Assembly (NCBI GenBank): GCA_913063265.1
Contig: CAJXZG010000001.1
Span: forward strand, 62,001 to 126,000
Direction of reading: 5' to 3'
Source: an uncultured Prolixibacteraceae bacterium
Lineage (GTDB): Bacteria; Bacteroidota; Bacteroidia; Bacteroidales; Prolixibacteraceae
DNA: 64,000 nt
Shown here: one piece after another, positions 1 to 64,000 of the stretch
How positions within the stretch are numbered: the first letter of the stretch is position 1
Layout of the letters: each line of letters begins with the position of its first letter
Made by a program: the position numbers and the translations under genes
Notes under the pieces: model-generated
What the model saw: only the letters and a program-made list of their open reading frames with translations
Database searches by the model: none
What the model was told of the DNA's origin: nothing

Positions 1-1454
1 GCCTGTTGCCCAATTTTAATGAGCTTAAATCAAAGTTCAACTTTGCTGAGATGAGTCATCAGGCAAAGGAGGAATTTACAAAATGGATTCATGAAAAGTT
101 AAATGTTGGTTCCATCGATGTGAACATAATGACTAAACTGGATCAGGTAAATTCAAAAAACGGAGAAGAATTACCAATTGAATACAATGATGCACATGCT
201 GCATTGCGCGGATTTGCAAACAGTAAATTAAACTCATCATTGGTACTTTCTGCAGGAATGAGCCCACGTTTATACAGTTACATTGAAAAGTTTAATGACT
301 TTTTCCCTGATAAAACAGGTTCGATTAAAAAGAAACTAATTTTAAAAGTAAGTGATTTTAGATCAGCATTTATTCAGGGAAAAATGATGGCAGCCAAAGG
401 ATTATGGATTTCGGAATATCGCATTGAATCTGGAGTAAATTGTGGTGGACATTGTTTTCCTACTGATGGCGTTTTGTTTGGTCCAATTCTGGAAGAATTC
501 AAACAAAACAAAGACAGGCTGTATAATACCTGTATAGATATTTATCAAAAAGCCCTGGAAGGAAAAGGACATGTTAAACCGGATAAAACTCCTGTAATAA
601 AAATAACTGCTCAAGGTGGGGTAGGAACTTCTGAAGAACATGATTTGTTGCTCGATCATTTTGAGTTGGATGGCGTAGGATGGGCAACTCCTTTTATGCT
701 GGTTCCGGAAGTAATAAGTATTGATACAGAAACACTGGATATTCTTGCAAAGGCAAAAGAAGATGATTTGGTGTACAGCGGACTTTCTCCATTGGGAGTT
801 CCTTTTAACTCCGTAAAAGGTGTATCGATGAGTTTGTATAAATTACAACTTGCCAAAGACAGGAAACCCGGAGCTGCATGTACCAAAGGATTTTTAAAGT
901 ATAACACTGAATATACAGAAAAACCGATTTGTACTTCATCGAAACAATATCAGACGAAGAAAATAAAAGAGATTGAGGCACTTAATCTTCCTGAAGAAGA
1001 GTTTAAAAATGCATATGATAAGATTATAGAAAGAGAATGTTTATGCAAGGGTTTGAGCACATCGACATTGATTTCAAAAAATATTCCCGTTGAACCGGAT
1101 TTTAAAGTTACCTGTTGTCCCGGTCCAAACCTTGCTTACTTTTCGAAAGTTTCTACTTTAAAAGAAATGGTTGACCATATTTACGGGCGTATTAATCTGT
1201 TGGATAAACGCCATCGTCCTCATATGTTCATGAAAGAACTGAATATGTATCTCGATATTTTCAGGGAAAGGTTTGAGGCATTTAAGAGAAATTCGGAAGA
1301 CGTAAAAGAACTGAAACAATTAAAAAGATTTCAAAAAAATATTTTTGAAGGTGTTAACTATTATAAAAACCTTTTTGCCGAAAAGAAAAAAGAGGTAGTT
1401 GATGATTTGGACAAATTGCTTGGGAATTATTCAGAGATACATTCTGATTTATAA
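1..1454 (+). CDS. Conserved Cys-rich protein of unknown function, 5' end outside window
   Basis: The reading frame (frame 3) is open to the left edge, so the true start lies outside; the TTG at position 6 is not a convincing start. At least 482 residues are visible. No signal peptide or membrane segment is seen. Cysteines sit in clusters: a NCGGHCF segment (bases about 438-458), ECLCKG (about 1033-1050) and TCCPGPN (about 1108-1128). The segment GGVGTSEEHDLL (about 616-651), followed by DGVGW and SPLGVPFN, resembles the phosphate-binding end of an FMN TIM barrel such as nitronate monooxygenase or the FMN domain of glutamate synthase. I do not recognise the family. An iron-sulfur or flavin enzyme is a guess. 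It converges with the UPF0316 gene, with 16 bases between the stops. Confidence 0.75.
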   Translation, partial: LLPNFNELKSKFNFAEMSHQAKEEFTKWIHEKLNVGSIDVNIMTKLDQVNSKNGEELPIEYNDAHAALRGFANSKLNSSLVLSAGMSPRLYSYIEKFNDFFPDKTGSIKKKLILKVSDFRSAFIQGKMMAAKGLWISEYRIESGVNCGGHCFPTDGVLFGPILEEFKQNKDRLYNTCIDIYQKALEGKGHVKPDKTPVIKITAQGGVGTSEEHDLLLDHFELDGVGWATPFMLVPEVISIDTETLDILAKAKEDDLVYSGLSPLGVPFNSVKGVSMSLYKLQLAKDRKPGAACTKGFLKYNTEYTEKPICTSSKQYQTKKIKEIEALNLPEEEFKNAYDKIIERECLCKGLSTSTLISKNIPVEPDFKVTCCPGPNLAYFSKVSTLKEMVDHIYGRINLLDKRHRPHMFMKELNMYLDIFRERFEAFKRNSEDVKELKQLKRFQKNIFEGVNYYKNLFAEKKKEVVDDLDKLLGNYSEIHSDL

Positions 1455-1470
1455 AAACTTATAAATTTTA

Positions 1471-2049
1471 CTATTTCCCCAGTCTCCAACGATTGGTAAT
1501 TGCTTTTGGAGGAAATATCCCCTGGTTGACAAACCTTACATCTTCAATTGAATAAAAAGCTTTTGGATTATAAGTTTTAATTACGTCTGCCATTTTTGGA
1601 ATTTCGGTTCGTTTAATTATACTGTAAATAATACTTACTTTTTCGGTTCCTCCTTTTGCATCATTATGAGTAATTCCATATCCTGCAGCCACTAATTTTT
1701 TTATCAGTTCGTCAGCAGGTTTTCTGGTAATGATCTGAATTTTTACAATCCCTAACGCAAGTTTTTCCTCCACTTTTAATCCGATGAAATTACCGGCGGC
1801 AAAACCTGCCCCGTAAGCGATATAACATACCCAATTGTCCAGATTTTCAAAAATCCGGGATATGGCAAGCAACCAAATTAAAACTTCAAAAAAGCCAAGA
1901 ATGGGAGCCCATAGTTTTTGTCCTTTTGAAACCATTACTATTCTTATTGTACCAATAGTCTGGTCAGCAATTCGTGCAACAAATATCAGCAACGGTAAAA
2001 GCAGGTAGGTAAAAGTTGCACTTTCGAAAAAGGTACTTAATAAGGTCAT
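1471..2049 (-). CDS. UPF0316/DUF2179 membrane protein
   Basis: A 192-residue protein. The N-terminal half carries three hydrophobic segments (about residues 13-33, 45-65 and 72-92), with RIADQTIGTIRIV between the first two as in the UPF0316 (YebE-like) family. The C-terminal half (about 105-175) is a soluble DUF2179/DUF5698-like domain, with KPADELIKKLVAAGYG and a terminal YSIEDVR segment. The usual family length is 170-200 residues, so it is complete. The molecular role is unknown; DUF2179 domains are thought to sense small ligands. It lies 21 bases downstream of prfC on the same strand and is probably cotranscribed with it. Confidence 0.85.
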   Translation of the reverse strand: MTLLSTFFESATFTYLLLPLLIFVARIADQTIGTIRIVMVSKGQKLWAPILGFFEVLIWLLAISRIFENLDNWVCYIAYGAGFAAGNFIGLKVEEKLALGIVKIQIITRKPADELIKKLVAAGYGITHNDAKGGTEKVSIIYSIIKRTEIPKMADVIKTYNPKAFYSIEDVRFVNQGIFPPKAITNRWRLGK

Positions 2050-2070
2050 GTTTTTTATTGTAAAATTACT

Positions 2071-3645
2071 TTAAAACTCAGAAGTAAAATGAAACCTGAT
2101 ATTTTTAAATTCATCCTGTGCCATTTGCAGAATAAATTGTGAATCTGCCATAAAAACATCCCTGCCCAGTTTATCTTTTGCCATTTTCTGATGTTTACGT
2201 TTTTTAAATTCGGTAAGTACTTTTTCGTCATCCGATTCAATCCAGCAGGCTTTAAACATTGAAACAGGTTCAAAACGGCATTTAGCACTGTATTCGTGCT
2301 CCAGTCGATACTGGATAACTTCAAACTGTAACTGTCCAACCGTACCAATCATTTTGCGGCCGTTAAACTGGCTGGTAAAAAGCTGGGCTACACCTTCGTC
2401 CATTAACTGGTCAATACCTTTTGCCAATTGTTTCGATTTCATAGGATCTGCATTTTCAACATAACGGAACATTTCAGGAGAGAAACTTGGTAAACCTTTA
2501 AAGTGTATATCTTCACCGTTTGTCAAAGTGTCTCCAATTATAAAATTTCCTGTGTCAGGCACTCCAATGATATCTCCGGGAAATGCTTCTTCAACAACTT
2601 CTTTCTGGGCAGCCATAAAGGCCGTTGGGCTCGAAATTCTGAAAGTTTTTCCCAGCCGGATATTTTTATACATTTTATTTCTTTCGAACTTACCGGAACA
2701 AATTTTTACAAAGGCAATTCTGCTACGGTGGTTTGGATCAATATTGGCATGAATTTTAAAAACAAAACCGGTAAATCCGCTTTCCTCCGGTTTTACTTCA
2801 CGTTCTTCTGCCAAACTTGGTTTGGGTGTTGGTGCAATTTGCACAAATGCATCCAATAATTCCTGCACTCCAAAATTGTAAAGTGCGCTTCCAAAAAATA
2901 CAGGAGCAAGGTCACCGGCCAGATAAGCATTTTTATCAAATTCAGGGTAAACTCCTTCAACCAATTCAAGTTCCTCACGGAGAACATCCGCGTCGACACC
3001 AATATAATTCTCCAGTTCAGGATTTGATATATCCTCAAATTTAATTCGCTCTTCAATCGATTGAATATCCGGAGTAAAAAGTTTGAGACTTCTGTTGAAA
3101 ATATTATAGACTCCCTTAAAATCAGGACCGCTGTTAATTGGCCAGCTCAAAGGGCGAACTTTTATTTTTAGCTGATCTTCTATTTCGTCCATCAAAGTAA
3201 AAGAATCCTGGGTGGGTCGGTCCATTTTGTTGATGAATACTATAACCGGAGTTTTACGCATCCGGCAAACATTCATTAATTTTTCGGTCTGTGGCTCAAC
3301 TCCTTTTGCTGCATCGATAACAATAATAACACTATCGACGGCAGTTAAAGTTCTGAAAGTATCTTCCTGGAAATCCTGGTGGCCGGGTGTATCAAGAATA
3401 TTAATCTTATACCCATCGTATTCAAAACCCATCACCGAAGTGGCAACAGAGATACCACGCTGGCGCTCAATTTCCATAAAGTCGGATGTAGCACCTTTTT
3501 TAATTTTATTACTTTTTACGGCACCTGCTACACGAATAGCACCACCAAAAAGTAACAGTTTCTCCGTTAAAGTTGTTTTCCCGGCATCGGGGTGACTTAC
3601 AATTCCGAATGTCCGTCTTCTGTTTATCTCTTCCAGAAATGTCAT
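2071..3645 (-). CDS. prfC: Peptide chain release factor 3 (RF3)
   Basis: RF3 is a translational GTPase that removes RF1/RF2 from the ribosome after peptide release. The protein has 524 residues, the normal length (about 525-530). The GTPase domain comes first: P-loop [13 protein letters not shown] (about 18-30), switch [18 protein letters not shown]3 DTPGHQDF and G4 NKMD, all in RF3-type form. A beta-barrel domain 2 (about 285-390) and the C-terminal RF3 domain (about 395-520, with [12 protein letters not shown]) follow. The start ATG at 3645 precedes a canonical [24 protein letters not shown]-terminus. A TATTTTTG box 25 bases upstream fits a Bacteroidota -7 element. UPF0316 follows downstream. 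Confidence 0.97.
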
Positions 3646-3669
3646 TTCCTGCCTTTTAATTTAAGGGCG

Positions 3670-3677
3670 CAAAAATA
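3670..3677 (-). promoter_or_regulatory. Candidate -7 box of prfC
   Basis: Read on the - strand this is TATTTTTG, a match to the Bacteroidota -7 consensus TAnnTTTG, ending 25 bases before the prfC ATG. No clear TTG is seen at the -33 position, so the call rests on the -7 box and its distance only. Confidence 0.35.
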
Positions 3678-3870
3678 GAAAAGAACTTTGAATATTCAGT
3701 TGAAAACGAATTTATATGGATTTGAAAAGCAAAAGTTTTAAATTAGATTTAAATATGCTGATCTTGAATGATTTGCAAGATAAAGCCGTGCAAATGTCGT
3801 GTTTAAATCAGTCTTTATTTACTGACATTTTTTTAGTTAAACAATAAATTGCATTTAAAATCAAAAAACC

Positions 3871-4593
3871 ATGCAACAGCCTGAGATTGGAAAAAAAATT
3901 ACTGATTTAAGAAAAGCCAAAGGATTAACACAGGAAGAACTGGTTGAAAAGTGTAACATTAATGTGCGCACCTTACAGAGAATAGAGGCCGGTGAAGTAA
4001 TTCCAAGAAGTTACACCTTAAAGGTGATTTTTAAAGCTTTAGATTATAATTTTTTTGAGGAACAGAATAAGTCAGGTTTGGTCTTATTTATAAAAAATGT
4101 AAGTGAAATTGTAAATCTAAAAAAAGATACGATGAAAAAAGTAAGTATTTTATCCAGCACAATTTTGATAATTCTGCTTGGGGTACTGATGATTAATTTT
4201 ATTGATTCAAACAAGAACCAGGAAACCTTGAAAAAGTATGTAGATGCTCAAAATCAGAACAGCATTAAATGGTTTAATTCCGGGGAAATTGAAAAACTAT
4301 TGGAGGACTACGCAGACGACGCATGTTTTTACAGAAATGGTCATCCTTCTTATTGTGGGAAAGAAGAAATAGCAAGAGTTTTAAAAAGTGCTTCAAATAC
4401 AAGTGCATTTAAATTGAAGGCAATTGAACTTATCGATCTTGAAATAAATGGTGATTTGGCAATCGAAAAAAGTGTTACCACTTCAATACTTCAATCCGGA
4501 GAAATAATGAAAACAATAAACATTCAACACTGGAAAAATATCGACGGAGAATGGCTAATAATGAATGATATTGATGTGGCAGTTTTGGAATAA
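3871..4593 (+). CDS. Membrane-anchored XRE regulator with NTF2/SnoaL-like domain
   Basis: A 240-residue protein with three parts. Residues about 5-62 form an XRE/Cro helix-turn-helix domain (IGKKITDLRKAKGLTQEELV, then NVRTLQRIEAGEVIPRSYTL). A single hydrophobic helix follows at about 92-112, preceded by lysines, so the DNA-binding domain should be cytoplasmic. The rest (about 118-240) looks like an NTF2/SnoaL-type cone fold (WFNSGEIEKLLEDYADDACFYRNG near its start, WKNIDGEWLIMNDID near its end) and would be periplasmic. NTF2-like folds bind small hydrophobic ligands or act as enzymes, so a one-component sensor is plausible but inferred. Its stop directly abuts the stop of the opposite-strand gene, with no base between. 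Confidence 0.85.
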   Translation: MQQPEIGKKITDLRKAKGLTQEELVEKCNINVRTLQRIEAGEVIPRSYTLKVIFKALDYNFFEEQNKSGLVLFIKNVSEIVNLKKDTMKKVSILSSTILIILLGVLMINFIDSNKNQETLKKYVDAQNQNSIKWFNSGEIEKLLEDYADDACFYRNGHPSYCGKEEIARVLKSASNTSAFKLKAIELIDLEINGDLAIEKSVTTSILQSGEIMKTINIQHWKNIDGEWLIMNDIDVAVLE

Positions 4594-5709
4594 CTATTTT
4601 TCCGGCTTCTTAGCTTTCCTTAAAATCTGCGAAATATAGTACCAGTAATCTTCATGAAAACGTACACTTTTTTTTCCGATGATATCATTATAACTCATTG
4701 GCATGTCATCAGGATTAAATTTACGTACATAAAAATCATCGTATAAACCGGGAACTTCAGGGTGAAACTGAACTGCAAAAACATTGGGATATTTATTATG
4801 AGCCAATCCTTCAATTACCTTTCCATCCGGTGACAGACAGGTAACTTCAAGTCCTTTTCCAAGTTTTTCCGCAGCCTGGTGGTGACTGCTATATATTCTG
4901 GGTGTAAATCTTTTATTTACATCCACTCCTTTTCCAAAAAACGGATGGTTGGTAAACTGAATGGTATGCAAATTGATTCCCATTAAAAGAGAATCATCAA
5001 CAATTTCCTGCCAGTAATTGCGATGAAGGTTTGTTCTGCCAAGATTTAAAGTTTCACGAGGTGTTGAAGCTCTATATACCTCTGCAGGTATATCCTGAAT
5101 TAAAGTACCACCGGTTGCAACATTCATGGTTTGCATTCCCAAACAAAAACCGGTAACAAAGTATTTAGGTCGTTCTTCCAGGAAAGGTTTGTAATTTTCG
5201 TTCCAGTAACCGCCTAAAAGATGGAAAAGAAATGTGGTTTCAAAATAATGACGTTCGGGATCAGTTACCACAGAAAGTGTGTTTTCTTCGCCATAAACTC
5301 CGGGTGGGATATCAGGGCCACCAAAGAAGAAAACACCTACAGAATTGTCAAATACTTTTCTCAGTTCCGCACTACATTCATTTTCCTGAAAAAGATTCTC
5401 TTCATTTAATTCTCCGGTGATTGCATGAAGCTTAAAATTCTCCAGTTTATTGCTTTCTATAAATTCTTTTGTTTGATTAAAATCGTAATTCTGACCTTTA
5501 AAATAAACACCTACAAAATTTGTCTTTTTTGTTTTAACATCCAGCAATTCAGAATTTACAAGGAACTGGACTGTTTTTAAGTTTCTTACCGTTGGATTGG
5601 TAAGAACGATATATTTTTTCTTTTTATTAAAATCGGTATCAAAGAAATCCTGCGAAGATGCACCAAGAAAAAGAATCAGGGCAAGATTAAGAAGTAATAA
5701 ACGTTTCAT
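4594..5709 (-). CDS. Secreted class I glutamine amidotransferase-like (peptidase C26-like) protein
   Basis: The start chosen here (ATG at 5709) gives MKRLLLLNLALILFLGASSQ, a clean signal peptide; ATGs at 5718 and 5730 are in frame, but a promoter at 5735-5765 leaves almost no leader for the 5730 start. The mature protein of about 350 residues contains GFCLGMQ with a Cys in the nucleophile elbow (bases about 5144-5124) and FHPEVPG with the His-Glu pair of class I glutamine amidotransferases and gamma-glutamyl hydrolases. HHQAAEKLGKGL between them is typical of the gamma-glutamyl-GABA hydrolase (C26) group. The substrate is unknown; location should be periplasmic. Export is unusual, since most C26 enzymes are cytoplasmic. 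Confidence 0.8.
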   Translation of the reverse strand: MKRLLLLNLALILFLGASSQDFFDTDFNKKKKYIVLTNPTVRNLKTVQFLVNSELLDVKTKKTNFVGVYFKGQNYDFNQTKEFIESNKLENFKLHAITGELNEENLFQENECSAELRKVFDNSVGVFFFGGPDIPPGVYGEENTLSVVTDPERHYFETTFLFHLLGGYWNENYKPFLEERPKYFVTGFCLGMQTMNVATGGTLIQDIPAEVYRASTPRETLNLGRTNLHRNYWQEIVDDSLLMGINLHTIQFTNHPFFGKGVDVNKRFTPRIYSSHHQAAEKLGKGLEVTCLSPDGKVIEGLAHNKYPNVFAVQFHPEVPGLYDDFYVRKFNPDDMPMSYNDIIGKKSVRFHEDYWYYISQILRKAKKPEK

Positions 5710-5734
5710 ATCATTCATTTGATTTAGCAAAAAT

Positions 5735-5765
5735 CAAATATACTACAAACTCAATTTCAAACAAA
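5735..5765 (-). promoter_or_regulatory. Promoter of the C26-like gene
   Basis: On the - strand TTTG (5765-5762), a 19-base spacer and TATATTTG (5742-5735) match the Bacteroidota TTTG/TAnnTTTG promoter exactly in sequence and spacing. Transcription would start near 5730, which favours the downstream ATGs at 5718 or 5709. Confidence 0.6.
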
Positions 5766-5780
5766 AACAGATTTACAATG

Positions 5781-5807
5781 TTGCAACAAGCAAAATTTGT
5801 ACATTTG
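5781..5807 (+). promoter_or_regulatory. Promoter of the SPFH gene
   Basis: TTG at 5781-5783, a 16-base spacer and TACATTTG at 5800-5807 fit the Bacteroidota -33/-7 pattern, with the spacer slightly short. The ATG of the SPFH gene follows 27 bases later. It stands back to back with the - strand promoter at 5735-5765. Confidence 0.5.
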
Positions 5808-5833
5808 TGAAAATTCAAAAATAAATACGAAAA

Positions 5834-6652
5834 ATGAAATTTAATTTTAAAACGCAGTACTTAATAATTGCAGCAGTAATATTAATCGTTTTGCTTCTTT
5901 TTGGAGGTAATATGTTTTTAATCATCGAAGCCGGGGAAAGGGGAGTAATTTTTAAACCTTATACCTCTGGTCTGGATAAGGATAATATTTATGGCGAAGG
6001 TTTCCATATTATTGCTCCTTGGAACGATATGTACATTTATAATGTTCGTGAGCAGCAGCGAGACGAACCCATGGATGTGCTGGATAAAAACGGATTGTCA
6101 GTAAATGTTGATGTTACGGTTCGTTTTAATCCATCATATTCAAAAATAGGTTTTCTGCATGAACAGTTTGGAGTCAATTTTATCAATGTATTGGTAATTC
6201 CGGAAGTGCGCTCATCAGTTCGTCAGGTTGCCGGGCGTTACACCGCAGAAGAAATCTATTCTACAAAAAGAGCTGAGGTTGAGCAATCGATTATTGATGA
6301 AACGAGAGAAGCATTGGGTGAAAATTTTATCGATATGCGTGCACTTTTAATTCGTTCGATAAATCTTCCTGAACAAATTAAAAATGCAATTGAAAGTAAA
6401 CTTCAACAAGAACAGGAAGCATTGGCATATGAATTCCGCTTGAGAAAAGAAGAGTCGGAAGCTGAACGTAGAAGAATTGAAGCAGAAGGAATTGCAAATT
6501 ATAACAAAATTATTGATGCCAGTTTAACAGATAAAATTTTGAAACAACGTGGTATTGAAGCCACTCAGGATTTGGCAAATTCGCCAAATTCAAAAGTGGT
6601 TGTTATAGGAAACGGGAAAGACGGACTTCCATTAATCCTGGGTGGTAATTAA
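5834..6652 (+). CDS. SPFH/prohibitin-family membrane protein
   Basis: A 272-residue protein with an N-terminal membrane helix (about residues 9-32, LIIAAVILIVLLLFGGNMFL). An SPFH/Band-7 domain follows (about 33-205): EAGERGVIFKPYTSG, VDVTVRF, and the RSSVRQVAGRYTAEEIYSTKR segment usual in prohibitins. A charged coiled coil (about 185-235, rich in E, R and K) follows, then a short tail ending in VVIGNGKDGLPLILGGN. Such proteins form ring-like membrane scaffolds that hold or modulate membrane proteases. It is a single-gene unit: own promoter in front, strong terminator behind. Confidence 0.9.
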   Translation: MKFNFKTQYLIIAAVILIVLLLFGGNMFLIIEAGERGVIFKPYTSGLDKDNIYGEGFHIIAPWNDMYIYNVREQQRDEPMDVLDKNGLSVNVDVTVRFNPSYSKIGFLHEQFGVNFINVLVIPEVRSSVRQVAGRYTAEEIYSTKRAEVEQSIIDETREALGENFIDMRALLIRSINLPEQIKNAIESKLQQEQEALAYEFRLRKEESEAERRRIEAEGIANYNKIIDASLTDKILKQRGIEATQDLANSPNSKVVVIGNGKDGLPLILGGN

Positions 6653-6677
6653 AATTCGATTAAAAATATATTTGAAC

Positions 6678-6705
6678 AGGCTGGTAAATCACCAGCCTTT
6701 TTTTT
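6678..6705 (+). terminator. Rho-independent terminator of the SPFH gene
   Basis: AGGCTGGT (6678-6685), loop AAATC, ACCAGCCT (6691-6698), then a run of T to 6705. A perfect 8-bp stem with a U-tract, 25 bases after the stop codon. Confidence 0.9.
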
Positions 6706-6729
6706 ATGGATTGTTTTCAATTAAAACTA

Positions 6730-6802
6730 TTACCCTTATCGTCACTTTGTGCGATTGTCCCCTGATGGGGGACAGGAGTGACAAAGGAGCGACAGGGGGT
6801 AA
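6730..6802. repeat. Imperfect long palindrome, REP/MITE-like
   Basis: The two halves, TTACCC...GTCACTTTGTGCGATTGTCCCC and GGGGACAGGAGTGACAAAGGAGCGACAGGGGGTAA, are imperfect inverted copies around a TGAT centre (6763-6766). It is much richer in G and C than its surroundings and codes for nothing. It sits between the SPFH terminator and the thioesterase. It looks like a dispersed intergenic palindromic repeat, but copy number cannot be judged from one window. Confidence 0.6.
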
Positions 6803-6829
6803 CCAGACCAGATTTTAAAAGAGATATTT

Positions 6830-7315
6830 ATGATTAAAATTAATAACCCATTTGGGGAAATGGGAACTCGTGAGGATTACAATTGCTTTGGATGCTCACC
6901 TTATAACGAAATTGGTTTACAACTGGAATTTTGGGAAAATAATAATGAATTAATCGCATATTGGGAGCCCAGAAAGTCGCTTGAAGGTTGGAGTAATATT
7001 TTACACGGAGGAATTCAGGCATCGTTGCTGGATGAACTGGCAGGTTGGCTGGTTTTAATAAAACAGGAAACAGCCGGTGTTACTTCGGAGTTAAATGTAA
7101 AATATTTAAAACCCGTGAATATTACTAAAGGAAGAATCACAGTAAAAGGATATGTTGAGTCACTTGATAAAAGGATCGTAAACATCAGAGCTGCTTTGTT
7201 CGATGGAGAGAATACAGAGTGTGCTAGTGCAGACATCAAGTATTATTGCTTTCCACAAAATGTAGCAAAAGCCAGGTACCATTACCCGGGTAAAGAAGCT
7301 TTTTATCAGGAATAA
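6830..7315 (+). CDS. PaaI-family acyl-CoA thioesterase (hotdog fold)
   Basis: A 161-residue cytoplasmic protein of the size usual for single-hotdog thioesterases. The core helix and active-site loop is GWSNILHGGIQASLLDELAG (about residues 62-81), where HGG and the acidic residue in LLDE match the PaaI/YdiI type. Strands TSELNVKYLKPVN and GRITVKGYVESL complete the fold. It should hydrolyse an acyl-CoA thioester; the acyl group is unknown. The N-terminal CFGCSP segment is common in this subgroup and may bind metal. The ATG at 6830 is the first start after the palindrome. Confidence 0.88.
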   Translation: MIKINNPFGEMGTREDYNCFGCSPYNEIGLQLEFWENNNELIAYWEPRKSLEGWSNILHGGIQASLLDELAGWLVLIKQETAGVTSELNVKYLKPVNITKGRITVKGYVESLDKRIVNIRAALFDGENTECASADIKYYCFPQNVAKARYHYPGKEAFYQE

Positions 7316-7411
7316 ATCGATCAATCCTCTGATTGAATCAAATTAGTAAAATATGTAAGTTGCTAGTCCATCGGGAATTCGACTTGAATTAAAAACTTGT
7401 TTTGGTTTTAA

Positions 7412-7591
7412 TTACTTACGGCGGTTTTTGAATTTTTCCTGGTGTGGAAAGAAATCATCATCTTCTTCATAATCGTCGTAAATCGAAAGTCTTTTTTTAG
7501 AGGTTTTGTCTTTCGAACCTGTGCTTTTTCTTCCGGAACCAAAATCATCTTCTGAGTTGAAAGAATTTTTTTTCACACTTTGCTTTTTCAT
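7412..7591 (-). CDS. Small charged protein of unknown function (59 aa)
   Basis: A 59-codon frame from ATG at 7591 to TAA at 7412. The product begins MKKQSVKKNSFNSEDDFGSG, continues with a Lys/Arg-rich stretch and an acidic stretch (YDDYEEDDDFFPHQE) and ends KFKNRRK. No membrane segment or Cys is seen; it should be largely disordered. Alternating basic and acidic blocks resemble short nucleic-acid or ribosome-associated proteins of this phylum, but I do not recognise a named family. It is convergent with the thioesterase and occupies most of the space between 7316 and 7591. Confidence 0.55.
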   Translation of the reverse strand: MKKQSVKKNSFNSEDDFGSGRKSTGSKDKTSKKRLSIYDDYEEDDDFFPHQEKFKNRRK

Positions 7592-7702
7592 TGTATATCA
7601 AGAAATATAAAATAAAATTATGAATGATTTAATAATTTATATTGTCGAAAAATAAATATTTTTTAAATATGTACTGCTTTTACAAGATTAATTTTCGCTT
7701 AC

Positions 7703-7791
7703 AATGGTTAAATTCCACATATTCAGCAATTATTAACCATTCTGAATTTGAAAATTAAAAAGATTTTGAAAAAAAGCAATAGTGATATTGC
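7703..7791 (+). promoter_or_regulatory. Two hairpins in the leader of the first PorE-like gene
   Basis: AATGGTTAA (7703-7711) and TTAACCATT (7733-7741) are perfect 9-bp inverted arms 21 bases apart. GCAATA-GTGA-TATTGC (7776-7791) is a perfect hairpin flanked by A-rich and T-rich runs. Both lie in the AT-rich space before the ATG at 7821. They could be an operator and an attenuator; function is inference. Confidence 0.35.
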
Positions 7792-7820
7792 ACTTTTTAA
7801 AAAACGAAAATAAATTTTTG

Positions 7821-9746
7821 ATGAATCAACCATTCCCATACAAAACAAAAATATTCACAACATTTTTCTTTGTATTTATGAGTTTGTGTGCCTGGACTCA
7901 ATACAGCTCAAAAACATTGCAACAATTCGATAAGGCTTTGCATTATTATAAAATTCAGGAATTTGAGAATGCTGTTTTAACGATTGAAAAAATACTAAAA
8001 AAGAATCCCGATTTTCTTGATGCTATATTACTTCTCGCAGATGTTTATAACGGTACAGGTGAAACCGCTTTGGAAATCAAAAACCTTGAAACGGCACTTC
8101 GGTATTCAAACAATTCATTAATTTATCTGCGACTGGGAAAGGCTTATTTTTCAATTGCTGAATATGAAAATGCAAGAATTCATTTTGGTACTTACCTCGG
8201 GTTTCAAAATATCTCAGAAGAAAGACAAAATGAAGTTGAACGTTACATATTACATTGCGAATTTGCTTTTGAGGCATTAAAGAATCCTGTTGATTTTAAC
8301 GCGGAAAGATTACCTGAAACAATTAATACCATAAACGATGAATATTGGCCTTCTATTTCTTTGGATGGAAGCAAACTTGTATTTACCAGATTACTAAAAC
8401 CAGACCGGGGATTGCCTAATGAAGATTTTTTTATTTCTGAATTCGATTCATCCGGATGGAAACAAGCCAATCCTATTATAGAAGTAAATACACCTGAAAA
8501 CGAGGGGGCACAAGCACTTTCGGCGGATGGTAGGTTGCTGTTTTTTACCGCCTGTAATCGTCCTGATGGACGAGGCAGTTGTGATATTTATTATTCAGTT
8601 TTTAACGGTCGGTTTTGGAGTAAACCAATTAATGCCGGGATAATTTTAAACAGTATAAGTTGGGATGCTCAGCCCTCTGTTTCGTCAGATAACAGGTTTT
8701 TATATTTTTCTTCGAACCGTGACGGGGGAATGGGAAATAAGGATATTTGGCGAGCAGAAATTCTGGAAATAATGCAAAACGGAAAAATCAGATGGGGAAT
8801 ACCTGAAAATATTGGAGAAGATATCAATACAACCGGAGATGAAATATCTCCGTTTATACATCCCGATAATAAAAGTTTTTATTTTGCATCCGATTTTCAT
8901 CCGGGAATGGGTGGATTTGATTTATTCCTTTCAAGAATTAATTCAAAAGGTAATTTTAATATACCGGAAAATTTAGGTTTCCCAATAAACACAGTAAAAA
9001 ACGAACAGGGATTAAATATTAGTTCCGATGGCCTTTCAGCATATTATGCTTCTGAAAGAAATCCGGATACAGGTTTAGATATTTATACATTTCCATTGCA
9101 TGAAGAGATTCGTCCTGAACCGGTTACCTATCTGAAAGCCAGAATTTCAGATGCAGAAACTGAACAAATAATTCAAGCTGAAATTGAGTTGGTAAACCTT
9201 TCTTCTGATATAGCTATTCAAAGAATGATCCATGCCGATAAAAATGGAGAGATTCTTTTGTGTCTTCCATTAAATGCCAATTATGCCTTTAATGTTTCGC
9301 ATGAGGGTTATTTGTTTTATTCAGAATCAATTCAATTAGAAAAAAAATCCACAATTGAAAATCCCGGATTGGTTGAAATTAGGTTAAATAAAATCGATAT
9401 TGGTGCCGAAATGAATCTTTATAATATTTATTTTGAAACGGATTCATTCAGAATTTTGCCAGTTTCTGAACCTGAACTGAAAAAACTTGTAGTATTTCTT
9501 AAAAATAATCCGAAAATTGAAATTGAGATTCAGGGGCATACAGATAATACAGGGCGTTCTGAAAATAATATGATACTTTCGGAAAACAGAGCTAAGTCGG
9601 TAGCCGATTATTTAATAAAGAACGGGATTCAAGATAATCGTCTACAGTTTAAAGGTTTTGGGGAAACCAAACCTGTAGCGAGCAACAACTCAGAAGAAGG
9701 CAAAATGTTAAATCGCAGAACAACAATTAAAATTGCCAAAAATTGA
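7821..9746 (+). CDS. PorE-like protein: TPR, beta-propeller, CRD-like and OmpA domains (copy 1)
   Basis: The ATG at 7821 gives MNQPFPYKTKIFTTFFFVFM, a signal peptide; a GTG 39 bases upstream is less likely. About 641 residues. Order: TPR repeats (about 25-145), PD40/WD40-like propeller blades (about 160-440, with SADGRLLFFTACN and YFSSNRDGG), a carboxypeptidase-regulatory-like Ig fold (about 445-530) and an OmpA peptidoglycan-binding domain (about 540-641, with EIQGHTDNTG and NRRTTIKI carrying the Asp and Arg that hold diaminopimelate). This order is that of PorE, the periplasmic peptidoglycan-anchored part of T9SS in Porphyromonas gingivalis. T9SS cargo is encoded in this window. Whether it is the true PorE or a paralogue is open. 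Confidence 0.85.
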   Translation: MNQPFPYKTKIFTTFFFVFMSLCAWTQYSSKTLQQFDKALHYYKIQEFENAVLTIEKILKKNPDFLDAILLLADVYNGTGETALEIKNLETALRYSNNSLIYLRLGKAYFSIAEYENARIHFGTYLGFQNISEERQNEVERYILHCEFAFEALKNPVDFNAERLPETINTINDEYWPSISLDGSKLVFTRLLKPDRGLPNEDFFISEFDSSGWKQANPIIEVNTPENEGAQALSADGRLLFFTACNRPDGRGSCDIYYSVFNGRFWSKPINAGIILNSISWDAQPSVSSDNRFLYFSSNRDGGMGNKDIWRAEILEIMQNGKIRWGIPENIGEDINTTGDEISPFIHPDNKSFYFASDFHPGMGGFDLFLSRINSKGNFNIPENLGFPINTVKNEQGLNISSDGLSAYYASERNPDTGLDIYTFPLHEEIRPEPVTYLKARISDAETEQIIQAEIELVNLSSDIAIQRMIHADKNGEILLCLPLNANYAFNVSHEGYLFYSESIQLEKKSTIENPGLVEIRLNKIDIGAEMNLYNIYFETDSFRILPVSEPELKKLVVFLKNNPKIEIEIQGHTDNTGRSENNMILSENRAKSVADYLIKNGIQDNRLQFKGFGETKPVASNNSEEGKMLNRRTTIKIAKN

Positions 9747-9791
9747 TTCTTGGAATTAAACAGGATTTTTTATTTTTATGCCGCTTTTTGG

Positions 9792-9820
9792 TGGTTTGTA
9801 AGTAATTAGAAAACAAACCA
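9792..9820 (+). promoter_or_regulatory. Inverted repeat before the second PorE-like gene
   Basis: TGGTTTGT (9792-9799) and ACAAACCA (9813-9820) are perfect 8-bp arms around a 13-base AT-rich spacer, 29 bases before the next ATG. It may be an operator or a leader hairpin; there is no U-tract for a terminator. Confidence 0.35.
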
Positions 9821-9849
9821 AACAATTTGAAGACTAAAAATACTAAACT

Positions 9850-11718
9850 ATGTATCGACTCATTAAAACCCTAAATTTATCCAGACTCCTGCTGATTCAT
9901 GTTTTATTGTTTTCTCAGGCAACACTTTATGCTCAAAAGAATACCAACGTTGAAGACTTATTTAAAACAGCTAAAAATCAACTGGCAGCAAAAAACTATA
10001 ATGCAGCGTTAAAAACTTGTGATCAGGCGCTGGCTATCGATTCGTTATCAAAAGATGTTTTGGTTTTAAAATCACAGGTTTATGGTCAAATGAATGATAC
10101 TGATAAAGAGATTCTTTATTTAAATAAAGCCGGTATGGCAAAAAGTGACTGGGATGTCGTTTTTCGTTTAGGTGAAGCCTACTTTAAAAAGGAGAATTAT
10201 TCTGAGGCATTAAGATATTACAATATTTACAGTGATATGCCAAGAATGCCTGAAAAAAGACAGTTTTTGCTGGCATGTAAAATCTCGAGCTGTAAATTTT
10301 TAATGCATTCAAATGACGAAAATAATTTTTGGCCATTACCAACTTCCGACGGGAATAATCTGTTTTTTGTGAATCAGAATGCAAGTGAAAACAGGGAAGC
10401 TGCGGAGGAAGTACCTGAAACTGATTTGTGGAAAATATATAAGCTTGAAAACGATACTATACCCTATGATAATGAGGGAATCCACAAATTAAATGATGGT
10501 TTGCGGATCTTATTTTTTACTGCATGTAACCGAGAGGATGGAATTGGTGACTGTGATATTTATTTTGTTAAAAGAGAAAATGGAAAATGGGGAAATCCAG
10601 TTAATGCAGGAAGTCCCGTAAATTCAGAAAGTTGGGATGCACAAGCGAGTTACTATCCGCAAAAAAAGTTGTTGTTTTTTGTGAGTGACAGAAGTGGAGG
10701 CTTAGGTAAAAAAGATATCTGGAGAACTGAATTGCTTGGATTTGAAGAAGATGGTAAACCCAGGTGGAGGACTCCGGTAAACCTTGGAGATAAAGTTAAT
10801 ACCCGGGGTAACGAAACGGCTCCTTTTATCAATGTGGTTAACAACAATCTGTATTTTGCTTCAGATAATTTACCCGGCCTGGGTGGAATAGATTTGTTTA
10901 ATGCTGAACTTAATGAAACAGGTAATGTAGTAAATGTTACAAATTTAGGTTACCCCATAAATACACATTTTGATGATGACGATGTTAATTTTAGTCATGT
11001 CAGCGATTCTTCATTTTTTACTTCTTCGCGACAAACAAACAAAGGACAGCAGATTTATGCTTTTAATTTCGACAGGGGAGTATCTTTTGCACCGGTTGCA
11101 TATGTAAAGTTGAATGTTAAAGATGCCATTTCTAAAAAGCCTCTCGAAACTTCTGTAAAACTTGAATTTCAACCCTTTCATCCAAGAAGATTTCAAATGC
11201 AGGAAACCAATGAAAACGGTGAATCGGTCTTTAGTTTACGGTTAAACAGAAATTATGCGTTTACTATTTCTGAACCGGGTTATTTGTTTGCATCAAAATT
11301 TTTAAATCTTGATAAAACAAACTCAGTTGATAAACCCGAAGAGTTAACCATTGAACTTCAGCCAATCGAGATAGGAGCGGAAGTACAGCTTTATAATATC
11401 AACTTTGAGACAGATTCATTCAGAATTCTTTCTGATTCGTATTCAGAACTTCAAAAAATATCGACCTTCCTGAACAATAACAAAGGTTTGAAAGTAGAAA
11501 TTCAGGGTCATACAGACAGCTCCGGAAATGCTGATTACAATCAAGGTCTTTCAGAACGTCGAGCAAAGTCCGTAGTTGATTATTTGGCGGGACAGGGAAT
11601 AAGTATCTCCAGACTAAAATATATGGGTTATGGCGATAAAAATCCTGTAGCAAGCAACGAAACAGAAGAAGGGCGCATGTTAAACAGAAGAACTACAATA
11701 AAAATTATTGAAAAATAA
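9850..11718 (+). CDS. PorE-like protein: TPR, beta-propeller, CRD-like and OmpA domains (copy 2)
   Basis: A 622-residue paralogue of the preceding gene with the same order: signal peptide ending at YAQK, TPR region (about 30-150), PD40 blades (about 155-415, with FFTACNREDGIGDCDIYFV and FFVSDRSGGLGKKDIW), an Ig-like CRD (about 420-500) and OmpA domain (about 515-622, with EIQGHTDSSGNADYNQG and NRRTTIKI). The first propeller stretch (about 160-215) has drifted and lost the SLDGSKLVF-type blade signature of copy 1. The two C-terminal halves are very close. A local duplication is the simplest reading. The gene is followed after 28 bases by a regulator. Confidence 0.85.
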   Translation: MYRLIKTLNLSRLLLIHVLLFSQATLYAQKNTNVEDLFKTAKNQLAAKNYNAALKTCDQALAIDSLSKDVLVLKSQVYGQMNDTDKEILYLNKAGMAKSDWDVVFRLGEAYFKKENYSEALRYYNIYSDMPRMPEKRQFLLACKISSCKFLMHSNDENNFWPLPTSDGNNLFFVNQNASENREAAEEVPETDLWKIYKLENDTIPYDNEGIHKLNDGLRILFFTACNREDGIGDCDIYFVKRENGKWGNPVNAGSPVNSESWDAQASYYPQKKLLFFVSDRSGGLGKKDIWRTELLGFEEDGKPRWRTPVNLGDKVNTRGNETAPFINVVNNNLYFASDNLPGLGGIDLFNAELNETGNVVNVTNLGYPINTHFDDDDVNFSHVSDSSFFTSSRQTNKGQQIYAFNFDRGVSFAPVAYVKLNVKDAISKKPLETSVKLEFQPFHPRRFQMQETNENGESVFSLRLNRNYAFTISEPGYLFASKFLNLDKTNSVDKPEELTIELQPIEIGAEVQLYNINFETDSFRILSDSYSELQKISTFLNNNKGLKVEIQGHTDSSGNADYNQGLSERRAKSVVDYLAGQGISISRLKYMGYGDKNPVASNETEEGRMLNRRTTIKIIEK

Positions 11719-11746
11719 GGTTTTGAACCTTGTCTTGCTGAAGTAA

Positions 11747-12760
11747 ATGAAACATGAAATTCGCATAAATCACGATTCTGAAGTACCAAAGTACAAACAA
11801 GTTGTTGATTTACTTTTATCTGATATTGAAGCCGGCATCTTTAAAATCGGACAAAGAATACCTTCAATAAACGAAACAAGCGAAGAGCTCTTATTGTCGC
11901 GCGATACGGTTGAAAAGGCATATGTTTTTTTACGAAAAAAAGGAATTCTGGCTTCGGTCAGAGGGAAGGGGTATTATGTAAATAAGGTTGATGTCGGAAA
12001 AAAAATCAAAGTCGCACTTATTCTTAATAAACTGAGCAATTATAAACGAAGCATTTATTATTCGTTATCAGAAACGCTGGGGTCCAAAGGGAATGTTGAT
12101 GTATTTATATACAATTACAGCATCGAACAATTCGAGGAGATTGTTATTAATCAAACCCTTCATTATGATTATTTCGTGATCTTACCTCATTTTAAGGATA
12201 ACGATGCAACAGGTGTTGACATCATTAAAAGAATACCAAAAGATAAGGTATTGCTTGTCGATCGTAAAATGGATTTATTAAGTGATTATCCACTGGTATA
12301 TCAGGAATACGAAAAAGATATACAAAATGCGCTGGATAAAGGGAAAGACCTTATTCAGAAATACACAAAAGTTAACCTTGTTTTTCCGGCAAACCAGTAT
12401 TATTCAAGATACATTGTTCGTGGATTTCAAATATTCTGTCAGGTAAATAATTTCCCATTCTCAGTTATTGACCAATTTGATGAAAATGAAATAATTAAAG
12501 GCGAGGCATTTGTTTTAATATCTGATGATGATTTGTATCGTTTTATAAAAATATGCAGAAATAAAATGTTGAAGCTTGGTACAGATGTTGGTTTGGTTGC
12601 GTATAATGAAAATCCGGTTAAGGAATTACTGGAAGAAGGAATAACTACCATATCCACCAATCATGATTTAATAGGCAGGATGGCGGGTGAAATGATACTT
12701 TCAAATGATTTTAAACGGGTAAAAAGCCCGTTTGAGTTTATCAAAAGGAAATCTTTGTAA
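11747..12760 (+). CDS. GntR-type regulator with LacI-like effector domain
   Basis: A 337-residue protein. Residues about 10-77 form a winged helix of the GntR type (YKQVVDLLLSDIEAGIFKIG, then LSRDTVEKAYVFLRKKGI and VRGKGYYV). Residues about 85-330 form a periplasmic-binding-protein/LacI-like sensor (KVALILNKLSNYKRSIYYSL, then GRMAGEMIL near the end). In Bacteroidota such GntR/LacI hybrids usually respond to sugars and control nearby sugar genes. No sugar operon adjoins it, and its stop lies 4 bases from the stop of the convergent cytochrome gene. It may be cotranscribed with the PorE-like pair. Confidence 0.88.
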   Translation: MKHEIRINHDSEVPKYKQVVDLLLSDIEAGIFKIGQRIPSINETSEELLLSRDTVEKAYVFLRKKGILASVRGKGYYVNKVDVGKKIKVALILNKLSNYKRSIYYSLSETLGSKGNVDVFIYNYSIEQFEEIVINQTLHYDYFVILPHFKDNDATGVDIIKRIPKDKVLLVDRKMDLLSDYPLVYQEYEKDIQNALDKGKDLIQKYTKVNLVFPANQYYSRYIVRGFQIFCQVNNFPFSVIDQFDENEIIKGEAFVLISDDDLYRFIKICRNKMLKLGTDVGLVAYNENPVKELLEEGITTISTNHDLIGRMAGEMILSNDFKRVKSPFEFIKRKSL

Positions 12761-12764
12761 TTAC

Positions 12765-13838
12765 TTAGCTTTTATTTTTCAGAAATTCTTTATCATGGCA
12801 ATCTACACATGCTACACGATGAATATCATTTTTACTTGCAGGTGAAATATAAGTTGTGTTCATTGTACGAACATCGAGTTTGCAGTTTTTGGATTTATCG
12901 GAATGGCATTTATCACATGAGTTCCGCTGATAATTTGAATGTGGCTCATGACATGCACGGCAGCTAATTCCTTCATGCACTCCGGCGGGAGTCTGATCAT
13001 CGCTACTACCGGCCTGGTGCCAAACAGAAGGTGCATGGCATTGTACACAAAGACGATAAACCGGATCTGCCGGTGTTTGTAAAGTGTCGTTTCCCTGAAG
13101 AATTACCGGTCTCGGTAAGTTGGTCAAATCGAAATGAGTTTTTTCGTGTCTTACATAAAGTCCTATTGAATTGTTTTGCATAGCGCGTCCGTAGAAAATT
13201 AAATCCGGGTTCGCATAGTCAGGACTTATAGCCGGTAGTCCCGGACTATGAATCTGATGGCATGTTAAACAAGGTATCGTTGCAAGATGCTCTTGAGTTT
13301 TATCTTTTATTTTCCATGGTCCCTGAATAGAAATGGGGTCAACCAAATCGTCGGTTGTTCCTTCATAGAACATTCCATGACACCGAAGACAATCATAGTT
13401 TAATTGTTCTGTTGTATTATGAACTGAATCGAGAAAAATATCTGAATAGCTTGCAGAATGACCACTTGCCAACCAATTGGCAAATTCATTTTCGTGGCAC
13501 ATTTTACAGCGATCCATTGTTGCAAGAATCTGGTCTTCCGTCATTCGGATTTCGTCGGCATAAGGAGCCGATTTTACATGAGTAAATACCATTTTTGTTT
13601 TTTCCGAAAAACTATGCCACCCGCTCTCCAGGGCCGTTCCATGGCATTTAAAGCAGGAAATGTCACGATGAGCTGAACTTGTCCAGGTTTTGTGAGCGGG
13701 ACTGATTTCGTGGCAACTCGCACAGGTTTTTTCAGGATTGGCTGCATTCCACCATGTATAACTTCCTCCTAATATCAATAAAAGAATTGGTATTATTATC
13801 ATTGTAAGTATGATAATCTTGGTAAAACTTTTCTTCAT
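12765..13838 (-). CDS. Membrane-anchored nonaheme cytochrome c
   Basis: A 357-residue protein with an N-terminal membrane helix (about residues 7-28) and nine CXXCH haem-binding motifs: CASCH, CFKCH, CKMCH, CLRCH, CLTCH, CVQCH, CRACH, CDKCH and CVDCH, spread over the chain. The first two after the helix recall NapC/NirT-type quinol dehydrogenases; the rest resemble cytochrome c3/c554-type electron carriers. It should face the periplasm and carry electrons to or from the membrane. It is the third gene of a likely operon, 64 bases behind a GMC flavoprotein, so it is the natural electron acceptor for that enzyme. That link is inference from context. Confidence 0.88.
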   Translation of the reverse strand: MKKSFTKIIILTMIIIPILLLILGGSYTWWNAANPEKTCASCHEISPAHKTWTSSAHRDISCFKCHGTALESGWHSFSEKTKMVFTHVKSAPYADEIRMTEDQILATMDRCKMCHENEFANWLASGHSASYSDIFLDSVHNTTEQLNYDCLRCHGMFYEGTTDDLVDPISIQGPWKIKDKTQEHLATIPCLTCHQIHSPGLPAISPDYANPDLIFYGRAMQNNSIGLYVRHEKTHFDLTNLPRPVILQGNDTLQTPADPVYRLCVQCHAPSVWHQAGSSDDQTPAGVHEGISCRACHEPHSNYQRNSCDKCHSDKSKNCKLDVRTMNTTYISPASKNDIHRVACVDCHDKEFLKNKS

Positions 13839-13902
13839 CGAATTATTCTTTATTTCCTTTTTTTAATTTTTTTTCTTCGCGCTCCTTGTTTCAAGCTTTA
13901 AG

Positions 13903-15555
13903 CTATCTGAACTTACTTCCGTTCCAGTTTTTAACGATATAATCTCCAACATAATAGCCCAAGGCCATAATGGTAAGTGCAGGATTAAAGCCACCATTGG
14001 TTACGCACAAACTTCCATCTGCCACCAACAAATTGTCAATATCATGAACCTGACCAAATTTGTTGGTAACAGAAGTTTTAGGGTCATTTCCCATTCTTGC
14101 GGTCCCTGCCTGATGCTGACCTCCGCTTAATCCTCGTCCTCCTACGTTTTGCCAAGTATGATATGCCCCGGCTTCTTTTAAAATTTCTTCAGCCCTGTCA
14201 GACAAAAACTGACATCCAATCCTGTCATAGGAATGTCTCTCTCCGGATAGTCTTACAGTTGGGATTCCCCAATGGTCTTTTACATTTGGGTCAATTGTAA
14301 CCCGTGAATCAAAATTTGGAATTTCCTGAAATGGACCATGTATTTTTACGATTCTTTTGAACTTATTTCTTTGAAATTCTTTGTGTTCGAGGCCCCATCT
14401 TTTAGCTCCGGGTGGTCGTGTTTTTGTAAATAAATAGGGCATTGTAGTGAATGAGTTGCAAAGAGCACCACCACCTATGATTCCTTCATTATCATGATTG
14501 TAGTCACTTATTGCCCAGCAGGCACCGGGTCCGACATCATCAAAAATTTCATCCTTAAATAAACCTAATGCTCCGGTGTAGGCATGTCCCTGCAGATTTC
14601 TTCCAACCCAGTCATTATTATTTCCGGCACCATTTGGGAAAAGTTTATTTTTTGAGTTTAATAACAATCGTGCAGTTTCCACTGCCGCCGCCGCTACAAC
14701 AACAATATCTGCTGTTTGTATCTGTCCCTGATCGTTTTCATCAAAATATTTTACGCCATTTGCTTTTCCTTTATTATCGAGAATAATCTCTGCCACCTGG
14801 CAATTGGTTCTCAATTCACAATTTCCCGATTTTATTGCAGTTGGTATTACTGTATTATGGGTACCACATTTGGCATTTACCGGGCAGGCAAATCCCACAC
14901 AACTGCGCATTCGGTAACATGCCGGGCGCCCGTTGTAACGAACAGAATTACGTAACATTGGAATTGAAAATGGATGTAACCCAAGGTTTCTTGCTGCTTT
15001 ATCCAGCATTTTAGCCTCACGGTTATACGCAAATGCCGGCATGGGATAAGACTTTTTACGGGGAGCCATAAACGGATTGGCATAATGGTCTCCTGCGACT
15101 CCAATTTCCCATTCTGCTTTCTCATAAAAAGGTTCCAAATCAAAATAATCAATTGGCCAGTCTTCCATTGTTGAACCTTCTATGTTACCGTAAGCCGATT
15201 TCATTTTGAAATCTTTTTCCATAAATCGCCAGGCCATCGCTCCATAACTTACGGTTCCTGAACCAACACATGCAGCATTATTTCCATAACCGCCTTCACT
15301 GGGTAATACAATTCTTGGTTTTCCATCGTTATAAACAACCACTCGGCGGTGTCGTTCGTCATCCGGACCAAAAGCGTTTCCTAAAACTGTTGTACGTTGA
15401 GAAATTAATTCATCATCGTCGTGCTGATCGTAATTTACCCAATCACCCCTTTCAAACAATACGACACTTAAACCTGCTACAGCAAGCTCTTTGGCTACAA
15501 TTCCACCTCCTGCACCTGCACCTACAACTATGGCATTAACATGTTTTTTACTCAT
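13903..15555 (-). CDS. GMC-family FAD-dependent dehydrogenase with Cys cluster
   Basis: A 550-residue flavoprotein. The N-terminal FAD fold is VVGAGAGGGIVAKELAVAGL (about residues 10-29) ending in a Glu. The C-terminal GMC signature contains HQAGTARMG, where the His is the likely proton acceptor, and FNPALTIMALGY with the partner Asn. Cysteines 213, 219, 224 and 230 (CX5CX4CX5C) lie where bacterial FAD-glucose and gluconate dehydrogenase subunits carry a 3Fe-4S cluster, so an electron path off the flavin is likely. It should oxidise a sugar or polyol alcohol; the substrate is unknown. Its ATG overlaps the TGA of the small-subunit gene by 4 bases (ATGA), showing translational coupling. Confidence 0.9.
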   Translation of the reverse strand: MSKKHVNAIVVGAGAGGGIVAKELAVAGLSVVLFERGDWVNYDQHDDDELISQRTTVLGNAFGPDDERHRRVVVYNDGKPRIVLPSEGGYGNNAACVGSGTVSYGAMAWRFMEKDFKMKSAYGNIEGSTMEDWPIDYFDLEPFYEKAEWEIGVAGDHYANPFMAPRKKSYPMPAFAYNREAKMLDKAARNLGLHPFSIPMLRNSVRYNGRPACYRMRSCVGFACPVNAKCGTHNTVIPTAIKSGNCELRTNCQVAEIILDNKGKANGVKYFDENDQGQIQTADIVVVAAAAVETARLLLNSKNKLFPNGAGNNNDWVGRNLQGHAYTGALGLFKDEIFDDVGPGACWAISDYNHDNEGIIGGGALCNSFTTMPYLFTKTRPPGAKRWGLEHKEFQRNKFKRIVKIHGPFQEIPNFDSRVTIDPNVKDHWGIPTVRLSGERHSYDRIGCQFLSDRAEEILKEAGAYHTWQNVGGRGLSGGQHQAGTARMGNDPKTSVTNKFGQVHDIDNLLVADGSLCVTNGGFNPALTIMALGYYVGDYIVKNWNGSKFR

Positions 15556-16124
15556 GATTCCTGTTTTTTAGTGTTTGTGCATTTCGACTCGTATCTGTTT
15601 TGCCCAATAACATGAGGGTAATCCAGTTTCATCATTTTAAAACTTATATAGTTTTTATTTCCACCATGACGAGGTGAACCGTAAAATCCCTGCATAGAAT
15701 GCTCCATAACCATTCTGAAAAATGATTTTTGGTCAACTTCTTCCCAATATTCTTCGGGCAAATATCCCGATTCCATTTGTTCCATAAAATGGGTTTGTTC
15801 GTCCCATTCCAGATCTGAAAAGGCCTTTCTCAAAATTCTCTGAGATGACATTTTTATGGCCGGAATACCCTTTCTGTACTCTTCCTGAAAACGTGTATAA
15901 GGCCCAACCAGCTGCTTGTCAATGAAATTGATAACATTTGCATCAGTTGCACCAGGATCCTGATCTTTCGGGATTATTTGTTCTGCAAAAGCGACAATGG
16001 TTTTGGCTTCTTCTTCATTAAAGAAACGCCAAACAGAATTGTAACCCGAGCAAGCGGGAATGAACATAATACTACCGCATGCCAAACTTAATTTATGGAT
16101 AAATTCTCTACGGGTTGAATTCAT
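15552..16124 (-). CDS. Gluconate 2-dehydrogenase subunit 3-like protein with Tat/lipoprotein signal
   Basis: A 190-residue protein, the usual size of the gluconate 2-dehydrogenase gamma (subunit 3) family. The N-terminus MNSTRREFIHKLSLA has the twin-arginine pattern, and the following FIPAC gives a possible lipobox Cys at about residue 25. Family features are EAKTIVAFAEQIIPKDQDPGATDANVINFID and the later segment with FYGSPRHGGN. In known complexes this subunit carries the folded GMC partner out through Tat. The downstream GMC protein has no signal of its own, which fits. First gene of the three-gene operon. Confidence 0.88.
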   Translation of the reverse strand: MNSTRREFIHKLSLACGSIMFIPACSGYNSVWRFFNEEEAKTIVAFAEQIIPKDQDPGATDANVINFIDKQLVGPYTRFQEEYRKGIPAIKMSSQRILRKAFSDLEWDEQTHFMEQMESGYLPEEYWEEVDQKSFFRMVMEHSMQGFYGSPRHGGNKNYISFKMMKLDYPHVIGQNRYESKCTNTKKQES

Positions 16125-16147
16125 ATTATTGGTTTATGGTTGAATTT

Positions 16148-16155
16148 CAAATTTA
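16148..16155 (-). promoter_or_regulatory. Candidate -7 box of the dehydrogenase operon
   Basis: TAAATTTG on the - strand matches TAnnTTTG and ends 23 bases before the ATG at 16124. No TTG is visible at -33. Confidence 0.3.
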
Positions 16156-16381
16156 AGGTATTAAATTTTTATTTTTTAATTATTAATTAATTCGGAATGA
16201 TTCTATGTAATTGACAATTTCAATTTATAACTGAAATAAAAACTTTTTCTATTTTAGCATAACCGATAAACCATTTATAGTACATAATCCTTAATCGATA
16301 TTTGAATGATCCTGACAAAAATTTTTTAACCGGAATTATCAAAAATTGATTATGTATACAAATATTTAAAACTTGAAATGA

Positions 16382-16436
16382 GCATGTGTAAAATCACATA
16401 GGAGAGTGATTAATTCCGATAGCTATTGGAACATGC
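16382..16436 (+). repeat. Nested inverted repeats that can fold as a three-way junction
   Basis: Outer arms GCATGT (16382-16387) and ACATGC (16431-16436) enclose two hairpins: AATCAC/GTGATT (16392-16397 with 16406-16411) and the near-perfect palindrome TTCCGATAGCTATTGGAA (16414-16431, one G-T type mismatch). The start of the phosphatase gene follows 40 bases later, so it could be a leader RNA or a protein site. The CCGATAGCTATCGG core resembles an intergenic repeat seen widely in Bacteroidota. Confidence 0.4.
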
Positions 16437-16476
16437 GAGTTAGATACTAAACCTTTAAAAACAAAAAATTAATAGT

Positions 16477-18945
16477 ATGAAATATTTTCAAATCGTTCTG
16501 GCAATTTTTCTTTTTGCATCGCTTTCTTGCACAAAACAACATCAATTTAGCACCAATTTTAACAATACAAACGATCGTGTTTGGGTGGGTAAAGACTTTT
16601 GGTCTGTCCCACTTGAGGACTGGAAAGTAGAGAACGGTAAACTTCATTGTGTTGGTGAAATCCCGGATTCACGGGTAAATATTTTAACGCATGTTCTTTC
16701 CCCTGAATCGGGTAATTTTAAAGCTTCTGTTAAGGTGGTGCTCAGTGAAAAAGGAGAAACTCCGGGAACAGCCGGATTTTTATTGGGAATTCATGATAAA
16801 GAAGATCCTGATGTTCGGGCTGCCTGTTATTTTGGAACTATAATCAAAGCCGGTATAAGTTTAAATGGTTTTGCTTTTTTAAAAGATAAAAAAGTGGAAC
16901 TTCCCGGTGACTTTGAATATTCCGATTTTAATATTGTGGTTGAGGGAAATAATAGTTCTTTGGCTATGTTGGTAACAGATGTAAACGGATTGAGGATCGA
17001 TTTAAAAACTGAAATTGACGGTATCCGGGGTTTAATAGCAATAGCAAATAATCTAAGATGGGGAGATAACGATAAACCGGGAAAATCAAAATTTATATTT
17101 GATGATTTTCATTTATCGGGCTCAAAAGTAATTGAAAAACCGGAAAATAGTTTTGGACCCATTTTATGGACAATGCATACACTTAGTAAAAAGACTTTAA
17201 AATTGATGGCCTTACTCCCCCCAATTGGAGAACAGGATAATCAAAGTGTTGCATTGCAATTTAAAAGAAATGAAAAATGGGAAACTGTGGCTACCGAAGA
17301 AATTGAACCTGATTCAAGAACTGCCATTTTTAGATTTGATAACTGGGATGATACCAAAAATACAGAGTACAGGGTAGAGTATGTTGAAACAGGGAAAGAT
17401 GGCACTGAAACACTAAATTATTATAAAGGAACAATAAGAAAAGATCCGGTTGACAAGCCTTTAAAATTTGGTGGATTAACCTGTCAGTACCATTTTGGTT
17501 TCCCTTATTCACCACTTGTGGAAAATCTTGAAAAATTAAATCCTGACATGCTCTATTTTTCCGGTGATCAGATATATGAAGGAAATGGTGGTTATGGAAT
17601 TAAAAGAACTCCTGCAGAAGATGCAATCTTAAACTATCTTGGAAAATACTATATGTTTGGGTGGGCGTTTGGAGATTTAATGCGTGACCGGCCTACTATT
17701 TGTACTCCTGACGATCATGATGTTTTCCATGGAAACCTTTGGGGAGAAGGTGGAAAAGCAAAACCAAAGGACGGAGGAGAATCAGATACTCGTGGTTTTA
17801 TAGAGCCCGTTAAAATGGTAAATGTGGTTAACCGAACACAGTGTGGACAGTTGCCTGATCCATACGATTCAACTCCGATAGAACAGGGAATGACAGTTTG
17901 GTACACCGATTTAACTTATGGTAAGGTAAGCTTTGCGGTTATTAGCGATAGGGTTTTTAAAACCGGTCCTGAGGCTGTTTCTGATTGGGAGGGACGCCAT
18001 GATCATATGAAGGAAGGACGTAAAGATTTATCATTTCTGGATAAAAAGGGCGTGAAAATGTTGGGTGATCGTCAGATAAAATTCCTTAACGATTGGAAAA
18101 TGGATTGGGAAGGGGCTAATATAAAAGTACTATTGTCACAAACGGTTTTTGCAAATGTTGCAACACATCACGGAAGTCTGCAAAATTATTTGTATGGTGA
18201 TCTTGATTCAGGCGGTTGGCCAAAATCCGGTAGAGACAAAGTAATAGAAATTATGAAAAGTATTGGCGCATTAAATATCAATGGAGACCAACATTTACCA
18301 ACACTTGTGCAATATGGTTTAAATGATTACAGAGATGCCAACTGGAGTTTTTGCACACCTGCAATTGCAACTATGTATTTACGCTGGTTTTTACCCGATG
18401 AAATGAGTGAACCTGTTTATGACAGGCCGGACCATGGATATCCCAATACCGGAAAATATACAGATGCTTTTGGAAATAAGAACTTTGTTTATGCCGTTGG
18501 AAATCCGGGGAAAAATACAGTTGACAGAGACAGCAGATATACTCATGCTCAAATTCGTTCTTCAGGTTTTGGAATGGTTACATTTGATCAAAAAACGAGA
18601 GATATTACTTTGGATGCGTGGAGATTTATTGCGGAAATTGATAATCCTAATCCTGTAAGAGACCAGTTTCCGGGATGGCCATTGCAAATAAATCAATACG
18701 ATAATTTTGGTTTAGGAGCTAACCATTTTCTTCCTGAGTTTGTTGTTAACAAACCTGATGAAGTAATTGAAATAAGCAATGTAAAATCCGGTAAAATTGA
18801 ATATATCTTCAGAATGAAGCAAGAAAGTATTCAACCAAAAATGTTCAAAACCGGAACTTATTCAGTAAAAATAGCAAATAAGGAAATCGGAACATTTAAA
18901 ACAAAAAAAGGAAATAATACTGAAAGCATTAAGGTCGAAATTTAA
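16477..18945 (+). CDS. PhoD-like phosphatase lipoprotein
   Basis: An 822-residue protein with a lipoprotein signal (MKYFQIVLAIFLFASLSCTK, Cys about residue 18). Residues about 22-220 form a LamG/concanavalin-like beta domain. Residues about 230-330 look like a small PhoD N-terminal beta domain. The catalytic region (about 335-720) is a PhoD-type metallophosphoesterase: LYFSGDQIYEGNG, CTPDDHDVFHGNLWG, LLSQTVFAN and NINGDQHLPTLV provide the Asp, Asn and His metal ligands. PhoD enzymes release phosphate from mono- and diesters using Ca and Fe. No phosphate-regulation genes adjoin; a cupin gene follows after 5 bases, so the two form an operon. The natural substrate is unknown. Confidence 0.85.
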   Translation: MKYFQIVLAIFLFASLSCTKQHQFSTNFNNTNDRVWVGKDFWSVPLEDWKVENGKLHCVGEIPDSRVNILTHVLSPESGNFKASVKVVLSEKGETPGTAGFLLGIHDKEDPDVRAACYFGTIIKAGISLNGFAFLKDKKVELPGDFEYSDFNIVVEGNNSSLAMLVTDVNGLRIDLKTEIDGIRGLIAIANNLRWGDNDKPGKSKFIFDDFHLSGSKVIEKPENSFGPILWTMHTLSKKTLKLMALLPPIGEQDNQSVALQFKRNEKWETVATEEIEPDSRTAIFRFDNWDDTKNTEYRVEYVETGKDGTETLNYYKGTIRKDPVDKPLKFGGLTCQYHFGFPYSPLVENLEKLNPDMLYFSGDQIYEGNGGYGIKRTPAEDAILNYLGKYYMFGWAFGDLMRDRPTICTPDDHDVFHGNLWGEGGKAKPKDGGESDTRGFIEPVKMVNVVNRTQCGQLPDPYDSTPIEQGMTVWYTDLTYGKVSFAVISDRVFKTGPEAVSDWEGRHDHMKEGRKDLSFLDKKGVKMLGDRQIKFLNDWKMDWEGANIKVLLSQTVFANVATHHGSLQNYLYGDLDSGGWPKSGRDKVIEIMKSIGALNINGDQHLPTLVQYGLNDYRDANWSFCTPAIATMYLRWFLPDEMSEPVYDRPDHGYPNTGKYTDAFGNKNFVYAVGNPGKNTVDRDSRYTHAQIRSSGFGMVTFDQKTRDITLDAWRFIAEIDNPNPVRDQFPGWPLQINQYDNFGLGANHFLPEFVVNKPDEVIEISNVKSGKIEYIFRMKQESIQPKMFKTGTYSVKIANKEIGTFKTKKGNNTESIKVEI

Positions 18946-18950
18946 TTTTG

Positions 18951-19451
18951 ATGATTAAACCGGCAAAATACTGGATTGAAAAACTCAAACTTGAAAAACA
19001 TCCTGAGGGAGGGTGGTTTAAAGAAGTTTATCGTTCTGACGAAAAAATTTCTGAGGATGGATTACCTGATTATTTTGCCGGTTCAAGGAATATTTCAACA
19101 TCAATTTATTATTTACTTGAAGGAAAAGATTTCTCAGCTTTTCACAGAATTAAGTCTGACGAAATCTGGCATTTTTATACCGGAAATTCTGCTTTGGAGA
19201 TACTTTGGATTGAGGATGGAATATTGAAAACACAGTTGCTGGGTAATCAAACAGATGATAACAATGTTTTTCAATTTGTTGTTCCTAAAAAAACATGGTT
19301 TGCTGCACGGCTAAAGTCGGAAGCAGGATATGCATTAATGGGGTGTACTGTTTCTCCGGGATTTCACTTTGATGATTTTGAAATGGCCGGAAAAGAATTG
19401 CTGAATGAATATCCTGAGTTTGAAGATGAAATAAAAGACTTGATTAGATAA
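18951..19451 (+). CDS. DUF985/cupin_5 family protein
   Basis: A 166-residue cytoplasmic protein read from the ATG at 18951 (a TTG one codon earlier is less likely). HPEGGWFKEVYRS near the start, STSIYYLLEGKDFSAFHRIKSDEIWHFY in the middle and GYALMGCTVSPGFHFDDFEMA near the end are the DUF985 (cupin_5) signature. The fold is an RmlC-like jelly roll, often with sugar epimerase-like pockets; the function is unknown. Probably translated from the same message as the PhoD-like gene, 5 bases upstream. Confidence 0.88.
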   Translation: MIKPAKYWIEKLKLEKHPEGGWFKEVYRSDEKISEDGLPDYFAGSRNISTSIYYLLEGKDFSAFHRIKSDEIWHFYTGNSALEILWIEDGILKTQLLGNQTDDNNVFQFVVPKKTWFAARLKSEAGYALMGCTVSPGFHFDDFEMAGKELLNEYPEFEDEIKDLIR

Positions 19452-19563
19452 TGGGAAAGAAATGTCGTGATTTTTTAACCACGATTTATATCTTACACAG
19501 AATCATGGAATCCTAAAACAGCTTTGTAAAAATTACTAACTTGAAAACCAAAACAAAAATCCA

Positions 19564-20910
19564 ATGAAACGATTAGCCTTATTTTCTATTTTCAGTTTAT
19601 TAGTTATTCAGGTTATTGCACAACAAAATTACTACAATCAGTGGCCCGGTTTCCGCGGTCCTTTTGCACGTGGTTACATCAATAATTCAGAAACAATTAG
19701 CAAATGGAATATAAAAACCGGTGAGAATATTTTATGGCAAATTCAAATCCCCGGACTTGGTCATTCCAGCCCGGTAATTTGGGAAGACAAAATATTTATC
19801 ACAACAGCCATAAGCGGTTCTGGGGAAGATTATCTGAAAGTTGGTTTATATGGCGATGGCGATGCAGTTGAAGATGAATCGGAACACGAGTTTAAAATAT
19901 TTTGCTTAAATAAAAACACAGGCGAAATAATCTGGGAGAAACTGGCATACAAAGGTGTGCCGGCTGTAAAACGTCACACAAAGGCTTCGCATGCCGATGG
20001 CACACCTGCAACTAATGGCTCATATGTAGTGGCCTTTTTTGGTTCACAAGGATTGTATTGTTACGATTTTGACGGAAATTTGATTTGGAAAAAGAAATTC
20101 GGCAAAATGAATGCGGGGCCATATAATGCTCCGGATTTGGAATGGGGATTTTCAAGTTCACCAATCATTCACAAGGAAAAAGTAATTGTACAATGCGATT
20201 TTCTGGGAGATGGATTTATCGCATCGTACGATTTAAAAACAGGTGAATTATTATGGAAAACTCAACGCAATGAAGTTTCAACATGGAGCACGCCAACAGT
20301 TTTTGAGAAAGACAGTTTTACCCAGATTGTGGTAAATGGGTGGAAACATATGGGAGGATACGATTTTGAAACGGGTAAGGAAATCTGGAAAATGAGTGGT
20401 GGAGGAGATGTACCCACTCCAACACCGGTGATTTCAAATGATTTAATTTTTATAAATAATGCACACGGAAGATATTCACCAATTTATGCTGTAAAAACAG
20501 GGGCAAGGGGCGATATCACACTGGGCGAGGATGAGTTGACAAACGAGCATATTCAATGGAGTATAAAAAGGGGTGGTGCGTATATGCAATCACCATTAAT
20601 CTATGGAGGTTATTTATACAATTTAAAGGGTAACGGATCTTTAAGTGTTTATGAGGCAGAAACCGGTGAACTGATGTACAAACAAAGTCTGGGATCAGTA
20701 GGAGGTTTTACTGCCTCTGGTATAGCTTCAGATGAGAAGGTATATTTCTGTGCTGAAAAAGGTGAAGTATTTGTAATTCAGGCAGGACCGGAATATAAAT
20801 TACTGGAAAGAAACAGCATGAAAGATATTGTTATGGCCACTCCTGCGATTTCTGAGAATATAATTTATTTCAAAACTCAGAAATCTGTAATTGCTGTTGG
20901 GAAAAAATAA
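19564..20910 (+). CDS. Secreted PQQ-like beta-propeller protein
   Basis: A 448-residue protein with a signal peptide (MKRLALFSIFSLLVIQVIAQ) and about seven PQQ/BamB-like propeller blades. The repeated blade signature is visible as GEIIWEKL, GNLIWKKKFG, GELLWKTQRN and GKEIWKMSGG, each closing a strand with the Trp typical of PQQ-like repeats. WPGFRGPFARG at about residues 28-38 is the usual opening of this secreted subgroup. Ligand and role are unknown; such propellers often accompany degradation of organic matter. The next gene is convergent, 14 bases away, so this is a single-gene unit. Confidence 0.85.
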   Translation: MKRLALFSIFSLLVIQVIAQQNYYNQWPGFRGPFARGYINNSETISKWNIKTGENILWQIQIPGLGHSSPVIWEDKIFITTAISGSGEDYLKVGLYGDGDAVEDESEHEFKIFCLNKNTGEIIWEKLAYKGVPAVKRHTKASHADGTPATNGSYVVAFFGSQGLYCYDFDGNLIWKKKFGKMNAGPYNAPDLEWGFSSSPIIHKEKVIVQCDFLGDGFIASYDLKTGELLWKTQRNEVSTWSTPTVFEKDSFTQIVVNGWKHMGGYDFETGKEIWKMSGGGDVPTPTPVISNDLIFINNAHGRYSPIYAVKTGARGDITLGEDELTNEHIQWSIKRGGAYMQSPLIYGGYLYNLKGNGSLSVYEAETGELMYKQSLGSVGGFTASGIASDEKVYFCAEKGEVFVIQAGPEYKLLERNSMKDIVMATPAISENIIYFKTQKSVIAVGKK

Positions 20911-20924
20911 AGTGGACTGCAGGT

Positions 20925-22982
20925 TTATTCAAATCCAATCAGCACCGAAACAAAATAATTTCTTGGATTTCCCGGATAGTAGTAACGCGGTAAATTCCCC
21001 CCAAAAGCTGGGGCATTTACTGCCAGCATTGAAGCATAATGTATATCAAAAATATTTTGAATACCTGCTTTGAATTGAAACTTAATTCTTTTAATTCTTG
21101 TGTTATATATACCCTCAAAATTGGTAATGCCAAAAGGATCTGAATACTCAGAATTGGAATCGTTAACCGGCATTTTACCGGTAAATCTGTACCATAAATT
21201 AAATCTGATATTGTTTGCAGGATTTAAGCCTGCCATTGCAAACCATGTGGTTTTTGTTGTTCCGGGTAAATTATTTCCCGAATAGTCAACATCCAAATCA
21301 ACAAATTCATCAAAATGATAATTGGCTATTGTTGCGTTACCAGTTAGAATCAATGCCGGGTATTTTGCAGGTTTAGTTACATTCCATTTTACCTCTGCTT
21401 CAAATCCCGGATGTGCAGATTTTCCAGCATTCACACCAACATAAGCATCCTCTCCTGTCCGACGCGCTACCAAAAGGTTTTTTACATAAATTTGGTAATA
21501 GCTGGCCGAAAACTGTACCTGTTCTAATATTTCTGAGCGAAAGCCAATTTCAGCACTCCAGCCTGTTTCGGGTTTAATATCAGGATTTATTTCGCCTTCA
21601 GGAAGCAATGTTTCTTCAAATGAAGGAGTTGAAAAACCATGACTAATATTTCCAAAAAAAGATAAGTTACTGTTGGCAATAATAGTGATGCCAAGACGGG
21701 GAGAAATAGTAGGTTCGTATATTTGATCTCCCGAATGATCGCCATTTTCCAAAAACTTATCAGTGTAATAAAACCTTGTCAGATTACCATTTACTCCGGC
21801 CGAGATGAAATACCTTTCGGAGAAACTGGATTCCAATTGAACAAATAAGTTTTCGTATTGTCTTCGTTCTTCATTGTCCGATAAAAGGGAAGCATCATTG
21901 TTGGAATAAGTTGACCAATTGTATTTTTCTCTGAAAAATTCTATGCCGGAGGTAAGAATAAATCTGTTTTTTGAGCCATTTATCGTTTTCTGAATGTAAG
22001 CCCGCCAACCTATGTAATTTGAATTTTCTTTTAATCGGTTAAATGGCCGGAGTTCATCCAAATCCCGAAAACTGCCAAAAGTAGCTGCCGATATTTTGTG
22101 ATTACCATTTGTTAGGATATTCAAAGAAATGCCAAACTGACCATTTGTATATTCTTCATTACCTTTAATTCTTTGCCAGTTTTCTGCCGCTTTTTCAGGA
22201 GTTGAAATAAAAGTTGGGTAGTCCAGCGAACTCGGAATATAAGCTTTCATTTTGGTGCCTTTCAACAATACCTGTAGATTGGTTTTATCTGAAAATGAAT
22301 AAACAGAGTTCAGTAAAATATTGGAACGTTTTGTTTCATTATTTTCGCGAAAACCATCACTTTTTAAAATTGAACCAAGTGTAAAAATATTAAGTTTATT
22401 TTCATCCACTCCGGCTGATAAAGTATTTTTTATTGTTCCAAAAGATCCAACCGTTGTTTGATTTTGTACAAAACTTTTAACAGATGTTTTTGGATGAAAT
22501 AAAATCACTCCTGCCAATCCTGCGCCAAATAAACTGGAGGATGGCCCTTTTATTATCTCCACTCTTTTTATTGCTGTGTTTTCAAGATCTTCCAAAGTAG
22601 TTTCTCCGTCACCCGAGGTAAGCGGGATTTCTCCGAAATAGGCTTTTATTTTATTTGTGGCATAAGGTGTTCGTGAGCCTATTCCTCTGATGGTTAGTCT
22701 GTTTGTGTTTAAAGTACCACTGTGCATTAAAATTCCTGGTGCCTGATTTAGCGCTTCAACGGTAGTAAATGCTGTTCCCAATTCTAATTGAAGCGGAGTA
22801 ATTGCATTTATCGGGGCGGGGGTATTAAACAGATTATACGGAGAACGAAAAGCGGTAATAGTTACTTCATCAATATCACCGGATAATAGCGTAGTATCTT
22901 GTTCTGCCTGAGCGTCTTCCTGGCTCCATCCCGGGAAAAATAACATTGAAAATAATATGGACAATAGTTTTATTTTATTCAT
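20925..22982 (-). CDS. TonB-dependent outer-membrane receptor
   Basis: A 685-residue protein with a signal peptide (ending near FFPGWSQ), a TonB box-like EVTITAFRSPYN (about residues 39-50), a plug domain (about 50-160, with LNQAPGILMHSGTLNTNRLTIRGIGSR and VEIIKGPSSSLFGAG) and a 22-strand type barrel ending in the aromatic-rich LIGFE. There is no N-terminal carboxypeptidase-like domain and no SusD partner, so it belongs with siderophore, haem or vitamin receptors rather than glycan importers. The cargo is unknown. A thioredoxin-like gene is divergent, 142 bases away, and may share control. Confidence 0.9.
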   Translation of the reverse strand: MNKIKLLSILFSMLFFPGWSQEDAQAEQDTTLLSGDIDEVTITAFRSPYNLFNTPAPINAITPLQLELGTAFTTVEALNQAPGILMHSGTLNTNRLTIRGIGSRTPYATNKIKAYFGEIPLTSGDGETTLEDLENTAIKRVEIIKGPSSSLFGAGLAGVILFHPKTSVKSFVQNQTTVGSFGTIKNTLSAGVDENKLNIFTLGSILKSDGFRENNETKRSNILLNSVYSFSDKTNLQVLLKGTKMKAYIPSSLDYPTFISTPEKAAENWQRIKGNEEYTNGQFGISLNILTNGNHKISAATFGSFRDLDELRPFNRLKENSNYIGWRAYIQKTINGSKNRFILTSGIEFFREKYNWSTYSNNDASLLSDNEERRQYENLFVQLESSFSERYFISAGVNGNLTRFYYTDKFLENGDHSGDQIYEPTISPRLGITIIANSNLSFFGNISHGFSTPSFEETLLPEGEINPDIKPETGWSAEIGFRSEILEQVQFSASYYQIYVKNLLVARRTGEDAYVGVNAGKSAHPGFEAEVKWNVTKPAKYPALILTGNATIANYHFDEFVDLDVDYSGNNLPGTTKTTWFAMAGLNPANNIRFNLWYRFTGKMPVNDSNSEYSDPFGITNFEGIYNTRIKRIKFQFKAGIQNIFDIHYASMLAVNAPAFGGNLPRYYYPGNPRNYFVSVLIGFE

Positions 22983-23048
22983 TAATGGTCTTTCTATAAG
23001 TAAATACTAAAATCGGTAAAATAGGTTCTGTTTTAGTTTACAATGCAA

Positions 23049-23085
23049 TTTGACTTTCTAAAATTTAGTTGTTTTATTACTTTTG
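23049..23085 (+). promoter_or_regulatory. Candidate promoter of the double thioredoxin gene
   Basis: TACTTTTG at 23078-23085 matches TAnnTTTG exactly, 39 bases before the ATG. A TTTG at 23049-23052 could serve as the -33 element, though the 25-base spacer is longer than usual. Confidence 0.4.
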
Positions 23086-23124
23086 AAAAGCTACACTTAT
23101 GAATGTAAAACTAAATTAAATAAA

Positions 23125-24243
23125 ATGAAAAAACTGCTGATTTTGTTTTTAATTGCGCTTTTGAATCCAGCCATGTCGCAAACTAAACCTAACCCTGTTA
23201 CACTTAACCCGGGAGATAAAGCAATAGATTTTAATCTGCCTGGAGTTGATGGTAAAAACTATTCTTTGTCATCTTTTGAGAGTGCTAAAATTCTGGTTTT
23301 CATTTTTAGTGCACCTCATTGTCCAACTGCACAGGCTTATGAAAAGCGGATAATTGAAATTCAAAATGATTATGAAAAAAGCGGAGTTCAGGTTGTGATG
23401 ATAAATCCAAATTCGCCGGATGCTGTATGTTTGGAGGAAAGAGGTTATTCTGATCTTGGAGACAGTTTTGCAGATATGAAGATTCGGGCAAAGGATATGA
23501 AATACAATTTCCCTTTTCTTGATGATGGTGAAACTGAAGAAACTTCAATAAAATACGGACCTGTGGCTACACCTCATGCTTATGTTTTTGATGAAGAAAG
23601 AATTCTTCGTTATGTTGGCAGGATAGATGACTCGGAACAAATTGGAACCGCTAAACAACACGATTTGAGAAATGCAATTGAAGCGCTTTTAGCAAACAAA
23701 GAAGTGAAAATAAAACAAACCAAAGTTTTTGGATGCTCAATTAAATGGAAATGGAAAAACGAATGGAAACAAAAATTAGATGCTGATTGGGCTAAAAAAG
23801 AAGCACCCCTTCATGTGTTATCAATATCAGCCATGAAAGAACTTTTAAAAAACGATTCAAAAAAACTACGTGTTATTAACGTTTGGGCGACATGGTGCGG
23901 ACCATGTGTCGCTGAGTTTAGCGAATTGGTTGACACTTATCGTATGTTTATGGGGCGCGATTTTGAAATGTATACACTAAGTACTGATAAACTTGACAAA
24001 AAAGATAAAGTAAAAGAGTTTTTGCAAAGCAAACAAGCTGCCTTAAACGGAAACTATATTATAGAATCGGAAAATAAATATGAACTGATAGATAATTTTG
24101 ATCCCGATTGGTCGGGAGAAATTCCTTACACCGTGATCATTGAACCCGGAGGTAAAATTGTCTGGAGTAATTCAGGTGGACTTAATTTTCTGGAATTTAG
24201 AAAAGCAGTTGTGGATAATCCAATGATTGGAAGATATTTCTAA
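23125..24243 (+). CDS. Secreted protein with redoxin and TlpA-like thioredoxin domains
   Basis: The ATG at 23125 opens a signal peptide (MKKLLILFLIALLNPAMSQ); an in-frame TTG 42 bases upstream lacks one. The product has about 372 residues. Domain 1 (about 25-190) is a peroxiredoxin/redoxin fold with FSAPHCPTAQAYEKR, a single peroxidatic-type Cys. Domain 2 (about 215-372) is a TlpA/ResA-like thioredoxin with WATWCGPC (CXXC) and a cis-Pro loop (EIPYTVII). It should act in the periplasm on thiols. Two fused thioredoxin folds of different class suggest self-contained reduction of domain 1 by domain 2. A TonB receptor is divergent. Confidence 0.85.
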   Translation: MKKLLILFLIALLNPAMSQTKPNPVTLNPGDKAIDFNLPGVDGKNYSLSSFESAKILVFIFSAPHCPTAQAYEKRIIEIQNDYEKSGVQVVMINPNSPDAVCLEERGYSDLGDSFADMKIRAKDMKYNFPFLDDGETEETSIKYGPVATPHAYVFDEERILRYVGRIDDSEQIGTAKQHDLRNAIEALLANKEVKIKQTKVFGCSIKWKWKNEWKQKLDADWAKKEAPLHVLSISAMKELLKNDSKKLRVINVWATWCGPCVAEFSELVDTYRMFMGRDFEMYTLSTDKLDKKDKVKEFLQSKQAALNGNYIIESENKYELIDNFDPDWSGEIPYTVIIEPGGKIVWSNSGGLNFLEFRKAVVDNPMIGRYF

Positions 24244-24348
24244 TTTTCAAATTTAGACTTATACTATCTTATAATTTTTAAAAAAACATAACCAGTTTTA
24301 TTTTGCATTTTAATTAAATTTAAATAACTAATAATCAGATAAAAATCT

Positions 24349-26637
24349 ATGAAAAACATTTTATTCAGAATTGTTGTTCTGACAATTTTAATAAGTTCCT
24401 GTAATTCGACGGACCAGAAAAAGGCAGGAAGTAAAGATGCTGAAATCGAAAGCAGGATCGACGATTTAATGGCAAAAATGACTTTGGATGAAAAAATTGG
24501 ACAGTTAAATCAGTATACATCGAGATGGGAAATGACGGGTCCCGCGCCTGAAAATGTTGACTCTATGTTTATTTACAACATGATTAAAGAAGGTAAATTA
24601 GGTTCTATGTTAAATGTAACAGGTGCCTATGCGACCCGGAATGTTCAAAAATGGGCAATCGACAGCAGCAGACTTGGTATTCCCTTACTTTTAGCATACG
24701 ATGTTATTCACGGTTATCGTACAATGTTCCCGATTCCTTTGGCCGAAGCTGCAAGTTGGGATCCTGAAGTAGTCAAACTTTCCGCACGAGTTGCAGCAAT
24801 TGAGTCTGCCGCTTCCGGATTACACTGGACTTTTGCTCCAATGGTTGATATAGCTCGGGATGCCCGTTGGGGAAGGGTGATGGAAGGCTCCGGTGAAGAT
24901 CCGTACCTGGGAGCAAAAATGGCTTATGCCAGGGTTAAGGGTTTTCAGGGAGACGATTTAGCTGCAGACAATACAATTGCCGCTTGTGCAAAACATTTCG
25001 CAGCATATGGATTTGCTGAAGCCGGGCGTGATTATAATACGGTTGACCTGGGGGAAAGAACCTTACAAAACATCGTGTTCCCTCCGTTTAAAGCTTGTGT
25101 TGATGCAGGTGTGGCAACTTTTATGAACGCGTTTAATGTAGTGGACGGAATACCAGCAACTGCCAATGCCTACCTTCAACGTGATATATTAAAAGGCGAT
25201 TGGGAATTTGAAGGTTTTGTTGTTTCCGACTGGAATTCTGTTGGAGAAATAATTACCCATGGAACTGCAGCAAATAAAAAGGAAGCAGCCAAACTTGCAA
25301 TAAAAGCCGGATCCGATATGGACATGGAAGGAAATGTATATATCGATGCTTTAAAAGAACTGGTGGAGGAAGGCACTGTTGAGGAAAGTTTAATTGATGA
25401 CGCTGTACGAAGAATCTTACGTGTAAAATTTCAATTGGGACTTTTTGATGATCCCTATAAATATTGTAATGCCGAGCGCGAAAAAGAGTTAATATTAAGT
25501 AAAGAACATTTGGATGCCGCACGAGAGGTTGCTAAGAAAAGTATTGTTCTTTTAAAAAATGAATCCGGATTATTACCGCTAGCAAAAAACAATACAAAAA
25601 TTGCTGTCATTGGTGAATTGGCAGAGAGCAAAGATGTGCCGCTGGGTAGCTGGCGTGCTCAGGCTATCACAAATTCGGGAGTTTCTTTGTTAGAGGGAAT
25701 TCAAAATGCAGTTGGATCTTCGCAGGTTTTGTTTGAAAAAGGACCGGATTATACCGTTGGAGAACGTGGATTTGCAATACCTGTTTACATTAATAATACA
25801 GATTTATCGGGACTTAATGAAGCTAAAAGAGCAGCCAGAAAATCAGATGTGGTGGTTTTGGCTTTAGGAGAAGATTGTTTCCAGACAGGTGAAGGACGAA
25901 GTCAGACCGATATTTCGTTAAAAGGATTGCAACAAAGGTTATTGGAAGAAATTTATAGTATTAATAAAAATGTTGTTGTGGTATTGATGAATGGTCGCCC
26001 GCTGGAAATAAACTGGATGGCAGAGCATATTCCTTCTGTTTTAGAAACATGGCATTTGGGTTCGGAGGCCGGTAACGCCATTGCGGATGTACTTTTTGGT
26101 GTTTATAATCCTTCAGGGAAATTACCGGTTTCGTTTCCTCGCTCTGTTGGCCAGCAACCATTGTATTATAATCATCTGAGTACTGGCCGGCCTTTTGGAG
26201 ATCCCAATGGAGCAGTTTTCTGGTCGCATTATACTGATGAAAGTAATGCTCCGCTTTATCCCTTTGGCTACGGTTTAAGTTATACTACTTTTGAATATTC
26301 AGATTTAAAATTATCATCGAATGAAATGAGTGAAAGCGGGAATATTAAGGTTGCTGTTTCGGTAAAAAATACAGGAAAATTTGCAGGTGAAGAAGTTGTA
26401 CAATTATATATTCGCGATTTGGTTGGAAGCATTTCACGTCCGGTAAAAGAACTCAAAGGATTTGAAAAAATAAGCCTGACACCAGGAGAATCAAAAGAAG
26501 TTAATTTTACTATAACAACAAAAGAACTTGAGTTTTTTGGTGCTTCAAATGAATGGAAAGCAGAACCGGGAGAATTCAAACTTTGGGTAGGAACGAATTC
26601 TGCCGCAGGATTGGAGGCTGGTTTTGTTTTAAAGTAA
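24349..26637 (+). CDS. bglX: GH3 beta-glucosidase lipoprotein
   Basis: A 762-residue protein of the normal GH3 length with a lipoprotein signal (VVLTILISSCNS, Cys about residue 18). The N-terminal GH3 barrel (about 40-365) contains FAPMVDIARDARWGRVMEGSGEDP and KHFAAYG, and the nucleophile Asp294 in GFVVSDWNS. The alpha/beta sandwich (about 400-620) and a C-terminal fibronectin-III-like domain (about 670-755, VKNTGKFAGEEVVQLYI) follow. It should release glucose or a related sugar from the non-reducing end of beta-linked oligosaccharides in the periplasm. It lies 3.5 kb before the large glycan locus and could finish its products. BglX is the nearest named relative; the exact specificity is not read from sequence. 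Confidence 0.92.
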   Translation: MKNILFRIVVLTILISSCNSTDQKKAGSKDAEIESRIDDLMAKMTLDEKIGQLNQYTSRWEMTGPAPENVDSMFIYNMIKEGKLGSMLNVTGAYATRNVQKWAIDSSRLGIPLLLAYDVIHGYRTMFPIPLAEAASWDPEVVKLSARVAAIESAASGLHWTFAPMVDIARDARWGRVMEGSGEDPYLGAKMAYARVKGFQGDDLAADNTIAACAKHFAAYGFAEAGRDYNTVDLGERTLQNIVFPPFKACVDAGVATFMNAFNVVDGIPATANAYLQRDILKGDWEFEGFVVSDWNSVGEIITHGTAANKKEAAKLAIKAGSDMDMEGNVYIDALKELVEEGTVEESLIDDAVRRILRVKFQLGLFDDPYKYCNAEREKELILSKEHLDAAREVAKKSIVLLKNESGLLPLAKNNTKIAVIGELAESKDVPLGSWRAQAITNSGVSLLEGIQNAVGSSQVLFEKGPDYTVGERGFAIPVYINNTDLSGLNEAKRAARKSDVVVLALGEDCFQTGEGRSQTDISLKGLQQRLLEEIYSINKNVVVVLMNGRPLEINWMAEHIPSVLETWHLGSEAGNAIADVLFGVYNPSGKLPVSFPRSVGQQPLYYNHLSTGRPFGDPNGAVFWSHYTDESNAPLYPFGYGLSYTTFEYSDLKLSSNEMSESGNIKVAVSVKNTGKFAGEEVVQLYIRDLVGSISRPVKELKGFEKISLTPGESKEVNFTITTKELEFFGASNEWKAEPGEFKLWVGTNSAAGLEAGFVLK

Positions 26638-26656
26638 AAAATATCAAATGATATTG

Positions 26657-26686
26657 AAAAATCCCGGTGTTTATCCGGGATTTTTT
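26657..26686 (+). terminator. Rho-independent terminator of the GH3 gene
   Basis: AAAAATCCCGG (26657-26667), a 7-base loop and CCGGGATTTTTT (26675-26686). The hairpin lies 19 bases after the GH3 stop and ends 27 bases before the next gene's ATG at 26714. Confidence 0.88.
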
Positions 26687-26713
26687 ATTGATATTTATGG
26701 TTTATATACTGAT

Positions 26714-27595
26714 ATGAACAATATTAACAGACTCGTAGAAAAAGCACTTTCTGAAAAATTCGGTGAAAAAGTAATTGTTTCTTCGTCAGGTTCAATTGGA
26801 GGAGGGTGTATAAACCATGCATCAAAAATCACAACAAATGTGGGTAGGTTCTTTTTAAAATGGAATTCTCATTGTGCCAGTGACATTTTTTTGCGGGAAG
26901 CAGAAAGTTTAAAAGAGTTAAAAAAGGCTGCTCAAAATCAATTGGCGGTACCCGAAGTTTTTGTGGCTAAGGAAGTAGATTCTTCTCCCGGGTTTTTGGT
27001 GATGGAATACCTTGATTCAAACAGTTCATTTACAAAAAGTGATGAACAGTTGGGTAGGGGTCTTGCTTTAATTCATAAATATCCAAACGATAAATTTGGT
27101 TTTTATAATGATAATTATTGTGGGGCAACAATTCAGAATAATCAATGGAAAAGCAACTGGGGGGAATTTTTTCGGGATAACAGATTAAAGTTTTTACTAA
27201 AATTAATCCAATCAGAAAGGCCCTTACCATCGAAAGAAATTGATGTTTATGATAGTTTACTGGAGCAAATACCTTCTTTAATTCCTCAAGAATCCAAAAT
27301 AAGTTTAATACATGGTGATTTATGGTCGGGTAATTTTATGAATACAATAAATGGTCCTGCATTAATCGATCCTGCATCTTACTATGCCGATCGTGAAATG
27401 GAATTTGGAATAATTACTATGTTTGGCGGCTTTTCCAATCGTTTTTTTTCAGCTTATAACGAGGTGTTTCCATTACCTTCAGAATGGAGAGAACGAAATA
27501 AGCTGTACCAGTTATTCCATGTTTTAAATCACTATTATCTTTTTGGAGGAGGTTATCGGCAACAGGCACTAAGGATTGCAGAATCTTATTTGTAA
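26714..27595 (+). CDS. Fructosamine kinase-family protein
   Basis: A 293-residue protein from the ATG at 26714; an earlier in-frame ATG at 26648 would run through the terminator hairpin and adds an unlikely N-terminus. The fold is that of fructosamine-3-kinase/aminoglycoside phosphotransferase: SSGSIGGGCINHASKI (nucleotide loop), FLKW with the ATP-binding Lys, then LIHGDLWSGN (catalytic Asp and Asn) and LIDPASYYADREMEF (metal-binding Asp). Bacterial members phosphorylate sugar-amine adducts such as fructosamines or ribulosamines, which repairs glycated proteins. The next gene, an aminotransferase, follows after 47 bases. Confidence 0.9.
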   Translation: MNNINRLVEKALSEKFGEKVIVSSSGSIGGGCINHASKITTNVGRFFLKWNSHCASDIFLREAESLKELKKAAQNQLAVPEVFVAKEVDSSPGFLVMEYLDSNSSFTKSDEQLGRGLALIHKYPNDKFGFYNDNYCGATIQNNQWKSNWGEFFRDNRLKFLLKLIQSERPLPSKEIDVYDSLLEQIPSLIPQESKISLIHGDLWSGNFMNTINGPALIDPASYYADREMEFGIITMFGGFSNRFFSAYNEVFPLPSEWRERNKLYQLFHVLNHYYLFGGGYRQQALRIAESYL

Positions 27596-27642
27596 TTTTT
27601 AAAATAATTATAAGGTAAAAACCGCCATTCTGATTAATTTTA

Positions 27643-28818
27643 ATGTTTCAACCAAAAGCTAATCTGATGATAATTCAAAAAGCCAAAGAAATAAAGCCAT
27701 TTATTGTAATGGAAGTGCTTGAAAAAGCGGCTGAGATGGAAAGTCGGGGGATAGATGTAATTCACATGGAAGTTGGTGAGCCCGATTTTGACGTTCCTGT
27801 TTGTGTTTCAGAAGCGGTAGAACAAGCTTTTAAGGAGGGAAGGACACATTATACTCATAGTATGGGTGATCCTGAATTAAGGGAAGAAATTGCCAACAGA
27901 TATCTTAAAGATTATGGTGTTAAGGTTTCACCCAATCAAATTATTGTAACGTCAGGAAGTTCTCCTGCAATATTATTAACTCTTGGTGTTTTATGCGATT
28001 GCGAAGATGAAGTTATCATCTCTGATCCGGGATATGCATGTTATCAGAATTTTATTCGTTTTGTAAATGCCAAACCAGTTAAGGTTCCGGTTTATGAAGA
28101 GGATGGTTTTCAGTACAGGCCTGAAGAAATAGCTAATAGAATTACAGCAAAGACTAAAGCTATTATGATAAACAGTCCGATGAATCCTACAGGAAATATT
28201 TTATCAAGTCAAGTAATGAAGGAGCTTACTCAATTTAATATTCCAATTATCTCTGACGAAATATATCATGGATTGGTTTATGTAAAAAGGGCACATTCTA
28301 TATTGGAGTTTTCTGAAAATGCTTTTGTTTTAAATGGATTTTCTAAATTATACGCTATGACCGGCCTTAGATTAGGTTATGTTATTGCACCTGAAGAATG
28401 TGTTCGGCCGATGCAAAAGTTACAACAAAACCTTTTTATTTGTGCCGGCTCAACTGCACAGCGGGCAGGTATTGCTGCACTTCGGTTGGCAGGTGAGGAT
28501 GTTAAAAGAATGAGAATTACCTATGACGAACGTAGAAAGTATTTAATAAAACGCTTAACGCAACTGGGATTTAAAATAAAAGTTCCGCCAACCGGGGCCT
28601 TTTATATATTTGTAAATACCAAACACTTATCATCCGATAGTTACAAATTAGCATTTGATATTCTGGAAAAAGCACATTTGGGTGTAACCCCGGGAACCGA
28701 TTTTGGAGAAAACGGGGAAGGTTTTATTCGTTTTTCGTATGCTAATTCCTTGGATAATATTAAGGAAGGAATGAACCGTTTGGAAAATTACTTAAATCAA
28801 ACTTTATTTCCTGTATAA
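27643..28818 (+). CDS. Class I/II PLP-dependent aminotransferase
   Basis: A 391-residue fold-type I enzyme of normal length. The N-terminal HMEVGEPDFDVP, TSGSSPAILLTLGV, the NSPMNPTGN loop, SDEIYHGLVY and the PLP-binding Lys235 in NGFSKLYAMTGLRLGY are all in place, and RFSYANS carries the C-terminal substrate Arg. It should transfer an amino group between an amino acid and a 2-oxo acid, near the aspartate/aromatic group; the specificity is not clear. The second ATG (MIIQKAKEIKP, at 27667) is also a possible start. Confidence 0.92.
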   Translation: MFQPKANLMIIQKAKEIKPFIVMEVLEKAAEMESRGIDVIHMEVGEPDFDVPVCVSEAVEQAFKEGRTHYTHSMGDPELREEIANRYLKDYGVKVSPNQIIVTSGSSPAILLTLGVLCDCEDEVIISDPGYACYQNFIRFVNAKPVKVPVYEEDGFQYRPEEIANRITAKTKAIMINSPMNPTGNILSSQVMKELTQFNIPIISDEIYHGLVYVKRAHSILEFSENAFVLNGFSKLYAMTGLRLGYVIAPEECVRPMQKLQQNLFICAGSTAQRAGIAALRLAGEDVKRMRITYDERRKYLIKRLTQLGFKIKVPPTGAFYIFVNTKHLSSDSYKLAFDILEKAHLGVTPGTDFGENGEGFIRFSYANSLDNIKEGMNRLENYLNQTLFPV

Positions 28819-29156
28819 CTATTATTACACTTACAGAATCGCAGCCGGAATATATTGTTAACTTCTCTTTTTTTATTCCTATATAAAAACATTCATTTTT
28901 TTAGAATTTTTTTATTTTTTTTCCTGTAAGTAAAAAGAGATTTTAAAAATCAAATTCTTAGTTAAAATGAACCTTCGAATTTCAATTAATTACTACCTGA
29001 ATCAGGAAAGTGATTTTTTATCATCTGCAATACTTTTATGAAAATCTTAAGTTGTTATTTAACAGTTTTTTATGTAAAACATATTTCTACTTTCGCCGTC
29101 GTTAATTACAATTGAGAAACAGAAAACAAATTTTTAAAATCTAAAATTTTTAAGTT
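28819..29156. other. AT-rich intergenic region, nothing recognised
   Basis: 338 bases with long T and A runs. TACTTTCG at 29088-29095 resembles a -7 box with one mismatch and lies 61 bases before the next ATG. No RNA gene or hairpin of note is visible. Confidence 0.4.
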
Positions 29157-29627
29157 ATGAGCAAATTAAATGGCACACTAACAATTTTTGTTTGTATAAT
29201 TTTAGTTTCAACATCGGTTTTTGCAACCAACACAAGAAAAGAATTCAGGGAATTCGAAATTACATCGGTTAATGATATAATTGTTGGTAAGAGTGTTGAA
29301 GCAATCTGGACAGTTGGTTACGGTGAAAATGAAAAACCGGTAACAGTGGTAAAAAGAAAAACCATCGAAGGACCAGAGTACATAGTGTATTCTAAACACT
29401 TTGAAGTAAGTTATGGCATAACTTCAAAAGGATTCGGAACTAAAGAAGTCAGAAATTCATGGAGTAATGTTCCTAAAAAGATTAACAGAGCAGTGATAAG
29501 CAGAAAAGAATTTAATAAGCAAAGGGTAATTACAACCAACAAAGTTGATGACGAAACAGCTTTGGGATTAATTGCAAGTTACCTGCCTTTTCTCATTAAC
29601 GATGGCTATACGCATTTACTAAACTAG
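29157..29627 (+). CDS. Small secreted protein of unknown function
   Basis: A 156-residue protein with a signal peptide (LTIFVCIILVSTSVFATN). The mature part of about 133 residues has no Cys, is basic, and contains WTVGYGENEKPVTVVKRK and later WSNVPKKINRAVISRKEF. It resembles no family I know. It probably stays in the periplasm or is surface-exposed. A strong terminator follows, so it is a single-gene unit with a long AT-rich leader region. Confidence 0.7.
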   Translation: MSKLNGTLTIFVCIILVSTSVFATNTRKEFREFEITSVNDIIVGKSVEAIWTVGYGENEKPVTVVKRKTIEGPEYIVYSKHFEVSYGITSKGFGTKEVRNSWSNVPKKINRAVISRKEFNKQRVITTNKVDDETALGLIASYLPFLINDGYTHLLN

Positions 29628-29652
29628 ATTTTTATAACCTGATTTTTTAAAG

Positions 29653-29678
29653 AACCGTGGCATTGTCACGGTTTTTTT
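29653..29678 (+). terminator. Rho-independent terminator
   Basis: AACCGTG (29653-29659), a 7-base loop, CACGGTT (29667-29673) and a T run to 29678. The T run touches the stop codon of the convergent small gene, so the two 3' ends share this hairpin. Confidence 0.85.
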
Positions 29679-29859
29679 ATATACATCCGCAAACAAATCC
29701 TTCGGCCAGACTATCAAGTAATTCCTTTACTTTTAATTTTTCTTTGTTGCTTCCATTACAATTTTGGCAAACATGTAAATTTACTTCAGGATTTAATCTT
29801 AATAATTCTGCAGAAAATTCTAATTCACAAACAAAGCATTGTTTTTTTGCCTTTGACAT
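29677..29859 (-). CDS. Small Cys-pair (zinc-ribbon-like) protein, 60 aa
   Basis: The ATG at 29859 opens a 60-residue protein (MSKAKKQCFVCELEF...); a TTG 18 bases upstream is less likely. Three CXXC-like pairs are visible: CFVC, CQNC and the terminal CGCI. The order CXXC, about 23 residues, CXXC is that of a zinc ribbon, and the tail KVKELLDSLAEGFVCGCI looks strongly constrained. Similar 60-residue proteins with the same tail seem common in Bacteroidales genomes, but I know of no assigned function. Convergent with the secreted protein. Confidence 0.7.
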   Translation of the reverse strand: MSKAKKQCFVCELEFSAELLRLNPEVNLHVCQNCNGSNKEKLKVKELLDSLAEGFVCGCI

Positions 29860-30191
29860 TTTAAAATTTTTTAACAAAAGTAAGAATTTCAGAATAAGCT
29901 TTTGGAATGAACTGTTGAATTATAAATTATAAGTAAAAAATTCGTTCAGTTTAATCCGAAAAACAGTTCATACTGAACAAAATAATCAGCAAATGATAAA
30001 TATAGAAATTCAACTCTCCTTATAAATGCTGGGATTCAGGAATACTTATTTAGATTTTTTTTAAATTTCAAAAAACTCGAAAATTTCCATTAAAAAAACA
30101 GATCATCTATCTGATCCTTTAATATTTTTCGTATGTTTGACAGCCTAAATCAGCAACAAAAATTAAGTTCGCTTAAAATAATTTAACAGAT
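29860..30191. promoter_or_regulatory. Control region of the glycan locus
   Basis: 332 bases before the first FAS1 gene. TATGTTTG at 30132-30139 matches the -7 consensus, 52 bases before the ATG; no good -33 TTG is seen. Half-sites of the type TGAAC/GTTCA occur four times: 29908-29912, 29944-29948, 29966-29970 and 29974-29978; the last two form an inverted pair 3 bases apart. CAGAT/ATCTG (30099-30113) is a short hairpin close to the promoter. No regulator gene is present in the locus as seen. Confidence 0.45.
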
Positions 30192-32501
30192 ATGACCAAG
30201 ATCAAACCATTACTAATGTTTGTACTATTATTATTAATAATATATAGTTGCAAACAGGAACAGGACATATACAAAAGGCCAGAGTGGTTGGCGGGTAAAG
30301 TATATACTCAGGTAAAATCAACACCTGAGCTCTCAACTTTTGCCCAGTGTATAGAATTAACTGGCTACGATCAAATTCTTGATGTTTCTGGTAGTTATAC
30401 AGTTTTTGCGCCCACAGATAATGCTTTTAAATTGTATTTCGAAACAAATCCAAATTACAATTCAGTTGAGGATATTCCTCCTTCGGTTTTGGAAGAATTG
30501 GTTAAGTATCATATCGTTCAGAACCCATGGAGTAAGGATCAACTTCGAACTTTGGATGTTTATGGATGGATTGATACCTTATCAACAGATAACAACAAAC
30601 CAAGGGGATTTAAACGTGAAACACTTTTATTAAACGACGACCGAAAATATGGTATAAAAAGTGTTAAAGAGGGGAATGATTCAAAATTTGTTATTGTTGA
30701 TACTTTAACCACAAGTAAAACAAGAAAAGTAGTTACTGATTCCAGAAAGTATGTTCCCATTTTTTACAAGGAGTACTTTAATATCTACGATTTGAATTTT
30801 GGAGATTTTGAATTTTATTTTGACCGTCCGTTTTTGAATCCTGAAGATATTTATTTTGCCGGTGCGAGGATAACCAGTGAAGAGATTCCGGCAGAAAATG
30901 GTTTTGTTTATTCAATTGACAGGGTAGTTGAGCCGCTTGAAAATGCGGCACAAATCATTGAAAACAATTCTGGCTTTAATGATTATACTGATTTTCTGGA
31001 TGTTTTAAATCAGTTTCCTGATTTTGAATACAATCGGGAAAAAACATTGGATCAACCTGGTGCCGAAGAAGGTTTGGATGTAGATTCACTGTTCAACCTG
31101 ACTTATCCGGAATTAACTTTTGATTTTGGACAGGAAAGAACATCACCACCTTCGGGAACCTATGGATTACCAAGTAATGTAACAATCCGTTACCACCATG
31201 GATTAATGGCTCCAACGAATGAAGCATTTGAAACTTTTATTAACGAGTATATCAAAATTCCAAATGGTTGGGGAACCCTTGAAGGTGCACCGGAGAATAT
31301 TAAAAGGATAATTGCAAATACCTATATGTCGGTAAATACAATTTATCCAACTGATTTTAATACAGGATTTTATAACGGTGAATTGGATGTTGTTAAACTA
31401 AATGAAGCTGATATTGTTGAGAAAAAGTTTGGCAGTAACAGTACTTTTCTTGGTTTGAGAAATGCAGTTGTACCACGGGCTTTTAAAAGTGTAACCGGTC
31501 CTGTTTATCTGCAACGAGGTTATACAAAGGTAATGCTTGCAATTGAACAATCAGGGCTGTTATCGGCGTTAAAAAGAGATACGGAAGAGTACATGTTCTT
31601 TGTGGAAAACGATGCAAACAGCTCGCAGGACTCTTCTTTAATCTATAACGCTGCTACGGAAAATTTCTCAGTATTCCTGGTTTCTCCTGGTTCTTTTCAG
31701 GAGTATGTTTTAAGTATAAACGACTTACGAACTTTATTATTAAACCAGGTAGCAACTGCCAAAGCTGAAGGAATAGCAAGAAAAGAGTTTATTCCAAACC
31801 TTGCAGGAAACATAATTATTGTAAATAATGTTACAGGTGAATACTCTGGAACCGGGCCAACAACAAAAGGATACCGAGGCATAGAAGTTGAACCTGAGTT
31901 TCCAAGGGTACTTAGTGATGTTGTTGATAACGGAATTACTTACGATGTTCAAAACTGGTTTAGTTATTCAAGTCCTTCACTATTCAGCAAAATTTCAACA
32001 AGTTATCCGATGTTCCATTCTTTATTAAGAAAGGCCGGTTTAACAAACGATAAAGAATATCGCTATACGTTTATTACGGATAACGATTTTTATACTGTGT
32101 TTTTACCAGGCGATGATGCCATTACTGAAGCCGGACTTGCAGATTTACCGGTAGATGAATTAAGAAATGTTCTTCTGTTTCATTTCGTTCAGGGTGATAT
32201 GATTTTCACAGATGGGAAAAAACAACAGGCCTATTACGAAACTGCCAGAATAGACGAAAGATCAACCCAATATACTACTGTATTTACTTCAATGTATATC
32301 AAGCCCGGACTTGATATGATTCAAATTCCCAGAAAGGATGGAAGCAGTTATGTTGAGTTTGAAGAAGCGGATGAAACAACCAATATTTTAACCGGGGTAA
32401 CCGGAGGTACTGGTCAGGAAGTTTTCCCAATCATGTACAATAATGGTGTCATTCACGAGATAGATAAAGTATTAAATGTTGAAGAATTGGACATTAGGTA
32501 A
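30192..32501 (+). CDS. FAS1 (fasciclin) lipoprotein, four FAS1-like domains
   Basis: A 769-residue lipoprotein (LLLLIIYSCKQ, Cys about residue 20). FAS1-like domains lie at about 35-248, 252-430, 440-590 and 605-765. The H1 motif reads YTVFAPTDNAF in the first and YTVFLPGDDAI in the last; the closing H2-type strands read GFVYSIDRVVEPL and GVIHEIDKVLNV. FAS1 domains mediate adhesion or carbohydrate-linked binding in other organisms. Here the gene leads a SusC/SusD operon (40 to 50 bases before SusC), so a surface glycan-binding role is likely, taking the place of SusE/SusF. That role is inference. Confidence 0.88.
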   Translation: MTKIKPLLMFVLLLLIIYSCKQEQDIYKRPEWLAGKVYTQVKSTPELSTFAQCIELTGYDQILDVSGSYTVFAPTDNAFKLYFETNPNYNSVEDIPPSVLEELVKYHIVQNPWSKDQLRTLDVYGWIDTLSTDNNKPRGFKRETLLLNDDRKYGIKSVKEGNDSKFVIVDTLTTSKTRKVVTDSRKYVPIFYKEYFNIYDLNFGDFEFYFDRPFLNPEDIYFAGARITSEEIPAENGFVYSIDRVVEPLENAAQIIENNSGFNDYTDFLDVLNQFPDFEYNREKTLDQPGAEEGLDVDSLFNLTYPELTFDFGQERTSPPSGTYGLPSNVTIRYHHGLMAPTNEAFETFINEYIKIPNGWGTLEGAPENIKRIIANTYMSVNTIYPTDFNTGFYNGELDVVKLNEADIVEKKFGSNSTFLGLRNAVVPRAFKSVTGPVYLQRGYTKVMLAIEQSGLLSALKRDTEEYMFFVENDANSSQDSSLIYNAATENFSVFLVSPGSFQEYVLSINDLRTLLLNQVATAKAEGIARKEFIPNLAGNIIIVNNVTGEYSGTGPTTKGYRGIEVEPEFPRVLSDVVDNGITYDVQNWFSYSSPSLFSKISTSYPMFHSLLRKAGLTNDKEYRYTFITDNDFYTVFLPGDDAITEAGLADLPVDELRNVLLFHFVQGDMIFTDGKKQQAYYETARIDERSTQYTTVFTSMYIKPGLDMIQIPRKDGSSYVEFEEADETTNILTGVTGGTGQEVFPIMYNNGVIHEIDKVLNVEELDIR

Positions 32502-32550
32502 AAGCTTAGATCAATTTTCATAAAAATTAAACCAAAGGTTTGTGAATAAG

Positions 32551-35500
32551 ATGAAAAAAATCAAATCAGCCATATTTCTAGCTCTAGCACTGTTTTCCAT
32601 AACTACTGTTTTTGCTCAGGAAAAAACAATTATCAGGGGACGTGTTATCGATGCAATGGATAAATCTACGATTATCGGAGCTAACGTAGTGGAATATGAC
32701 AAAGACAATCGTGTTATTAACGGAACGATTACCAATGTAAACGGTGACTTTGTTTTAACAATGAAGGACCCTTCTAACATTGTAAAAGTTAGTGTAATCG
32801 GTTATAAGGCTACGGAAATTACCGTGGATCCATCAAAGGCAATTATGGTGGAGCTAGCTTCCGACGATGTTGCAATTGGAGAGGTAAAAGTAACCGCCGA
32901 AGCAAGAACTACAGGTGGATTAACTAACATTGCAGATCGTGATAAAGCCGGTGCAAGTGTAAGAATCGACCTGATGGAAATGCAGGATGCAGGTATTACC
33001 TCTGCAGCTGATGCACTTCAGGGTAAAATTAGTGGACTGGATATTATCAGTGCATCAGGTGACCCGGGATCGGGCTCGCAGCTTGTTATACGTGGTTTAA
33101 GTTCAATGGGTAACAACCAGCCTTTAATTGTTATTGATGGTATCCCTCAGTTTAAAGTTCAACAGGGAAGTATTGATTTAACGTCCGCCGACAGTGAAGA
33201 TATCAGTAACCTTATCAATATTGCACTTCAGGATATAAAATCAATCGAGGTATTAAAAGATGCGGCGTCAACGGCAATTTACGGTTCGCGTGGTGCCGAT
33301 GGTGTATTATTAATTGAAACCCATAAAGGTAGAATGGGTAAAGTACAATTCGATTTCCAGTATAAAAACAACAATAACTTCCAACCACCAGCAATTCCTA
33401 TGCTTAATGGTGATGAATACATTATGTTGCAGTTAGAGCAGTGGCACAATGCTTACGGTGTTTTTAACATGGATCCGGAAATTGCCTATGACCAGGACTA
33501 TGACCAGTTTCACAATTATTCAGCAAATACCGATTGGTTAAAAGAAATTACACAGGATGGAGTATCACACGACTACTATTTTAGTGTTTCAGGGGGTGGA
33601 GAAAAAACAAGATATTTTACTTCCTTTGGTTATCTAGATGAAGGAGGTACAACAATTAATACGGGCTATCAGCGGTTTTCTTCTCGTGTAAACCTCGACT
33701 ATTTCCTATCAAGAAATCTTCAGTTTCAGGTTAAATTTAACTATACATCAAGTTTAAGAGAAAGAAACCTTGAACTTCAGGGTAGTCACTGGAAAAGGAG
33801 AAATATCAGGGAGATGGCATACATTAAGTCTCCAAATATGAGTATTTATGAGCACGATTCGGAAGGAAATCTTACCGGCGAATATTTTACTCCAATTCAA
33901 AGTTATCAGGGTGACGGAATTACCTATTTTAACCCGGTTGCTGTTGCTGAACTGGGAAGGAGAGATGAGAACTTTAATAAACTCGAAAATTCGTTTATGC
34001 TGCAGTATCGTTTAAATGACATTATAACATTTCGTACAACGGTGTCGTTTCAGTATGGTGGTAATAAGAACAAGAGTTTCCTTCCATACAATGCCATTGG
34101 TGCTGATTGGATAGCATGGGATATAAATATGGCAGAAGAAAGCAATTCGCTTAATCAAAGCATTCAGTCTGAAACTTCAATGTTGTTTGGCTCTCCATTT
34201 AGAAACGAAGATCATGAAATGTCGGGAATGTTAACCTGGCAAACTGATGCAGCAAGCAGCGAATGGATGCATTTGCAGGGTAATAAAATTCCAAGTACAG
34301 ATATTCAGGATCCTGCAGTTGATGCAGGCAGAGGTTGGATTGGTACAGGTTCAAGCGAGAACCGTTTGTTAAGTGGTAAAGCAAACGTAAATTATAAGTA
34401 TAAGGACAGATACCTGTTTCAATCTAACTTAAGTTATGATGCCCACTCCTCATTTGGTTCAAATAACAGATGGGGTGCATTCTATGGTCTTTTTGCAGGT
34501 TGGCGTTTTTCAAGCGAGCCCTGGTTAAATTCATGGACATGGCTTGGCGAAAGTATGTTAAGGGTTAGCTATGGTGTTTCAGGTAGGCAGCCCAGCGATG
34601 TTTATGCACGTTTTGCTACTTACGAATCAACAGGTAGTGGTGCTTATATCCTGAATCCGGCAATTGCACCTACCAGCGTTCAGTTAAATAATTTGCGCTG
34701 GGAGACCATTTCATCATGGGATATTGGTGGAGAATTAAGTTTGTTTAAAGACAGGTTCTACCTGGAAGGTGATATCTATGAGAAAGTCACATCTGACATA
34801 TTATTTGATAGGTATGACATTCCATATTCTTCGGGATTTAGTCAACTGAGATATCTTAATGCCGGAGAGATGAAAAACTATGGTTGGGAATTAATGGCCG
34901 ATGGTAAAGTAGTTATGACCAAAGACTGGTTGTGGTCGTTAAATTTTAACGTTTCGCAAAACATCAACTCTTTTAGCAAATTACCGGAAAACTTTAATAC
35001 TGAACGTTCAACTTCAATCAGTAATAACCAATATCCGCGAAGGGTAGTTGAAGGAGAACCTATTGGATCATTCTTTGGATTCCGTTATCTGGGTGTTTAT
35101 TCTACAGATGCCGAAGCAGTAGCAAAAGATGCTGATGGAAATATTCTGTATGATGCAGAAGGAACACCAATTCCTATGAGATATACAGACAGTTACGTTT
35201 TTAAAGGTGGTGATCCGATTTATGAAGATGTTAACAAAGATGGAAAAATTGATATTAACGATGTGGTTTATATTGGTGACTCGAACCCGAATTTTATTGG
35301 AGGTTTTGGTTCAACACTAAAATATAAAAACTGGAACTTCTCAATGTCGTTTCACTACAGGTTAGGTTTTGATATTATTAACGGAATTGCCATGCAAACG
35401 CAGGGTATGAGAAACAAGGACAATCAAAGTAAAGCAGTATTAAATCGCTGGAGAAAACAGGGAGATGATTACGAAGGTATGCTTCCACGTGCTTACATGT

Positions 35501-35790
35501 GGCACCCTGCCAGTAACCTTGGTTCAGACAGATATGTTGAGCAAGGAGATTATCTGCGTTTAAATAATATTAAACTTTCGTACATGTTAAGTCAGGAATT
35601 GTGCAGAAAAATTGGTGTTAGAAAAGCCAATATTGCAGTTAGTGCACGTAAACTGATAACATGGACAAATTATACCGGTCAGGATCCGGAAGTTGGACAG
35701 AATGCCAGTGACCCGTTCTGGATTGGAGTGGATTATGCAAGAACTCCTCCTCCAAAGGTAATTACATTTAGTATTGGTGTCGGATTCTAA
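32551..35790 (+). CDS. SusC/RagA-family TonB-linked outer-membrane importer (1)
   Basis: Read from the ATG at 32551 (a GTG three codons earlier is in frame). About 1079 residues. Signal peptide (ending TTVFAQ), carboxypeptidase-regulatory-like domain (about 25-108, IIRGRVIDAMDKSTIIGANV), a TonB-box region (GEVKVTAEA), a plug (about 120-235, with LQGKISGLDIISASGDPGSGSQLVIRGL broken by the SusC-type SMGNNQPLIVIDGIP) and the barrel. SusC proteins import oligosaccharides with a SusD lid using TonB energy. The SusD gene follows after 6 bases. Confidence 0.95.
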   Translation: MKKIKSAIFLALALFSITTVFAQEKTIIRGRVIDAMDKSTIIGANVVEYDKDNRVINGTITNVNGDFVLTMKDPSNIVKVSVIGYKATEITVDPSKAIMVELASDDVAIGEVKVTAEARTTGGLTNIADRDKAGASVRIDLMEMQDAGITSAADALQGKISGLDIISASGDPGSGSQLVIRGLSSMGNNQPLIVIDGIPQFKVQQGSIDLTSADSEDISNLINIALQDIKSIEVLKDAASTAIYGSRGADGVLLIETHKGRMGKVQFDFQYKNNNNFQPPAIPMLNGDEYIMLQLEQWHNAYGVFNMDPEIAYDQDYDQFHNYSANTDWLKEITQDGVSHDYYFSVSGGGEKTRYFTSFGYLDEGGTTINTGYQRFSSRVNLDYFLSRNLQFQVKFNYTSSLRERNLELQGSHWKRRNIREMAYIKSPNMSIYEHDSEGNLTGEYFTPIQSYQGDGITYFNPVAVAELGRRDENFNKLENSFMLQYRLNDIITFRTTVSFQYGGNKNKSFLPYNAIGADWIAWDINMAEESNSLNQSIQSETSMLFGSPFRNEDHEMSGMLTWQTDAASSEWMHLQGNKIPSTDIQDPAVDAGRGWIGTGSSENRLLSGKANVNYKYKDRYLFQSNLSYDAHSSFGSNNRWGAFYGLFAGWRFSSEPWLNSWTWLGESMLRVSYGVSGRQPSDVYARFATYESTGSGAYILNPAIAPTSVQLNNLRWETISSWDIGGELSLFKDRFYLEGDIYEKVTSDILFDRYDIPYSSGFSQLRYLNAGEMKNYGWELMADGKVVMTKDWLWSLNFNVSQNINSFSKLPENFNTERSTSISNNQYPRRVVEGEPIGSFFGFRYLGVYSTDAEAVAKDADGNILYDAEGTPIPMRYTDSYVFKGGDPIYEDVNKDGKIDINDVVYIGDSNPNFIGGFGSTLKYKNWNFSMSFHYRLGFDIINGIAMQTQGMRNKDNQSKAVLNRWRKQGDDYEGMLPRAYMWHPASNLGSDRYVEQGDYLRLNNIKLSYMLSQELCRKIGVRKANIAVSARKLITWTNYTGQDPEVGQNASDPFWIGVDYARTPPPKVITFSIGVGF

Positions 35791-35796
35791 AAAATT

Positions 35797-37275
35797 ATGC
35801 TGAAGATGAGAAAGAAATTAAAATATTTGATAGTTGCATTGATGGTTTTTACACAAATCTCATGCGATAACTGGTTAGAGTTAATACCTCCTGGAGGATT
35901 AATCAGAGAAGAATTCTGGAAAACCAGAGCAGATGTGGATGCTGTTCTGATGGCTGCTTACAGCCAGTTTGCCAATTTGGATAGTAAACTGTTTATGCTT
36001 GGTGAACTCAGGGGAGATATGGTGATAGGCGGCCCACGTCAGGGGGGAAATGAAAGACAAATCTCTGAAAACAACATTTACCCGGACAATAATTTTACCG
36101 ATTGGGCTAATTTTTACAAGGTAATCAACTATTGTAACGAGGTAATAGTAAATGCACCAAAAGTTCAGCAAATAGATAATACATTTACCGATTACCAAAT
36201 GCAGGGATTGGTGGCAGAAGCTTATTTCCTTAGAAGTTTGGCATACTTTTATCTGGTCAGAGTTTATAACGAAGTACCACTAATTCTTTTGCCAAGTGAA
36301 TCGGATGACTCTGAATTTTATGTTGAAAAACAATCAGAAGAAACAGTATTAAATCAAATTGTACAGGATCTTGAAACCAATAGGCCATTTGCTCCTTCAG
36401 GTAGTTTTAAAACCATTGAACAGAATCTTGGAAGAGCTTCAAAAGCCTCATACGATGCTTTACTTGCAGATATAGCTTTATGGCGTTTTGATTATGAGAA
36501 AGTAATTGAACATGCATCAAGGGTAGAACAAAATGAGTTATTGGTATTAATGCCAAGTGGAAGGTGGTTTGAGTTGTTTTATCCTGGAAATTCATTGGAG
36601 AGTATATTTGAATTTCAGTTCGACCAAAGTCAGAGACAAAATAACGGCACTTACGGTTTAACAAGCAGAAGCAGCAATCGTTATAAGCCAAGCCAAAAAG
36701 CATTGGAGATGCTTAGTTTTAAGTATGCAAGCGAATTGGTAAGAGGAGAGGATTCTTCAATACGTAAATATGGTGAAGATGATTTTATAATCTGGAAATA
36801 TGTAGGACAGGCGCCTGATGGTCAATCAGAAAGATCAGGTTCTGACCAGCAAAGCTGCAACTGGATAGTTTATCGTTTAGCCGATGTAATGTTAATGAAA
36901 GCTGAAGCATATTCACAGCTGGGAAACTATCCACAGGCATTTCAAATAATAACCGAAATCAGAGACAGAGCAGGTGTAGCAACAAGAAATATTGCAAACT
37001 CACCTACTGCCTATGAAGATGCCATTTTGGAAGAAAGAGCACTGGAGTTTGCATACGAAGGAAAAAGATGGTTCGATTTACTACGTATGGGACGTCGAAA
37101 CAATTATGCAAGAAAAAATACACTTATCGAAATTATTGTGAGTAATGTTCCATCTACACAAAAGAGGATATTGGCAACTAAATTAACAAATCCTAATGGT
37201 TGGTACTTACCAATTTACGAAAGTGAAATAGAAAGAAACAGAAACCTTACTCAAAATCCATATTACGATTTCTAG
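35797..37275 (+). CDS. SusD/RagB-family glycan-binding lipoprotein (1)
   Basis: A 492-residue lipoprotein (signal with the Cys in QISCDNWLEL); ATGs at 35797 and 35806 are both possible. The SusD pattern is present: DNWLELIPPGG near the start, YFLRSLAYFYLVRVYNEVPLIL with TPR-like helices, and the C-terminal ILEERALEFAYEGKRWFDLLR motif with YLPIYESEIERN at the end. It binds oligosaccharides at the cell surface as the lid of the SusC importer encoded just upstream. Confidence 0.95.
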   Translation: MLKMRKKLKYLIVALMVFTQISCDNWLELIPPGGLIREEFWKTRADVDAVLMAAYSQFANLDSKLFMLGELRGDMVIGGPRQGGNERQISENNIYPDNNFTDWANFYKVINYCNEVIVNAPKVQQIDNTFTDYQMQGLVAEAYFLRSLAYFYLVRVYNEVPLILLPSESDDSEFYVEKQSEETVLNQIVQDLETNRPFAPSGSFKTIEQNLGRASKASYDALLADIALWRFDYEKVIEHASRVEQNELLVLMPSGRWFELFYPGNSLESIFEFQFDQSQRQNNGTYGLTSRSSNRYKPSQKALEMLSFKYASELVRGEDSSIRKYGEDDFIIWKYVGQAPDGQSERSGSDQQSCNWIVYRLADVMLMKAEAYSQLGNYPQAFQIITEIRDRAGVATRNIANSPTAYEDAILEERALEFAYEGKRWFDLLRMGRRNNYARKNTLIEIIVSNVPSTQKRILATKLTNPNGWYLPIYESEIERNRNLTQNPYYDF

Positions 37276-37324
37276 AAAAATTGTAGATACTAAAGTTTCT
37301 ATTTGGATTAAAAACTAAAAAAGG

Positions 37325-38878
37325 ATGAAAAAGATATTTTATATAATAAGTTTACTGGCATTTGCAGTTGCGGTAAATTCCTGTAAAGAACCGGAAAGGG
37401 TAGCAGGTTTTGAGGATGCTGAACAAAATACCATTTACGATTACGTGGTCAACGATGAAGCTTTTTCTGATTTCAAAGCTATTTTGGAAGTGGGCGGATT
37501 GGATAAAACATTAAGTGCGTACAATCCCAACGGTAACGGGTATACTTGTTTTTTACCCAGTAACGATGCAATAAACAATTTTATTCAAAACACTGAGGGT
37601 ATTTCATCGATCAACGATATATTGAATAATCCTGATTTTGCTGCTGCTTTTGGCAGGTATCATGTATTGAATATGCTGGCACACACTCAGGATTTTCCAT
37701 TTGGTGCTTTCCCGGAACCGACCTTATCAGAGGATTATTTAACGGTTAGTTTTATTATTGAAGAAGATACTTCTTATTATAAAATCAATAACCAGGCGGC
37801 AGTAAGTTATCCGAATATTGAGGTATCAAACGGGTTTATCCATGAAATTGAAACTGCCCTTGAACCTATTACATTTACAAGTTATGGTTGGCTTCAGGCA
37901 AATTCAGGTTTTAGCATTTTTAAAGAAGCTATGGAATTAACCGGAGTGAAAGAATTAATTGATTTTAATGTAAAAGAGTTTGAAAACATTCAGCCTGTTA
38001 CACTATTGGTTGAGCCGGATTCAATTTATCAAAAACGAGGAATTAACAGTGTTCAGGATTTGGCAAATTTAATTAGTCCTGATGACCAGGATTATACGAG
38101 TATCACAAATCCGTTGTTTAACTACTGTTCTTACCACATATTAACCGGGGGAAGATATATTAACGATTTTGAAGGACAAGCTACCAACTATACAACACTT
38201 TCTGAAATTCCACTAAATATTAACGGTAATGGAAACGACTTGTTGATTAACAGGGGAAAACAGGTATTTGATACAATTATTTCCGGAATTGATACAACTA
38301 TTATAGACTACATCGGATTCTTGTATGATGAAAGTAATGTTAATTCACAATCTGGTGTAATTCACCAAATCAATCAGATAATGGAACAGGTTCAACCCTC
38401 AAGGGCAATTGTAACTTTTGAATTCTGGGAAGAACCATTGTTAAATGAATACAGAAGAGAGCCGGGAACTTATTTAATTGAAGAAAAAGAATCCTTGTAT
38501 CATATTGATTGGGAAGGTGTTGATTTATTCTTTATTAAGCGTGGAGAGAACATGTCGGCCTGGAGTAACGATTATCTTGAAATGAACGGCGATTTCCGGA
38601 TTTCTTATGAAATTCCAAAGGTTGTTCAGGGGCGATATGAAGTATTCCTTGGCGCAGAAAGATACAATTCAGAAAATGCTTTGATTGAAGTATTTATTGA
38701 CGGTAAAAAGATTAGTAGTTTAATTGACCTTTCTCAGGGAGGTTCAGCGAATAATCCATTCCAGAGAATTGAACTGGGAACTGTTGATTTTAAACGTTAC
38801 GCTACGCATACGGTTGAAATAAGACCTATGATTCCCGGAAGGTTTTTATGGGACTATATAAGATTTGAACCATATTAA
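37325..38878 (+). CDS. FAS1 lipoprotein with C-terminal CBM-like domain
   Basis: A 517-residue lipoprotein (VAVNSCKEP, Cys about residue 20). Two FAS1-like domains lie at about 35-180 (YTCFLPSNDAINNF, then NGFIHEIETALEP) and 185-350 (ending SGVIHQINQIMEQ). The C-terminal part (about 360-517) is a beta-rich domain with GRYEVFLGAERYNS and a final LWDYIRFEPY, the closing strand pattern of CBM6/35-like jelly rolls. FAS1 plus a CBM-like tail on a lipid anchor fits a surface glycan-binding protein. It follows SusD by 49 bases in the same operon. Confidence 0.88.
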   Translation: MKKIFYIISLLAFAVAVNSCKEPERVAGFEDAEQNTIYDYVVNDEAFSDFKAILEVGGLDKTLSAYNPNGNGYTCFLPSNDAINNFIQNTEGISSINDILNNPDFAAAFGRYHVLNMLAHTQDFPFGAFPEPTLSEDYLTVSFIIEEDTSYYKINNQAAVSYPNIEVSNGFIHEIETALEPITFTSYGWLQANSGFSIFKEAMELTGVKELIDFNVKEFENIQPVTLLVEPDSIYQKRGINSVQDLANLISPDDQDYTSITNPLFNYCSYHILTGGRYINDFEGQATNYTTLSEIPLNINGNGNDLLINRGKQVFDTIISGIDTTIIDYIGFLYDESNVNSQSGVIHQINQIMEQVQPSRAIVTFEFWEEPLLNEYRREPGTYLIEEKESLYHIDWEGVDLFFIKRGENMSAWSNDYLEMNGDFRISYEIPKVVQGRYEVFLGAERYNSENALIEVFIDGKKISSLIDLSQGGSANNPFQRIELGTVDFKRYATHTVEIRPMIPGRFLWDYIRFEPY

Positions 38879-38972
38879 TTGAAAGAAAATGAGAACGATG
38901 AAAACTCGGAAATCTTTTTTTAAAATTCCGAATGGATTCGAAAAAGATATGAAAACTAACAATTTTAATAAG

Positions 38973-40511
38973 ATGAAATTCAAACTAAAAATATTATTAA
39001 TTGGATTAATAATTATAAGTGCAGCCGGATGTAAAAAGGAGTGGGATGAGCACTATAATGTTTATCCTGAAACCGTTGATGAAAACGTTTGGGATGTAAT
39101 TCAAGCCGATCCAAAATTTTCAAGTTTTATTGAAATTGTAAAACAGGCACAAATGGATACTTTGTTTGAATCGGATATTGCCTATACAATTTTTGCACCA
39201 ACCAACGATGCGATTTCTAACTTCGAAGGATTAAGTGAATTTGATGATGTGATACTGGCCTATCATTTTTGCTCGCATTTCATAAATGTCAGTAACATTC
39301 AGGGAAAACGTCAGGTTCAGACTTTAACAGAGAAATTTGCATTGTTCGAAAGACAGGGAAGTAAAGTAACCATTGATGAGATTGAGGTTCAGGATGAAAG
39401 CCCTTTATACAGAAATGGCAAATTCTTTACCATGGGAGAGGTAATCGAACCCAAACCAAACCTATACCAATATTATGAATTTACCAATCCGGTATTAAGT
39501 AATTATATCGATACACAGGATACAATAATTATTGACAAGGAAAAAAGTAAGCCTTTGGGATTTGACCCTGATGGAAATACAGTTTATGATACTGTTTCTA
39601 TTATTGCGAACAAATTTGAAATGAAATATTTCCCTGTAAAACAAGAGTTTAGAAATCTTTCGAGTACAATTGTTTTTCCAAAAGAAGAAGATTACCGCAG
39701 TGCGCTTGATGTTATGGCAGATGCGCTTGGAGATGATTATATTGACTATAACGATATCCCCATCGATTGGCAGGAGGAAATTTTAATACCGCACTTACTT
39801 TATCAGGGTGTATTCCTAAACAGATTAGAACCTGAAGAGTTTGAATGGAAATCTCCCGAAGATACATTAAAGCTTTTAAATGTGTTGGGTGATAGTGTTG
39901 TTATTACTTATGTTCCGACAGATAAAGCATTATGCAGCAACGGTTACGCTTATAACTACGAATCCTTTGAAATTCCTGACTCATTGTATCAGGGAGGTAC
40001 AAAAATGGAAGGAGAAGACCTTTTACATCCAACCGGATTAAACAAATATGCCTGGAAAGACAGCGTTTATGCGAGCAGCGATATTTCTTTAATACCTTCA
40101 CAGGAGTTAATTCAGGGTGCGTCAAACGATTCCATTATCAGGGTTAATTTCCCAAAAGGATACAGTGGCAACTTTTCACTGGAATTCAAAAGTCCAAAGC
40201 TTTTCCCAAGAAAATACCAGATGGTTATAGCTACTCACATGGACATCGGTGGAATTTTCGACATTTATGTTAATGATGAACTGGTAAAGACATTTGACTA
40301 TTATCAGTACATAATTTATCGTGGAGTGCTGTTCAGCGTTACGGGTGAAAGATTTATCCCAAGAGGAAGATTTAACAGGTTCGATATGTATGTCGATAAT
40401 CTGGTTGAATACGGTAACGCAAAAATTAGAATAGAATACAAAGGGCCAAGCTTTGTAGCAAGCAATGGTTTGGTAATTGACTATATTGATTTTATACCTG
40501 CAGTAGAATAA
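38973..40511 (+). CDS. FAS1 lipoprotein with C-terminal CBM-like domain (second)
   Basis: Several in-frame ATGs exist (38889, 38949, 38973); the one at 38973 puts the lipoprotein signal at the N-terminus (MKFKLKILLIGLIIISAAGC). About 512 residues. A clear FAS1 domain (about 30-160, YTIFAPTNDAISNF) is followed by a divergent second one (about 190-345). The C-terminal 150 residues are beta-rich, with GGIFDIYVNDELVKTF and a final VIDYIDFIPAVE, matching the closing strand of the preceding FAS1 protein. The same binding role is inferred. It lies only about 90 bases after its neighbour and is a likely old duplicate. Confidence 0.85.
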   Translation: MKFKLKILLIGLIIISAAGCKKEWDEHYNVYPETVDENVWDVIQADPKFSSFIEIVKQAQMDTLFESDIAYTIFAPTNDAISNFEGLSEFDDVILAYHFCSHFINVSNIQGKRQVQTLTEKFALFERQGSKVTIDEIEVQDESPLYRNGKFFTMGEVIEPKPNLYQYYEFTNPVLSNYIDTQDTIIIDKEKSKPLGFDPDGNTVYDTVSIIANKFEMKYFPVKQEFRNLSSTIVFPKEEDYRSALDVMADALGDDYIDYNDIPIDWQEEILIPHLLYQGVFLNRLEPEEFEWKSPEDTLKLLNVLGDSVVITYVPTDKALCSNGYAYNYESFEIPDSLYQGGTKMEGEDLLHPTGLNKYAWKDSVYASSDISLIPSQELIQGASNDSIIRVNFPKGYSGNFSLEFKSPKLFPRKYQMVIATHMDIGGIFDIYVNDELVKTFDYYQYIIYRGVLFSVTGERFIPRGRFNRFDMYVDNLVEYGNAKIRIEYKGPSFVASNGLVIDYIDFIPAVE

Positions 40512-40785
40512 ATTTTAAGTAGCAAAAACCAGTAGTTGAGACTAACCTATGAAACGAGCATTACAAAATTTGAAAAACAGTAAAAGCATTAAAAGCGAGT
40601 TCCATGAGTTACAACTGAAGGCAAACAATTTTAGACGAATGAAAAGAGATTTAAACATGATAGCTTGCTACAATTGCATTAACAAAGTAAAGGATATGCT
40701 TTTATATAGAAATTCAGGCAATACAACGTCAATTGTTCGGCAAAATATGTCAGGGCATAAGCGTTCAATGCAAATAGATATTATA

Positions 40786-43700
40786 ATGAATAAAAAATTG
40801 TTATTCGCAAATTTCCGAAAGATAACAGTCATAACTTCAATGCTTGTTTTATTTATTTCAACGGCATTTGCACAGGATACAATTCTTGTGAGAGGAACGG
40901 TTGTTAATGGTATAAATAATCCTGTATCAAATGTATCTGTAGGAGTAGAGGGATCATTTGAATTACCTGTGATTACAAATGATGCTGGAGAGTTTGAAGT
41001 AAAAACCTTATCCGGCGAGGTTTGGCTAAATGTTTCTCCATCAGGTGGATACAAAGGGAAAAGAATTTACCTTAATAATCGCACAGAGCTTAAAATCTAC
41101 CTGACATCAAATGATGTTGCATCTGGAGAAGATAAGCTTTCTGTTTTATCTCAGGATTTTTTAAAAAGGAATATGATTTCATCTTTTACATCAGTAAATT
41201 CAGGTGAAATAAAGAAAACACCGATAATAACCTTAAATCAGTTTTTTCAGGGAAGAGTATCTGGAATGAATGTAATTAACCGTTCAGGAGATCCGGCCAG
41301 TGGAGCTGTTTCTTTTTTACGAGGTGTAAATTCCATCAACTCCAACAACGCACCTTTATATGTAGTTGATGGTATTCCGGTAATGTCTCCGAATGTATTT
41401 GGTTCAAATCTCGATGGATTTGAATACAATCCTTTGTTGAGTATTAACCCGATTGATATATCGAGCACTGTTGTTGTAAAAGATCCGGTAATTACTTCAG
41501 CATATGGTTCAAAAGCTTCTAATGGATTGGTTTTTGTGCAAACTTTAGATCCAAGTGCAACACAAACTGTTGTTGAATTAGATTTACGAGGTGGATATTC
41601 TCTGGCTCCGGATAATCAGATTCCACAAATGAACGGGGCTCAACATAAAACTCTGATTAGTGAATTATTATTTTCATCAGGTACACCGGAAGAATTAATA
41701 ATTGAAGAATATCCAAACTTGTATTTAACACCTGATGAGGACAGGTATAAGGATTACCAGCACAATACCAATTGGCAGGATAATGTTTTTACCAATGCAG
41801 CTTTTACCAATGTAAACGTCAAAGTAAAAGGTGGTGATGAAATTGCAAGATATGGTTTGTCATTTGGTTACATGAATAGCAACAGCATAATTAAAAACTC
41901 GGGTTACGATGGTTATAATTTAAGATTTGTAAGTCTGCTGAACATTTTTACCTGGTTAAAAATGAATGCCAGTGTATCTTTAAGTTATAACAATTCAAAA
42001 CTTACCGAGTCGGCAAGAGTAACTCAAACCAGTCCATTGTATGCTGCGTTAGCCAAATCACCTTTATTAAATCCTTATCAATATGATGACGAAGGAAAAG
42101 AACTTACAGCTTTAAGTGAACCTGATGAGTTAGGAATAAGTAATCCTCAGGCAATCATTGATAATTATGAAGCCAAGAATAATAATTTTAACTTTGTTTC
42201 TACCCTGGGTTTCTCAGCCGAGTTAAAAGATAATTTAACTTTAAACTCCAACTTCGGTATTACATATAATGTATTGAAAGAGCAAATATTTATGCCTAAC
42301 AGGGGGATGGAGGAATATTACAATAAAGAAGCACACAATGTTTCCAAAGCAACAAACAATTCCTTAAACTCATTTTATAATAACACATACCTGAAGTATA
42401 GCAAAGCATTTGGAACAAATCATATGTTAACTTCAAACACAGGTTTTAATATTTTAACCAATAAGTTTGAGTTGGATTGGGGATTAACTAAAAATGCTCA
42501 CGAGAATGATGAGTACCGAATGATACAGGATGGGCAGTGGAATTTGCGTGATATGGGAGGTGCTAACCGCTCATGGAACTGGATATCTTTCTATGAAAAT
42601 TTAACCTACGGATTTAAAGATAAATATCTTGCATCAGTAACTTTAAATCTTGATGGTTCATCAAGAGTTGGTGAAAATGCTGACGGCACATTTAAAATCG
42701 GAGGTGCACCATTTGGATTGTTCTATTCTTTTGGTGGCGCATGGAGAATTAATAATGAATCCTTTCTGAAAAACAAGCCTAAACTGGAGGAATTGAAACT
42801 CAGATTATCCTATGGCCTTTCAGGTAATGATGACATTGGAGAAGCAAACTCAACAGAATACTATAATGCAGTGAAGTTTCGCCAAACAGCTGGTTTAGTG
42901 CCCGGAGTTGTTCCAAACGACAAACTGACTTATGAAAAAATATCACAGCTAAACGGTGGTTTGGATATTGCAATGTGGGCAAACAGGTTCCAGGCAAGTA
43001 TCGATGTATTTCAATCTACCATTGATAATATGTTAATTTATGCACCACTGGAAGCGTATTTTGGTTTCGATTTTCGTCCTGAAAATGGAGGAAAGATGCA
43101 GAATACCGGATTTGATTTGAGCTTATTTTTTAGGTTTGTAGACAGGCCTAACTTTAAATGGGACGTTCAGGCAACTTATTCTCAGGTTAAAAATGAAGTG
43201 CTAGAAATAAAGGGTGATAAACTCGTAACTAAATTAAAAGTTGCTGAAATAGTGAATATGCCTGGTGAACAAGCCAATAGTTTCTATGGCTATATTTATA
43301 AGGGTGTATATTCTTCGGCAGAAGAAGCAGAACAGGCTAATCTGGTTAATGCCAGGTATCAGAAGTATCAGGCAGGAGATGTGATTTATGAAGACATTTC
43401 CGGTCCAAACGGAACTCCGGATGGGGTAATTAACGATCACGACAAAACAGTTATTGGTTCATCGATGCCGGAAAGTTTTGGTGGTATAGGAAATACTTTT
43501 ACATACAAACGGTGGTCATTAAATGCTTTTGTACAGTTTACAAATGGTAACGAGGTATTTAATTACCTGCGTTACACCAATGAAAGTATGATTGGATTGG
43601 GTAACCAAAGCAGTAAAGTACTTAACCGCTGGCAAACAAATGGTCAGCAAACCGAAATACCAAGAGCATTGTATGGTGACTACATTGGTAACTCAGATTT

Positions 43701-43956
43701 CTCGACCCGTTGGATTGAAGACGGATCCTATTTGAGATTGAAAAATGTATCATTAAGTTACACCATTCCTAACGAATGGCTGGTATTCAAAAATGCGCAG
43801 TTCTATATTTCAGGAACAAATCTTCTGACCTTAAGTAATTATTTAGGTTACGATCCTGAATTTGCATTTTCAAGTGCGCACTTTATGCAGGGAATTGATT
43901 ACGGATTGACACCACAAGCGCGTCAGTTTGTTATCGGAATAAAACTAGGTTTATAA
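40786..43956 (+). CDS. SusC/RagA-family outer-membrane importer (2)
   Basis: The signal peptide begins at the ATG at 40786 (MNKKLLFANFRKITVITSML, ending FAQD), giving about 1056 residues. The frame stays open back to an ATG at 40549, 79 codons earlier, without obvious domain; whether it is translated is unclear. Carboxypeptidase-like domain (VRGTVVNGINNPVSNVSVGV), then a plug (LNQFFQGRVSGMNVINRSGDPASG, NNAPLYVVDGIPV) and barrel ending FVIGIKLGL. The segment between, SGEDKLSVLSQDFLKRN, lacks a clear EVVV-type TonB box. It pairs with the SusD gene 19 bases downstream. Confidence 0.93.
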   Translation: MNKKLLFANFRKITVITSMLVLFISTAFAQDTILVRGTVVNGINNPVSNVSVGVEGSFELPVITNDAGEFEVKTLSGEVWLNVSPSGGYKGKRIYLNNRTELKIYLTSNDVASGEDKLSVLSQDFLKRNMISSFTSVNSGEIKKTPIITLNQFFQGRVSGMNVINRSGDPASGAVSFLRGVNSINSNNAPLYVVDGIPVMSPNVFGSNLDGFEYNPLLSINPIDISSTVVVKDPVITSAYGSKASNGLVFVQTLDPSATQTVVELDLRGGYSLAPDNQIPQMNGAQHKTLISELLFSSGTPEELIIEEYPNLYLTPDEDRYKDYQHNTNWQDNVFTNAAFTNVNVKVKGGDEIARYGLSFGYMNSNSIIKNSGYDGYNLRFVSLLNIFTWLKMNASVSLSYNNSKLTESARVTQTSPLYAALAKSPLLNPYQYDDEGKELTALSEPDELGISNPQAIIDNYEAKNNNFNFVSTLGFSAELKDNLTLNSNFGITYNVLKEQIFMPNRGMEEYYNKEAHNVSKATNNSLNSFYNNTYLKYSKAFGTNHMLTSNTGFNILTNKFELDWGLTKNAHENDEYRMIQDGQWNLRDMGGANRSWNWISFYENLTYGFKDKYLASVTLNLDGSSRVGENADGTFKIGGAPFGLFYSFGGAWRINNESFLKNKPKLEELKLRLSYGLSGNDDIGEANSTEYYNAVKFRQTAGLVPGVVPNDKLTYEKISQLNGGLDIAMWANRFQASIDVFQSTIDNMLIYAPLEAYFGFDFRPENGGKMQNTGFDLSLFFRFVDRPNFKWDVQATYSQVKNEVLEIKGDKLVTKLKVAEIVNMPGEQANSFYGYIYKGVYSSAEEAEQANLVNARYQKYQAGDVIYEDISGPNGTPDGVINDHDKTVIGSSMPESFGGIGNTFTYKRWSLNAFVQFTNGNEVFNYLRYTNESMIGLGNQSSKVLNRWQTNGQQTEIPRALYGDYIGNSDFSTRWIEDGSYLRLKNVSLSYTIPNEWLVFKNAQFYISGTNLLTLSNYLGYDPEFAFSSAHFMQGIDYGLTPQARQFVIGIKLGL

Positions 43957-43975
43957 CAGCATTATTTTGATTGAT

Positions 43976-45832
43976 ATGAGAACTTATAATAAATACACAT
44001 CTATCGTTGGTATCTTCCTGATATCACTGCTCTTCTTTTCATCGTGTAAAGAATTTCTAAATCCCGAACAGGAGATTAATATCACCAAAGATAAACTATA
44101 TGAAGATTGGTATGAATACAGATCTATGGCAATGGGATTATATGGAATCCAAACCGATCTTGTAGAACAGCTGGTTATTTTAGGTGAACTGCGGGGAGAC
44201 TTGATGAAGATCACGGATAATGCCGACGCAGATATGGTGGAAGTATATAACTTCAACATTTCTAAAGAAAATAAGTATGCGCAACCAACCAATTTCTTTA
44301 GATTGATTACAGCCACAAACAGTTTTATAACAGAGTTAAAGACAAGACGTCCTGAAGTACTTAATCCGAAAAGTCCTGTGAATAACTATGACAGGCTATA
44401 TGGTGAAGCATTATGTATGAGGGCATGGGCCTATTTTAATGCAGTTCGTATTTATGGCAAAGTTCCGTTTCTTCCTGAATCAATTACTTCTATTGAAGAA
44501 GTAAATAAATTTCTGGAAACTCCGGGCACATATCTTGATACAGTAAAGATTGTTTACGGTACCAATGGGTATGATAATGATACTTTAAGGAATGTACAGG
44601 TTGAACTGGAAAAACAGTATTACGATATTGATTTGGTAATCGACCACTTTACCAACGAACTGGAAAATAACGTAAAATCAGTTGGTGTAAACCATTATAT
44701 TGAAAATCAGGACCAAACATGGGAAGTCACTATTTGGAATAACTATGCATATCATGCTTTGTTGGGAATTATGTATTTAACCGAAGGAGATTTGGCAAAA
44801 GCAGCAAATAACTTTGAATTTATTACAGAAACCAATTCAGAAAATTATCGTTATCAGATTGATAATAGTTTTGCCAACGGAAACTGGAAGCAAATATTTA
44901 CCAATATTGACATAAAGGAACATGTTTTTACCTTGTATTTTAATAAAGGGGAATACCAGCAAAACAGATTCCAGGAAATGTTCGAACCACGGGAACCGCA
45001 TAAATATATGCTGAAACCAACCCGTAGTGCAATTTTAAAATGGGAAACTACGTGGGATAATTACAGACTTGCGGTTAACAATACTCAACCCTGGTTGACA
45101 AGAACTGTATGGAAAGGGTTACCTGGCGATTTTTACAGGGGCTATGGTGCATCTTATACATATATGCAAAATGGTGTAGAAATTCCTGAAATAAATGTCT
45201 TCCAGTCCTTGTGGTTAAAATCAGAAGAGGATTATCGTACCTCAGCTTTACTTGTTGAAGACGCAGATACAGTTATTTATAAGTATTCTATCAATAAAAA
45301 TGTATTCGATCAGGATGCTAACTTTATTGTATACAGAGCTGCGGGAATTCACCTTTGGTTAGCCGAAGTATATGTATGGTGGAAGTTTGAGCAAAATGGC
45401 GTACCTCGGGAGTTTACATCAAATGCTGTAAATATTATAAATGACGGTTCTCAGTATAATATTAATAGTAACCGTGAACAACTTGGTGTACGTGGCAGAG
45501 TTGGATTTGGTGGTGCTACGGATGGTATCAGACCCGGAAACATTAACTATACCCGTCATCCGTTCACAAACGAAGTTACAGGATATATTGATGTGTCCGG
45601 AGATTTCCATGCATTACAGTTGTACCTTGAAGATCAGTTGATCGACGAAAGGGCCAGAGAACTTGCTTTTGAGGGAGAACGTTTTTATGATTTAATGCGT
45701 GTTGCAAAACGCAGGAATGATCCTTCTTTCCTTGCAAAACAAGTTTCAGAAAAATTCCCGGTTGAAAGACAAAGTGAGATTTATAATTTGTTGCTCGACG
45801 AAACTAACTGGTATATTAACTATTTCGATTAA
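43976..45832 (+). CDS. SusD/RagB-family glycan-binding lipoprotein (2)
   Basis: A 618-residue lipoprotein from the ATG at 43976 (LISLLFFSSCKEFLNPEQE, Cys about residue 24). It is longer than the first SusD (about 490), with inserts in the middle that include long loops around residues 180-260 and 310-400. SusD features: YGEALCMRAWAYFNAVRIYGKVPFLP and the C-terminal LIDERARELAFEGERFYDLMRV. It is the lid partner of the second SusC and ends the + strand transport operon; a terminator follows. Confidence 0.94.
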   Translation: MRTYNKYTSIVGIFLISLLFFSSCKEFLNPEQEINITKDKLYEDWYEYRSMAMGLYGIQTDLVEQLVILGELRGDLMKITDNADADMVEVYNFNISKENKYAQPTNFFRLITATNSFITELKTRRPEVLNPKSPVNNYDRLYGEALCMRAWAYFNAVRIYGKVPFLPESITSIEEVNKFLETPGTYLDTVKIVYGTNGYDNDTLRNVQVELEKQYYDIDLVIDHFTNELENNVKSVGVNHYIENQDQTWEVTIWNNYAYHALLGIMYLTEGDLAKAANNFEFITETNSENYRYQIDNSFANGNWKQIFTNIDIKEHVFTLYFNKGEYQQNRFQEMFEPREPHKYMLKPTRSAILKWETTWDNYRLAVNNTQPWLTRTVWKGLPGDFYRGYGASYTYMQNGVEIPEINVFQSLWLKSEEDYRTSALLVEDADTVIYKYSINKNVFDQDANFIVYRAAGIHLWLAEVYVWWKFEQNGVPREFTSNAVNIINDGSQYNINSNREQLGVRGRVGFGGATDGIRPGNINYTRHPFTNEVTGYIDVSGDFHALQLYLEDQLIDERARELAFEGERFYDLMRVAKRRNDPSFLAKQVSEKFPVERQSEIYNLLLDETNWYINYFD

Positions 45833-45854
45833 GAAAATTTTAACAAAAAAATAC

Positions 45855-45887
45855 AGGCAGGTTATTTAACAGTTTCCTGCCTTTTTT
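45855..45887 (+). terminator. Terminator between SusD(2) and the GH9 gene
   Basis: AGGCAGG (45855-45861), a 14-base loop, CCTGCCT (45876-45882) and a T run to 45887. It ends only 7 bases before the GH9 ATG, leaving almost no room for a separate promoter. Confidence 0.8.
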
Positions 45888-45894
45888 ATTTATC

Positions 45895-48800
45895 ATGAAA
45901 AAACAATGCTTCATAATTCTTGTATCCTTATTCACCCTCATTTTGGGATTTAAAATATCAAAGGCATCTGATATAATTAATATTGAAGCTTTAAACAGTA
46001 AAATCATTTTACTGCATTTTGATGATGGTTATGTTCGTTATCATAAAAAGGGGGAATCGAGGCAAAATGAATGGGTGGTTTCAGAACCTTTGGTTGTTGA
46101 AAAGGCAATGATTGCCAATAATTATCAAATTGTAAGCAGTGAAGGATATTATTCGAATCCACAAAATCCTGGGAAAGTTACACGTAAATCAAAAGGAACG
46201 GAGTATACATGGCTTTGCGAAAACTGGTCTCAGCTTGTCGGTTGTGTTAATACTTCTCCCGACCATGCAAAAGAACACTGGATTTATCTGCATTTGAATG
46301 AACCACTGGAAATGGGTAAAAAATACACCATTTTAACCAATGATATTGCCGGAAACGGGAATGAATGGGAACTTAACTTTACCCTTGAAAAAAACAGAAC
46401 TGAGGCAGTGCATGTAAATATTATAGGTTATGATTCGCATGCACCAAAAAAGTATGGATATGTTTATCACTGGAGTGGTGAAGCCGGCGGAATTGATTTC
46501 TCAAATTACGAAGGAAACAACTTTTATTTAATTAATACAGAAACAAACGAAAAAGCATTTTCAGGGACCTTAAAATTCAGAAAGGACAAATACAATGCTG
46601 ATACCAGACAGAGCGATACACCTAACGGAAACTATTCGGGTGCAGATGTGTACGAGTGTGATTTTTCAAATTTTAATGTTCCTGGAGAATATATACTTGC
46701 CGTTGAAAGTATTGGGCATTCTTTCCCGTTTAAAATTACTAAAGATGTCTACCGTCTTCCTTATTATACCTCAATACGCGGATTATATCATAACAGGTCG
46801 GGCATCGCACTTGAAGAACCTTTTACGGAATATACAAGGCCTGCACCTCATAATCCCCTGGAGACTCCCGGATTTTCAGGAAAGTTATTTTATACAACTT
46901 CGCGATTTATTGATTGGGAAGATCTTAATAATTCACCTGAGGATAAACCGGCAATTGAAGAGGGTATTCTTGGACCCATAAACACTTGGGGCTGGTACCA
47001 GGATGCCGGCGACTGGGATGGTTATTTCTGGCATATGAAGGTGCCGGCGATTTTAATGTTAACCTGGGAAATTGCTCCTGAAAAATTTGCCGATGGAGAA
47101 CTGAACCTACCAGAAGGAACAAATGGTATTCCTGATATTCTTGACGAGGCCAGTTGGTTGATCCGATTTTTTTATCGCACCCGTCATGAAATTATGAACA
47201 AGGGTTACGGCACAGGAGGAGTTGGTTCCCGTGTAGCCCCCGATTGGTTTGGGCATGCGGAAAACGGAACACCTTCATATCTGGATAATGGAAAATGGAT
47301 CATTTCCGGAGAGGATCCATTTACTACCTATTTTTATGCCGGACTTGCAGGGCATTATGCTTTGGTTCTGGATAAACTTGGTATTGAAGATCCTCACGGA
47401 ATTGATTGGAAAAAAGAAGCTGAAGAAGCTTTTGAATGGGCTCGAAATAATACAAAAGCTACAGATACAAATCCGGCGAATGTACATGACTTCAAGTTAA
47501 CTGATTTTGAATTGTATGCTGCGGCCTCTTTGTTCCGGTTAACAGGAGAAAAGGAGTATAAGAATACGATACTTGAAATTGGAAGCAGTATAAATTCATC
47601 GGATGTTTTGGATGAATACGAAAAGTTTGGGGTGTACGCTTTAGTTACAGGAAAAGAAAAAGTTTTAGCGGATGATGCTTTTTTATCAAAGTTAAAGGGA
47701 GCGATTATAGCTTCAGCCGACCAAAAATATTCAAGTATTAATCAACGTGCCTGTCGTTTTGGCGGTAATATCTGGTTGCCAATGGTTGTAGGGCAGGGTA
47801 CAACACCACGTGTTTTTGAAATGATGCTGGGGCATTTTGTTTCAAAGGATTTTGCTCCTTCTAAAACCAGTAATTATTTGGCGGGAATATTTACAACAGC
47901 AGATTATTTTCTGGGTTGTAATCCGCTAAATCAGGCATATATTACCCATGTTGGAGTTCGTTATCCGGAACGTGTCCTTCACCTGGATTCGTGGTACAGC
48001 GAAACCGGGGAAATAATTCCCGGAATTACCCCTTACGGTCCCTGGCGGGATCAGGGCTCAGGACCCAATGGTCCATGGGATGTAAGGTGGCCGTACCAAA
48101 CTCTTTTTCCAAAAGGAATTGAAAACTGGCCGGGACATGAACGCTGGTTTAACAACTACACAACACCCTCGAATGCCGAATTTACTGTACATCAGAATAC
48201 AGTTCTTTCTGCTGCAGTTTATGGGTATTTGTGTGATGTGCCGGATGGTACTTTCGTCCCAAATAAAAAACCTTCAATAGAAATTCTTAGTCCGGAACAA
48301 AGTGACGAAATTAAAGGAAACATTGAAATCAAAATAAATGTAAGTGATCCAAACGGTGAAAATGATATTGCCTGGGTAGAGTTTTTTAATGAATGGCATA
48401 AAATAGGACAATCGAACCAACCACCTTACACTTTTACCTGGAAAAAGCCATCATACGGAGATGCAAAAATATCGGCAAAAGTTATTGATAAGAGTGGATT
48501 TTCAACTAACTCTGACACCGTAAATATTCTTGTAAAACCGCTAAACTATAATTCTTCGATTGTTGTAAGCGACAGTATTACGGGAGAGTTAATGAAAAAC
48601 TGTAAAGTGACGGTTAACGGACAATCAATATTAACAGATGACAATGGTAAAGCTACATTTGACAGTATTTCAGGGTTGATGAATATTTATATTGAAAAAA
48701 CAGGATACAATATTATTGAACTAAATGAAATAAGTGTTTACAGCGATACAACTCTCTATTACAACCTGGCTCAGAAAGAAAAAGAAACAGTTTTTATTTT

Positions 48801-49503
48801 TTCTGATAAACAAACCGGAGAATTGCTTTCATCGGTAAGCGTAGAATTTAATGGAAAAACCGAATTGACAAAAGAGAATGGCGAGGCCTTGTTTAAAGTT
48901 TATAACGGAAGCTATACTTTTATTGCAGGTAAAAATTCATTTGCAGAGGAAACAGGAAACATAGATATTGTTTCAGACACAACTGTATTTATTGAATTGG
49001 AAAGAACGGATGCTGATATAAAGTTTGTTTTAAAGATGGAAACAACTCCTGTAAATAAAGCATTTGTTGTGTTGAACAATGACACCCTTGAATCGACTTC
49101 AATTGGAATTGCACGTTTTAAATCGCTTCCCGTTTCAAGTGTTTATGAGTACAAAATTTACAAAGAGGGATTTGATGATGTAAACGGCACTTTATTTTTA
49201 CAAACAGATACAACAGTAAATGTGGCTATGAAAAAATACACAGTCGGTGTTGAAGGTTTTTCAAAAAGCAATGTTTTAAAAACCTGGCCAAATCCTGTTT
49301 CAAATCAATTGGAGGTTCATTCAAAATATACCATAAACCAAATTACTGTTTATTCAATTACCGGGTCCAAAATGAAACTTCAAATTAGGCGGAGTAATGA
49401 ATTGTACCAAATCGATTTTTCGGAAGTGAATCCCGGGATTTATTTCCTGAAAATTAAGATGGAAAACGGAGATACAGTAATTCGAAAAATAATAAAAAGC
49501 TAG
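45895..49503 (+). CDS. GH9 endoglucanase with Ig, three-repeat stalk and T9SS sorting domain
   Basis: A 1202-residue secreted enzyme (signal peptide to about KASD). An N-terminal CelD_N Ig-like domain (about 165-275) precedes the (alpha/alpha)6 GH9 barrel (about 285-780). The catalytic Asp pair is in DAGDWDGY (Asp370, Asp373) and the acid Glu762 in SNAEFTVHQN. Then a Big-type Ig domain (about 788-880), three repeats of about 77 residues each (about 884-1115), each closing with an SDTT-type strand, and a T9SS type A sorting domain (about 1125-1202, TWPNPVSNQLEV ... GIYFLKI). GH9 enzymes cut beta-1,4-glucans. It should be exported by T9SS and lie on the cell surface. Confidence 0.93.
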   Translation: MKKQCFIILVSLFTLILGFKISKASDIINIEALNSKIILLHFDDGYVRYHKKGESRQNEWVVSEPLVVEKAMIANNYQIVSSEGYYSNPQNPGKVTRKSKGTEYTWLCENWSQLVGCVNTSPDHAKEHWIYLHLNEPLEMGKKYTILTNDIAGNGNEWELNFTLEKNRTEAVHVNIIGYDSHAPKKYGYVYHWSGEAGGIDFSNYEGNNFYLINTETNEKAFSGTLKFRKDKYNADTRQSDTPNGNYSGADVYECDFSNFNVPGEYILAVESIGHSFPFKITKDVYRLPYYTSIRGLYHNRSGIALEEPFTEYTRPAPHNPLETPGFSGKLFYTTSRFIDWEDLNNSPEDKPAIEEGILGPINTWGWYQDAGDWDGYFWHMKVPAILMLTWEIAPEKFADGELNLPEGTNGIPDILDEASWLIRFFYRTRHEIMNKGYGTGGVGSRVAPDWFGHAENGTPSYLDNGKWIISGEDPFTTYFYAGLAGHYALVLDKLGIEDPHGIDWKKEAEEAFEWARNNTKATDTNPANVHDFKLTDFELYAAASLFRLTGEKEYKNTILEIGSSINSSDVLDEYEKFGVYALVTGKEKVLADDAFLSKLKGAIIASADQKYSSINQRACRFGGNIWLPMVVGQGTTPRVFEMMLGHFVSKDFAPSKTSNYLAGIFTTADYFLGCNPLNQAYITHVGVRYPERVLHLDSWYSETGEIIPGITPYGPWRDQGSGPNGPWDVRWPYQTLFPKGIENWPGHERWFNNYTTPSNAEFTVHQNTVLSAAVYGYLCDVPDGTFVPNKKPSIEILSPEQSDEIKGNIEIKINVSDPNGENDIAWVEFFNEWHKIGQSNQPPYTFTWKKPSYGDAKISAKVIDKSGFSTNSDTVNILVKPLNYNSSIVVSDSITGELMKNCKVTVNGQSILTDDNGKATFDSISGLMNIYIEKTGYNIIELNEISVYSDTTLYYNLAQKEKETVFIFSDKQTGELLSSVSVEFNGKTELTKENGEALFKVYNGSYTFIAGKNSFAEETGNIDIVSDTTVFIELERTDADIKFVLKMETTPVNKAFVVLNNDTLESTSIGIARFKSLPVSSVYEYKIYKEGFDDVNGTLFLQTDTTVNVAMKKYTVGVEGFSKSNVLKTWPNPVSNQLEVHSKYTINQITVYSITGSKMKLQIRRSNELYQIDFSEVNPGIYFLKIKMENGDTVIRKIIKS

Positions 49504-50801
49504 AAAATCAAAGTATTTACCGATTTAGCCTCAAGTTCTATTATTGTTTTACTACCATTGTATTTTGCATTAATCTCTTTTTCCAGCCAGTTTTCTTCTT
49601 CTGTAGAACTTACCAGTTGAGATAACTTACCAATTACTCCGTTAATTTCAGTACTGATATTTTTATTTTTTTGATTTATAATCTGTAAGACAAATTTTCC
49701 GTCTTTATTTAAACCACTAATTACAATTATTTCGGGGTCGGAACTTGTGGAATGGAGTATTTGTGTGCCAGTGTTTAGAAAGTCGGTATAATGCCTTGTA
49801 ATAAAGTATGAGGGATATTTAATTTTAGTATCCGATGACATAATGGAATAATTGTTTTGCCAGGTCCAGTATAATGATACTTCTACTTCGGCATATTTCA
49901 TCATACGGTGCGAAATTTTGGCAAATCTGAAAGCATAATCCCAGCTTTTATTCATACCCTTTACTTTCCATGCCATTGCATCAAAACCCAATTCACTGCA
50001 CCATACCGGTTTATCCCATGCTTTTGCAAAATTGGCAATACGTTCAAATTCATTGTCAGGTATATTTTCCGACCACCAACTATGAAAGCAAAGCGGTCCA
50101 AGGTATTTCCAAATGGTTGAATCTGCTGCAATCATTGTGGCAAATTCAACGGTACCTTTGGTTTGAGCTGTATCGGCCCAAAGAAACTTTGTTTTTAAGC
50201 CGGCTTTACGAAATCTTTCTCCCGCCTTTTTAAAAAATGCGATGGTTTCTTCAGGAGAGAAAATCATCTGCCAGCCACCGTCAGATTCATTAAAAGAAAA
50301 ATAATCAGCTTCAACTCCGTATTCATTTTTTGCAGTTAAAAGGAAGGCTTCTATCATATCTAAAAGCTCATCATATTTTTCGGGTTTTATCCTACGTTGT
50401 GATTTATCTTCAGGATTTTGCACCAAATCATCCACGACCCTCCAAACCGAAATGGTGAAATTGGAAACACCATAATCATTTTTCATTCGTTTCATGGTTT
50501 CCAGCAAAGTAATAACCGATGGTTCTTCTACAATTTTTTCCCCTTTGTATTCTTTATACTCAAGGTTTCTGAATTCAAGTGGTAATGCCAGCCGGACATG
50601 ACTTGGTCTGAATTCAGTTAAAGTGGCTTCACCAATTTCATCCCAGGCGTTGTTTGTATAATTCGCCTGACAATAATTTCCTCCAATAGAAACTATCTTT
50701 TGTTTCTGAATTTCCGGATATACATCGATTTTAACTTCCTGGGAAAACACTGTATAAAACATTAAAGTGCTGATGAAAAGAGAGAGAATTACTGGTTTCA
50801 T
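49500..50801 (-). CDS. GH30-like clan GH-A glycoside hydrolase
   Basis: A 433-residue secreted protein (signal peptide ending TVFSQ). The (beta/alpha)8 barrel (about 30-340) has the acid/base Glu172 in SFNESDGGW and the nucleophile Glu270 in WCSELGFDAM, about 98 residues apart as usual in clan A. A small beta domain (about 350-433) closes the chain, as in GH30. The subfamily and substrate (xylan, beta-glucan or other) cannot be set. It lacks a T9SS tail, so it should act in the periplasm. Its stop overlaps that of the GH9 gene in a shared CTAG. Confidence 0.8.
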   Translation of the reverse strand: MKPVILSLFISTLMFYTVFSQEVKIDVYPEIQKQKIVSIGGNYCQANYTNNAWDEIGEATLTEFRPSHVRLALPLEFRNLEYKEYKGEKIVEEPSVITLLETMKRMKNDYGVSNFTISVWRVVDDLVQNPEDKSQRRIKPEKYDELLDMIEAFLLTAKNEYGVEADYFSFNESDGGWQMIFSPEETIAFFKKAGERFRKAGLKTKFLWADTAQTKGTVEFATMIAADSTIWKYLGPLCFHSWWSENIPDNEFERIANFAKAWDKPVWCSELGFDAMAWKVKGMNKSWDYAFRFAKISHRMMKYAEVEVSLYWTWQNNYSIMSSDTKIKYPSYFITRHYTDFLNTGTQILHSTSSDPEIIVISGLNKDGKFVLQIINQKNKNISTEINGVIGKLSQLVSSTEEENWLEKEINAKYNGSKTIIELEAKSVNTLIF

Positions 50802-50829
50802 TTTTATAAAGATTTAGGTTTATATCAAC

Positions 50830-51912
50830 TTAAAATACATGCAACGATTTCAAAAAAGCGAGTAAAACAACTGTTGATAGAGTAAAATTGTAAATCATAG
50901 CAATTATTAAAAACTTAATTATGCTTTTTAACCACGATTGCCGGTAAAAGTTACGCATTGCTATAATGATATACAAAGGAATGACAATACTTATAAATAA
51001 GTTGAAAATTCCGGGTACTGCATTAAAAACTAACCACGGGATAATAACGCTTATTAAAAGTGCAAAAACAAAGGAATGAATATGTATTGAAAACAGGAGG
51101 TGTTTGATATACAACTGTTTTCGTCTGACATAAAACAGTTTTAAAATAAGAGCAAACAAAGGGAGAAGTAAAAATGAAGCCCATGAAAGATATTGCAAAA
51201 GCTGGGAAATGGCAACCTCAGGTGTACGGCACATTATTATATATTCCTGAAGTTTCCTTCGTTTTTCTATATCGGTTTCTTTTTCCAGTTCCCTTTCAAG
51301 GATATCTGCCAGTTGTTCAAGCCGTTGCCTTAAACTTCCTTTACCTATAAAAACATTACCAAGATTTACATTTATTTTGTTTGAATCTTTTTCTGTAAAA
51401 AGAAGTTCAGTCATGCTTGAATCCATCGGAACTTCTTTCATTTCTTCTTTAAATTGCTCAATTCCGTCATTTAATTCCACAATACCTTTTTGAGTTTCAA
51501 TTGAAGAATTTTCTATTTCTGTATTTAATTCAGCTTCAAGCCCTCTGTCTGTTAAAAAGGATAGTAAAAGGAATAATATAAAACTGAGAAAAACAAAAAT
51601 TCTGAATGGCGGAGAATATCTTTTTCTTCGGCCCAGAAAAAATTCTTTGGTTAGAAACCCGGGATAAAAAAGCAGGTATTTAAAAGTTTTAAAAAAACGT
51701 GTGTCAAAGGCAAAAAAGTTACCCATAAAATCGTACATGAAAAATCCAAAGGGACGATTAAATTCATTTACTTCCTGCCCGCAGTTGGGACAATAATGGC
51801 CTTTAAACTCATATCCGCAGTTTAGACACTTACCAATTTTCAAATCTTCAATTGGAACTTGTTTTTTTGGTTTAAAAATTTTAGAAAAACGTTTATTTTT
51901 AATGTTTTTCAT
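50830..51912 (-). CDS. DUF3667 zinc-ribbon membrane protein
   Basis: A 360-residue protein. Residues about 28-50 hold a zinc ribbon (KCLNCGYEFKGHYCPNCGQE, two CXXC pairs) with the adjoining FFMYDFMGNFFAFDTRFFKTFKYLLFYPG, the DUF3667 signature. Four or five membrane helices follow, near residues 102-125, 232-256, 268-292, 300-325 and 335-358. Between them is a charged, likely coiled-coil periplasmic or cytoplasmic loop (about 130-230). Function is unknown. It sits within the run of glycanase genes but shows no tie to them. Confidence 0.87.
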   Translation of the reverse strand: MKNIKNKRFSKIFKPKKQVPIEDLKIGKCLNCGYEFKGHYCPNCGQEVNEFNRPFGFFMYDFMGNFFAFDTRFFKTFKYLLFYPGFLTKEFFLGRRKRYSPPFRIFVFLSFILFLLLSFLTDRGLEAELNTEIENSSIETQKGIVELNDGIEQFKEEMKEVPMDSSMTELLFTEKDSNKINVNLGNVFIGKGSLRQRLEQLADILERELEKETDIEKRRKLQEYIIMCRTPEVAISQLLQYLSWASFLLLPLFALILKLFYVRRKQLYIKHLLFSIHIHSFVFALLISVIIPWLVFNAVPGIFNLFISIVIPLYIIIAMRNFYRQSWLKSIIKFLIIAMIYNFTLSTVVLLAFLKSLHVF

Positions 51913-51928
51913 GCAAACATAATGTTTG

Positions 51929-54900
51929 TTATTTTTTCACAAAAAGCTGGTTTAGAATTTTATTTTTGGTCACCAGATTCAATATATATGTTCCTGAGGG
52001 TAAATTGTGAACAGGAATTTCAATTTGGTTTTTTCCCGAAGTTTGAATTTTACTTTGCAGATTCCCACCAAGATCAACTATTTTGACTATGGTATCTTCA
52101 GAATGTTCAGGTAAGATAATATTCAAATATTCAGCAACAGGATTTGGCCATATTTTAAGTTGTTTGTCCACCTGATTTTCTTCTGTTAAAGTGGTATAAG
52201 GTTCAATTTTGAGCAATACTGTTGTGTCGTTACTAAGCAGGATTGAACCATTTAAATCATTGTAACCTCCTTTGTAGATTTTATAATCGTAATGTTTATT
52301 AATCTTTAGATTTCTAAAATTGGAAATCCCTAAGGAAGTAGTAATCAAAGTGTCTGAGTTCAATATTACGGTTGCTTTGTTAACAGGTGTATTTGTATTT
52401 TCAAAAACTTTAAATTTGATGGAACCATCTAACCTGGTAAGTTTTACCTGGTAAATTGTGTCAGAGTTCACAGTAAAAATACCTCCTTCATTTTTGTAAG
52501 AGTTTTTTTCGACCAGATAGTTATAGTCACCGGGATAAGATTCAAAATACACTTCTCCCATTTCATTGCTAACCTGAACCTCATCGTTAAAAATTACCCT
52601 GGTGCCTAAAAAAAGTTCACCGGTTTGATTATCGCTTACTGTAATTGTAATTTTATATTTATCGGGTTTAAGATTTATGGTTAAAGTTGTATCACTAAAA
52701 ATGGGAAATTGCCGAGTAATAACATTTTCATAAAATTCTTTTTCAACGCTGATATTTAAAATGTTGCTTAAATTTTCAAAGCTTACTTTCCCGGAATTAT
52801 CTGTGACTTTTTGTTCCCCAAAGTTAGTAACAATACAATTAGCCAGAGGATCGCCTGTTACAAAATCATTTACAATTATGGTAGCCTTTAAATTAGATAA
52901 TCCGGTACTGTCTTTCATTCTTCTATCGAACTGATCCAGATAAAGCGATTTAGGATAAATTTCATCGCCAATGCCAATACCTTCTGTAAAATCTCTTGGA
53001 GCTGTATCATAATTATAACCGCCTGCAATGCCTTTTAGAGGATCAATCTTTACTTTATTCGCCGGCCCAGACGTACCAATAATATAACCATGCTTAAACT
53101 GGCGTGATTCAATTATATAATCTCTTTTAGGATGATAGGCAAGCCCTTTTGTATTGTAGAAAACTGATTGAGTGGACGAGTATCCGTGAATTACACTTCC
53201 TCCGTAAGGCCGAAAGGTAGATTCCAGATAATCTTTATCGACAGTAAAATTATCAATCAGGTTGGCCATACTTAAATACATATGAAAATCACTGGAATAT
53301 TTTGAGTTTTCACCAGTACAATTGTAAATCACATTTCCGTTGGAGTAAGGGTATTTAAAATCGTAATTATGACGGCTGTGATTTGCACGACTGTTTTTAA
53401 TTAAACAATCGTTGGATTGCAGCGTGAACATATAACCGTTTCCACCACCTCCCTCGTATTGCGATTTTTGAAAAAAGCATGAATCGACTGTTACTCCGCG
53501 TGACTGATCCAACAAAAGGCAATTTGACAAAACATGAATATCCAGTGTATTTGTTTCAGGTTTAAAAGTATTGACATTTTTTACCCAACAGTTTTTTGCA
53601 TATTTCAAATAAATGGCATGTGAGCCATGAACTTCGTAGGCACCGGTTCCCGGTGTTGTATAAGTTTCTTCATCCCAGCCTGATTTATTATTTTGTACAT
53701 TTCCTATACTCAGGTTCTCAATTCCACATTCAGTTATGTGTGTTTTTGCATGATAAACCCGGGCTTTATCACGCGTTTTCATAAAATACCGGGTGGGGGA
53801 GTCAATGTAAATTATATTTTTATCAACATCAATCGAATCGATTGTACGATGAAACATTACACGTGTAGACCAATCGGACCAAATTCCTGACATAAGGTGT
53901 TCTTCCTTCCAACCTGCTGTGCCATCTGTTCTTAAAATGATGTCATCGCCTTCATTAAATCCCTTGACTGATTGCACCGGGATTACTCTGGTGGGATACA
54001 ATAAATCGGTGGTTAAATTGGTGGTTGTTCCCGTTTCTGTAGACCAGGTACACCAATCTCCCATTAGCCAGATTATATTTTTCTGGCGCATGTTACTGTT
54101 GCTGTTCAAAATAAAAGTAGAATCTTTTCCGGCTCCACGTAAAACCGTATTGTTATATCGGATACGAAGTGCGGATTCTCCGTTTCCCGGATTTACTTTA
54201 TAGGTGCCCGGAGGTAAATAAACCACTCCGCCACCGTTTATTCCAACGTCATCCAATGCTTTTTGAATAACAGAGGTCACATCGGTTTCACCCGTATTAT
54301 CTGCTTCGTACGGAGGAAGAGTAACATCAACAATATTGTTTTCAATAAAAGGAATTTCTTTTTCTCCCTGATGATATCCGGCATAAGAAAAATCATGCAG
54401 AAATCTGTCATCACTGTCTTTATACCCGGGTTTCCAGTTTTCCGGATATAAGCGACTTCTCCAGGTTGAAGGCTGAGCTTCGTACGATTTTAAATCCGGC
54501 ATTTCATCGAGGGTCAATACATATGGATGGTCAAACATCTTTTTCCATAAATCCAGCGAATTGTATTTTGAATCGCGAACAAAATCGCCATACCAGGGCA
54601 TGAAATACGACCAAGGTGCTTCATCGGCAATCAATTTATCTGCATCAGGAAATGAACCGCACTCACTGAGTGTAATCATTTTTTTACCATTATAGTCACT
54701 GTTCAACTCATTAAACTCCAGAATTTGAGAACTATGGTCACCATCCTTATAAATATCACGACCAATTATGTCCACAACATCATCTCCCGGGTACCAGTTC
54801 AGGTCGTTTTGTTGACTGGTCCATATCCATATCAGGTTATTTAAACCGTGATAATTAACCATTCTATCGTACATCATTCTGTACAACGCCTTACAAGGCT

Positions 54901-55852
54901 CAGCACCCTTTGCTCCCCACCAGAACCATCCTCCTGAAGCTTCATGCAATGGTCGCCACAATACTGGAACATCTTCATCATTTAATTTCTTTAGTAATCC
55001 GGAAATATAGTCTATATCCCGCAGCATTGCTTTGTATTCTGATGAGTTTGGATCCGATATCTTTGAAATATCGAAATCAGTATCCTTTGTATAAAAAGCT
55101 TCTGTTTTTCCTGATGGGTCGCGCCAGTGCCAGCAAATTGCCGGAATTCCGTTTTTATTGTAATATTTTCTTGCATCATTAATCGGTTCTTCGTCAGGAT
55201 ACCAGTTATATCCCTGTCCACTAAACATAAAATCTATTCCTACCAAAGCAGGTTCTTTTCCCGTATTCGATTTTAACCAGTTAATTTCATCCATGCTTCT
55301 AAGTGTCATCGCTCCGGAAATAATTTTTTTGCCATAATTGTCATAAAGAAACTGGTACAATCTTTTTGTATTTTCTGTAGCATTAGGATTAATTGGTGCT
55401 TTTGCGATATCAAACCTGTTCCAGTTATCAACTTTTTCAAATTCAATATAATCAATGTTTATCCATCCCCACGACCTGGTAATTTCTATTTGATGGGTAC
55501 CTGAACCCAGCTTAAAACTGCTTACTACCTTTTTTAGCAAAAACTCGCTGTTCTGTTGAAAACTGAAATCAACGTTTAATCCATTAATTGAAAAATTATT
55601 TATTTTATCTCCACCGGGAGAAGATGCAAAAATGTAAATATTGTAATAAGCTTCCTCATCAAGATCAATTTCCATGGAGAGGTCCCCGCCATTCTGTGCC
55701 ACATAATATCCACCGGAAGCACTACTATCTGAAATCTTTTCCGCACCATTGGTTAGCGTCGCAGTTTCAGCTTCAAATTTTTGTGCTGATAGTATAAGAG
55801 AAGAAAGAATTAAACAGATTGTATAAATAGATTTTAAACCGAATTTATTCAT
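51929..55852 (-). CDS. Multidomain enzyme: CBM, GH26, right-handed beta-helix, stalk repeats, T9SS domain
   Basis: A 1307-residue secreted protein (signal peptide ending LILSAQ). An N-terminal CBM6/35-like domain (about 25-140, FEAETATLTNGAEKISDSSA ... IDYIEFE) is followed by a GH26 barrel (about 155-500) with acid/base Glu304 in LWRPLHEASGGW and nucleophile Glu397 in TLSECGSF; GH26 enzymes are mostly beta-mannanases. Residues about 512-975 form a pectate-lyase-3-type right-handed beta-helix (DVTSVIQKALDDVGINGGGVVYLPPGTY at its start). Three stalk repeats (about 985-1220) match those of the GH9 enzyme, then a T9SS sorting domain (about 1230-1307). Two catalytic-type folds in one chain are rare. 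The helix domain's chemistry is unknown. Confidence 0.9.
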   Translation of the reverse strand: MNKFGLKSIYTICLILSSLILSAQKFEAETATLTNGAEKISDSSASGGYYVAQNGGDLSMEIDLDEEAYYNIYIFASSPGGDKINNFSINGLNVDFSFQQNSEFLLKKVVSSFKLGSGTHQIEITRSWGWINIDYIEFEKVDNWNRFDIAKAPINPNATENTKRLYQFLYDNYGKKIISGAMTLRSMDEINWLKSNTGKEPALVGIDFMFSGQGYNWYPDEEPINDARKYYNKNGIPAICWHWRDPSGKTEAFYTKDTDFDISKISDPNSSEYKAMLRDIDYISGLLKKLNDEDVPVLWRPLHEASGGWFWWGAKGAEPCKALYRMMYDRMVNYHGLNNLIWIWTSQQNDLNWYPGDDVVDIIGRDIYKDGDHSSQILEFNELNSDYNGKKMITLSECGSFPDADKLIADEAPWSYFMPWYGDFVRDSKYNSLDLWKKMFDHPYVLTLDEMPDLKSYEAQPSTWRSRLYPENWKPGYKDSDDRFLHDFSYAGYHQGEKEIPFIENNIVDVTLPPYEADNTGETDVTSVIQKALDDVGINGGGVVYLPPGTYKVNPGNGESALRIRYNNTVLRGAGKDSTFILNSNSNMRQKNIIWLMGDWCTWSTETGTTTNLTTDLLYPTRVIPVQSVKGFNEGDDIILRTDGTAGWKEEHLMSGIWSDWSTRVMFHRTIDSIDVDKNIIYIDSPTRYFMKTRDKARVYHAKTHITECGIENLSIGNVQNNKSGWDEETYTTPGTGAYEVHGSHAIYLKYAKNCWVKNVNTFKPETNTLDIHVLSNCLLLDQSRGVTVDSCFFQKSQYEGGGGNGYMFTLQSNDCLIKNSRANHSRHNYDFKYPYSNGNVIYNCTGENSKYSSDFHMYLSMANLIDNFTVDKDYLESTFRPYGGSVIHGYSSTQSVFYNTKGLAYHPKRDYIIESRQFKHGYIIGTSGPANKVKIDPLKGIAGGYNYDTAPRDFTEGIGIGDEIYPKSLYLDQFDRRMKDSTGLSNLKATIIVNDFVTGDPLANCIVTNFGEQKVTDNSGKVSFENLSNILNISVEKEFYENVITRQFPIFSDTTLTINLKPDKYKITITVSDNQTGELFLGTRVIFNDEVQVSNEMGEVYFESYPGDYNYLVEKNSYKNEGGIFTVNSDTIYQVKLTRLDGSIKFKVFENTNTPVNKATVILNSDTLITTSLGISNFRNLKINKHYDYKIYKGGYNDLNGSILLSNDTTVLLKIEPYTTLTEENQVDKQLKIWPNPVAEYLNIILPEHSEDTIVKIVDLGGNLQSKIQTSGKNQIEIPVHNLPSGTYILNLVTKNKILNQLFVKK

Positions 55853-55892
55853 TTGAAATGTACTTTTATAGTAATGTATAATTGTGACTGTG

Positions 55893-58800
55893 TTATAGTT
55901 TTATAATAGTGCGGGTTTTTACATAATCATTCCCTACCAACTGCACAATATAGGAACCTTTTGTTATATTTTTAAAATCGATATATGAATTGTTCGTAAA
56001 GTTTTCTTTTAAGATTGTCTGACCACTAATTGTTTGAATGACAATATGCTTAATATTTTTTGTGGTTTGTATAAACAATTTATCTAGTACCGGGTTAGGA
56101 AAAATTTTTAAATCATGGTTAAAGTCAGATGCAACACTTGAAGTTATTGCTTTTGTAATATTAATCGTACCCATATTAAAGGTTGCAAAATCGAAATGAA
56201 TTCTCATCACCTGTACTCCTTTTTTTAGGGTCACATTACTGATTTTTGTAGGACTAAAATCGGAGAATCCTTTTGAAGGCCGAACATATACGAGACCTGT
56301 TTTATCTTCTTCATCAAATTCGATATGAAATTTGCCAAAACTTCCGGGAGTTGCAAAAAGTATTTCAATATCGTAAAATCCTTCTTCTTCAACATCAATC
56401 GTATATTCAAGCCATTCTCCGGATTGAATACCACCTATACTTCCTTCCGGCAATCTAAACTCCGTGTCAACACCTTGTTCCTGTCTGATTCCATCGCCAC
56501 CGTTGCCTGCATTAAAGTCATGATATCCAACACCTTCACCACCCAAATCGTAATGTGTGGAATTGATGCTTCCGGGAATCTTATGAGTACCGCCATCGGG
56601 ATAGGCACCCTTTTTTTCAGGACCAATAACCTGTACCTCGCATAAAGAAGAGAAATTTCCTTCTTCTGTTTGTACAGATATCACAGCTGTTTTATTTTGT
56701 GTTGCTTTTGCTGTTATTAATCCATCCTGCGAAACCGATACATATTCATTGTTTGATGAAGACCAGGTTATATTTTGATTACCTGCAAGTGCCGGATAAA
56801 CATAAGCTGCAAGTTTTTTTGATTCACCGGATTTCAGTTTAATTTTATTTTCAGATATTTTTATACCTGAGACTTTAATATCAGTATCCGGAGTTCCCCA
56901 CCAATAATCTTTCATTTTTGCATCGATAATTAACGTATCCAGTAATTCATTTAAACTGTTATCACTCCAATCTCGCCAGTCAATCCATCCTGAACCTAAC
57001 TTTTCCATTGTTTCAGAATTCTGTTTAAATCCATCAACTTGTTTGATATATTCAAAATTCTCCCTTTTTGAAACGTGATCGTAATTCCACTCGGTGCAAA
57101 TAACCCTGTGATAGGCCATTAATGATTGTACTGCAATACTTGATGTTGAATTATACATATGATATGCAACCGAAGTGTAATCCCAGTCGATTTCGCTTTT
57201 ATAATCTTCTACAACATTAATAATATCATTTACAATAGTGTTAAAACTAAACATCAGGATTTGTCGTTCCGGCGCAACTTGACGAATATTATTGTAAATC
57301 TTGAGTAGGTTTTCTTTAAAAACAGGATTCAAATAATCATCCATTTTGAATGTTGGTTCATTGGCAATTTCGTAATAAACCAAATCATTGTCTTTGTATC
57401 TTGGTGCAATAGCATCCCAGAATTCCGCTTCCAGTTCAAAAGAATAACCGGTATCAAATTTTTGTTGTGCTCCAACATCATGATAATTAATGATGATATT
57501 CATTCCGCTTGCAAGTGCATTTTCAACACATTTATCAAAATAGGGAAGAACATCGGAAACACTCCAATAATCATGCTCATGGTTTTTATACCATGGATCG
57601 ACCCAGCAAACCCTGATTGTATTAAATCCGTTGTTTTTAATGGATTTCCAGTTTTTAATGTCTGATGCAAATTCTACCGAGGCTGTAAGATTTTTTCCCA
57701 GAATCATGGGTGTTCCCCTTAATACCTGGCCGTTTTTATCTTTTAACGTTCCTGTTTCACGTTTTTCCGGGGAATATATATCGAGCTCTTTAATTTCAAA
57801 TCCCCGGGTTAATGAGCTGCGGATTTTTCCATAAATTCTGATGTATCTGCCTTTTTGATTTAAATTTGGAATAAAATCGATTCCTCCGTCTCCCTTGATT
57901 TCCGAATATATTGAAATCCAATTGGTTTTATCATCCGAAATTTCTATTTCGTATGTATTTCCAAAACCTTCTCCCCATTGAAGAATCACCAGTTCAACAG
58001 GAATAATTTCTCCCAAATCGAGAGTAATCCATTGGTTATCGGAAATAACACTGCTCCAGTATGTTTTTTTATTTTCATCAGTTACAAGTTTTGGTTCATT
58101 TCCTAACCTTATTGAAGATGAAATAACCGTTTTCCCTTTTGCCCAACTATTTAAATTATCCGGGATTACATAGACTGTATTTGAAACAGATTCAGAATTA
58201 TTTCCTTTGCTTGCAGTTAGATTATACGTGGTACTGCTATCCGGTATTAGTTCCAGTTTTCCGGAAAATGCAATTTTTTCATTGTTTAGTTTCACAGTGT
58301 CCGCACCCACAGTAGTCCATCTAATTTTAACCATTTCTCCTTCATTAATCAAATCTTTGTCAACGAGTACAGTTGATTGTAACGGTTTAATCCAAGAGGG
58401 CGGATTGGTCCTGAATGGGATTGCCGGAAAACCTTCATTATTAAACCAACTTGCGGTTGCATTTTTTTGGTATGCGTATCTGACATTTTTGGGTGCAGAT
58501 ACAAATGGACTCCAGACCAAAATTTCGTTTCCGTCAATTCTTGCTTTTGCAGTGTAGAAATAATTGTTACTACCTGCAATTTCAAAGTTTTTTAAATCAC
58601 CATTAAGTGTTTTAAGTCCGGTACCGGTATGCGTAAAAAACAATCGTATACTGTCGTTTTCTATTTTTAAGGAATCGTAACGCGGGCCGGCAAAAACCAA
58701 TGAATTTTGACCATAGACATTTGCCAGTGCTTTTTTGGCCAGACGAGAGCCTACAGGTTCTTTTCTTGTAGGATGAATATCATCCGGATCACCAACGTCC

Positions 58801-59828
58801 AATGTTTCGGCCATCTCGGTGTGATGCAGATTTAAAGTATTGGTTTGTGCTTCCCAGAATTCAAATAGAGATTGGGCAGCAAAGCCTCCGTAGGGTGCCA
58901 ATTGAACAAAATAGAAAGGTAGGTTTTCCTTTTGAAAATCACTTCTCCATCCTTCAATCATAGCAGGAAATAAAGTAGTTAACTGTTCTGCCCGACCGAC
59001 ATTTGTTTCACCCTGGTACCAGCATACACCTGCAAAATTAAAAGGAACCAAAGGAGCAATCATACCATTGTGTAATACTGTGGCAGTATGATTATCGTCC
59101 GTTTTATTTGAATTCCATGGCCCTTTCCCGGCATAATCAGGAACAAAATCCAGAGATTTTTCATTGGTCCATGCTTCGCAGCTGGAACCTCCCCATGAAC
59201 TGCATACCAATCCGACAGGAATATTTAAATTTTGATGTAATTCTCTTCCAAAGAAAAATCCAACTGCACTAAAACTTTTAGCTGTTGTTGGTGTACACAC
59301 TTGCCATTTTTGTGCCGACGAATTTGTAATATCCGTTTGTGGTATACTTGCCGATTTCCTGTTGACCGTAATTAACCTAATGTTTGAAAAATTTGCCGTG
59401 GCAATTGCCTGGGCACTTCCTTCAATAACTGTATTTGCCCAAGACCAGTTTCCCAATGGCATATCCATGTTGGACTGACCTGATAACAGCCATACTTCAC
59501 CAATTAGAACGTCGTTTAGAACAATGGTGTTTTTGCCTTGTATTGTGACTGAGTAGGAACTTCCATCTGTTTTAGCTTCCGGAGTCTGAAGCCGGGCAAT
59601 CCATTTATTATGCTCATCTGTAATTGCTGTGACGGTTTTCTGATTCCAGCTTCCGCTTATTGTAATGGTATCTCCTGAATTACTCCATCCCCAAATACTG
59701 ACTTCAGCGTTTTGCTGTAAAACCATGTTGTCGCTAAAAATCCCGGCGACAGTAACTTGTGCCGATATTTGTTTTGACAAAAAAAGCGGTAAAAGAAATA
59801 ATATTCTGAAAATAAATGTTTTGTTCAC
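55893..59828 (-). CDS. Multidomain enzyme: SGNH esterase, discoidin, GH5, Ig, CBM6-like, T9SS domain
   Basis: The start chosen is a GTG at 59828, which opens a clean signal peptide (MNKTFIFRILFLLPLFLSKQ ... ISAQ); a TTG at 59855 is the only upstream alternative, and no ATG exists. About 1311 residues. SGNH/sialate O-acetylesterase-like domain (about 25-475): nucleophile Ser119 in GQSNMDM and His352 in DPDDIHPTR. A discoidin F5/8 domain (about 560-685) follows, then GH5 (about 690-975) with Glu824 in EIANEPTF and Glu913 in CTEWNYDH. A Big_2 Ig domain, a CBM6-like domain (about 1075-1225) and a T9SS sorting domain end the chain. Deacetylation and chain cleavage by one protein suggest an acetylated hemicellulose. 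Confidence 0.88.
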   Translation of the reverse strand: MNKTFIFRILFLLPLFLSKQISAQVTVAGIFSDNMVLQQNAEVSIWGWSNSGDTITISGSWNQKTVTAITDEHNKWIARLQTPEAKTDGSSYSVTIQGKNTIVLNDVLIGEVWLLSGQSNMDMPLGNWSWANTVIEGSAQAIATANFSNIRLITVNRKSASIPQTDITNSSAQKWQVCTPTTAKSFSAVGFFFGRELHQNLNIPVGLVCSSWGGSSCEAWTNEKSLDFVPDYAGKGPWNSNKTDDNHTATVLHNGMIAPLVPFNFAGVCWYQGETNVGRAEQLTTLFPAMIEGWRSDFQKENLPFYFVQLAPYGGFAAQSLFEFWEAQTNTLNLHHTEMAETLDVGDPDDIHPTRKEPVGSRLAKKALANVYGQNSLVFAGPRYDSLKIENDSIRLFFTHTGTGLKTLNGDLKNFEIAGSNNYFYTAKARIDGNEILVWSPFVSAPKNVRYAYQKNATASWFNNEGFPAIPFRTNPPSWIKPLQSTVLVDKDLINEGEMVKIRWTTVGADTVKLNNEKIAFSGKLELIPDSSTTYNLTASKGNNSESVSNTVYVIPDNLNSWAKGKTVISSSIRLGNEPKLVTDENKKTYWSSVISDNQWITLDLGEIIPVELVILQWGEGFGNTYEIEISDDKTNWISIYSEIKGDGGIDFIPNLNQKGRYIRIYGKIRSSLTRGFEIKELDIYSPEKRETGTLKDKNGQVLRGTPMILGKNLTASVEFASDIKNWKSIKNNGFNTIRVCWVDPWYKNHEHDYWSVSDVLPYFDKCVENALASGMNIIINYHDVGAQQKFDTGYSFELEAEFWDAIAPRYKDNDLVYYEIANEPTFKMDDYLNPVFKENLLKIYNNIRQVAPERQILMFSFNTIVNDIINVVEDYKSEIDWDYTSVAYHMYNSTSSIAVQSLMAYHRVICTEWNYDHVSKRENFEYIKQVDGFKQNSETMEKLGSGWIDWRDWSDNSLNELLDTLIIDAKMKDYWWGTPDTDIKVSGIKISENKIKLKSGESKKLAAYVYPALAGNQNITWSSSNNEYVSVSQDGLITAKATQNKTAVISVQTEEGNFSSLCEVQVIGPEKKGAYPDGGTHKIPGSINSTHYDLGGEGVGYHDFNAGNGGDGIRQEQGVDTEFRLPEGSIGGIQSGEWLEYTIDVEEEGFYDIEILFATPGSFGKFHIEFDEEDKTGLVYVRPSKGFSDFSPTKISNVTLKKGVQVMRIHFDFATFNMGTINITKAITSSVASDFNHDLKIFPNPVLDKLFIQTTKNIKHIVIQTISGQTILKENFTNNSYIDFKNITKGSYIVQLVGNDYVKTRTIIKL

Positions 59829-59844
59829 AACTTTTATATTATTA

Positions 59845-60804
59845 TTAATCTGCAAACGACCTTAATCTATTACGTGTTTCAATACCTGATTCTTTTAAAT
59901 CGTTTTCACCCCAACTCCCGGTATCAGATGCTGATTTTTTTAGCATCGAACAGCTTTCATTTTTATCAGCAATCGACCAGGTTATCCAACTTATTTTATT
60001 CTTTTCCATCCAGTCAATCCATTTGTCCCATGATTTGTAATCCAGCTCTCCATCACCATTTGCTTTCATTGCAGCCGATTCTGAAACAAAAATCGGAATG
60101 CCTTTTTTTATTGCGTAATCGCCCCTGTCGCGTAACTCTTTTTTATGTGTGGCAGCATAGAAATGAACTGTATACATGAGGTTGTTGAATCCTGTAATTG
60201 GATCATCGGCAACCAAATGAATATCCTGATCCCAGTGAGGACAACCAACCAAAATAATGTTATCGGGATCTTTTTCGCGAATTGCTTTAATAACTTCAAT
60301 AGAGTAGGCTTTTACATCTTCCCATGAATCATGCACAGGTTCATTAAATATTTCGTAAATAACATTTGGGTAATCACCATATTTTTCTGCCATTTCAGAG
60401 AAAAAAGAAACTGCTTCATCTTGATGAATTTCATGACTATGCCAGTCGATAATCACATAAATACCTGCTTCAATAGCACCATTTATAACTGCCTCAATTT
60501 TTTCTTTTGACCACGCTTTTTTATCAATATAACTTCCTTTTGGGCCAACACCCATGGCAGCCCTTACCACAGTACATTTCCAGTCCTCAGCCAGCCATTT
60601 AACAGATTCCTTGTTGTAGAATCTGGGCCACCAGTTATGCCAGCCATAGCTTACACCACGAAGTACAGTTGGTTCACCATTTTCGTTAACCATGAATGCA
60701 CCTTGTACAGAAAGTTTTCCATTATCTTTTACCGGTTGGGCATTTATAAAACAATGTGCGAAAAGCAAAAGCAAGGCTGAAATAATTAAATGTTTTGGTT
60801 TCAT
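59845..60804 (-). CDS. GH5 endoglucanase (subfamily 2-like)
   Basis: A 319-residue secreted protein (signal peptide ending CFINAQ), a bare catalytic domain. RGVSYGWHNWWPRFYN, YVIIDWHSHE, EIFNEPVH (acid/base Glu155) and FVSESAAM (nucleophile Glu242) place it in GH5, near subfamily 2, which cuts beta-1,4-glucan. The nucleophile context SESAA instead of the usual TEWG is odd but seen in the family. No T9SS tail, so it may stay in the periplasm. The next gene's GTG lies 16 bases beyond its stop. Confidence 0.9.
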   Translation of the reverse strand: MKPKHLIISALLLLFAHCFINAQPVKDNGKLSVQGAFMVNENGEPTVLRGVSYGWHNWWPRFYNKESVKWLAEDWKCTVVRAAMGVGPKGSYIDKKAWSKEKIEAVINGAIEAGIYVIIDWHSHEIHQDEAVSFFSEMAEKYGDYPNVIYEIFNEPVHDSWEDVKAYSIEVIKAIREKDPDNIILVGCPHWDQDIHLVADDPITGFNNLMYTVHFYAATHKKELRDRGDYAIKKGIPIFVSESAAMKANGDGELDYKSWDKWIDWMEKNKISWITWSIADKNESCSMLKKSASDTGSWGENDLKESGIETRNRLRSFAD

Positions 60805-60824
60805 TATTCGTTGATTTTAGGTTT

Positions 60825-60974
60825 TTAAACTAATGAATTATTATTTTTCCCAAAGATGTTAATAGAAATTATCTTTTTTTCAGAACCGGTGCCAATTGTA
60901 ATTTTTACAGCTGGAGCATTCCCAAAATGAAAAAGCAGAAGCAGTATCAAATTTATTTTAACAAATTTTGTCAT
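60825..60974 (-). pseudogene. 49-codon relic of a secreted glycoside hydrolase
   Basis: An ATG frame (60974 to TAA at 60825) encodes a signal-peptide-like start (MTKFVKINLILLLLFHFGNA) and then about 29 residues ending ISINIFGKNNNSLV. The tail resembles the first strand of GH44/GH51-like glycanases (PISPYIYGxNN type). The rest of such a protein is missing. It lies 20 bases upstream of the small GH5 gene. It may be the truncated 5' end of a lost glycanase or a leader peptide; the family link is tentative. Confidence 0.4.
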
Positions 60975-60983
60975 TCAGCGGAA

Positions 60984-62975
60984 TTATAGATTGTTTATTA
61001 CAACTTTTTTTGAATATCGTTCTGTAAAATTAGAGGCTCTAACAATATATATTCCGGAAGGTAGATCATTGGTTCGAATTACTGATCTTTGGCCAGGATT
61101 TGTAACCATTTTCAATAAGTTTCCTGTAATTGAATACAGCTCAATCTTTGTATTTTGATTTAAGGATTTTTGTTTTACAACGATTTCGCCAGAATTATTT
61201 TGGTAAATTTCAAATGGATTGTTCACCTTCAAATCAAACGAACCCGTTGCATTTTTTAACTCGAATGTGAATTTATCGATATTGTAGGTAGGATTTGAAA
61301 TAACGGTAAACCTCATAATTTTAAGTCCCGGATAAAGGTACATTTCGGTTGTAAAGGGTGCTGTTTTCAAATTACTTCTGGTAGTTGTAACTGTAACAAT
61401 TTCAGAGTGGATTGTGTCAATAGTAATCTGAAATTTGCCGCCTGTATAACCTGTTGCAATGTGTGCAGAAACCTCATATAAACCCTCTTCTTCAATATTT
61501 ACTGAATATTCGTACCATTCTCCTTCAATTGCATTGCCAATGTGATAACCTGTTCCCAATCGGTCGTAAATATCCACAGATTCATTAGGACGATAATCAC
61601 CGGGAATATTGATATCATCTGCATCATGATATGAAAGATCTTCACCTCCTTCGTCAAAATCTTCTGCTTCTATAGTACCGGGAATGGCCAACGGTTCACC
61701 ATAAAATGGTTTTCGCACCGGTTTCGACCATTTTGGAAAAAATACCTGTACCGGTTGTGAATACAGATTTGTAGTATCCATACAATGGGAAATGATTCGA
61801 TAGGTGTATGTTTGATTCATAGCAGGTTTGACATCATAATATACTGTTGTATCAGATTTTAATGTAGCAATTGATTTATATACCTGAGAAGTTCCTGTCC
61901 GACGCTGAATAATTATGCTGTCGTTATAGGAAATGTTGTTTTTCCATTGCAAACTAATTATGGAGTCTTTAAATACCCTGGCTGATGGTACCGGTGAATT
62001 TGAACAAGTACTTATTAAAATATCTTTTACTTCATCCCAGCTTTTTAACGAACGTTCCATAATTTTAAAATTACCTCCGTCATCCCATGCTATTGCGGCA
62101 AATCCATACTTTTGTGCCAGCTCCACGTATGCCCTGTAATGCCGCATTCTCGAATTGAAGTCGCATTCCCTTAATGAGCCAAATTCACCCAAAAAAACCG
62201 GAATATTGTTTTTTACAGACCAGTTATAAACCGATTTAAATTTTGAATCAAGCGCTGCATAATCTGCCGAAGTCCCCCAGGTACCTTCTCCAACCAATCC
62301 AAATTTGTATGGGTCATAGGTATGAAATGAACCAATAAGATAGTCATCATCGGGAATAGCCGCAGCAATTAATTCGTTTGAACCACCCCATTCGTTTCCC
62401 TGGAAAATTACCAAACGGGTTGGATTGGTTTTTCTGATAATTGATAAAATTCTGGCATGCATATCATCGTTATTGGCTTTTGATAAACCATGTGGCTCGT
62501 TTAATACCTCAAAAATCAACTTCTCAGATTTATCTTTAAATCTGGTTGCAATTTGTGACCAAATACTGTCGAACCTGGCTTTGTTGGTTTCGCTGTAATT
62601 TTCTTTTATCCAATTGTCATGATGGCTGTTCACTACAATAAAGAGATCGCGTTCGAGCCCCCAGTCAATAACCTGTTCAATTCTGTTTATCCAGTAATCA
62701 TTTATTTTATACGGGGCAGTTTTACCGGTATACCCATCCCAGCGAACAGGAATTCTGACACAGGTAAAGCCTGCTTCTTTATACAAATCAAAATAATATT
62801 CCTGTGCTTTAGGATTATTCCAGCCTGCTTCTTTGGGAGGCTCATGAGTATTACCCAGGTTAATACCTTTTTGCATCTGCTCAATAGCCTCATGAGGCGT
62901 AATTTGTGCTGATAAACTAAAAACAATAAAAAGTCCGGTAAAAAAAGTCAGGGATTTTTTAAAATTGCCATTCAT
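60984..62975 (-). CDS. GH5 (subfamily 4-like) with Fn3-like, CBM6-like and T9SS domains
   Basis: A 663-residue secreted enzyme (signal peptide ending FSLSAQ). The GH5 barrel (about 24-325) opens with MQKGINLGNTHEPP, typical of subfamily 4 (xyloglucanase/endoglucanase group). Acid/base Glu160 lies in EVLNEPHG and nucleophile Glu264 in FLGEFGSL. An Fn3-like domain (about 335-430), a CBM6-like domain (about 440-575, GTIEAEDFDEGGEDLSYHD) and a T9SS sorting domain (about 590-663, IELYSITGNLLKMV ... SGIYIVRA) follow. It should act at the cell surface. It is the first gene of the - strand enzyme run. Confidence 0.91.
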   Translation of the reverse strand: MNGNFKKSLTFFTGLFIVFSLSAQITPHEAIEQMQKGINLGNTHEPPKEAGWNNPKAQEYYFDLYKEAGFTCVRIPVRWDGYTGKTAPYKINDYWINRIEQVIDWGLERDLFIVVNSHHDNWIKENYSETNKARFDSIWSQIATRFKDKSEKLIFEVLNEPHGLSKANNDDMHARILSIIRKTNPTRLVIFQGNEWGGSNELIAAAIPDDDYLIGSFHTYDPYKFGLVGEGTWGTSADYAALDSKFKSVYNWSVKNNIPVFLGEFGSLRECDFNSRMRHYRAYVELAQKYGFAAIAWDDGGNFKIMERSLKSWDEVKDILISTCSNSPVPSARVFKDSIISLQWKNNISYNDSIIIQRRTGTSQVYKSIATLKSDTTVYYDVKPAMNQTYTYRIISHCMDTTNLYSQPVQVFFPKWSKPVRKPFYGEPLAIPGTIEAEDFDEGGEDLSYHDADDINIPGDYRPNESVDIYDRLGTGYHIGNAIEGEWYEYSVNIEEEGLYEVSAHIATGYTGGKFQITIDTIHSEIVTVTTTRSNLKTAPFTTEMYLYPGLKIMRFTVISNPTYNIDKFTFELKNATGSFDLKVNNPFEIYQNNSGEIVVKQKSLNQNTKIELYSITGNLLKMVTNPGQRSVIRTNDLPSGIYIVRASNFTERYSKKVVINNL

Positions 62976-63169
62976 ACTTCAATAATTTTCCAGTTTAGGT
63001 GAGATGCGAAAATAGTAAAAAAAGTTGCGGCAGAATTCAGGTTTTTATGTAATTAACTGCTTTTACCATAGTTTATATTGCATCAAAATTAACCGTGGTT
63101 TTCTATCCTTCCTGAATTTTCAACAATTGTTTTACAAATCAGAAGTTCCATTTGTTATCATAAAATAGA

Positions 63170-63195
63170 TTGTCTGGATGTTTTCTATATTTTTG
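63170..63195 (+). promoter_or_regulatory. Candidate promoter of the GH74-like gene
   Basis: TTG at 63170-63172, a 15-base spacer and TATTTTTG at 63188-63195, 23 bases before the ATG. The -7 box is exact; the spacer is short. Confidence 0.4.
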
Positions 63196-63218
63196 AGCGT
63201 ATCAAAACTTAAACATAA

Positions 63219-64000
63219 ATGATAATTCGAAACCTCTTTTTATTTTTAACTATTTCAATTTTTTCCAATAGTAAAATCTCCGCACAATGGATCAATGCCA
63301 ATCCGGGGGCAGGAGGACAGCTACAACATGTAGTTTGCGATCCAAACATTACCGGTCGAATGTATTTATGCAGCGACATGGAAGGCTATTACCTGTCAAA
63401 CGATTTTGGGGATCACTGGATATACAAAGGATGGGAATCGCCATTTAGTTTTGTATTTAATATTGCCGTTGAGCCGGGAAACAGTGACAGGTTATATCTG
63501 ACTTCATCACAAGGAGTTGCTATTTCTGATGATGCAGGAGATTCATGGAGCCTGGTTGATGGAACCCAGGGAATGTCGGTATCAACAATCAGTATTGATC
63601 CAAATAATCCAAATATTATTGCCTTTGCCAATAGCTGGCTTGAAGATGTTATAGGCTCTCAAAAAGGTCCGGCCAGTATAATTTATTCTTTAAACCGGGG
63701 AGAATCATGGCAAAGTTCCAGGTTTCTAAGTTATACCAATAACCGAAATGTATATAGTATAACTTATCATCCGGATCCTGTCAGGAAAGATGTATTGGTA
63801 ACGGTAGACGCAGGTATTTTTGTTTCAAAAGACCAATTTAATTCATGGCAAAAAATTGTTCCACCCACTAATGCTTCCCTTTGTCAGGGAGCCGATTTAA
63901 CACCTGATGGAAAATGGTTGTATGCCATTTATATCAGGAAAGACGGCAAAACAGGTGTTTATGTGAAAAATTATCCTGATGGAGAATGGCAGGAACCGGA
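63219..64000 (+). CDS. GH74-like/BNR propeller enzyme, 3' end outside window
   Basis: The frame opens at ATG 63219 and runs open to the edge, so only about 260 residues are visible. A signal peptide (ending SKISAQ) precedes WINANPGAGGQLQHVVCDP. Repeats of the form YLCSDMEGYYLSNDFGDHW, YLTSSQGVAISDDAGDSW and YSLNRGESW are BNR/sortilin-type propeller blades, in the spacing seen at the start of GH74 xyloglucanases. The catalytic Asp pair may lie in the cut part. Divergent from the GH5 run with a 243-base control region, so it probably belongs to the same locus. A plain BNR protein without activity is the alternative. Confidence 0.75.
   Translation, partial: MIIRNLFLFLTISIFSNSKISAQWINANPGAGGQLQHVVCDPNITGRMYLCSDMEGYYLSNDFGDHWIYKGWESPFSFVFNIAVEPGNSDRLYLTSSQGVAISDDAGDSWSLVDGTQGMSVSTISIDPNNPNIIAFANSWLEDVIGSQKGPASIIYSLNRGESWQSSRFLSYTNNRNVYSITYHPDPVRKDVLVTVDAGIFVSKDQFNSWQKIVPPTNASLCQGADLTPDGKWLYAIYIRKDGKTGVYVKNYPDGEWQEP

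Follow-up and report, generated by a model that had tools for sequence, protein, structure and literature searches.

Surface glycan-binding proteins (SGBPs) are so divergent in sequence that gene context mostly identifies them. In gut Bacteroidota, tandem SusCD systems for xylan combine two SusCD pairs per locus with an extra surface binding protein; they are not known to contain FAS1 proteins. A Bacteroidota cellulose gene cluster likewise encodes a two-module surface protein, with a chiefly cellulose-binding C-terminal module, but differs from the locus described here in lacking a SusD (SGBP-A) homolog, and the text of its paper mentions neither FAS1 nor fasciclin. Proteins of the SGBP-B or SusE/SusF type, including those of the levan utilisome, are outer-membrane lipoproteins encoded with SusCD, and in the levan SGBP of known structure two N-terminal domains sit at SusC, followed by a C-terminal binding domain, according to the available part of the source (PMC7618045). 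No description of FAS1 proteins with SusCD was found in the open-access literature among the matches listed; fasciclin mentions occur there, in the available parts of the papers, in reference-list, review or adhesion text.

The window, 64,000 nucleotides from an uncultured Prolixibacteraceae bacterium, contains seven ORFs on the + strand (30192-45832) in the order FAS1-A, SusC, SusD, FAS1-B, FAS1-C, SusC, SusD (Table 1), separated by 40, 6, 49, 10, 37 and 10 bp. All seven ORFs and the domain calls of the initial annotation (Fasciclin three times, SusC and SusD twice each) were recovered. Fasciclin (PF02469) scores are 97.4 bits for FAS1-A, 65.1 for FAS1-B and 41.8 for FAS1-C, against a curated cut-off of 22. 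Two complete SusC/SusD pairs are present, each with a SusC above the TIGR04056 cut-off followed by a SusD above the PF07980 cut-off. The ORF start of SusC2 at 40549 is probably too early and the true start downstream, because a signal-peptide-like stretch begins near MNKKLLFANFRKITV.

Table 1. Features of the double-importer locus and its surroundings in the window.
Feature	Position	Strand	Basis
GH3 enzyme, upstream	24349..26637	+	PF00933 1e-69
FAS1-A, 769 aa lipoprotein, head of cassette	30192..32501	+	PF02469 9.1e-28, 3 stretches; lipobox-like Cys20
SusC1, TonB-dependent importer, position-1 group	32542..35790	+	TIGR04056 686 bits (cut-off 368)
SusD1 lid lipoprotein	35797..37275	+	PF07980 7.4e-36, PF14322 3.2e-14
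FAS1-B, 517 aa lipoprotein	37325..38878	+	PF02469 9.1e-18, 2 stretches
FAS1-C, 540 aa lipoprotein, tail ends IDYIDFIP	38889..40511	+	PF02469 1.5e-10, 1 stretch
SusC2, position-2 group	40549..43956	+	TIGR04056 616 bits (cut-off 368)
SusD2 lid lipoprotein	43967..45832	+	PF07980 2.3e-07, 31.2 bits vs cut-off 23.1
GH9 with CelD_N, Big_7, T9SS tail; 62 bp past SusD2	45895..49503	+	PF00759 9.7e-18, PF18962
GH30-like enzyme	49500..50801	-	PF17189 9.8e-4, XynC-like 4.6e-08, both below cut-off
CBM35-GH26 mannanase, T9SS tail	51929..55852	-	PF02156 1.3e-69, PF16990 1.3e-16; PDB 3wdq beta-mannanase 1e-89
SASA esterase, F5/8C, GH5, Big_2, T9SS fusion	55893..59855	-	Pfam domain calls
GH5 endoglucanase-like	59845..60804	-	PF00150 1.4e-56; PDB 5i2u 2.4e-118
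GH5-CBM6-T9SS, endoglucanase H-like	60984..62975	-	PDB 4u3a 2.1e-87

The annotated lipoprotein nature of all three FAS1 proteins is borne out by a crude rule, which finds a lipobox-like Cys20 in FAS1-A (CKQEQD), Cys20 in FAS1-B (CKEPER) and Cys48 in FAS1-C (CKKEWD); across cassettes, 22 of 24 FAS1-A, 19 of 22 FAS1-B and 12 of 14 FAS1-C proteins conform to it. As in SGBP-B or SusE/F loci, lipoprotein-encoding genes thus adjoin SusCD in a PUL. The SusE/SusF position proposed for the three applies to FAS1-B and FAS1-C, which stand, as in those loci, directly after SusD, but not to FAS1-A, which lies upstream of SusC1. With SGBP-B and the levan utilisome (PMC7618045, as far as the available part describes them) the locus further shares two membrane-proximal domains and a C-terminal sugar-binding-type domain; those proteins have Ig-like domains, whereas the cassette proteins have FAS1 domains and putative glycan binding. 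A further difference is that a single fixed cassette holds two different SusCD pairs and as many as three FAS1 proteins.

FAS1 and the double SusCD form a fixed, co-inherited cassette and not a chance association. The same order occurs in 37 distinct cassettes (35 extending to the second SusD, 24 with and 13 without FAS1-C), with a median gene gap of 18 bp (207 gaps). In a SusC tree, the position-1 SusCs (41 rows, support 95) and the position-2 SusCs (39 rows, support 58) group apart from each other, each on one side of a branch against 15 other SusC/TonB rows; these others are few because the cassettes were located via FAS1. Across 18 cassettes, the six components common to them show closely correlated distances (r 0.95-0.98), a level that none of 2000 permutations reaches. 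Full-length FAS1-A profile relatives are found in 7 of 295 Bacteroidia genomes, and SusC1-profile scores of 1271-1627 bits in these seven genomes solely; the best score in the remainder is 739 bits (2 candidates scored per genome). The FAS1-A/SusC1 pair is an easy genomic marker of the cassette.

Among 13 evenly drawn Bacteroidia genomes, 9 of 32 FAS1 loci adjoin SusCD against 1.2-2.0 expected at random places (simulated P 5e-05 or lower), so that the predicted enrichment holds in this survey. It does not amount to a general rule, as 24 of the 42 FAS1 genes are unlinked and the linked ones are confined to 4 of the 13 genomes. The unlinked genes would fit a neighbourhood that arose by chance or by hitch-hiking and has no functional meaning, but the linkage excess, the fixed order with co-inheritance, and the co-occurrence of the SusC1 profile with FAS1-A strongly disfavour this explanation, whose probability we consider negligible. 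The existence of a fixed, co-inherited cassette goes beyond what the initial annotation had claimed; the observation made there is confirmed and its interpretation as a glycan-recognition system partly supported.

FAS1-B comprises two FAS1 domains (about 34-182 and 186-355) and a CBM-like beta-sandwich (about 360-517), with bounds taken from a confident AlphaFold2 model (pLDDT 83.6). Its FAS1 fold matches the single domain 2ltb (Z 19.2, 135 aligned, 2.0 A), and the pair is shared with the FAS1 arrays of TGFBIp and periostin (Z about 20-21, ~280 aligned, rmsd 7-8 A), which, unlike the cassette proteins, are animal matrix proteins without an importer partner. The modelled tail (358-517) is closest, in VIA comparisons, to xanthan-binding modules, namely 6f2p 761-901 of a Paenibacillus xanthan lyase (Z 15.0, 132 aligned, 2.4 A) and MiXBM 7ehg (Z 14.8, 125 aligned, 2.0 A), followed by CBM4-2 (Z 12.6), CBM35 (~12) and CBM6 (11.5). 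Judged from this prediction, the C-terminal domain of FAS1-B appears to have a carbohydrate-binding-type beta-sandwich fold. PspCBM84/MiCBMx are grouped with the xanthan-binding modules in the available text of PMC10049358. The xanthan modules are enzyme-borne, whereas the FAS1-B tail sits on a FAS1 lipoprotein and has no significant sequence match to them; its ligand need not be xanthan.

Sequence comparisons of the FAS1-B tail give no significant match to solved CBMs with the single sequence (MiXBM E 0.46) and no match to the PDB with the profile at E up to 10. hhalign yields 79% against five CBM6/35 domains. With hits allowed to E 1, Pfam detects no CBM domain in either FAS1-B or FAS1-C. 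At a median identity of 20.9% the tail is more variable than the two FAS1 domains (29.9% and 24.1%; 22 rows), and its profile, matching in 4 of 198 Bacteroidia genomes including its own, is therefore a poor marker; FAS1-A is the better one. Likeness of fold does not show function, and CBMs are not alone in having this one: the Foldseek list includes insecticidal Cry proteins as well.

FAS1-C contains a FAS1 stretch at 64-189 and a weak second one at 281-354 according to a home-built FAS1 HMM. Its AlphaFold2 model is poor (pLDDT 56.6), but its tail is related by profile to that of FAS1-B (hhalign 94.5%), and from this relationship FAS1-C also appears to end in a sugar-binding-type domain. Against CBM6/35 domains, hhalign gives 5%, and the tail profile finds no significant CBM match in the PDB (Cas1 alone, E above 0.7). 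The beta-rich C-termini noted earlier are thus recovered, by model in FAS1-B and by profile in FAS1-C; their assignment to the CBM6/35 type stands for FAS1-B by model (VIA Z 11-15) and for FAS1-C by profile only.

GH/PL/CE genes lie alongside many cassettes, with GH5-CBM6, GH26, GH30, GH9, GH115, GH106, GH28, PL4-like, GH116, GH2 and GH43 as flanking families. The GH5/GH26/GH30 enzymes of the window adjoin five of six other window-type cassettes, in other genomes, at 48-70% identity (a 66% identical copy of the GH30-like enzyme adjoins cassette L155), and pectin or other enzymes accompany cassettes of other lineages. HTCS-type sensor genes adjoin two cassettes (L157, L162). The enzyme neighbours suggest that the cassette imports glycan; in the window lineage, the likeliest substrate would be a mannan, glucomannan or glucan with beta-1,4 linkages. 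RagAB is a peptide importer, and peptides, glycoprotein fragments or metal complexes bound by the FAS1 proteins would be an alternative cargo. Some flanking genes lack any Pfam match at the loci scanned (L164, L161, and upstream at L036 and L053, the latter two agreeing with such a cargo, as does the L056 stretch with the cassette alone); the glycan enzymes at many other cassettes and the predicted CBM-type fold of the FAS1-B tail speak against it, and we regard it as very improbable.

From the computed gene order, co-inheritance, lipoprotein-type N-termini, predicted FAS1-B tail fold and recurring neighbour enzymes we infer, with moderate confidence, that the seven genes encode one surface machine, in which two SusCDs have FAS1 lipoproteins as their glycan-capture and scaffold subunits. 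The two importers are position-specific, co-inherited subtypes. FAS1-B, and probably FAS1-C, would act like SGBPs, with the lipid anchor and tandem FAS1 domains forming a stalk docked near the SusC lip, and the CBM-like sandwich would capture polysaccharide and pass it to surface enzymes and importer. Two of the three FAS1 proteins seem to carry a sugar-binding-type domain at the C-terminus, so that the probable role of FAS1 is to be the scaffold on which plant polysaccharides are caught. In FAS1-A, Pfam gave Fasciclin matches alone, and for this protein a role in bridging or scaffolding is likelier than CBM-type sugar binding. With such a FAS1-built SGBP class, these genes would acquire a function open to testing, the utilisome idea would be widened to include an old double-importer cassette, and FAS1 domains would have a prokaryotic role beyond general adhesion.

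A stricter variant, which we consider rather unlikely, is an obligate complex in which a FAS1-A array holds SusC1D1 and SusC2D2 abreast, each SusC drawn from its own exclusive group, and FAS1-B and FAS1-C serve as grappling arms. It would be a hetero-utilisome able to take up a single polysaccharide as two products or by both of its ends, and a new outer-membrane import architecture whose copies would have been re-targeted to different glycans, mannan/glucan and pectin among them. Also rather unlikely is that the FAS1 proteins act as adhesins, attaching the cell to insoluble plant fibre or to its neighbours, and share regulation with the importers without being physically part of them. FAS1 domains are known for adhesion (review PMC6032426, in its available part), the T9SS-tailed enzymes of the window are of cellulase and mannanase types, and 9 of 24 loci with FAS1-B relatives (E 2e-14 or better) have no SusCD in the examined stretch (L030, L034, L035, L038, L040, L042, L044, L046, L047), some lying alongside GH2, fucosidase-CBM6 or GH3-CBM6 genes. 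An adhesin, however, need neither hold a fixed slot between SusCD pairs in 37 cassettes nor track SusC1 and SusC2 so closely.

A search of viral contigs for FAS1-B gave 11 pattern matches, none of them a relative. Eight of nine further cassette FAS1 proteins match Fasciclin in Pfam at E up to 0.1; the FAS1-C of L056 has no Fasciclin match at that threshold. Among seven FAS1-C tails, Endotoxin_C (0.035) is found in one and four other weak families in one each, and the FAS1-B of L080 has sub-threshold matches to Endotoxin_C (0.0011) and DUF5108 (0.0026). Weaker sub-threshold matches of several cassette FAS1 proteins fall to the unrelated families DUF1967, DUF4926, Ins_allergen_rp and Methyltransf_3.

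All seven genes of the plus-strand order FAS1, SusC, SusD, FAS1, FAS1, SusC, SusD, which the initial annotation had proposed at 30192-45832, are present in the window, and their families agree with Pfam and NCBIfam (table). The intergenic gaps of this cassette measure 6-49 bp. A GH3 gene lies upstream, and a GH9 gene with a T9SS tail starts 62 bp after SusD2. The opposite strand encodes a GH30-like enzyme, CBM35-GH26, a SASA-GH5 fusion, GH5 and GH5-CBM6. Among PDB sequences, GH26 matches the beta-mannanase 3wdq (1e-89), GH5-CBM6 matches 4u3a (2.1e-87) and GH5 matches 5i2u (2.4e-118), the latter two being endoglucanases or cellulases.

Coordinates of the cassette genes and of further features in the window and at other loci
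Feature	Location	Position	Strand	Remarks
FAS1-A	window	30192-32501	+	Pfam
SusC1	window	32542-35790	+	NCBIfam
SusD1	window	35797-37275	+	Pfam
FAS1-B	window	37325-38878	+	Pfam
FAS1-C	window	38889-40511	+	Pfam
SusC2	window	40549-43956	+	NCBIfam
SusD2	window	43967-45832	+	Pfam
DUF3667 gene	window	50830-51912		between GH30-like and GH26 genes
CBM35-GH26	window	51929-55852		also pectate-lyase-like beta-helix start (PF12708, residues 515-594); unusual fusion
SASA-GH5 fusion	window	55893-59855		single 1320-aa protein: SASA esterase, F5/8C, GH5, Big_2, T9SS tail
FAS1-A-like	C11 (L025)	8216-9997		convergent with next; no SusCD beside
FAS1-B-like	C11 (L025)	10039-11160		without tail
CotH-kinase-domain protein	L024	11987-14164		flanks a cassette
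CotH-kinase-domain protein	L032	3-2564		flanks a cassette
Two-FAS1 gene	L150 (G357)	15572 onward		extra, 495 aa, after SusD2 of an otherwise ordinary cassette

A FAS1-B search of genome contigs yields 45 loci, 16 of which (L031-L033, L036, L037, L039, L041, L043, L045, L048-L053 and L056) possess the order FAS1-A, SusC, SusD, FAS1-B, optional FAS1-C, SusC, SusD, whole or interrupted by a contig end or frameshift. Their hosts (MAGs or genomes) are named as Prolixibacteraceae, Marinilabiliales, Cytophagales, Salinivirgaceae and Bacteroidales, furthermore Bacteroides sp., a horse-faeces Bacteroidaceae and Alloprevotella sp. oral taxon 473. The remaining 29 loci lack this order and comprise nine FAS1-B relatives and 20 weaker matches, the latter ordinary FAS1 genes by gene order. 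The nine (L030, L034, L035, L038, L040, L042, L044, L046 and L047), mostly from Prolixibacteraceae MAGs, have no SusCD in their stretch; sometimes two occur per stretch, some lie near GH2, fucosidase-CBM6 or GH3-CBM6 genes, and that of L042 adjoins another TonB receptor.

The FAS1-A profile finds full-length matches in seven of 295 Bacteroidia genomes, at 11 or more places (best three candidates per genome), and five more genomes contain partial matches alone (60-69 bits). SusC directly follows FAS1-A at 11 of 11 full-length places; nine are traced as far as the second SusC, one stretch (L133) ends inside FAS1-C, and the eleventh place (C130, L135) apparently carries on into C99 (L024). Across the phylum, FAS1-A occurs in 6 of 198 genomes, the window's own and five of the same class. 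An E-value of 1e-60 or better is reached in 25 of 101 relatives (own genome included), at 48 places, some not full length, with up to six per genome. In all 20 places hand-chosen from these 48 and examined for neighbours SusC stands next to FAS1-A, and the order is intact through SusC2 in 18, L147 being frameshifted and L158 reaching a contig end. L146 is a duplicate of L037, as L149 is of L043, and L147 is apparently the same contig as L050, equal in length and layout. Counting the window's, there are 37 distinct cassettes that begin with FAS1-A and include a second SusC; 35 reach SusD2. In 24 of the 37, SusC2 is preceded by another FAS1 gene, which by its position is FAS1-C, and in 13 this gene is absent. 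The median of their 207 gene gaps is 18 bp, and none exceeds 209 bp.

The window's own genome contains 21 Fasciclin matches, part of them in the cassettes of the window, of contig C84 (L023) and of contigs C130/C99 (L135, L024). The remainder fall in FAS1-B-like genes at the ends of contigs C72 and C161, a gene pair of C11 and three genes with no SusCD in their vicinity. C130 (L135 end) and C99 (L024 start) apparently overlap by five residues inside SusC1, giving a further cassette. The exception to the succession of FAS1-A and SusC is the shorter FAS1-A-like gene of C11 (593 aa, covering positions 5-548 of the 715-position profile), which has no SusCD beside it; the C11 pair is perhaps a cassette remnant.

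The SusC tree has 95 SusC or SusC-like rows, i.e. 41 first (position-1) and 39 second (position-2) SusCs of cassettes and 15 others, a small set because cassettes were found via FAS1. One branch (SH-aLRT 95) sets apart all position-1 SusCs and another (SH-aLRT 58) all position-2 SusCs, including the divergent L075, with the 15 others outside both groups; the three labels need no more than the minimum of two changes. In a first SusD tree, 21 position-2 SusDs group together (100), with the L075 SusD2 outside. Across 18 cassettes, the distances of FAS1-A, SusC1, SusD1, FAS1-B, SusC2 and SusD2 show correlations of 0.95-0.98 (0 of 2000 permutations as high). Species descent alone could produce part of this correlation, but the own genome has divergent cassettes whose parts group with different outsiders, those of the window with L043 and those of C84 with L037 and kin. 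The SusC1 profile (295 genomes, best two candidates per genome) reaches 1271-1627 bits in exactly the seven genomes that have FAS1-A at full length; in the other genomes no score exceeds 739 bits.

Fasciclin matches occur in 22 of 60 other Bacteroidota genomes of an even sample (23 of 61 when the own genome is counted); 13 of the 22 belong to the window's class, which has 14 genomes in the sample. Linkage was evaluated at every listed FAS1 place of these 13 genomes (31 stretches), with genes called by home-built SusC, SusD and FAS1 profiles. SusCD is adjoined by 18 of 42 FAS1 genes, 17 directly and one (L091) with an intervening gene, and not by the other 24. The enrichment near SusCD anticipated by the initial annotation is found in the counts: nine of 32 loci are linked versus 1.2 expected from random places within 3 kb of SusC, or 2.0 when SusC counts listed as at least 31 in four genomes are doubled (simulated P 5e-05 or lower). 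It fails as a general rule, since linked loci are confined to four of the 13 genomes and the association thus concerns particular FAS1 subfamilies, not FAS1 in general.

The predicted FAS1-B model (22 sequences, pLDDT 83.6) resembles tandem FAS1 proteins at residues 19-356 (periostin 5yjg, Z 21.4, 282 aligned, rmsd 7.4 A), and a single TGFBIp FAS1 domain gives Z 19.2 (135 aligned, 2.0 A). Its tail (358-517) matches module 761-901 of a Paenibacillus xanthan lyase (6f2p, Z 15.0, 132 aligned, 2.4 A) and MiXBM (7ehg, Z 14.8, 125 aligned, 2.0 A, 20% identity), followed by CBM4-2 (Z 12.6, 137 aligned, 2.9 A), CBM35 (Z about 12) and CBM6 (Z 11.5). PspCBM84 and MiCBMx, the latter presumably 7ehg, bind xanthan according to PMC10049358. 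Since insecticidal Cry proteins are in the Foldseek list too, CBMs are not alone in having this fold. The FAS1-C model is poor (7 sequences, pLDDT 56.6). In profile comparison its tail matches the B tail at 76.8% (12 of 14 tails), at 65.8% with seven window-type tails and at 94.5% with 16 of 25 tails, nine being omitted by hand; FAS1 controls stay at 0.1-0.2%. Against CBM6/35 the B tail reaches 79% and the C tail 5%. The CBM6/35-like C-termini suspected earlier are seen in the predicted model of FAS1-B; for FAS1-C the profiles suggest one by way of the B tail, not directly. Median identity in FAS1-B (22 rows) is 20.9% for the tail versus 29.9% and 24.1% for the FAS1 domains, a difference to be expected of a stalk that meets a conserved partner and a tail that meets changing ligands, though no more than suggestive.

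According to PMC7618045, the levan surface glycan-binding protein (SGBP) has two N-terminal domains at SusC and a C-terminal binding domain; FAS1-B has a like plan, built with FAS1 domains. By this analogy its FAS1 pair would form a stalk on the SusC side and its tail a sugar grapple, and FAS1-A may bridge both SusCDs. The fold, the family and PUL logic are already known. Among the papers listed by searches of open-access full texts none deals with FAS1 proteins in SusCD loci, and as far as these listings go, neither an SGBP built on FAS1 nor a fixed double cassette of this kind seems to have been described.

The cassettes closest to the window's are L043 (the L149 contig), L153, L154, L155, L156 and L159 (SusC1 64-79%, SusC2 57-70% identity); L158, also window-type but cut, was omitted from the enzyme comparison. 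Window enzymes recur beside five of the six, with relatives of GH5 in L043, L153 and L154 (66-70% identity), GH26 in L153 (70%) and L155 (48%), GH30 in L155 (66%) and GH5-CBM6 in L154 and L159 (48-51%); L156 has no window enzyme within its stretch. Flanking genes were scanned in a hand-picked part, several without a Pfam match. The G007 cassette neighbours GH106, two GH28, PL4-type domains, GH2, GH115 and a SASA esterase, a set that appears pectin-like, and that of G033 neighbours GH2, an FGGY kinase and an aldolase-dehydrogenase (rhamnose-type). C84 carries an alpha-1,3-glucanase-like protein, C99 a GH43 beside its cassette and a Cytophagales cassette a sulfatase; GH116, GH2, DUF4838 or HTCS-type sensors occur elsewhere. 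The cassette has the look of an import platform that can be re-targeted, and for the copy in the window the most likely substrate is beta-1,4-mannan, glucomannan or glucan.

A second arrangement occurs in G002 (L076, L077, L078, L079), the genome that provides its SusCD context: SusD is immediately followed by a small protein with a single FAS1 domain, of 229-268 aa or in some cases more, twice in tandem as SusC-SusD-FAS1-X-SusC-SusD-FAS1. Among 295 Bacteroidia genomes, four have small FAS1 relatives, namely G302, G277 and G326 besides G002, and these share one family code (f2); a fifth genome listed, G033, matches within its FAS1-A alone.
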